IMG/VR virus record: IMGVR_UViG_3300009428_002972
Coordinates: 1 to 27,136 of that record
Reading direction: 5' to 3' (one strand)
Length of the DNA stretch: 27,136 bases
Source of the DNA: a virus
Shown: in pieces, positions 1 to 27,136 of the stretch
How the letters are laid out: every line of letters starts with the position of its first letter
Position numbering within the stretch: position 1 is the stretch's first letter
The notes under the pieces: model-generated
The model's database searches: none
The model's input: the letters and a program-made list of their open reading frames with translations, nothing else
What the model was told of the DNA's origin: nothing
Position numbers and translations under genes: made by a program

Positions 1-420
1 CATAGAAGACAAATCTGTACAATTACCCTTATCCTCAGGAGGAATAAAATACTTCGCAAGAGCATTAATTAAAGTTTGAACTAGTCCGTCTTCTCCAACT
101 GTTGCTAGATCAGTTACGAAATTATTAGTTTTTCTTATAACGTCGAAAGCATCTTTGATGCTTGTCTGATCTCTTTGTTCCGATTCTGTTCCTGTGATGA
201 GGGCTCTTGCGATGTCTTGTACGTTTAAGATACCACCACTTTCAGTGCCCTTGCTACCAAGATCGCTCTTAACAGCGTTAGCGTTATCTATTGCAGATTC
301 CCCATCTGGATTTTCGATTTCCTCTGTCACAATGGAGTTAGAAGGTGCTTCTTCCAACCTCTTTGTCTCAATGGAATGCTGAATAATCTCAAGTAATAGT
401 TTATCAAAATTGTTGCTCAT
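1..420 (-). CDS. Unknown protein, C-terminus cut by window edge
   Basis: An open frame of 140 codons starts with ATG at 420 and runs off the left edge without a stop. The start follows an AGGAG ribosome site that lies inside the last codons of the endolysin gene, and the endolysin stop (422-424) is one base upstream, so the two are probably co-translated. The visible part begins MSNNFDKLLLEIIQ, is acidic and hydrophilic, has no membrane segment or signal peptide, and contains a stretch rich in Asp, Asn, Ser and Gly around residues 35-65. I do not recognise a family. Its place beside the endolysin and protease hints at a late gene, but that is inference only. Confidence 0.75.
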   Translation of the reverse strand, partial: MSNNFDKLLLEIIQHSIETKRLEEAPSNSIVTEEIENPDGESAIDNANAVKSDLGSKGTESGGILNVQDIARALITGTESEQRDQTSIKDAFDVIRKTNNFVTDLATVGEDGLVQTLINALAKYFIPPEDKGNCTDLSSM

Positions 421-421
421 G

Positions 422-1318
422 TTATATATCTCCTAGTAGTTTCTCAATGTCAAGTCCTGCGCAATCGATCTTCGTCTTTTTTACGTGATAGTGCGATAAT
501 ATGCCCTTGAACTTTCCACTCTTTGCAGAGGCGTCATAAGCGTTCTTAGTGCTTCCGGTTAATGTCTCCAGTGGGACACCACAAGCCAAGTTGATGGCTT
601 TCCACAGGGCTTTAAGAGCCTCTAACTGGACAGGATAAAACCCTAGGTGAGTCTCTAGTTTCTTCCCATGAACTTCAGCGTCTGTAACTACTGGGCGCTC
701 TCCGAAACCGTTCTTCTTATACCATGGTTGCCACTTTGGATAGAATGCATTACTGATTTCTACTCCGACAGATAGGTTGTTAATCTTTGAGACACCTGCA
801 TGCCATCCGATATTTTGGAGATCCAGAGTTTGATATATGGTTCCATCATTATCAATGAGGAAGTGGACACTGATGCCCCTGTTGTCTAAGACTCTTTGAC
901 ATGTCTTTGATGACAGGCATACATCCCAGTGATTAATGAACTGAGTGATCTTCCTAGGCTTCTGTCCGGCTTGAGAACGATAGGATCCTAATTTTGCCAT
1001 CAGTCCGCCCTTATCCGTCCATAAGACAGTTTTGTCCCATTCGATAGGGAACTCACTACCATTGTAGACTATACGTGCTAGTCCATCATTATCGTAGTTT
1101 GGTGACACATAATCTGAGATTGCCGCTTGTCTCTCGTTGAAGAGAACTCGGAACGTTCCTGCTCCACACAGTCCATCGGCACTCAGCCCTTGTTCTTTCT
1201 GCCACTTCTTGATGACACGAACCAACTTTTCATCAAACGCATCGTGTCCGAACCAAGTTGGATCCCATCCTAATTTTGAGGCAGAAGCCTCATTGTAAAA
1301 TACTTTATCAATAGCCAT
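422..1318 (-). CDS. Endolysin: peptidoglycan-binding domain plus N-acetylmuramoyl-L-alanine amidase
   Basis: 298 residues from ATG 1318 (MAIDKVFYNE). A longer frame starting at 1372 exists, but 1318 has a GGAG site at the right distance, inside the end of the preceding gene. Residues about 5-60 resemble a PG_binding_1 repeat (IKKWQKEQGLSADGLCG). Residues about 125-290 resemble Amidase_2 / T7 lysozyme-type enzymes that cut the MurNAc to L-alanine bond: NHWDV with H130, HFLIDNDGT (152-160), GWHAG, SVGVEI, and a C-terminal HYHV...DCAG. Likely zinc ligands are H130, H276 (or H278) and C286, as in T7 lysozyme's His-His-Cys set. It has no signal peptide, so release would need a holin. Its stop is one base before the next start. 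Confidence 0.88.
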   Translation of the reverse strand: MAIDKVFYNEASASKLGWDPTWFGHDAFDEKLVRVIKKWQKEQGLSADGLCGAGTFRVLFNERQAAISDYVSPNYDNDGLARIVYNGSEFPIEWDKTVLWTDKGGLMAKLGSYRSQAGQKPRKITQFINHWDVCLSSKTCQRVLDNRGISVHFLIDNDGTIYQTLDLQNIGWHAGVSKINNLSVGVEISNAFYPKWQPWYKKNGFGERPVVTDAEVHGKKLETHLGFYPVQLEALKALWKAINLACGVPLETLTGSTKNAYDASAKSGKFKGILSHYHVKKTKIDCAGLDIEKLLGDI

Positions 1319-1322
1319 AATA

Positions 1323-2051
1323 TTACTCCAAAATTTTATCTGCGATTCCGTACTTGATCGCTTCTTCAGCATTTAAATATACATTCTGCTTTCTTCTCAT
1401 GAAGGACTTTAACTGTTTCTTTGACATATTCGTCACGTCTGCCAATGAAGAGAGATAGATATCTTGCATCTTCTTGACTTCTGCCAATTCATTTTCGAGA
1501 TTATGTAAGGAGCCATGTTGTCCGGCGATTACTGAGTGGATCATAACACGGCAGTTCTTTCCGATATATCGTTCGCCTTTCGTTCCTGATGCGAGAATCA
1601 ATACTCCTGCAGACATAACTTTTCCCAAACCAATAGTGTGGATAGGGCAGTCTTTTTTGACGATCCCTATGATGTCAACGAGAGATGCCATTTCATCTGC
1701 AGATCCACCGTACGTAGACACATATAATTTGATTGGCTTTCCTTCTTCTGTAACCTCACCATCATCTGATAACTTTGGCTTGCCTATGTGGTGTAGTGTC
1801 AGCAATCCTGAGATAACTTCAGATACTCTTTCTTCTTCGACATCTCCATATAATCCTATGGATCTCATGTCGTCCAGATCGTCTTTGTCATCTTTTTCTG
1901 CTTTTCCAGCAACCATCGCAATCAACTCTTCTATGGACATATGATTCTCTTCTTCTTGTCCGTGCATTTCTTGAGAATTTTCTTCTTGTCCTTGCATTTC
2001 TTGAGAATTTTCTTCTTCCTCTTCGTTTTTAATGTCTTCGCTTTTATTCAT
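1323..2051 (-). CDS. ClpP-like serine protease, catalytic Asp position occupied by Asn
   Basis: 242 residues from ATG 2051 (MNKSEDIKNE), which has a strong AAGGAGG site. A longer reading from 2081 would run into the hairpin upstream. Residues 1-60 are an acidic low-complexity extension with two copies of a 10-residue repeat. The rest follows the ClpP/crotonase fold: STYGGSADE (112-120, oxyanion loop), nucleophile Ser147 in GKVMSAGV, His172 in RVMIHSVIAG and the YLNAEEAIKYGIADKIL tail. In ClpP the catalytic Asp sits two residues before the aromatic of that tail; here it is Asn223. Phage relatives may act in capsid maturation or protein turnover. The neighbour upstream is an acidic scaffold-like protein, which fits a maturation role (inference). 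Confidence 0.82.
   Translation of the reverse strand: MNKSEDIKNEEEEENSQEMQGQEENSQEMHGQEEENHMSIEELIAMVAGKAEKDDKDDLDDMRSIGLYGDVEEERVSEVISGLLTLHHIGKPKLSDDGEVTEEGKPIKLYVSTYGGSADEMASLVDIIGIVKKDCPIHTIGLGKVMSAGVLILASGTKGERYIGKNCRVMIHSVIAGQHGSLHNLENELAEVKKMQDIYLSSLADVTNMSKKQLKSFMRRKQNVYLNAEEAIKYGIADKILE
1956..2015 (-). repeat. Tandem repeat of 2 x 30 bases in the protease gene
   Basis: Two adjacent 30-base units differ at one base and encode EENSQEMQGQ and EENSQEMHGQ in the acidic N-terminal extension of the ClpP-like protease. They keep frame, so they add length without disruption. This is probably a slipped-strand duplication in a disordered linker. Confidence 0.85.
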
Positions 2052-2069
2052 AATTCCTCCTTGTAGAAT

Positions 2070-2103
2070 AAAAAAGGGCAAAACTATGTCTAGTCTGCCC
2101 TTT
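2070..2103 (-). terminator. Terminator-like hairpin whose 5' arm overlaps a promoter
   Basis: On the minus strand AAAGGGCA (2103-2096) pairs with TGCCCTTT (2080-2073) over 8 bases with a 15-base loop, followed by more T. It looks like an intrinsic terminator for the acidic-protein transcript. However, the 5' arm begins within the -10 region of the promoter at 2105-2131, so RNA started there at about 2096 would lack the 5' arm and pass through. Confidence 0.7.
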
Positions 2104-2104
2104 A

Positions 2105-2131
2105 TATACGTTTCTTGACTGTGGTTTATTC
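2105..2131 (-). promoter_or_regulatory. 27-base phage promoter element, protease operon
   Basis: A copy of GAATAAA-N10-CAAACGTATA (here GAATAAA ... GAAACGTATA). It lies between the stop of the acidic protein and the ClpP-like gene, 53 bases before the ATG. It would drive the protease, endolysin and following gene. Confidence 0.72.
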
Positions 2132-2134
2132 AGT

Positions 2135-2665
2135 TTACTTGCGCTTAGCAGACTCCCTAAGTAAACGACGAGCGACACGACGAGTAACTTCGGCAATGAT
2201 TTCTTCTTCATCGTCCATTACTTCCGCATCGGCAGCCTCAAGATCAGCATCAACTTCTGAATCGTCAGCCATCCCCAAGTCACCTCCTTCGGGTGCTGCA
2301 TCCATCATATCGTCTTCCATGCCTTCTTCTTCATCGCCTTCGAGTTCCATGGAAACTCCATTCTCTTCAGCAAATTCTTGAATCTTTCCAAGCAAGTCCA
2401 TTACCAGTGCTTCTGCGCCGGAACCTGCAGAATCTTCAGCATCAATCTCATCTTCCATTCCGAGATCGGCATCTAATTCTGGTTCTTCCATTCCATCAGC
2501 AGGTGGTAGTTCATCACCCATTTCTACTTCCATTTCCATATCGCCTTCTTCTTCTTCCTCTTCAGCCTCTGTTAGGAAGTTCGAAACGTATGTAGGTTTA
2601 ATGTCTGCATACTTCATAAACATACGAGTAGTGCTTTCATTTAAAATTAATTTCTTTTTAGCCAT
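2135..2665 (-). CDS. Very acidic protein, candidate prohead core or scaffold protein
   Basis: 176 residues, MAKKKLILNESTTRMFMKYA at the start, with a GGAG site before ATG 2665. Residues 34-160 are dominated by Glu and Asp with Met, Ala and Gly, and the C-terminus is a basic amphipathic helix (VTRRVARRLLRESAKRK). This charge layout recalls small acidic core proteins of T4-like proheads, but I see no decisive domain. The segment FLTEA (30-34) matches the (L/I)xE-A pattern cut by the T4 gp21 maturation protease. The upstream region has the ACTATTTA motif shared with the tagged proteins, and the downstream neighbour is a protease. The scaffold role is inference; an unrelated acidic DNA-mimic function is an alternative. 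Confidence 0.6.
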   Translation of the reverse strand: MAKKKLILNESTTRMFMKYADIKPTYVSNFLTEAEEEEEEGDMEMEVEMGDELPPADGMEEPELDADLGMEDEIDAEDSAGSGAEALVMDLLGKIQEFAEENGVSMELEGDEEEGMEDDMMDAAPEGGDLGMADDSEVDADLEAADAEVMDDEEEIIAEVTRRVARRLLRESAKRK

Positions 2666-2705
2666 TTTAAGTTCTCCTTTTTGTCATGACAAATTTTGTA
2701 CAAAA

Positions 2706-2713
2706 TAAATAGT
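2706..2713 (-). promoter_or_regulatory. ACTATTTA motif, possible second promoter class
   Basis: ACTATTTA lies 41-48 bases before the start of the acidic protein. The same octamer lies upstream of two tagged protein genes (10654-10661, 18378-18385), and none of these three sites has the 27-base element. It could be a -10-like late promoter core. Three copies are too few for certainty. Confidence 0.4.
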
Positions 2714-2730
2714 GACAAGTTACTCCAAAA

Positions 2731-3063
2731 TCATAAATCTGGATGTTCTTTATCAATGATATCGAATATATTTTCGATTTCAGAGTCTTTTAAATTAAAA
2801 TCCTCATTCATAGTATTTAGTCCTTTCGTTATCATTTCTTTGTTTTTATTACGATTTTTCGACGATTTAATATAAGATTTTTCTTCTAGCAACTTAAAGA
2901 AGAAAGATAAGAACTCTTCATCATCGTTTAACAGCCCTGAAATGCACCCTCTTATGAAGTCAGATTGGGATATCCCGTACTGTTTTAACTTGATTTTCAG
3001 ATCTGCGTGTCTCTTCTCGGTTTCTAAGAATAGTATCTGCTTGTCTTTTTTTATGCTTTTCAT
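2731..3063 (-). CDS. Small basic/acidic protein, possible ribbon-helix-helix regulator
   Basis: 110 residues from ATG 3063 with an AAGGAGG site 19 bases after the dUTPase stop. Residues 8-50 (ETEKRHADLKIKLKQYGIS and QSDFIRGCISGLLN) have the strand-helix-helix pattern of small phage DNA-binding proteins, with a serine- and aspartate-capped second helix. The middle is Lys/Asn rich and the C-terminus acidic. It is the last gene of the run that starts at the promoter at 4766-4792. I cannot name a family. A role as a transcription or translation regulator is inference. Confidence 0.45.
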   Translation of the reverse strand: MKSIKKDKQILFLETEKRHADLKIKLKQYGISQSDFIRGCISGLLNDDEEFLSFFFKLLEEKSYIKSSKNRNKNKEMITKGLNTMNEDFNLKDSEIENIFDIIDKEHPDL

Positions 3064-3082
3064 TGGAGTCCTCCTTCAAAGG

Positions 3083-3607
3083 TTAATCTGACTTGCTAGT
3101 GTGACTATAGATGTCATTATATTTAATATTGTCATCCATTGGCGTTTTTATATCTGTAGAGCCCAAAGCACCATCCCCTCTTTCCGACATTGATATGGGA
3201 TATTCATATAAGTCACCATCATGTCTGCGATAGGCTCGGAATGAAATTACTGGGATCATGACGATCTGAGCAATCTTATCACCATGTCTTAAAACTTGTT
3301 CTTTGGTTCCCACGTTATGGAGGTTGATAAACACTTCCCCATCATAACCAGAATCAATCACGCATGCGCCTACTATCAAATGCCTCTTGGATGCAACAGA
3401 AGATCTGTTCATAACTTGAAGCATGTATCCGTGTGGGACTCCAAAGCGGAGCCCAGTGGGGAGCAGGACTGTTTCATGAGGTGGAACCCTTACTGTATGG
3501 CTCGCACTTGTCGGATGTGAGTAATAGATGTCTAGCCCTGCATCTGATGGGTTCGCCCTTGTGGGTGGGATGACATTCTTATGCGTAAATGTATATTCAA
3601 TAATCAT
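3083..3607 (-). CDS. dut: dUTPase (deoxyuridine 5'-triphosphate nucleotidohydrolase)
   Basis: 174 residues. Hydrolyses dUTP to dUMP and pyrophosphate, keeping uracil out of DNA and supplying dUMP to thymidylate synthase. Trimeric dUTPase motifs appear in order: SDAGLDIYY (21-29), NRSSVASK (67-74), VIDSGYDGE (83-91) with the catalytic Asp and the nucleoside-selecting Tyr, GDKIAQIV (109-116), and the C-terminal RGDGALGST (143-151), where the usual Phe that stacks on uracil is Leu. A hydrophilic tail of about 20 residues follows. The start overlaps the HAD gene stop by four bases (ATGA), so translation is coupled. It works with ThyX and the ribonucleotide reductase further upstream. Confidence 0.93.
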   Translation of the reverse strand: MIIEYTFTHKNVIPPTRANPSDAGLDIYYSHPTSASHTVRVPPHETVLLPTGLRFGVPHGYMLQVMNRSSVASKRHLIVGACVIDSGYDGEVFINLHNVGTKEQVLRHGDKIAQIVMIPVISFRAYRRHDGDLYEYPISMSERGDGALGSTDIKTPMDDNIKYNDIYSHTSKSD

Positions 3608-3948
3608 TTTACCTCTTCTAAAAGGACAAAACCTTTTGGTGTGTAGGTGCTGGTTACTGGCTTGTTGTCAACCCAATGATACTCCCACCCATCTTCGGTG
3701 CGTGGTTTATTATAACACACAGACTCAAAAGGGAATCCATTGTTCCGGAGCCACTGTTCTGTTGCGTCTGCATGCTCATCGGTTCTAGCAGTGAAGAAGG
3801 TAACTCGGTTTCCCTCTGCCAATACCTTGTTAACCATTTCCAATGCGCCTTCAATAGGTTCTGCAGTTAGGAAGCGGTGAGGCTCTTCATTCGGGATATC
3901 TTCACAGACTGTCCCATCTATATCAATAAGGTATATTGTTTGATTCAT
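3604..3948 (-). CDS. HAD-superfamily phosphatase
   Basis: 114 residues. The nucleophile motif DIDGTV (9-14), a second motif with FFTAR (51-55) and a late acidic site near VDNKP (92-96) mark a small HAD hydrolase. The DxDGT and TAR pattern resembles the phosphatase part of phage polynucleotide kinase/phosphatases and small nucleotidases. There is no kinase domain. It sits between a membrane protein and dUTPase, overlapping both by ATGA, so it may dephosphorylate nucleotides or DNA ends; the substrate is not visible from sequence. The low cap content suggests a C0-type enzyme able to reach a large substrate. Confidence 0.78.
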   Translation of the reverse strand: MNQTIYLIDIDGTVCEDIPNEEPHRFLTAEPIEGALEMVNKVLAEGNRVTFFTARTDEHADATEQWLRNNGFPFESVCYNKPRTEDGWEYHWVDNKPVTSTYTPKGFVLLEEVK

Positions 3949-4169
3949 ATCTTGTCTCCAAATTTTTGATCTAATTCATATTTTGTTTTTGCTGAAGAAA
4001 TACTAAACGAGAATACTGCGACACATAAGATCACCAACATACTCCATCCGGGGCTGATTCCCAAATCACTGGATATCTTTATGATTATAGCCCACATCAG
4101 ACTAACGATGAAGAACAATCCCATAAACTTCATGCCATTAAGGATGCCTTCTTTAGCCCATGGTTTCAT
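3945..4169 (-). CDS. Small protein with two membrane helices
   Basis: 74 residues. Two hydrophobic segments (about 16-32, FMGLFFIVSLMWAIII, and about 42-57, WSMLVILCVAVFSFS) with basic N-terminus and charged C-terminus suggest a two-helix inner-membrane protein. The start at 4169 has CGGAG upstream and overlaps the preceding gene by 17 bases. Size and topology would suit a class II holin, but it lies within nucleotide-metabolism genes rather than next to the endolysin, so I give no function. Confidence 0.6.
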   Translation of the reverse strand: MKPWAKEGILNGMKFMGLFFIVSLMWAIIIKISSDLGISPGWSMLVILCVAVFSFSISSAKTKYELDQKFGDKI

Positions 4170-4413
4170 TATGTTCTCCGGGTGTGATAGTCTGCGGTTG
4201 CATTGCTTTTAGAATTGCATCAAACTTTGAGAATGCAGTGCGTAGGGAGTCCATAGATGACTCCATCTGCTCTTTAGATAGTTCTCCAAAGTCTTCTTCA
4301 TCATATTGTTCAAGATAAGAGTTGAACGTCTCTGCCAAGGCATATGCGGCGATTGCCAAATCCCCTTGTGTTAGTCCAGACGATTGTTCTGGTTCTTCAT
4401 TTGTAACTTCCAT
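4153..4413 (-). CDS. Small unknown acidic protein
   Basis: 86 residues from ATG 4413, with an AAAGGAGG site lying at the end of the previous gene (4-base gap). Predicted mostly helical: a helix with LAIAAYALAETFNSYLEQY (19-37) and one with MDSLRTAFSKFDAILKAM. Acidic overall. No family recognised. It is second in the operon starting at 4735. Confidence 0.6.
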   Translation of the reverse strand: MEVTNEEPEQSSGLTQGDLAIAAYALAETFNSYLEQYDEEDFGELSKEQMESSMDSLRTAFSKFDAILKAMQPQTITPGEHNETMG

Positions 4414-4417
4414 TTTT

Positions 4418-4735
4418 TTAGTCCTCCTTTACTTTAGTTCTAAGTGTATTTACCAATGCCAATAGTTCATCTAGTTCATCTAGATTGCTCTTTACCAATC
4501 GATAGGCTTTCGTTACCATTGAGATCTCTTCTTTAGTTAGCCAGCCATTTTCGACATAATTTGATTTGAGATCTTTTTTCTGATCTTTAAAAGGTTGCAT
4601 ACATTCTTCTATCGTTTGAATGCTCTCCAAATATTCTCCCATTCGTTCTTCAGTTGTTTTTGATACTTCCATGCGTTCTTCTACTACAATTTGATCCATT
4701 GTAGAGACTCCTGTTACATATCCATAATTTGACAT
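4418..4735 (-). CDS. Unknown helical protein, first gene of the dUTPase operon
   Basis: 105 residues from ATG 4735 with GGAG upstream and the 27-base promoter element 30 bases before the start. Residues 15-105 look like long charged helices, possibly coiled coil (VEERMEVSKTTEERMGEYLE; LVKSNLDELDELLALVNTLR). No domain recognised. Being promoter-proximal it should be the best-transcribed gene of the cassette 4735-2731. Confidence 0.65.
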   Translation of the reverse strand: MSNYGYVTGVSTMDQIVVEERMEVSKTTEERMGEYLESIQTIEECMQPFKDQKKDLKSNYVENGWLTKEEISMVTKAYRLVKSNLDELDELLALVNTLRTKVKED

Positions 4736-4765
4736 AAATTCTCCAGTTGTGTTAGTGACATATAT

Positions 4766-4792
4766 TATACGTTTGAGTTAGGTGTTTTATTC
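4766..4792 (-). promoter_or_regulatory. 27-base phage promoter element, dUTPase operon
   Basis: Copy of GAATAAA-N10-CAAACGTATA, 30 bases before the ATG at 4735. Its first bases are part of the upstream methyltransferase stop codon (TGAATAAA). The -10 region reads TATAAT, a perfect bacterial sigma70 -10. Confidence 0.78.
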
Positions 4793-5759
4793 ATTTATTC
4801 TTCTTCTGCTTTCTGAGATTGGTTAACTCTTCTTGCCACTTAAGCATTGTTTCAACCATATCTTTCTTCTTCATTGATGAGATGTCTTTGTGAGTCATCT
4901 TACCGTCCGAGGCTAGTGTTTCTTTCGCTGAAGAGGCATATACTCTTGTATAACCGTCCTCGATCATTTGTTTAGCCACTTTCATTCGTTTGTTCGCAAT
5001 TTCAATATATTCCTCTGACATGTCAATGCCTAGCCAGTCTCTCCCATTGATTGCCGCCATCTTTGTGGTGGTTCCTGCTCCAACAAACGGATCTACTACC
5101 AGATCTCCGGGGTTTGTCCATGTCATGATGTGATCTTCTGCTAACGCTTCGGGGAACATTGCCGGATGTTCAAATGCGAAACTATCTTTTGTTGTGAAAG
5201 ACTTACCTGTATTGAACTTCCAGACGTTATGACGTGGTGAAAACTCAGGTGTCGGATTTTTATTCTTTCTTTCCTTCAACTTGCCGTCCTTTCCACGGTT
5301 TGAGCCGGCTTTGCCGAATGTTTTCCACCCACTCCACTTGTTCTTCTTGTCGCAGATAAGGTTTGCTGTCTTGGGCTTTCCTTTGCTAAACACAAACATG
5401 TACTCGAACACTTGAGAGTATCTGTTACCTGTTCGTCTTGCAGGAAACGACGAGCCATTTTTTTCATAGATCATGGTATCGTGAATACGAAGTCCCAGTT
5501 CTTGAAAGAAGATTGCCTGTCGGAACGATGAGCCAGACTCGGAGCCTTTAAGCACAGCATCCCCCACTACCCACACAATCACACCACCTACCGCCAACTT
5601 CTCATACATCTTTGTGGCTATTTCCTCAAACGGAAACGAGTATCCACTGTAATCTCGTAGATCGTCATAGGGTGGTGATGTGATAAATGCGTCAACTGAC
5701 TCATCCTTAAGTTTGCCTAAGGCATCCAGACAGTTTGCTAATATAATTTTATTTTTCAT
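4791..5759 (-). CDS. DNA methyltransferase, N4-cytosine/N6-adenine type (beta class order)
   Basis: 322 residues from ATG 5759 (MKNKIILANC). A start at 5783 is possible, but 5759 gives an ATGA overlap with the gene before. Catalytic motif IV is SPPYDD (28-33) and the AdoMet-binding motif I is DPFVGAGTT (223-231), so the order is IV then I, as in beta-class enzymes. SPPY is most typical of N4-cytosine methylation, though some adenine enzymes carry it. Between them is a region with ARRTGNRYSQVFEYMFVF and a Lys-rich loop, probably target recognition. No restriction endonuclease lies nearby, so it is an orphan enzyme that may protect phage DNA from host restriction. Confidence 0.88.
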   Translation of the reverse strand: MKNKIILANCLDALGKLKDESVDAFITSPPYDDLRDYSGYSFPFEEIATKMYEKLAVGGVIVWVVGDAVLKGSESGSSFRQAIFFQELGLRIHDTMIYEKNGSSFPARRTGNRYSQVFEYMFVFSKGKPKTANLICDKKNKWSGWKTFGKAGSNRGKDGKLKERKNKNPTPEFSPRHNVWKFNTGKSFTTKDSFAFEHPAMFPEALAEDHIMTWTNPGDLVVDPFVGAGTTTKMAAINGRDWLGIDMSEEYIEIANKRMKVAKQMIEDGYTRVYASSAKETLASDGKMTHKDISSMKKKDMVETMLKWQEELTNLRKQKKNK

Positions 5760-5941
5760 TTTCCTTCCATTTCTTTTAAACATGCTTCGAATCTTACAAT
5801 AAACTCTACCGCTGAAATAACTTCTCTAGTTACTAGAACCGCTTCATCGTCGGATAAGTTTGGATTTGCAAGCATATCAAGGAGCATGCTTTCAATTTTT
5901 ATTGTACGTTTAAGATTTTTTTTAATTTCTTTTTTAGTCAT
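5756..5941 (-). CDS. Small unknown helical protein
   Basis: 61 residues from ATG 5941 (MTKKEIKKNL) with a GGGAGG site; a longer frame from 5983 would start inside the promoter. The N-terminus is Lys-rich and the rest forms probable helices (EAVLVTREVISAVEFIVRFE). Its stop overlaps the methyltransferase start (ATGA), so it may be coupled to or partner with that enzyme, but there is no direct evidence. No family recognised. Confidence 0.62.
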   Translation of the reverse strand: MTKKEIKKNLKRTIKIESMLLDMLANPNLSDDEAVLVTREVISAVEFIVRFEACLKEMEGK

Positions 5942-5962
5942 AATATAACCCTCCCTATAGTA

Positions 5963-5989
5963 TATACGATTCGAGATTGTCATTTATTC
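5963..5989 (-). promoter_or_regulatory. 27-base phage promoter element, methyltransferase operon
   Basis: Copy of the element with GAATAAA and a slightly changed second half (GAATCGTATA). It lies 21 bases before ATG 5941 and just after the stop of the small gene at 6000. Confidence 0.72.
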
Positions 5990-5999
5990 ATTTATCTTA

Positions 6000-6158
6000 T
6001 TATATTCTACATGTCATGTAATAAGATTCTTTCGGAAAGTGCATTTCTATTGTCAGCGTATCGTTGCTCCAGACAAAGTACTTGGCTGCGTTCTCTCTTA
6101 TAAGAGTGCACACCAGTACCCATTCCGGATCCTTTTTAGAGACTATGTAGACTTTCAT
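6000..6158 (-). CDS. Small unknown protein coupled to DNA polymerase III alpha
   Basis: 52 residues from ATG 6158 (MKVYIVSKKD), chosen because it overlaps the polymerase stop by ATGA; the frame also opens at 6206 inside the polymerase gene. Alternating beta-strand-like segments (KVYIVSK, WVLVCTLI, AKYFVW, LTIEMHF) suggest a small beta domain. No family recognised. Tight coupling to the polymerase hints at a shared transcript, possibly an accessory role (inference). Confidence 0.55.
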   Translation of the reverse strand: MKVYIVSKKDPEWVLVCTLIRENAAKYFVWSNDTLTIEMHFPKESYYMTCRI

Positions 6159-9100
6159 CCTAACAGTCGAAACCTTTTGCGAATCGAACGTGTGCTGAAG
6201 CCCCATTGATCTGAGTGTTCTAACTTAGCCATGTAAGGTTGATTGACAAAGATTGTGTCCTTGTCTGATGGGTTCCAACACTTAATGCTAACCATTGCGT
6301 TGTTCGAGTCAACAACTTGCAAGATCCAATATTCCTTACCTTTTGCCGTTTTCTTCTTAATTAGTTTACGAGGTACGAACCAAACTAACAATTCGTCGTC
6401 TTTATCCGCTTCTAGGGACATTGCTATCTCGTATTCTGAGATTGGAACAACTGGAAGTTGCTCTAATTTGATGCGGATTGCGTCCGACATGACGAGATGG
6501 AAGGGAAAAATTCCCGTGAGTTCCGACTTGAACGTGATGATCTCACTCTTGGAGAAGTCGCCCTCTGCCTTGTACATCTCAATGTTCTCGGCAAACTTCT
6601 TCTTGTTCTTTGGGCGATCTACCACCACTGCGCTCCAGAAATGCTTTGTACCATTGAATCTCGTATCCATCAAATGATTGCATGCTCCGGCTCGGACAAG
6701 GACGTCTAAAGCCTTTTTATTGAGTTTGCTATACTTGACATCGGGATTGAAGAGAAAGTCCTCTACGGTTTGAAATGGGCGATTGTTGACTACCTGCTCC
6801 ATTGCAGATGCACCTAGTCCTTTAATCGTGGTTAGGGGTTGTAGAAGCATTTTGTCCTGTGACACGTATTCCCATTGCTTCCCAGAGATATTAATATTTA
6901 AGTCTGAGATCTTATATCCTAAAGTCTTAGCAACTGCGATTGCAGACTCCTTCTTCTTATCTGAAACTTTGTCTAAATATGCGGCAAGCCACTCACCTTC
7001 GTGATAAGTCATAAGCCAAGCACATTGATAAGAGATCATTGAGTAACAGACTGCATGTGATTTATTGAAACCATATCCAGAGAAGTAGGCAAAGTTTTGC
7101 CACATTGCTGCTGCATCTTCACGTCGCATTCTTTTCTGGACACACCCTTTGATGAAACGCTCTTTGATAGAGTACATCAGTTCGGCACCTTTGCCAGTAC
7201 CTTTCTTTGTCAAGAGTTTACGAAGCAAGTTCCCCTCGTCCAAAGAGATGCCGTCTCCCAACTTATGTGCTAACAATGCGATTTGCTCCTGAAAGATGAG
7301 AAAGCCATATGTCTCTTCAGTTACCTCACGTACAATCTCATTCTCATAGAATACTTTATTTGGCGCTTCCTTCGCTTTGACATAGTCTTCATGGACTCCG
7401 GCAGATAATGGACCTGGGCGAAAGATTGAGGTGATCGCTGAGATATCAACGATTGAAGATGGCTTAACAGACTTGCAGAAGTTCTGTGCGCCAGACTCCG
7501 TGAACTGGAAGATTCCTGCCCACTTACCCTTATGAAAGACATTCTTGTACACCCTCTGATCATCGAAGTTAAGTTTGGATGGGTGGAGTTTATTGTTGTA
7601 GAACTCCTTGATCTCCATAAACGATGGATTTGGATTGCCCTGTTTCTGTAAGATTCGTTGTATGCAACCTTGAATCATCCTTAAGGTTGTGAGTCCGAGA
7701 AGATCAAACTTGATAAACCCCATTGGCTCAAGTTGTCTTACGTTCTGTCCTTCACTCCATGGAGTCTGAATAACTCCCCCAGATTGAATCAAGGGCATGT
7801 GCTTGTCTAAGTTTTCGGCAATCACCACTCCACCGGCATGTCGAGAGCATGATCTGTATTGTCCAACCATGGACTTAACATGCTTTTCTACCTCTGGATA
7901 TTTACGTAGGAAGCCTTTGAGAGTATCTGAGAACTCTAAAACCTCTTCCCAAGTGGGAATATACATCCCTGCTTTCATACCATGCTTTTTCTTTGCCAAA
8001 GGTGTTGCTTCGGAAATCATTTTGCCAGTAACAATGTTGACTTCTCTGAACTCTATATCGTACATCTTTGAGATATCTTTGATTAGAGACTTGAGTTGAA
8101 GCGTATTCCAGTTCGAGATGGGAGCGACACAGTCGTTACCCCACACTTCGATGAGATGATCCTTAAGTTCCATTGGCTCAGCAACGTCATAGTCAATATC
8201 TGGATAATCTTCTGCATCCTTACGCAAGAAGCGAGAGAACAGTAGTCCGTATTTGATAGGATCCACTTGTGTGATACCAAGGGCATATGCTACCAATGAA
8301 CCTGCCGCTGATCCACGTCCAGTTCCTGTAAGCATCATGTTACTGGCTTTGTCTGATACTGCTTTCATAGTCAAGAAGTATTTCGAAAACCCTCTATCAG
8401 AGATAACAGACAATTCTTCGTCAATACGTGCTTTGTATTCCTTGGCTGTTTTATCGTCAGCACGATCCTGCTCTTGTAAGATATTGAACATTCCTTCTGT
8501 TGTCAACCGCTGTAGATAATCATCTTCTGTGTATCCTGCAGGGACAACAAAACTTGGAAGGCGAACTGTATTATCGGGCAAGAAAGTTTCAATTCGCTCG
8601 AAGGCAATTGTTTGAGTCTCTTTGATGGAGTCTAAAATAATCTGATCATCGTATGATACATCACACTCTTTAGAGTATCTCTTGTATGACTCCCACATCT
8701 GTTCTGCGTTCTTTGGGTATAGTTCACATTCAAGTTCTTGAATCTCTGCCGGTAAAGACATGTCTAACCATTCTGGCTTTGATCTTCCTAACCATCCAAG
8801 TCGCTTGTACATCTCTCTGTCTTGCCACGCTTCTGGAGTGGGGTAGTGTGAATCTGCTGTAGAGATCAACTTAAGTCCAGTTTCTTTATGAATCTGGATA
8901 ATGTGCCGATTGAGTTCATGTTGCTGAGGAACACGGTTCCATTGCAACTCTCCGTACCAACGATCACCTAGGATAGATTGAAACCGTTCTGTTAAGCGTC
9001 GCATCTCGTTTAAGACTGCTTCGTCACCTTCCTCATGAAGACTCCAATAGGCACCGGCATAGACACCACCAAGACATGCAGAGGCTGCAATTACATCTTC

Positions 9101-9622
9101 TCCATATTTCTCTAGAAGTCCAAAATCAACCCTAGGCTTACGATAGAAGTAATCACCCTTGTGAGACTCTGACACCATCTTAAAGATGTTGTTAAGCCCT
9201 TTCTGGCTCATAGCAATAAGAATAAGATGACGAGAGCGATTAATTTCAGAACGCCCTTTGGACTTAGACTCTCCTTCTGTTTCAATTGAGATTCCAGATG
9301 AATCATCTTTGATTTCTTTCTTACGTTTCTTGTCTGCTTTTGCCTGTTCATATTTCTGCTTCCAGTCTACCACATCTTCAATGAAGTATGCTTCGACGCC
9401 GAAGATCGGCTTGAAGTCTTTTCCTGCTTCTTTCATTTTCTTCGCATGAAGAACTTGATAAGCAAAACCATTCATGTTGCCATGATCTGTTAGGGCGAGA
9501 GCCTTTGAGCCATTACTGTGTGCGTACTCCATATGATCCTGTGGATAGCCGAAGCCATCAAAAGGAGAGCCAACTCCAGAATGTGCGTGTAAATTAACAA
9601 AATCGATATTCTTGATATCCAT
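6155..9622 (-). CDS. dnaE: DNA polymerase III alpha subunit (family C, DnaE type)
   Basis: 1155 residues, close to the usual 1100-1200 of DnaE. Copies DNA 5'-3' as the replicative polymerase. The PHP domain is at the N-terminus (NLHAHSGVGS near 10-19, LALTDHGNMNG 42-52). The polymerase core has GTGRGSAAGSLVAYALG and then PDIDYDV, with the two catalytic Asp residues, and the third Asp in FIKFDLLGLTTL. Further on are FQEQIALLAHKLG, FNKSHAVCYS and a helix-hairpin-helix-like segment (LTTIKGLGASAMEQVVNN). A Lys/Ser/Glu-rich insert lies near 95-130 in the PHP domain. The start has GAGAGG six bases before the ATG. Phages with a family C polymerase are a minority, and a family A polymerase is encoded in the same window. 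Confidence 0.95.
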   Translation of the reverse strand: MDIKNIDFVNLHAHSGVGSPFDGFGYPQDHMEYAHSNGSKALALTDHGNMNGFAYQVLHAKKMKEAGKDFKPIFGVEAYFIEDVVDWKQKYEQAKADKKRKKEIKDDSSGISIETEGESKSKGRSEINRSRHLILIAMSQKGLNNIFKMVSESHKGDYFYRKPRVDFGLLEKYGEDVIAASACLGGVYAGAYWSLHEEGDEAVLNEMRRLTERFQSILGDRWYGELQWNRVPQQHELNRHIIQIHKETGLKLISTADSHYPTPEAWQDREMYKRLGWLGRSKPEWLDMSLPAEIQELECELYPKNAEQMWESYKRYSKECDVSYDDQIILDSIKETQTIAFERIETFLPDNTVRLPSFVVPAGYTEDDYLQRLTTEGMFNILQEQDRADDKTAKEYKARIDEELSVISDRGFSKYFLTMKAVSDKASNMMLTGTGRGSAAGSLVAYALGITQVDPIKYGLLFSRFLRKDAEDYPDIDYDVAEPMELKDHLIEVWGNDCVAPISNWNTLQLKSLIKDISKMYDIEFREVNIVTGKMISEATPLAKKKHGMKAGMYIPTWEEVLEFSDTLKGFLRKYPEVEKHVKSMVGQYRSCSRHAGGVVIAENLDKHMPLIQSGGVIQTPWSEGQNVRQLEPMGFIKFDLLGLTTLRMIQGCIQRILQKQGNPNPSFMEIKEFYNNKLHPSKLNFDDQRVYKNVFHKGKWAGIFQFTESGAQNFCKSVKPSSIVDISAITSIFRPGPLSAGVHEDYVKAKEAPNKVFYENEIVREVTEETYGFLIFQEQIALLAHKLGDGISLDEGNLLRKLLTKKGTGKGAELMYSIKERFIKGCVQKRMRREDAAAMWQNFAYFSGYGFNKSHAVCYSMISYQCAWLMTYHEGEWLAAYLDKVSDKKKESAIAVAKTLGYKISDLNINISGKQWEYVSQDKMLLQPLTTIKGLGASAMEQVVNNRPFQTVEDFLFNPDVKYSKLNKKALDVLVRAGACNHLMDTRFNGTKHFWSAVVVDRPKNKKKFAENIEMYKAEGDFSKSEIITFKSELTGIFPFHLVMSDAIRIKLEQLPVVPISEYEIAMSLEADKDDELLVWFVPRKLIKKKTAKGKEYWILQVVDSNNAMVSIKCWNPSDKDTIFVNQPYMAKLEHSDQWGFSTRSIRKRFRLLG

Positions 9623-9660
9623 AAAAAACCTCTCTAAGTCATGTTGTGTGTTGTATATAC

Positions 9661-9687
9661 AATACGACTGGAGAGGCTAATTTATTC
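9661..9687 (-). promoter_or_regulatory. 27-base phage promoter element, polymerase III alpha gene
   Basis: A divergent copy: GAATAAA and CAGTCGTATT with the exact 27-base length, 38 bases before ATG 9622. The spacer contains CCTCTC, complementary to the GAGAGG ribosome site of the gene, so read-through RNA can hide that site. Confidence 0.65.
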
Positions 9688-9703
9688 AAATTATCTTTTT
9701 TAG

Positions 9704-10105
9704 TTAATAACTGAAGTTTGTATCTTGAGGTGGCTTGTTCAGTCTGACGCCAATAGATCCGTCCATCAATGCCGCTGCAAAAACTGGTGGATCGATGTTA
9801 ATGTCATGATCTGTTTTCAGGTAGTTACACCAGAGGCGAGACGCATTTTGTGCGAGTTCAGCAGGCTCTGGGCCCTCTTCCCATTGTCCGGCTTTCTTTT
9901 TTGCAAATCCCAAGATTGCTATCACCAAAGATTGAGAGCCAGATATGTTACCAGATTTTCCGTTAATCATCCATGCTAGTCGATCCATGTTTTTTGGACC
10001 TTCTGGTACGATGTCGAAGTTACCATAGACTTCAGAGTTCTCTTTGAGAACTGTTTCCAACTCTTCTCTTATGAGTTGCTTGATATAAGATTTTGTTACT
10101 TTCAT
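9704..10105 (-). CDS. Unknown protein with the MKVTKSYIKQLIREEL N-terminal tag
   Basis: 133 residues. The first 16 residues are identical to those of the protein encoded just upstream (10153-10620) and close to those at 17987-18355, while the rest differs. The body includes WMINGKSGNISGSQ and ends with VRLNKPPQDTNFSY; no domain recognised. LKE at 20-22 resembles the LxE cleavage pattern of T4 prohead protease, so the tag may be a capsid-targeting leader removed on maturation. That is inference. It has an AAGGAAA site and lies 47 bases after the upstream gene, with no promoter motif between, so the pair is probably co-transcribed. Confidence 0.7.
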   Translation of the reverse strand: MKVTKSYIKQLIREELETVLKENSEVYGNFDIVPEGPKNMDRLAWMINGKSGNISGSQSLVIAILGFAKKKAGQWEEGPEPAELAQNASRLWCNYLKTDHDINIDPPVFAAALMDGSIGVRLNKPPQDTNFSY

Positions 10106-10109
10106 TTTA
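10062..10109. repeat. 48-base direct repeat, copy 1
   Basis: Identical over 48 bases to 10577-10624. It covers the first 14 codons and four bases upstream of two neighbouring genes whose remaining sequence is unrelated. Confidence 0.9.
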
Positions 10110-10152
10110 GATTTTCCTTCTAGTTGATTTGTTCAATTGATTGATTTAAGTT

Positions 10153-10620
10153 TTAGACATTTAACATATGGAACATAAAACCTATGACATCACTATTATT
10201 TGATAATTTAGCCAAAGTTCTACCTGACAGTTCTTTCATAAAGTGCTTCGATACTGCTGAACGAGTTCTGCTGGAAAACTCAGATCCATCTTTATTATAA
10301 TCCGTGTCCGTGGTGGTTTCTGCTTCATTTCTTTGGGAAGGATATCGTTCCCAACTTGCGGCTATCGCTTCACGGAATGCTGGCATAAATTCTCTACTAA
10401 TTATCATGAGATCCTTTTCATCATATGATCCTTGCATTATGGCAATGTGTTTTTTGCGTTTATCACCAACCAACATCATGAAGGCGTTAGCGCTATCTCC
10501 AAAAAAAGTTTTGGTGGCGTTGGGGTTTTCGTTAAATACCATAGTATTGGTTGTCTCATTCATTACTTTACTCAATTCTTCTCTTATGAGTTGCTTGATA
10601 TAAGATTTTGTTACTTTCAT
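10153..10620 (-). CDS. Unknown protein with the MKVTKSYIKQLIREEL N-terminal tag
   Basis: 155 residues from ATG 10620 with GGAG upstream. After the shared tag come ENPNATKTFFGDSANAFMML and VGDKRKKHIAIMQGSYDEKD, an alpha/beta-looking body with a polar linker near residues 95-118 (NEAETTTDTDYNKDG). No family recognised. VMNE at 19-22 lies where the other tagged proteins have LxE. The ACTATTTA motif lies 34-41 bases upstream instead of the 27-base element, which suggests different timing from the replication genes. A packaged or virion-associated protein is a reasonable guess, not shown. Confidence 0.72.
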   Translation of the reverse strand: MKVTKSYIKQLIREELSKVMNETTNTMVFNENPNATKTFFGDSANAFMMLVGDKRKKHIAIMQGSYDEKDLMIISREFMPAFREAIAASWERYPSQRNEAETTTDTDYNKDGSEFSSRTRSAVSKHFMKELSGRTLAKLSNNSDVIGFMFHMLNV

Positions 10621-10624
10621 TTTA
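10577..10624. repeat. 48-base direct repeat, copy 2
   Basis: Partner of 10062-10109, 515 bases away. Identity extends through synonymous codon positions, pointing to recent duplication or recombination rather than selection on protein sequence alone. Confidence 0.9.
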
Positions 10625-10653
10625 AATTCTCCACAAATGATACGTGCTTGGTG

Positions 10654-10661
10654 TAAATAGT
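10654..10661 (-). promoter_or_regulatory. ACTATTTA motif, possible second promoter class
   Basis: GACTATTTA upstream of the first of two adjacent tagged genes, in an AT-rich 97-base gap that has no full 27-base element. Confidence 0.42.
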
Positions 10662-10717
10662 CTTATTTTTTTCTTTCCACTGTAAAACCAAATCTAAAAT
10701 TACGAAAAATATCATTT

Positions 10718-11605
10718 TTATTCAAAATTCAACAAAGATTTTTTGTACCTAGATGGCTCTATCCATCTTTTGACTGGAGGTTTCTTTATTTCGATATCAG
10801 ATTGCATCCATTTTCTGTATCCTTGGAAAGACGTAGCATCGAAATAATAATCTAAATCAACCAGATTTGCTTCGTCCCCTATCTCACAAAACACCTGATC
10901 AATCCTAAAGTACCTTCCACTGTACCTTTCTCCTGATGGGAGAATCTCTATCGGTATTCCTCTATCGTCCCTCATGCCGCCGGGAACATATGCCCCAGTG
11001 CCGTTCTTCCTAACCCATGCCCTACAATTAATAAAATCTTCCTGCGTGAAAGAAAAGCCTAGCATTTTTCCTTCTTTTATGCCTTCCCCACTCGCTGTGA
11101 TTCTGAAACGTTTTGTTGTCGAGAGTGCCTTCCTGTGCTCTCTCAGCATCTCTGGAGGATAGAGGCTCCACGGAAAAGACACATAATACATATCCGGTAT
11201 AATCCATTTAGATAATTGGTTGGATACCCTATAAGCCATGTAGGCTCCTTCTAAGATGCTCCATCCATAACTGTCTCTCTTTCCCCTGTTTCTGATATCC
11301 ATTGTGGTAAAATAGATAGGTATCTTGTTTCTTTTGGCAAATCTATCCGGATCATGATGTCTGTAATAATTAACTGGATCATAAACATAGTCGCCTATGA
11401 CTTTCTTCAATACTGGTTGAATGTCTAGATCGGCAACTATCCATATAGTCTCACAACCTGCCCATGCACATTCCATTATTGATCGATGGATCATAAGGTA
11501 ATCATCATCCAAAGGTAATATACATGGATGATAAGGCGTGTCATACGAGAGGGGGATCGTAGATAGTGGTATTATACCTGCTAGATGAAATGCCGCACTA
11601 GACAT
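10718..11605 (-). CDS. Nucleotidyltransferase-like protein, signature motif degenerate
   Basis: 295 residues from ATG 11605 (MSSAAFHLAG), overlapping the previous gene by 8 bases; a TTG at 11614 is an alternative. Residues 8-70 follow the layout of NTP-transferases that make nucleotide sugars: HLAGIIPLS, then LSYDTPYHPCILPLD, then MECAWAGCETIWIVADL. The usual GxGTRL loop is absent, so catalysis is doubtful. Later parts (YYVSFPWSLYPPEMLREHR; GSGERY-like ILPSGERYSGRYFRIDQ) are not recognised. It is the last gene of an operon with GroES-like, ThyX and a Rossmann-like protein. A role in sugar or base modification is a guess. Confidence 0.55.
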   Translation of the reverse strand: MSSAAFHLAGIIPLSTIPLSYDTPYHPCILPLDDDYLMIHRSIMECAWAGCETIWIVADLDIQPVLKKVIGDYVYDPVNYYRHHDPDRFAKRNKIPIYFTTMDIRNRGKRDSYGWSILEGAYMAYRVSNQLSKWIIPDMYYVSFPWSLYPPEMLREHRKALSTTKRFRITASGEGIKEGKMLGFSFTQEDFINCRAWVRKNGTGAYVPGGMRDDRGIPIEILPSGERYSGRYFRIDQVFCEIGDEANLVDLDYYFDATSFQGYRKWMQSDIEIKKPPVKRWIEPSRYKKSLLNFE

Positions 11606-12419
11606 TGAATTCAATATCCATCACATCCATGTTGATGATATCATCTAAATTGCTACTTATCTTTGTAAGAATAGGGCATTTGGTTCTGCTTTCTAGAATC
11701 GGCGTTGCCTTTTTGGATATGTTCCAGTAAAGTTTTTGCTCAAGACGCATGCGGATAGAACCTTCTGAGTGTTTCCAGTCGTCTAGTAAATTGCTTTCGA
11801 TTATTGATTTTGTGTAACATTTGATCTCTCTACCCTCTTTCACCAAGATACATTCGAAGCCGATAGTCGAGTCAGAATCACAATCATCCGTGATTTGCAA
11901 TATCTTGTTTGGTTCAAAAGACTTCCCCAAACCTTTAATCGTGAATACATCATTCACGTAGTATGGCGTACTGCCCTTGATTCCACATTTTGGGTAATCA
12001 AAAAGTACAGTATTTTTAGAATGAATATGTATGATCTTGCTATTAGAGTGGACTGTGAACATCCGTAGATTTGTATTAATCGGTATTGACTCTTTGAAAG
12101 AATTTGTAAAAACATCTGCGAATGGCATTAGTCCCATAAGATTAAGCCTATATGATAAGGTGTTCCACAACTCTAATGCTGACATTCCATGGTGCTTTTG
12201 TGATCCGCTGAGATTGTAAAACGTATTGGTTTTATTCTCAATGTCGATCTCTGACAAGTCCCAGTCTGGGGATATGTAAAAGTGAGATAAAGGTATGTTC
12301 CTCTTATCAACCAGTACCGGAACACCATATTTATAGGCTGTTACAAGTGCCTCAACACTACTGCCTATGATGACATTATCAAAATGCACATCAGTTTCCC
12401 TATGTGGATCAAGCGCCAT
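11598..12419 (-). CDS. Unknown protein with Rossmann-like N-terminus
   Basis: 273 residues, starting MALDPHRETD and overlapping the ThyX stop by 11 bases. Residues 13-42 (FDNVIIGSSVEALVTAYKYG followed by VPVLVDKR) have the strand-loop-helix-strand form of an FAD or NAD binding fold, with GSSxEA in place of GxGxxG. The remainder has beta-rich segments such as MFTVHSNSKIIHIHSKNTVLF and an acidic C-terminus. I cannot assign a reaction. Its coupling to ThyX, itself a flavoenzyme, makes a redox or flavin-related job worth testing. Confidence 0.5.
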   Translation of the reverse strand: MALDPHRETDVHFDNVIIGSSVEALVTAYKYGVPVLVDKRNIPLSHFYISPDWDLSEIDIENKTNTFYNLSGSQKHHGMSALELWNTLSYRLNLMGLMPFADVFTNSFKESIPINTNLRMFTVHSNSKIIHIHSKNTVLFDYPKCGIKGSTPYYVNDVFTIKGLGKSFEPNKILQITDDCDSDSTIGFECILVKEGREIKCYTKSIIESNLLDDWKHSEGSIRMRLEQKLYWNISKKATPILESRTKCPILTKISSNLDDIINMDVMDIEFNV

Positions 12420-13122
12420 CTCTAATTTTCCTATAAGCGTTAACTGTTATCGGGAATAGTTCTGTTGCGATGTCTAAACATGCTTCGGCAACTTTCTGTA
12501 TTTCCCATTGTGCTCCTTCGTGTGTACGAAGATCAATAAATTTAAGAAGATTGTTCAGATTAACTGTTCCGTAATATTCAGTATATAAATTTTGAGGAAG
12601 CACCATTCTAGCCTGTTCTCTGCAGATGCCTTTCTCCAGCATACTATTAAACAAATCCATTGAATGATCTTTGAATGCTGCAATTGCATCAGAAGTTTTG
12701 ATATATGTATCTGCAAACTTTGGTGTGATTGGTGGATTAATTAAGACTTCTTCGTTGGAGGCTTGTCTGTTGCTTTCGTGCTGTGTTCTGAAACTTTTCG
12801 GTAAATAAAACTGGATATCTTTATCCGTGTACCTGCGAGATATCTCATTGTAACTCCAAGTACGATGACGGTGATGCTGAGAACGCACGAAGAGAGGGAC
12901 AACAAACTTAAAAGTGACAAGATTATGCTCAAGAGTCGATGTGTGGCGATGTTTAATAAGATAATTAATAAGGCGTTTGTCTCTTCCATCAAGATCAGAT
13001 TTTTGTATACCAAAAGAAACCCTTGCAGAGTTAACAACGGTAATGTCACTACCCATATGATCAACGAGCGAAACGCTACCGATGCCATCGTTGTAGATAA
13101 AGATTGTTTTTCCATCACTCAT
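12409..13122 (-). CDS. thyX: Flavin-dependent thymidylate synthase ThyX
   Basis: 237 residues. Makes dTMP from dUMP with methylene-tetrahydrofolate, FAD and NADPH. The signature RHRTWSYNEISRRY (85-98) matches RHRxxSxNExSxRY exactly. Also seen: NSARVSFG (31-38), RHTSTLEH (59-66), and the C-terminal substrate-binding run ARMVLPQNLYTEYYGTVNL then DLRTHEGAQWEIQKVAE. The start overlaps the GroES-like stop by ATGA. With dUTPase supplying dUMP and class II RNR supplying deoxynucleotides, the phage has its own folate-sparing route to thymidine. Confidence 0.96.
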   Translation of the reverse strand: MSDGKTIFIYNDGIGSVSLVDHMGSDITVVNSARVSFGIQKSDLDGRDKRLINYLIKHRHTSTLEHNLVTFKFVVPLFVRSQHHRHRTWSYNEISRRYTDKDIQFYLPKSFRTQHESNRQASNEEVLINPPITPKFADTYIKTSDAIAAFKDHSMDLFNSMLEKGICREQARMVLPQNLYTEYYGTVNLNNLLKFIDLRTHEGAQWEIQKVAEACLDIATELFPITVNAYRKIRDGA

Positions 13123-13397
13123 TCTACCTCCAAAAGCAGGACAACAAAGTTTTCAGGTATAATTTGGAACACCTCTCCTTCGATCGAGATGTCCTCTATC
13201 ATCGAAGTTTCTACGACGCACTTGCCAAGATGGCGTATCTTACAGTCATCAGCAAAATCTTTAATACTAACAATCGTATATCTCTCTATTTCTTTTTGCC
13301 TATAGCCCTCTGGCAGTAGGAAGGAAGAGGAAGATGATTCTTCTTGCTCTTCATTGATTGGTATCTCTACCAACAGATGTCTGTTAACTGGTTTCAT
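13119..13397 (-). CDS. GroES-like co-chaperonin (T4 gp31-type role)
   Basis: 92 residues, the usual size of GroES. Layout matches Cpn10: KPVNRHLLVEI at the start, a disordered mobile loop with a serine run ending in the hydrophobic tripeptide FLL (27-29), LPEGYRQKEIERYTIVSI, and a C-terminal barrel strand set GEVFQIIPENFVVLLLE. T4 gp31 replaces host GroES to fold the capsid protein; a similar role with host GroEL is plausible, since no GroEL is encoded here. It starts the operon that includes ThyX and has the 27-base element 26 bases upstream and an AGGAG site. Sequence identity to GroES is low, so this is a pattern call. Confidence 0.66.
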   Translation of the reverse strand: MKPVNRHLLVEIPINEEQEESSSSSFLLPEGYRQKEIERYTIVSIKDFADDCKIRHLGKCVVETSMIEDISIEGEVFQIIPENFVVLLLEVE

Positions 13398-13423
13398 GAA
13401 AATTCTCCTATAATGATATATAC

Positions 13424-13450
13424 TATACGTTTCGGTGACTCTGTTTATTC
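13424..13450 (-). promoter_or_regulatory. 27-base phage promoter element, GroES-like/ThyX operon
   Basis: Copy GAATAAA-N10-GAAACGTATA, 26 bases before ATG 13397, downstream of a terminator for the ribonucleotide reductase transcript. Confidence 0.76.
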
Positions 13451-13488
13451 AAATTTAATATGCTTTTTTCCTCTAATAGCCTTATAAG

Positions 13489-13534
13489 AAAAAACCCAAC
13501 GAGAGGCAACCTTATCAGTGTGTACTTCATTGGG
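13489..13534 (-). terminator. Intrinsic terminator after ribonucleotide reductase
   Basis: CCCAATGA pairs with TCGTTGGG (8 bases, one G-T) around a 24-base loop and is followed by six T on the minus strand. It lies 24 bases after the reductase stop. The rest of the 160-base gap holds an AT-rich stretch and the promoter of the next operon. Confidence 0.65.
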
Positions 13535-13557
13535 AAAAAACTTAGTTTTTTTTATTC

Positions 13558-15414
13558 TTAAAAAATCTCGCAGGATCCCCCTGCACAAGCCAACTCGCCC
13601 GAAAGGTTAGTATCATCCTGCTCCTCATTTACATTATCTAGATTAATTTCTTTCAAATGTGTAAGCATCTCTTCATATTGTTCTTTGGTGCAGTCTTCAA
13701 ATGGTGCCTGTTTATAAGTATGATCCGAGAAAGGCAATACCGATAATCCATTGTAATATTCACGGTTCTGCCACATCCATTCTCCAACCATTTCCCACTC
13801 ATTGTCTTTAACAGTTATGGTTGCAGAGACATTATGTGTGTTCTGCCCTTTTTGGTGCCCACCACGTACCCAAGAAGACGTTACAGCCTTTACTCGCTCC
13901 AACATATCCATTGCAGACTCAGAACGTGTTATAGAGCCATCTGGAGCCTTTTGAGGGGCTGATATAACTGCTGTGTCATGTGGAGAGAAATATTCGTCCT
14001 CTACCAGTTCTGGGTGGTTCTGTGCTAAGTGCTTGTAAATTGCTTCATTCTTTCCCACTCGGATTCTGCGTATATAATATTCGTTATGCCACGCATGGAT
14101 TCCACTAGATGTGCCAAGAGTCAATGAAGTCGTTCCAGCAGGCTTTACACAAGTTGTTCTTGCTGCAGGGTTGATTCCAATTTGCATGGCTACTCTTCTG
14201 TTCTCCTTCTTGATCTCAAGGGCTGCTTTGCTCATATTTAGATTGAGAACTCTACCAGAAGCAATACCTGTCATTGAGACTCCAACTAAAGAATCCTTCT
14301 CAGTTGTTCTCTGCCAAACTGGACGGAGATAATGAAAGTCAGTATATCCTGCTTGCAAAGTACCAATGAAAGATGCCGTTTTAGAGCGTTTTTCAAGTTC
14401 TTCCTGTGTCTCTACGTCAGACACATTGATCTCAGTCAAATTACAAAACTGATATGGGCGTAAAGCGATTTCACAGCACGGATTAGTTCCCCAGTCTTTA
14501 TCATTAGAGAAGTAGAAGCCGGGCTCCCCTGCTCCAGACAATCTTACTCTTTCCCATATATCGTTAAAGAACTCTTCAGTTACACGATGACGAAGAAGTA
14601 CAACAGAATTATTTGCTCTACCTCTTTGAGGGTTAGTTTCCCACCAATCTCCTACTTTTGCCGCTAGCATCGACGCATCATCTGCAGAGAATAGAGAGAT
14701 TAATGCAGCACGACGAATACCACCTGCAAGTACAGCATCTGCGATATAACACATGATATCGTGCGCTTCAATGGTAGACAACTTTTCTCCATCTTCCTTT
14801 TCTCGAAGGATGCCTTTGATCTTGACAATGCACTCTCTAAGTGGTTGTGGACCGGGGGCTTTTCCTCCAGATGTAACCAATTTGGCTCCTTTAGGACGAA
14901 TGTCTGAAAAGTCAAAACGGATCTTTGATGTGCCTTTAAAATAAGAGTTAATTAGGGTTTTGACTGCGTCTGCCCAACCTTCTATTGAGTCGGCAATAAG
15001 AAATCGTCGAGTTCTGCCCTCGTTTGGTTTTCTGATTTCGGGCAACTTCTCTACGTGATGTTTTTGCACAGAAAAGCCAACTCCAGTACCACCAAGTAGC
15101 AAGAACATTGCTTCATTGAAAGATCTCAAATCATCAATTGGCATATACGCACAATTGAAGATCCGGTTTGGCGAAACTTCAATAGGCTTGCCTCCGAACT
15201 GCATTGATCTCATTGATGGTAAGACTTTTTTATCTAATACCATTCGATAGTTTTCTTTGATTTCGTCTGCCAATTGAGGATATTTCTCAATGTGCATATT
15301 CATATTTCTAGTGACAAGTTCTTTCCAGTTTTCACGTCTCTGGTTGCCCTCTAGATAACGTGCATATTTCATGTGGACGGTAATGTCCGATAAGATTTGA
15401 TTTGATACATCCAT
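13558..15414 (-). CDS. nrdJ: Class II (adenosylcobalamin-dependent) ribonucleotide reductase
   Basis: 618 residues. Reduces ribonucleotides to deoxyribonucleotides with a B12-generated thiyl radical, needing no oxygen and no small subunit. C88 (FNCAY) and C324 (QFCNLTEIN) form the active-site pair, and C313 in NPCCEI is the radical cysteine with E315 beside it. The 11-residue C313-C324 spacing equals that of C408-C419 in Lactobacillus RTPR. The tail CAGGSC (610-615) has the redox cysteines for re-reduction with the same spacing as RTPR. It is shorter than RTPR (739). No NrdB or NrdD/G is present. It is two bases after the helicase stop in one operon. Confidence 0.92.
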   Translation of the reverse strand: MDVSNQILSDITVHMKYARYLEGNQRRENWKELVTRNMNMHIEKYPQLADEIKENYRMVLDKKVLPSMRSMQFGGKPIEVSPNRIFNCAYMPIDDLRSFNEAMFLLLGGTGVGFSVQKHHVEKLPEIRKPNEGRTRRFLIADSIEGWADAVKTLINSYFKGTSKIRFDFSDIRPKGAKLVTSGGKAPGPQPLRECIVKIKGILREKEDGEKLSTIEAHDIMCYIADAVLAGGIRRAALISLFSADDASMLAAKVGDWWETNPQRGRANNSVVLLRHRVTEEFFNDIWERVRLSGAGEPGFYFSNDKDWGTNPCCEIALRPYQFCNLTEINVSDVETQEELEKRSKTASFIGTLQAGYTDFHYLRPVWQRTTEKDSLVGVSMTGIASGRVLNLNMSKAALEIKKENRRVAMQIGINPAARTTCVKPAGTTSLTLGTSSGIHAWHNEYYIRRIRVGKNEAIYKHLAQNHPELVEDEYFSPHDTAVISAPQKAPDGSITRSESAMDMLERVKAVTSSWVRGGHQKGQNTHNVSATITVKDNEWEMVGEWMWQNREYYNGLSVLPFSDHTYKQAPFEDCTKEQYEEMLTHLKEINLDNVNEEQDDTNLSGELACAGGSCEIF

Positions 15415-15416
15415 GA

Positions 15417-16781
15417 TTAATTCTCCTTGTTGTTTTTGTATCTTTGATATAAACTTGCTTTGTGTTCAGACAAAGACTTTTCTTCTATTTGTTGCATTGT
15501 CTCAGTCGACTCTGATAATACTTTCATGTTGACGCAACTCCAATCTGCCATAATTGGATAAACAATTCCATCCGGTCCATTACGATTTTTTGCAATAAAC
15601 ATTCTTCCAGTGTTGTTAACTTTGTCTTGAGCCGTTCGAGAGATGGAACAGATAAAGTCTGCAACAAAACACTTGTTGAAAGCCTCTGATATAGCCTCCA
15701 TCGTCACAACTTCAGCATTGAGTCCTGATCTGTTAGTCTGTGATGCTGTCCATAAGGGACAATCATATATCTGTGCAATACCACGCAATTCTTCATATAT
15801 GTTCTCCAAGTCATGTCTTTTCTCTCTCGTCATTGAGACTGGCTTAAGGAGATCCGCATAATCAACAATGATCATCCCAACCTCAACTCCTCTCTTCTTG
15901 AGTTTTTCTAAGTGGGATTTTATAGATTGTGTAGATGCAGATTTAGTTGGATATTCTTTAATTACTAAAGAGCCGCCTAATTCGCTAATTTGATCATAAA
16001 CTTTGTCTTTGAACGTATTCAAATCATTAAGAGGGACTCCGGTTATACAAGAATCATATCTTCTACCAATAACTTTATCAGAAAGTTCCATAGTGTAATG
16101 AACAACTGCTTTTCCTTGCTTAATCGCATTGGAACCAAGTGCGGTTAACACCATAGATTTCCCTGCTCCTGTTGGAGCCACAACGACTCCCATTTCCCTT
16201 TTACCAAGTCCGCCTTGTGTTATCATGTCGATCTCATCCCATCCTGTGGATAGAGGATCACGAGCCTTTAAATGATATCTTTCTTCGAAGTCTGTAAGGT
16301 ATTCATAACCTGCTTCGTTTCCGGTACCTAGTGACAATGCATCGTTGATTACTTTACTAATCTCATCGAACGAAGATGCTTGCATCAAATTCATTGTCTC
16401 TATCAGTGCTGCTTTTAGTTTTTGTTTTCTACAAAAATCTAAACTAGTCACTTTGATGTATTCGGAATCTTCTACAGTATTTGCATGTATTCTAGAGAAG
16501 TAATCTTTTACTTGCTGCTGGAGGACTTCGTTTTCTCCATCGAGTTCTGTTCTTAGTATTGTGATCATTGTTTTGTAGGTTGGGTGAACCAAATACTTCT
16601 TTCGATAGTCTATAATCTTAAGTACAAATACTTGCAAGTAAGATAATTCAAAAAAGTTTGGATCGAGAACCTCTGTAATCTGATCGCAATATGGGCGATC
16701 CTCTAGCATTAGTTGTACCATTGCCTCTTGAAAATGTTTTCCAAATCTAGAAAAATCTTCTGGCATTTTTCTCATATTCAT
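15417..16781 (-). CDS. Replicative DNA helicase (DnaB / T4 gp41 type)
   Basis: 454 residues from ATG 16781 with a GGAGGG site. Unwinds DNA 5'-3' at the fork as a hexamer. The N-terminal 160 residues are helical (DnaB N-domain-like). The RecA-fold motor has STGWDEIDMITQGGLGKREM, Walker A APTGAGKS (202-209), YTMELSDKVIGRR, Walker B GMIIVDYADLL and the H4 region TASQTNRSG. The C-terminus is charged. The promoter element lies 25 bases before the start and itself contains the stop of the upstream exonuclease. Confidence 0.93.
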   Translation of the reverse strand: MNMRKMPEDFSRFGKHFQEAMVQLMLEDRPYCDQITEVLDPNFFELSYLQVFVLKIIDYRKKYLVHPTYKTMITILRTELDGENEVLQQQVKDYFSRIHANTVEDSEYIKVTSLDFCRKQKLKAALIETMNLMQASSFDEISKVINDALSLGTGNEAGYEYLTDFEERYHLKARDPLSTGWDEIDMITQGGLGKREMGVVVAPTGAGKSMVLTALGSNAIKQGKAVVHYTMELSDKVIGRRYDSCITGVPLNDLNTFKDKVYDQISELGGSLVIKEYPTKSASTQSIKSHLEKLKKRGVEVGMIIVDYADLLKPVSMTREKRHDLENIYEELRGIAQIYDCPLWTASQTNRSGLNAEVVTMEAISEAFNKCFVADFICSISRTAQDKVNNTGRMFIAKNRNGPDGIVYPIMADWSCVNMKVLSESTETMQQIEEKSLSEHKASLYQRYKNNKEN

Positions 16782-16806
16782 GTTCCCTCCGTTGTTGTTA
16801 CTTTTC

Positions 16807-16833
16807 TATACGTTTGTACTGTTGTTTTTATTC
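16807..16833 (-). promoter_or_regulatory. 27-base phage promoter element, helicase/RNR operon
   Basis: Copy GAATAAA-N10-CAAACGTATA. The TAA stop of the exonuclease is inside the GAATAAA box. Confidence 0.78.
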
Positions 16834-17796
16834 ATGCACTATTCTTCTCATTGTCTGGTGGAGTACATCCCATTTCAATGACATGAAGCCATCTTCCGCT
16901 AGCAACATCTTATAGCCGGTAAGGTTGAGATGCTTTTCTCGCCCCATCAAAGTGTTGTCAATGATTTTTCGCCTTTGATAGGAAATAGAAGGTTGATACA
17001 GTTGCATGATTTTGTAATTATCATAGATTATATCTTCACATTCTAGTACTTTTTCTAGATACTTACTTTTCTTCTCTTTAAGAGATTCCTTAGTAGCACT
17101 AAGTATGTCTCTGACTGAATATTCGGTTTCATTTTCTAGAAAAGGAAAGAATTTTACAACCCTTCCAAAACCGATACCCGGAACTCCAGGCAGATTGTCA
17201 GATGGATCACCTACCATTGCTCTCGCTAGTGCCATATTCTTAGGATGAATCTTTAAATCTTCAAGGATTCTCTTGGTGTTTAGGACTTCCCAAGGCTTTT
17301 TAGCAGGGCGACATAAGATAGTATTTTCATCGCATAGTTGCATAAAATCTTTGTCATTTGAAAGAATAACCTTCTTCCAGTCAGATAGTTCTTTTGACTG
17401 AGCGATTACAGCGATAACATCATCAGCCTCGACATCTTCGAACATAAACTGGCATATCGGAAGAGTGTCTAGATATTCTAGCAAGCGAGTTTGTTGCCAC
17501 ACTTTATTACTCATCTCTTCTTCTTGAGAGAAATCGTAATTCATATCTTTTGGAAGGTGGACTACTTTTCTTCCTGCTTTGTAATCTTTATTAATTTGGC
17601 GTCGACTTCTTGAGCCTCCACCTCCATCCCACACAACTACCACATCATCTGGTTCCGTCAATCTAATGGACTTCTGAAGACTTTTCATAAAACCTATACA
17701 TCCTCCAGATGGATATCCTTGTAGGCTAATGCTTGGATCTCTGGCATAACATCTGAAAAACATATTCAGTGCATCAATGATTAGAAGTTTTTTCAT
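16828..17796 (-). CDS. 5'-3' exonuclease, FEN-1 / T4 RNase H family
   Basis: 322 residues. Removes RNA primers and 5' flaps. PIN-like FEN motifs in order: LLIIDALNMFFRCY (4-17), VVVWDGGGGSRSRRQ (53-67), FEDVEADDVIAVI (119-131), ILSNDKDFMQL (144-154) and MVGDPSDNLPGVPGIG (194-209), which is the helix-3-turn metal and DNA-binding segment. All key acidic residues are present. Its ATG shares one base with the stop of a 35-residue frame, so translation is likely coupled. Its length suits T4 RNase H-type enzymes (about 305). Confidence 0.93.
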   Translation of the reverse strand: MKKLLIIDALNMFFRCYARDPSISLQGYPSGGCIGFMKSLQKSIRLTEPDDVVVVWDGGGGSRSRRQINKDYKAGRKVVHLPKDMNYDFSQEEEMSNKVWQQTRLLEYLDTLPICQFMFEDVEADDVIAVIAQSKELSDWKKVILSNDKDFMQLCDENTILCRPAKKPWEVLNTKRILEDLKIHPKNMALARAMVGDPSDNLPGVPGIGFGRVVKFFPFLENETEYSVRDILSATKESLKEKKSKYLEKVLECEDIIYDNYKIMQLYQPSISYQRRKIIDNTLMGREKHLNLTGYKMLLAEDGFMSLKWDVLHQTMRRIVHE

Positions 17797-17903
17797 TATT
17801 CACTTCCTAATTTAGTTTTTAGCCATATGCCAATAAATGGTATTGATGATATTGCAGCAAATAGTAAATTCCATTCACCATGACAGTTAGTTAAGTGTTC
17901 CAT
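17796..17903 (-). CDS. 35-residue membrane peptide upstream of exonuclease
   Basis: ATG 17903 to TAA 17796, beginning MEHLTNCHGEWN and followed by one hydrophobic helix (LLFAAISSIPFIGIWL) and a basic end KTKLGSE. An AAGGGG site sits five bases before the ATG, and the 27-base promoter element is 33 bases upstream, exactly where a first gene should start. The stop and the exonuclease start share a base (TAATG). These three facts support it as a real gene despite its size. Function unknown; it could act as a leader for coupled translation. Confidence 0.6.
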   Translation of the reverse strand: MEHLTNCHGEWNLLFAAISSIPFIGIWLKTKLGSE

Positions 17904-17936
17904 TGTTTCCCCTTTTGTATTGTTATTAACACATCT

Positions 17937-17963
17937 TATACGTTTGAAGGGGTAGTCTTATTC
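17937..17963 (-). promoter_or_regulatory. 27-base phage promoter element, exonuclease operon
   Basis: Copy GAATAAG-N10-CAAACGTATA. The spacer holds CCCCTT, complementary to the AAGGGG ribosome site of the 35-residue frame. Confidence 0.75.
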
Positions 17964-17986
17964 ACACATTAAGTAAAAAGTTTTAA

Positions 17987-18355
17987 TTATCTAATTCCGG
18001 CGGCTAAAAGAAACTCCTCGCCCAAAGTTCCATCTTCCATCATCTTTTTAACAACAGCGATGGTTAGTTCTCTATTGTCGTCTGCTAGTTTGTTTTGAAT
18101 CATATCAAACAACTCTTTTTCACTAAGATCGTTCTGAGTAACCCCAGAATCAGCAGGAGCATTGCGCCAATCATGACTCATTGCTCCAAAGTGAGCGTCT
18201 AAATAATGCTTCATGAAAGGGTGTTTTATTATTTTTTGAATTTCTCTTGGAGAAATTTGGGGAGCAGATTTCTTTTGCATCATATGTCTTCTGAGTCTAG
18301 ACTCGTTTAATTCTTCTTTTACTAGTCGCCTAATGTATGATTTTGAAACTTTCAC
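17987..18355 (-). CDS. Unknown tagged protein, GTG start
   Basis: 122 residues if GTG 18355 is the start, giving VKVSKSYIRRLVKEEL, which aligns with MKVTKSYIKQLIREEL of two other proteins in the window. An ATG at 18388 would add 11 residues but overlaps the ACTATTTA motif and lacks a ribosome site, while GTG has AGGAG eight bases before it. The body is helical with HPFMKHYLDAHFGAMSHDW and an acidic segment DLSEKELFDMIQNKLADDN. No family recognised. LNE (16-18) resembles a prohead protease site. It stands alone between a RecA terminator and the exonuclease promoter. Confidence 0.66.
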   Translation of the reverse strand: MKVSKSYIRRLVKEELNESRLRRHMMQKKSAPQISPREIQKIIKHPFMKHYLDAHFGAMSHDWRNAPADSGVTQNDLSEKELFDMIQNKLADDNRELTIAVVKKMMEDGTLGEEFLLAAGIR

Positions 18356-18377
18356 CGATAATTCTCCTATTTTGATA

Positions 18378-18385
18378 TAAATAGT
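18378..18385 (-). promoter_or_regulatory. ACTATTTA motif, possible second promoter class
   Basis: GACTATTTATATC lies 23-30 bases before the GTG start. It immediately follows the RecA terminator, so the gene needs its own promoter here. Confidence 0.48.
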
Positions 18386-18388
18386 CAT

Positions 18389-18423
18389 AAAAAAAAACTC
18401 CCCACCAAATTAATGATGAGGAG
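18389..18423 (-). terminator. Strong intrinsic terminator after RecA-like gene
   Basis: CTCCTCATCA pairs with TGGTGGGGAG over 10 bases (two G-T pairs) around a 6-base loop, followed by nine T on the minus strand. Confidence 0.88.
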
Positions 18424-18463
18424 CCACAACTAAACAACAAAGTAGAACATTTCGTATTATGCG

Positions 18464-19615
18464 TTATTGTCCATCGTCATAATACTGGGATGCCTCGCCC
18501 AATCTTTTATCAAACTTCATAATGACTTCTTCATCAATGATGCCCAAAACTATTTTCTTAAACTCTTCATTAGTCTTTACTAATTCAGCAAACTTGGATT
18601 TTTGAAATTTCTGCTCAAAACCGTCTTTCTTGAGAGTAAACCAAGCGCCGCTATTGTTGAGATGCTCAGATGATGATATCGCATCGAACCAAGATTCTTC
18701 GTCTTGTATACCTACATGATCTCCCCATAGAATTTTAAAGTTACACATACGTCCATGTGTTCCAAAGCGAGATTTCTCTAGTTTACATTTAACTTCAGAA
18801 CCAATCCTATAGCCTTTTTCATCTGTAACAAATGATGCCTTTGCCTTTCTCCCTGTAAGCCATATACGAAGAGAATAAGAATATATCAATGCTTTTCCTC
18901 CGGGAGTAAAATAAGGCGTTGTCATCGCTTCAGAAGGAGATCTGGTAATATTGTCTTTCAACTGATTTAATACCAACAATGCGGAGTTGGAATTTGATAT
19001 TGGCTGTAAGAGTTTAGCCAAGCCTTTTGACAGGATACGTGGCTTAACTGCCATCGTGCTCTGTGGATTATAATCTGACTCCAAATCAGCAATCGCAGGA
19101 GTAAGAGCAAGTGAATCCCATACAAAGAGATTTTTCTCCTCTCCTGAGGATAAGATCGTCTCAATTGTCTCAAGAACAAACTCAACATTTTGCGCCTGAA
19201 CATATACAAAGTCTCCAAGGCTTTCCTCACCTTCTGTGTTTAGCATACAGCCGCACTCTTCTAAGAAGTCTGAACTGATTGCAGACTCAGAGTCAAAATA
19301 ATAAACATTGTAACCTTTTTTTTGCGCATTTCCAGAGATCTGTGCCGCCATGTAAGACTTTCCAGTGCCACTTAATCCTGCTAATTCAGAAATTCTCCCT
19401 ACTGGGATTCCTGCCTTCTTGCCTCTACAAACAATAGAGTCTAGCCAAGTGGATCCTGTGGATATCCAATCATATACATCGGTTGGATTTTCTTGTGTCA
19501 GATCATGTGCCACAGCGCCACCTGCCAACTTATTAATTATTTTCAGTTTGTCCTTGAAAGATAGTTTTCCAGTGTTATTGGTTTTACCATCTAGCATACT
19601 TCTTTTACGAGCCAT
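18464..19615 (-). CDS. RecA/UvsX-type recombinase
   Basis: 383 residues, near UvsX length (391). Forms ATP-dependent filaments on single-stranded DNA for strand exchange, repair and recombination-driven replication. Walker A GLSGTGKS is at 80-87, preceded by PVGRISELA; a Walker B-like strand LFVWDSLALTP is at 163-173; LLVLNQLKDN and FTPGGKALIYSYSLRIWL match the L2 and dimer regions of RecA/UvsX. The C-terminus is acidic and polar. It has an AAGGA site and its own promoter element 21 bases upstream, and it is closed by a strong terminator, so it is a single-gene unit. Confidence 0.92.
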   Translation of the reverse strand: MARKRSMLDGKTNNTGKLSFKDKLKIINKLAGGAVAHDLTQENPTDVYDWISTGSTWLDSIVCRGKKAGIPVGRISELAGLSGTGKSYMAAQISGNAQKKGYNVYYFDSESAISSDFLEECGCMLNTEGEESLGDFVYVQAQNVEFVLETIETILSSGEEKNLFVWDSLALTPAIADLESDYNPQSTMAVKPRILSKGLAKLLQPISNSNSALLVLNQLKDNITRSPSEAMTTPYFTPGGKALIYSYSLRIWLTGRKAKASFVTDEKGYRIGSEVKCKLEKSRFGTHGRMCNFKILWGDHVGIQDEESWFDAISSSEHLNNSGAWFTLKKDGFEQKFQKSKFAELVKTNEEFKKIVLGIIDEEVIMKFDKRLGEASQYYDDGQ

Positions 19616-19636
19616 TTTGTTTTCCTTGTTATGTTC

Positions 19637-19663
19637 TATACGTTTGAATTAGTTGTTTTATTC
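19637..19663 (-). promoter_or_regulatory. 27-base phage promoter element, RecA-like gene
   Basis: Copy GAATAAA-N10-CAAACGTATA, 21 bases before ATG 19615. It directly abuts the T-run of the SSB terminator. Confidence 0.78.
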
Positions 19664-19693
19664 AAAAAAAGACAGTCTTTAAAGAGAACTGCC
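19664..19693 (-). terminator. Intrinsic terminator after SSB gene
   Basis: GGCAGT pairs with ACTGTC (one G-T) around an 11-base loop and is followed by seven T on the minus strand; an alternative pairing uses GACAG further upstream with CTGTC. Confidence 0.6.
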
Positions 19694-19721
19694 AAACTCT
19701 GTCACAAATACTAGGAGTAAA

Positions 19722-20489
19722 TCATGAAAGTAACTCTTTAAATGCTGCATCTACGTCAGAGGCTTCTTTCGTATTGCTGCTACTAGTATATTTGGTAGTT
19801 TCCGATTCTGCTGATTCTCCTGCTTCTGCAGATAAGAATTCAGACAACAGTTGCTCAATTTCTTCGTGAGTCTTCTGATTGAAGTTGCTATCAAATTCTG
19901 GAATATTATCCAACATTGATGACACATCTGCAGATTCTTCTGCAAGTGCAGAAGGACGTCGACGAGGATGGATTTTTGTCACAGGAAACTGTGCTCCTGC
20001 TGGTTTACCATAATTGATAACTAAATCAGTACCGCCATCTGTATCTGTAATATCACCATAGTCTGGATTGAGAACCAATTGAACTAGTTCTGTATATGCC
20101 ATCTTACCATAGCCCCAGAGTCGAACGCCAGTGGCTTCTTCTCCACGAACTACTACTGGTGAAAAGAAACGTTCCTTCGGGAATAAAGTCTTGCAAAACT
20201 TCATAGTATCTTTGTCATTAGATGCTTTTGCTTCTTGCCATGTGCTCCAAGCAAAATCGCATACAGGACAATCCTTGCCATGCTGTTTCTTAGGACAGAC
20301 GAAACCAGGGTTCTTACCTACATTATAGTGAAAGTAGTACTGCTTGAACGGATCTCCATCGGGGGTGGGTACAATACGAATTGTTTGATCACCATCTTGT
20401 GGTTTCCAAAAAATGTTTTGTTTTGAGTCCCCTCCTTTTCCTTGAAGTGCGTTGAGTTTTTGTTGCATTTTAGTGAAATCTATAGCCAT
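19722..20489 (-). CDS. Single-stranded DNA-binding protein, T4 gp32 type
   Basis: 255 residues. Coats single-stranded DNA at forks and recruits replication and recombination proteins. The N-terminus MAIDFTKMQQKLNALQ is the basic cooperativity region. A zinc-binding site is visible in CPKKQHGKDCPVC (C-x6-C-x2-C with a His inside). The core has NIFWKPQDGDQTIRIVPTP. Residues about 180-255 form an acidic, Ser/Glu-rich tail ending DVDAAFKELLS, as in gp32. Zinc ligand spacing differs from T4. The leader is the longest of the promoter-driven genes (74 bases) and carries two small hairpins followed by an A-rich stretch into the ribosome site. Confidence 0.92.
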   Translation of the reverse strand: MAIDFTKMQQKLNALQGKGGDSKQNIFWKPQDGDQTIRIVPTPDGDPFKQYYFHYNVGKNPGFVCPKKQHGKDCPVCDFAWSTWQEAKASNDKDTMKFCKTLFPKERFFSPVVVRGEEATGVRLWGYGKMAYTELVQLVLNPDYGDITDTDGGTDLVINYGKPAGAQFPVTKIHPRRRPSALAEESADVSSMLDNIPEFDSNFNQKTHEEIEQLLSEFLSAEAGESAESETTKYTSSSNTKEASDVDAAFKELLS

Positions 20490-20518
20490 AATAATTCTCC
20501 TTTGTGTGTTTAATTTTG

Positions 20519-20552
20519 ACTTTGTCTAAAGTAGAAATGACGATCTGCCATT
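20519..20552 (-). promoter_or_regulatory. Two small hairpins in the SSB mRNA leader
   Basis: AATGGC/GTCATT (20552-20536, 5-base loop) and ACTTT/AAAGT (20532-20519, 4-base loop), followed by an unstructured A-rich run to AAGGAG. This resembles the layout of the T4 gene 32 autoregulatory leader. Confidence 0.45.
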
Positions 20553-20563
20553 CCCCTATATTT

Positions 20564-20590
20564 TATACGTTTGAGTTTGGTGTTTTATTC
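20564..20590 (-). promoter_or_regulatory. 27-base phage promoter element, SSB gene
   Basis: Copy GAATAAA-N10-CAAACGTATA, 74 bases before ATG 20489. Confidence 0.78.
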
Positions 20591-20607
20591 AGTATTTCTA
20601 CTTAAAT

Positions 20608-20757
20608 CTAATCTAATTCTTGATCGGAAACATATTTATTCCCACCTTTGCCATCTGAGACTTTATGATGGCTATTATCTCCACTCCAGCCATTATCTTT
20701 AGTTTCATAAGAGTCCTTTACTGGACGTCCTTTGTATGTTTTTCTACTTTTACTCAT
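20608..20757 (-). CDS. 49-residue basic hydrophilic protein
   Basis: ATG 20757 to TAG 20608, beginning MSKSRKTYKGRPVKD and rich in Gly, Asn, Asp, Lys and Ser, so probably disordered or nucleic-acid-binding. The AAGGGG site overlaps the stop of the upstream gene (20767) and lies at normal distance from the ATG. It fills the gap between two firm genes, with the SSB promoter right after it. No family recognised. Confidence 0.6.
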   Translation of the reverse strand: MSKSRKTYKGRPVKDSYETKDNGWSGDNSHHKVSDGKGGNKYVSDQELD

Positions 20758-20766
20758 TTTATCCCC

Positions 20767-21048
20767 TTATTGATTTGAATTGTTAAAATTATTTAGAATT
20801 GTTTCTTCTGCGTCGAAAGAAACAACTTCCTCTGTATTGGCTGTTCGCCAATTGAATGTACGCCATCCTTGAGTCTCAAGATCCCATACGGTTTCCAGTC
20901 CTTCTTTAAGGTTACGTGTTTTTCCTGTGCCTTTAGTATTGCCTTCTACAAATGTCGTTGGCAAGTCTTGTGAGCGAACAAAGAACATAGTTCGAAGTTC
21001 TCCATTTGCTTTTGTGAATGATCCACGATAATATTTGATGTTTTCCAT
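20767..21048 (-). CDS. Small beta-barrel-like phage protein (DUF2693/WYL_2-like)
   Basis: 93 residues. The N-terminal half YYRGSFTKANGELRTMFFVR followed by DLP resembles the short Sm/SH3-like beta domain seen in phage proteins grouped as DUF2693; that match is from memory of the pattern. The rest includes LETVWDLETQGWRTFNWRTA and an acidic, Asn-rich end. It has AAAGGAG and a promoter element 31 bases upstream. Such small domains often bind nucleic acid, but no function is known here. It is co-transcribed with the 49-residue gene. Confidence 0.55.
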   Translation of the reverse strand: MENIKYYRGSFTKANGELRTMFFVRSQDLPTTFVEGNTKGTGKTRNLKEGLETVWDLETQGWRTFNWRTANTEEVVSFDAEETILNNFNNSNQ

Positions 21049-21079
21049 TTTTTTCTCCTTTAGTTGTTATGGTATTAAT

Positions 21080-21106
21080 TATACGTTTGTACTTGGCGGT
21101 TTATTC
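21080..21106 (-). promoter_or_regulatory. 27-base phage promoter element, DUF2693-like gene
   Basis: Copy GAATAAA-N10-CAAACGTATA, 31 bases before ATG 21048 and 9 bases after the methyltransferase stop. Confidence 0.78.
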
Positions 21107-21115
21107 AAAAAAGTT

Positions 21116-21634
21116 TCAAACTTCACTTCCCCAAACTGTCCACCCTTCTCTCTTCTTTCTAGAGAACATCTCCAAGTATGGACCGAAAGATCGACTTTCA
21201 ATCCATATAAAAGATTCCTCTGGCTTGCTAGAATGAGCACCTCTTTTCGCTTCAATTACTGAAGGTAGTGAGTTGTTATCTTTCTTTACAACCGTGTGCT
21301 TGGCGCCTTTAGTTCCAAAGAGAAGAAGTTCATGCTTTCCTCTGGCATATTGCCCCAAGCCAATTCGATTCTTTACCCATACTATGTTTGTCACATATCT
21401 GAAGCCTAAAGACTTCATCACATGAAGAGCATCTTCTAAGTGGTTATTCGTAGCCCACATATACATGTGTGCAACATCACCAATATCATTCCAATGCTCT
21501 GATTGTAAGATGACTCTGATAATGTCAGGTGTTTTGAGCAGTGCATAATGCTTGTCCGCTCCTCTTTTGATCTTTCCTCCTCCACGCTCATTCCATGGCG
21601 GATCTAGTAAGATAGTTTTAAACTTTGTAGTCAT
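21116..21634 (-). CDS. MT-A70-type N6-adenine DNA methyltransferase
   Basis: 172 residues. The catalytic DPPW follows ILL at 10-13 (KTILLDPPWNERGGG), then MYMWATNNHLEDALHVMKSL and FRYVTNIVWVKN, a Gln-Tyr-Arg-Gly segment LGQYARGKHELLLFG, and the C-terminal HSSKPEE and YLEMFSRKKREGWTVWG that recur in MT-A70 enzymes. These bacterial and phage members methylate adenine N6 in DNA. With the SPPY enzyme at 4791 the phage has two orphan methyltransferases. Its AGGGGAG ribosome site is complementary to its promoter spacer. Confidence 0.92.
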   Translation of the reverse strand: MTTKFKTILLDPPWNERGGGKIKRGADKHYALLKTPDIIRVILQSEHWNDIGDVAHMYMWATNNHLEDALHVMKSLGFRYVTNIVWVKNRIGLGQYARGKHELLLFGTKGAKHTVVKKDNNSLPSVIEAKRGAHSSKPEESFIWIESRSFGPYLEMFSRKKREGWTVWGSEV

Positions 21635-21661
21635 TCTCTCCCCTCTTAGTGTTGTATTATT

Positions 21662-21688
21662 TATACGTTTGAGGGGGAAACTTTATTC
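21662..21688 (-). promoter_or_regulatory. 27-base phage promoter element, MT-A70 gene
   Basis: Copy GAATAAA-N10-CAAACGTATA. GAATAA holds the last codon and stop of the tubulin-like gene. The spacer CCCCCTC can pair with GAGGGG at the ribosome site. Confidence 0.78.
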
Positions 21689-22522
21689 AATCTGAATATC
21701 AGAAGAAGATTTAACCGCAAACGAGAACCCTGATTTTAAATCTGTAGGATATACACCATAAGATACTGATTTGTCATCTGAATCTGAGGTTACTATTCTA
21801 TTTAATTTATCGAGAAGGTTTTCGTCTTCCTCAACTTCTATACGATTGATACCAAAGAAATATTTAACTTGATTACACTTTTCTAAAGAAAAAGTTTCTA
21901 ACATTAGTTCTGAGTCTATATTCACATAAGACAAACAACATATCCTTGAAGAGATGTATTCCTCTCTAAAAGTGTCAAATACTGGATCTGAGTTGGTATA
22001 TACATTAAGCCAATGAACTGAAGAGACAATAAAATTATTAATCTTAGAAAAGAAGTTTACTATAGATGTCTTTCCAATGATGCTAGACATCATATCATTG
22101 TCGATCAATAGTATCTTACTGAAGACACCTGATCTTGTATATTGCTGTAATATATTTAAGTGTGATCTATTTCTTAATTTAGATTTTTGATCCATTGAGG
22201 AAGTATCTGGCTTGATATATATAATATTAATCTTCCTACCTGATAACTCTCTCAAGATCCACAAAGAACATGCTGATACTTTACCGGATCCACATAAGAT
22301 AAAATATAGTTCCTCATCTTCGTCTAGGCTAGATTTAAGCCTCTTTAGATCAACCGGATTGGCATCATACAATTCTGCTGAGCCTTGCTTGGGGATATAA
22401 AAGCAATTCTTTTTTCTTTTTAGTTTTTCATCTGTATCAATCTTAAATACAGTATACTGAGAGTATTGCTTAAACAACTCTGCTATTTTACATCCTGCCT
22501 TTCCTAATCCTATTATATTCAT
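21683..22522 (-). CDS. Divergent FtsZ/tubulin-like protein
   Basis: 279 residues. The order of segments follows the FtsZ/tubulin GTPase fold: NIIGLGKAGCKIAELF (2-17, T1 loop), TVFKIDTDEK (T2), IPKQGSAELYDANP (T3-like), FILCGSGKVSACSLWILREL (about 74-93, position of the GGGTGTG T4 loop), NIIYIKPDTS (T5), then SKILLIDNDMM (position of VIPND), a long helix with NFFSKINNFIVSSVHWL (H7) and NSDPVFD, which may be the catalytic T7 loop. The T4 loop has lost most glycines, so nucleotide binding may differ. Phage tubulins (PhuZ, TubZ) centre or partition DNA. This is a pattern-based fold call without alignment. It has a weak AAGGA site and an unusual AT-only leader. Confidence 0.6.
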   Translation of the reverse strand: MNIIGLGKAGCKIAELFKQYSQYTVFKIDTDEKLKRKKNCFYIPKQGSAELYDANPVDLKRLKSSLDEDEELYFILCGSGKVSACSLWILRELSGRKINIIYIKPDTSSMDQKSKLRNRSHLNILQQYTRSGVFSKILLIDNDMMSSIIGKTSIVNFFSKINNFIVSSVHWLNVYTNSDPVFDTFREEYISSRICCLSYVNIDSELMLETFSLEKCNQVKYFFGINRIEVEEDENLLDKLNRIVTSDSDDKSVSYGVYPTDLKSGFSFAVKSSSDIQIE

Positions 22523-22530
22523 TTTAGTTC
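22511..22530. repeat. Leader repeat 1, overlaps tubulin-like start
   Basis: 20 bases matching 22591-22610 at 18 positions. It covers the start codon of the tubulin-like gene. Confidence 0.7.
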
Positions 22531-22545
22531 TTAATTCCTTATTTC

Positions 22546-22560
22546 TAATTGTTTTAGTTT
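22546..22560. repeat. Leader repeat 3 (partial)
   Basis: 15 bases matching the right part of 22591-22610 at 13 positions. Its right end is 30 bases from repeat 1's and 50 from repeat 2's. Confidence 0.55.
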
Positions 22561-22590
22561 AATTATAATATATCTTACTTAATAATACTA

Positions 22591-22610
22591 TATTATAATC
22601 ATTTTAGTTT
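22591..22610. repeat. Leader repeat 2
   Basis: Second 20-base copy (see 22511-22530), 80 bases away. Confidence 0.7.
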
Positions 22611-22630
22611 ATTTATAGTATATTATATAA

Positions 22631-23812
22631 TTATATATTAATTCTATTTAAGTTATATAAGTCTTTACCTGCTGAAACAGATGTCATAAAGTTGCCCAAC
22701 TTTGTGTCTCTGTATTCTTCGATAATAGGCTTAATAAGTTCCTTGTCCTCTGAGTTAAAGTCGAGAATGATGCTGTCATGAAGAGTGAATGCTATATAAC
22801 TCTTTTTGCCCTGTAAGAGTTTATAGATAGCCACCATTCTATCAAGCACCAAATCTGCAGATGTACTTTGAATAAGATAGTTTAAAGCATGATAATCATC
22901 ACATTTTATCTTTCTTTTGAATATATTCTCAACTGAACCGTATAAGAAGTAACTGCCCAAAATTGAATCTCTATCATAATGTCCGTTAGAGATTAAATCG
23001 TCTGAGTTAGGATTGTATAACCAAGCAAAGAATCTTTTCTTTGCATCATCTCTACTACTATGATAAAGATTTTTTGCATTGTACCCATGAATGTCTTCTT
23101 TAGGCTGTTCTTTACCCATCAGTGCTAATAGAGTTCTAGCCTCTGCAGCGTTATAATCCAATTCAATGAAGAAGTCGTTGTTAGGCTTGATACAAGCCCT
23201 GTACTCTTTCTTCATGTTCATGATGGGTAACGAACCCCTGTGTAAGGCTAGCCTGCCCGTTTTAGAGCCGAATAGGTTATAGTTACAATATGCGTCCCTG
23301 CCATTAAAAGACTTATATAGAACTTTTGCTTTATTGTCGTTCCAAAAGTTAGTTAATGGTTTTGGATCAAAATTGACTTTTCTGTATTTTATATCAGACA
23401 AAACCTCCATAGTTTTCAACAAGTGTGTATAATTTTGTGGACGTTCGTATTTCTCAAATATCCATTCGCAAATCTGATTTCTCATATCGCAATATTCTAA
23501 CAAAAATCTCTTTGGCGTTAAGTCAAAAAAACAATTGTCTACTATATTAACCTTTGCTAAATTATTAGCACGAATAAAAGCCTTGAGTCTGTTTGACACC
23601 GATTCCCACTGGCTTAACAAGTGAGAGGGACAAACTTCATCAAGGCTTTTACCCGATACATAAATCGAAGCATATTCAATGTCCATTCCTTTTAGAAAAT
23701 TAGAATAACTCCAAGTCTTTGATAAGCCTTTCGGTATATCATTGAATTGAAGATCACCATTAGAATAGACACCAACGCACTCTGATTTATCATCGAGCGT
23801 TTGGAACAACAT
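22631..23812 (-). CDS. Small family A DNA polymerase without exonuclease domain
   Basis: 393 residues. The palm and fingers of a Pol I-type polymerase are complete: TGRLAL, motif A DYNAAEARTLLALMG (D and E conserved), motif B RDDAKKRFFAWLY with Arg, Lys, Phe and Tyr at the E. coli 754, 758, 762 and 766 spacing, LIQSTSADLVLDRM and motif C HDSIILD. The N-terminal 130 residues are unrecognised and hold no 3'-5' exonuclease motifs; the thumb and fingers are short. Klenow fragment is about 600 residues. It may do repair, gap filling or lesion bypass next to the family C enzyme. It has an AGGAGGG site and a promoter inside the upstream gene. Confidence 0.88.
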   Translation of the reverse strand: MLFQTLDDKSECVGVYSNGDLQFNDIPKGLSKTWSYSNFLKGMDIEYASIYVSGKSLDEVCPSHLLSQWESVSNRLKAFIRANNLAKVNIVDNCFFDLTPKRFLLEYCDMRNQICEWIFEKYERPQNYTHLLKTMEVLSDIKYRKVNFDPKPLTNFWNDNKAKVLYKSFNGRDAYCNYNLFGSKTGRLALHRGSLPIMNMKKEYRACIKPNNDFFIELDYNAAEARTLLALMGKEQPKEDIHGYNAKNLYHSSRDDAKKRFFAWLYNPNSDDLISNGHYDRDSILGSYFLYGSVENIFKRKIKCDDYHALNYLIQSTSADLVLDRMVAIYKLLQGKKSYIAFTLHDSIILDFNSEDKELIKPIIEEYRDTKLGNFMTSVSAGKDLYNLNRINI

Positions 23813-23820
23813 ACACCCTC

Positions 23821-25308
23821 CTATATTTTGATTGTAAATGTTCTATGTTTATACGTTTGGTGGTTGTTGAATATTCTATAATTCTCTTCTTTTTTAGTAC
23901 GATGTCCATAGTTCGCACCTAGTCCGACAATTACAGTCGTTTTGTCATTAATGTGGTTAAGCGACTCTATGAATCCATAATGTTTGTATACTTGGTATGT
24001 CTCTTCAAAGGCAAGATCAAACTCTTCTTGAGTCCAGTCTTTATGGATCTCTTTTGCTCTTATGAAGTAATAGAACTGTAACAGTTTCTTGTCTGTGAAA
24101 GAATCCTTCTCTCTTTCCTTTCTACTGATTATTCTAGTTTTTGTTCTTCCGCCAGATCTACAAGGTTCAAAATAATTGGGGTAAGATGCGATATAAGAGT
24201 CATAATATGATAAAAAATATTTTTTAAGCATATTCACCTCATATAAGTGAGTTCTGTAATAACATGTGTCAAACATACTCTGAAGTGTGTTGAGCCCTTT
24301 TTCTTCCATTCTTCTTTTCATCTCGAAAGACTCTAAATCAGCAATTATCCTCCATGGAGCATTTTTATCTGACATGAAACCGTATGCATTCAAAATCTTT
24401 TGAAATTGTACGAAATGTTTGTCTAATATGTACTTTCTGTATTTCGACTCGTCGTCATCATGTTTTAAAGTCGATATTTCGAAGACAATTCCAGAAATTC
24501 TTGGATCGGCTGTCTTCCTTAGTTGCAAGTTTGATCTGGTTATAGGGAATTTAGGTAGAAACTTATGCAAAAATATCATAAATTCATTTTTATAGTCTTT
24601 GAAGTTTCTAATCTTCACAGAGTTCCTAGGATCATTCACATACTTTGTAGTAAAAGAGGTAAATATCGCCTCCATTGTCTTATGATGATCTTGAACAAAA
24701 CTCTTCCACCCTGTTTTCACCCTTAGATCATAAAATATGCTATTTTTAGATATTTTGCCTGTTTCTTTCATTTTGTCAATCTTTTCAATCATCTCGTTTA
24801 AGGCTTCACAAACGAAGTTCAAGAGCATTACATTGTCTGTCCCGTTAACTAGGCTAAGAAACTTTTCGGAGGGGTATATAGGGCGGTTATGAGTGTCTAT
24901 TCTACCATAAAAGGTTTTATCATGGATCATATCCAGTGATACAAAAGGAGTGAAAATATCTCTAGAGGTGCCTTGGTATTTTGACTGATCGTCAACTGCG
25001 TTTCCATCTAAAGAGTTTTGTGATCCTGGCTTGGCGCCTTGAGGGTATGCTCTGTGCCTGTAGTATTGTTTATGATAAAACAGGTTTTTAATTTTCTTAT
25101 CATTCTTGCCTAATGGGATGACAACCTTGTTAAAAGGTTCGTCGTAATCATTGATGTCTGAATTTTTGACAATATTCTCAACTAATTCGTCAATCTCTTT
25201 GTCCGTAAATGTACTCTTAAAGTCTAATGCTTCTTCGTATCTGCTATCAGTCTGAAGGGCTATCTTTTCTTTTATTTGATATCTTTTGTTATTTATATGA
25301 TTTTTCAT
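23821..25308 (-). CDS. Probable virion structural protein
   Basis: 495 residues, starting two bases after the stop of the previous gene with GGGGGATAGG ahead of ATG. Soluble, Lys- and Asp-rich, without signal peptide or membrane helix. Recognisable only by feel: NAPWRIIADLESFEMKRRME resembles segments in large marine phage virion proteins, and FLHKFLPKFPITRSNLQLRK precedes it. No enzyme motif found. Its operon partner looks like a tail or baseplate protein, so a structural role is inferred. The last codons contain the promoter of the polymerase gene. Confidence 0.5.
   Translation of the reverse strand: MKNHINNKRYQIKEKIALQTDSRYEEALDFKSTFTDKEIDELVENIVKNSDINDYDEPFNKVVIPLGKNDKKIKNLFYHKQYYRHRAYPQGAKPGSQNSLDGNAVDDQSKYQGTSRDIFTPFVSLDMIHDKTFYGRIDTHNRPIYPSEKFLSLVNGTDNVMLLNFVCEALNEMIEKIDKMKETGKISKNSIFYDLRVKTGWKSFVQDHHKTMEAIFTSFTTKYVNDPRNSVKIRNFKDYKNEFMIFLHKFLPKFPITRSNLQLRKTADPRISGIVFEISTLKHDDDESKYRKYILDKHFVQFQKILNAYGFMSDKNAPWRIIADLESFEMKRRMEEKGLNTLQSMFDTCYYRTHLYEVNMLKKYFLSYYDSYIASYPNYFEPCRSGGRTKTRIISRKEREKDSFTDKKLLQFYYFIRAKEIHKDWTQEEFDLAFEETYQVYKHYGFIESLNHINDKTTVIVGLGANYGHRTKKEENYRIFNNHQTYKHRTFTIKI
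23850..23876 (-). promoter_or_regulatory. 27-base phage promoter element inside a coding region
   Basis: GAATATT-N10-CAAACGTATA, inside codons of the structural gene, encoding RIFNNHQTYK near its C-terminus. The second half is perfect while the first box is altered, perhaps by coding constraint. It lies 37 bases before ATG 23812. Confidence 0.62.
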
Positions 25309-25310
25309 GC

Positions 25311-27128
25311 CTATCCCCCTAGAATTGAACCTACTATATCTCCTGCCTTTCCAATTGCACCTGAAAGCAGTCCTTTGTCGAGTTCTGGTGAATGTTCCAA
25401 TACACCTTTACATTTAGCCTCGATTGAGTCCACGGTTCCACCCGATTGAGCAAATACACAATCTAATGTAGTTTCATACTGCCCTCCTCTGGAAATAGTA
25501 GATTCAACAGTAATTATATCGTAATATCCACCGATTCCTAAAAGATTAGAAATGGATCCTAAATTATTAGGATCTGGCTGCCCACTAATTTTATTATATC
25601 CATCGACTTCTGGACGTCCAAAGCCCATTGGCGGATTAAGAAAGACTTTCATTCCGGGACGAAATAGAGAGTTTCCTACCAACTTTACACTAGCATTATA
25701 CACATCTCTGATCTGTCCTAAATTTCGAACCTCTGCCTGTCTCGCCTCTCTCAGTCCTTCAACATCCGACTTTGAATAATCAATTGACTTGACTATTCCC
25801 CTCTCGTTCCCGATATAAAAGTGATAGATACCTTTCGCACGATCTTCCTCCTCTTCTGCTATCAGTTCTTGAGCGGTATATGAGTTCATGTAAAGGAAAA
25901 GACAATCCATCACTGGCTCGTTCTCAGTCCTACTATCAAATTCTAAATCAATATCTTCAACATGTAGTCTCCCATTCGGGATAAAGTAATTCTGTTCTAG
26001 CCCGTGCTTTACTCCCATTGTCTTTGTTATGGCGAAGTTTGTTAAAGATATATCAATTGATCTTTTTTCCCTTCCCTTGGAAAAGCATTCTGATGGTTGT
26101 AATACTTTTTTGACAAGTCTCTCGATAATATCCTTAATAAATAGTTTAAGTGGATATGAAGACAGTTGCTTGCGCACAACCACCTCAAAAAAGAATGTCT
26201 GAAAGTCTTGGTAAGATATTGGCAAATCTGCCAAATTAAATTGGATTCTGTTTCCCCTAGGGTGATTGACTACAATCGGTCCTGTGATGAGCGTTGGTGC
26301 GCCTGCCTCTGGGCTTAGAGTAGGATTCATTATTTGACATGCTGTACTGATTATGTCTCCCAAGAAAAGAAACTCAATATGCCCCTTAGAAGCATCTTCT
26401 TGTTCTGCCTTTGCTTTGTCTATAGCCTGATCAAGTTTTTCTTCTCCCGAATCACTGAAGTATCCACCTTCGTCTCCAAAGGCTTCGACAACATCTTGTG
26501 CGTCATCGGCGGAGTCTGGCTGAGATTTTTCAACTAAAGACTTTATCTTAGGGATGACTGGGCGTGGAGAATCCTCATCTATACTTTCGATCCAATCATC
26601 AATATCCCCTTTACTGACTTCTAGTTTATAAACCTTGTCATTAATGTCTGTTAAAAATTGTCGATATATAGACTCTTTCGCTGTAGTCAAGTTTTCTTCA
26701 AGATCATCTTTAGTTTCTTTGATCTCTTCCTGTAAAGATTCTACGTTGTCTTTGTAGGGATCAATAGCATCTGAGGAAGGATCTTCGATTCTCAAACACT
26801 CAATATACTCATTCATTTCTTGGATTCTTTGCCTTTTCACCTCTGCGCCTTCTTCTGCCTTCTCGACTGAACTAGTCTGGCTCATCTTTGAAATTAAAGA
26901 TAATATATCAGCATCATTTCCATTAATTGATTCTTCTAGCGCTCCAATATAGTCAACAGAAAGTCCAATCTTTCCATTCTCGCTAATCTCAAAGTTATGC
27001 TGAACTAAGTTTAGTATGAGTGACATTTCTTGCCTCTCTAAATCTTGGATCAATCTTCTGGTTTCTGTATCGGTTAAGCCGGGTAGTTTGTTGTCACTTA
27101 ACTGTGGCAGTGCCCAGCCAATGTCCAT
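25311..27128 (-). CDS. Probable tail/baseplate structural protein, N-terminus may lie outside the window
   Basis: 605 residues from ATG 27128. The frame stays open to the right edge (eight bases), so this ATG may be internal. Residues 90-165 form an acidic coiled coil (IQEMNEYIECLRIEDP; ESLQEEIKETKDDLEENL). The C-terminal third has beta-rich parts such as SLFRPGMKVFLNPPMGFG and GGYYDIITVESTISRGGQYE, a pattern typical of tail hub or baseplate proteins with a C-terminal barrel, and a Gly-rich end. No enzymatic motif seen. It would be co-transcribed with the next gene. Confidence 0.52.
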   Translation of the reverse strand: MDIGWALPQLSDNKLPGLTDTETRRLIQDLERQEMSLILNLVQHNFEISENGKIGLSVDYIGALEESINGNDADILSLISKMSQTSSVEKAEEGAEVKRQRIQEMNEYIECLRIEDPSSDAIDPYKDNVESLQEEIKETKDDLEENLTTAKESIYRQFLTDINDKVYKLEVSKGDIDDWIESIDEDSPRPVIPKIKSLVEKSQPDSADDAQDVVEAFGDEGGYFSDSGEEKLDQAIDKAKAEQEDASKGHIEFLFLGDIISTACQIMNPTLSPEAGAPTLITGPIVVNHPRGNRIQFNLADLPISYQDFQTFFFEVVVRKQLSSYPLKLFIKDIIERLVKKVLQPSECFSKGREKRSIDISLTNFAITKTMGVKHGLEQNYFIPNGRLHVEDIDLEFDSRTENEPVMDCLFLYMNSYTAQELIAEEEEDRAKGIYHFYIGNERGIVKSIDYSKSDVEGLREARQAEVRNLGQIRDVYNASVKLVGNSLFRPGMKVFLNPPMGFGRPEVDGYNKISGQPDPNNLGSISNLLGIGGYYDIITVESTISRGGQYETTLDCVFAQSGGTVDSIEAKCKGVLEHSPELDKGLLSGAIGKAGDIVGSILGG

Positions 27129-27136
27129 TTTAATCC

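Follow-up and report, generated by a model that had tools for sequence, protein, structure and literature searches.

So far, phage tubulins have been regarded as belonging to nucleus-forming phages of the phiKZ type and to a small number of TubZ partition systems. In the canonical tubulin cycle, T7 and H8 of one subunit hydrolyse the GTP of the next subunit. The subunit contact of the phiKZ TubZ protofilament is formed by T7, the base of H8 and S9, and T3 takes part in it (PMC3678025). The dynamics of PhuZ need GTP hydrolysis, and the D190A mutant forms static filaments (PMC4244570). In a survey of marine jumbo phages, tubulin homologs were found only in its phiKZ-like cluster (PMC9123017).

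Here we describe TUB, a predicted tubulin-fold gene in a stretch of viral DNA of 27,136 nucleotides (the window; IMG/VR record IMGVR_UViG_3300009428_002972, positions 1 to 27,136). This gene was missed by sequence searches and is constant in the replication module across hundreds of phage fragments from the environment, and it extends the known range of the tubulin/FtsZ superfamily.

The TUB gene and its predicted fold

The reading frame of TUB lies on the minus strand, starts with ATG and fills positions 21683-22522, where the plus strand is full of stops. The original prediction had placed a divergent FtsZ/tubulin-like gene at these positions; it is a real gene of 279 codons for amino acids, for which the minus strand is given here, and all the segments quoted for it (GLGKAGCKIAEL, FKIDTDE, FILCGSGKVSACSLWILREL and IDNDMM) are found in the ORF. 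Relatives cover the protein from end to end with identity from 82% down to about 30%. The first three were 82, 68 and 63% identical to TUB, and successive rounds extended the set to 19, to 116 and then to at least 543 related IMG/VR stretches; all of the relatives are in IMG/VR contigs. Distinct members are all about 275-300 aa long, and one copy is present in each of 11 large contigs (131-204 kb). Compared with the nearest relative (L001), dN was 0.099 and dS was 1.05 (dN/dS about 0.09), indicating that TUB is under purifying selection. In one stretch (L074, 779-1951), a MazG-like gene is in frame with TUB; when compared with L070 this arrangement resembles a deletion or a misjoin/misassembly, and it was not counted as a gene fusion.

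Searches with single sequences gave little. The window TUB and one divergent member had no tblastn match in named phages among 50,697 phage records, and no cellular relative was obtained in a pattern-limited scan of genome contigs with alignment A2. As a single sequence, TUB had no significant match in Pfam, PHROG or PDB, and the chance-level matches to TrkA_N (0.038), phrog_24232 (0.0083) and basigin (0.082) were discounted. Pfam Tubulin matched 6 of the 65 scanned members weakly, with a best E value of 0.043.

An AlphaFold2 model of TUB was built from alignment A4, which contains 65 natural relatives. The mean pLDDT was 93.3 and the pTM 0.91, and all five models were above 92; an earlier model from 4 sequences (pLDDT 50) was discarded. 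The layout of tubulin/FtsZ is present in the model, with the N-terminal nucleotide-binding domain, the long H7 and the C-terminal beta-rich domain. When the model was searched against the PDB with Foldseek, the best 50 rows were FtsZ and TubZ (best E 4.6e-12). In VIA, the best match was CetZ 3zid (Z 24.3, 257 of 279 residues aligned, rmsd 3.0), and FtsZ 2r6r (Z 22.6), TubZ 2xka (Z 22.6) and eukaryotic tubulins (Z about 21) were matched as well. Between a predicted model and CetZ, FtsZ, TubZ and tubulins, Z differences of this size do not suffice to tell which branch is nearest to TUB. Among the predicted viral structures of BFVD, the best match was the 'FtsZ' of an uncultured Caudovirales phage (A0A6J5RW92, TM 0.76 by query).

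The 124-member TUB profile was compared by hhalign with a CetZ profile made of three CetZ sequences taken from PDB entries. The score was 45.6 (P 6e-6, probability 85%), versus at most 18.3 for 40 column shuffles, 14.4 for the reversed TUB profile, at most 20.8 for other window proteins and at most 26.5 for 66 single ORFs from other phages. For comparison, CetZ and phiKZ PhuZ scored 42.4 against each other. The single sequences of E. coli FtsZ and PhuZ stayed at the background level against the TUB profile, and therefore only the CetZ profile result was used.

The fold and profile searches that had been proposed alongside the original prediction thus gave a confident model with the full-length tubulin/FtsZ fold and a CetZ match well above its controls. 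Neither of the two outcomes named beforehand as refuting the prediction arose, and since the model matches tubulins from end to end, we rejected a plain Rossmann/TrkA reading. The model, with which the CetZ profile match agrees, shows TUB as a compact, shortened protein of the tubulin/FtsZ fold, and the two together support the 'new tubulin branch' that had been suggested for it.

Nucleotide-site loops and conserved residues

The loops of TUB were assigned from the profile alignment and from DSSP of the predicted model, not by superposition, and conservation was counted over 124 members; the coordinates below are all on the minus strand. The T1-like loop GLGKAGCKIA (residues 5-14, 22481-22510) keeps the pattern GLGxAGCxIA across the family, with G7 in 123 of the members, and Asp29 of T2 is kept in 112. 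The guanine-contact Asn positions are N142 in the T6-like loop (residues 140-146, 22085-22105) and N162 in the central helix H7 (residues 154-176, 21995-22063). Each is kept in 119/124 members, and they align with FDND and GYDEIN of CetZ, respectively. H7, which also carries H170 and N173, is the long helix that had been expected from the sequence.

The phosphate side is different. CetZ has GGGTGSG in T4 and GHGVGAD in T3. The T4-like loop of TUB (CGSGKVSA, residues 77-84, 22271-22294) is two residues shorter, and the family reads (C/G)G(S/A)Gx(I/V)S(A/G) in place of GGGTG(S/T)G; the reduced glycine loop reported at first as GSGKVSACS is thus real. T3, the phosphate-contact loop, is deleted, with a gap opposite GHGVGAD in the profile alignment. 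Since the guanine-side Asn residues, T1, T2 and a part of T4 are kept, nucleotide binding by TUB is plausible.

In the T7 region (residues 177-193, 21944-21994) the acid pair is not conserved. By an approximate match of positions, both acids are present in 41/124 members and neither in 34/124; the window TUB has D179 and D183 with altered spacing. H8 is absent from the model, which has no helix between residues 177 and 226, and, by an inferred correspondence, a loop and a hairpin appear to stand in place of H8 and H9 of FtsZ. No C-terminal tail is present, as members end a few to about 20 residues past the last strand (SSSDIQIE in the window TUB).

These features bear on the reading that TUB forms dynamic filaments driven by GTP, as PhuZ and TubZ do, and positions or segregates phage DNA by an ordinary mechanism under an unusual sequence. 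The full-length fold match that includes TubZ (Z 22.6), the conserved guanine side, the location in a replication module and the two T7 acids kept by the members closest to the window (e.g. NSDPVFD) would all suit such a filament. However, T7, the base of H8 and S9 build the protofilament interface of phiKZ TubZ (PMC3678025), whereas in TUB the acid pair of T7 is complete in only a third of members (41/124) and the model has no H8. Neither an annotated TubR-like neighbour (the adjacent genes are PolA, MT-A70, WYL_2 and gp32) nor a tubC-like iteron array (within 20400-25400) was found by TUB, in a record that is a fragment and whose phage may have such a locus farther away. Because the T3, T4, T7, H8 and tail features are deleted, shortened or not conserved, a canonical GTP-hydrolysing PhuZ/TubZ filament appears unlikely, and the missing features for stacking and hydrolysis speak against a PhuZ-like spindle. 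We consider the dynamic filament as a whole improbable. A 'filament without GTPase activity', which had also been suggested for this gene, would fit the lost T3, T4, T7 and H8 features.

Other residues are new to the TUB family and are invariant or nearly so, namely Y23, E50, Y52, Q126, R130, S131, H170 and N173. Three of them belong to the family signature QQYTRS (residues 126-131, 22130-22147), in which Q126 and R130 are found in 124/124 members and S131 in 123/124. Judged by topology, several of these residues are expected on the face opposite the nucleotide, as a possible remodelled interface.

The replication module and its phages

TUB is located in a cluster of minus-strand genes. Upstream of it are two conserved, syntenic proteins with no assigned function, p605 (605 aa, 25311-27128) and p495 (495 aa, 23821-25308), and the family A DNA polymerase PolA (393 aa, 22631-23812). 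Downstream are an MT-A70 adenine methyltransferase (21116-21634) and a small WYL_2 protein (20767-21048), each found in only some relatives, followed by a gp32-like single-strand DNA-binding protein (19722-20489), a UvsX/RecA-like recombinase (18464-19615), a 5'-3' exonuclease (16828-17796) and a DnaB-like replicative helicase (15417-16781). The polymerase and methyltransferase neighbours named in the original prediction were thus borne out. The order p605 - p495 - PolA - TUB - (MT-A70) - (WYL_2) - gp32 - UvsX - exonuclease - DnaB holds wherever it is spanned.

Some further features of the window were observed. The 393-aa PolA has no separate exonuclease domain that could be seen, and a putative Pol III alpha-like polymerase, judged by sequence, is encoded at 6155-9622. 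A GroES-like co-chaperonin is present at 13119-13397, with no GroEL in the window. Three otherwise different small proteins (9704-10105, 10153-10620 and 17987-18388) share the peptide KV(T/S)KSYI(K/R)xL(I/V)(R/K)EEL at or near the N-terminus, which is perhaps a targeting or processing tag.

PolA is directly upstream of TUB in all loci spanning both, and the order PolA-TUB-gp32 was found in 217/217 loci, a count that includes overlapping stretches of the same contig. To remove the selection on TUB, loci were also picked by PolA alone. TUB was directly downstream in 80/80 of these loci, which are the best 80 of 544 PolA relatives, with a few cut by the contig end and some contigs common to the TUB search. 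TUB starts at the PolA stop codon or overlaps it in 90 of 163 distinct cases, suggesting translational coupling; in nearly half of the loci the two genes are separated by a gap or by an additional gene. The shared gene order is a sign of co-inheritance and co-expression rather than of contact.

In the window, the PolA stop and the TUB start are separated by an AT-rich spacer of 108 bases (22523-22630, minus strand) with two promoter-like copies of TATAA(A/T)TAAACTAAAA. One copy contains TATAAATA, the T4 late-promoter word, which occurs again at 21658-21665 and 25290-25297. The gp32, WYL_2 and MT-A70 genes are each closely preceded by a copy of a 29-nt repeat (20563-20591, 21079-21107 and 21661-21689, respectively; 76-83% alike), which looks like a shared promoter element.

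Each of the largest TUB contigs (184-204 kb) has a T4-like terminase and a single copy of TUB; in the 184.9 kb contig, this terminase shares 47% identity with that of immuto. The closest counterparts of the terminase and of the replication module are those of Flavobacterium phage immuto, Microcystis phage Mel-JY01 and an uncultured phage of 484 kb, and these phages resemble the Far-T4 type (PMC4360716). Mel-JY01 and immuto have the same order of PolA - gp32 - UvsX - exonuclease - DnaB, with other small genes between PolA and gp32 where TUB would sit. Among the proteins in this slot (L330 1346-2318 and L092 14844-15562; immuto, Mel-JY01), one of about 130-150 aa is similar between both phages and has the motif HRKKESNTxYTIN. 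A TUB profile search of stretches of Mel-JY01, immuto and the 484 kb phage, and of RM378, gave no TUB. Since TUB was undetected in the stretches of immuto and Mel-JY01 and in RM378, it is limited to one group within a wider Far-T4-like set. Far-T4-like phages are linked mostly to Flavobacteriales (PMC13037479); psbA is absent from ten contigs, which is too little to fix the host. These results indicate that TUB, in a single copy, is a fixed part of the replication module in a large T4-related (Far-T4 type) phage group.

The constant position next to PolA, often with apparent translational coupling, would agree with TUB being a non-polymerising accessory subunit that binds PolA directly, e.g. 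a processivity or regulatory factor. The lost assembly features and the family-specific invariant Q126, R130, S131, H170 and N173 point in the same direction. In contrast, no fusion with PolA was found, distinct members having the uniform length given above, and the phages that keep the module, Mel-JY01 and immuto, showed no TUB in the stretches read, as did RM378. We regard such a subunit as possible but doubtful.

Median identity to the window was 34% for TUB, 46% for PolA, 53% for gp32 and 63% for UvsX, so by protein identity TUB evolves faster than the three others. This faster divergence would also be compatible with a role facing the host. The original prediction had offered an FtsZ mimic that blocks host division as one reading; the FtsZ fold of TUB and its faster divergence would suit such a mimic, or an antagonist of FtsZ. 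The proposal found no direct support and is a poor fit with the fixed position behind PolA in the replication module, with purifying selection and with one copy per genome; in addition, the nearest profile match is CetZ and not E. coli FtsZ. We consider a division-blocking mimic very improbable.

Proposed function and comparison with known tubulins

The position behind PolA and the coupling argue for a role at DNA replication, and the guanine-side conservation argues for nucleotide binding. From these we infer, with about even confidence, that TUB binds nucleotide and serves the phage replisome as a tubulin-fold scaffold or partner. TUB would still bind nucleotide but would not run the canonical tubulin cycle, because T3, T7, H8 and the C-terminal tail are either missing or not conserved. 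Its role would be that of a static scaffold or of a direct partner of PolA, gp32 and UvsX, and it may hold or localise the replication site. If TUB polymerises, it could do so via the remodelled face (Q126/R130/S131, H170, N173). TUB offers an experiment of nature on which parts of the tubulin fold are dispensable, and it lets one test directly whether this fold can support DNA replication when no canonical GTPase filament is formed.

CetZ (3zid, 4b45 and 4b46) is the best structural match of TUB, with 16% identity over 257 residues of 3zid, and the sole profile match above controls. The two have IGxGxAGxKxxxxF, FDND and GYDxIN-type motifs in common. However, CetZ is a cellular archaeal protein of about 330-395 aa, whereas TUB is a phage protein of 279 aa with no H8 in its model. 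Bacterial FtsZ has the same fold (Z 20.8-22.6) and its T6/H7 segment is aligned, but its GGGTGTG, GAGANP T3 loop and C-terminal conserved peptide are absent from TUB, in which the T7 acids are not conserved. The phage 'FtsZ Cell division GTPase' A0A6J5RW92 (452 aa, 15% identity) belongs to another sequence family.

PhuZ, the TubZ of phiKZ, is phage-encoded and has the tubulin fold like TUB, and the first 30 residues are similar (GGAGFRIGELF... versus GKAGCKIAELF...). Nevertheless, PhuZ against TUB scored 0.6 bits by HMM and 20.5 by hhalign, no better than unrelated proteins. PhuZ has a C-terminal tail that docks on the next subunit and TUB has none. PhuZ phages are phiKZ-like and nucleus-forming, whereas the TUB phage is T4-related; no chimallin match was found in 11 large TUB contigs, in a search run without a positive control. 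TubZ of Bacillus plasmids and phages (TubZRC) has the same fold (Z 22.6), but has a long C-terminal tail that TUB lacks.

We tentatively propose, at somewhat less than even confidence, that TUB represents a third viral tubulin class distinct from PhuZ and TubZ, which would bind nucleotide without the canonical GTP-hydrolysis and stacking features and would be an obligatory part of the replication machinery in an abundant T4-related group. If this is true, TUB would be a tubulin that works as a replisome part rather than as a dynamic cytoskeletal filament.
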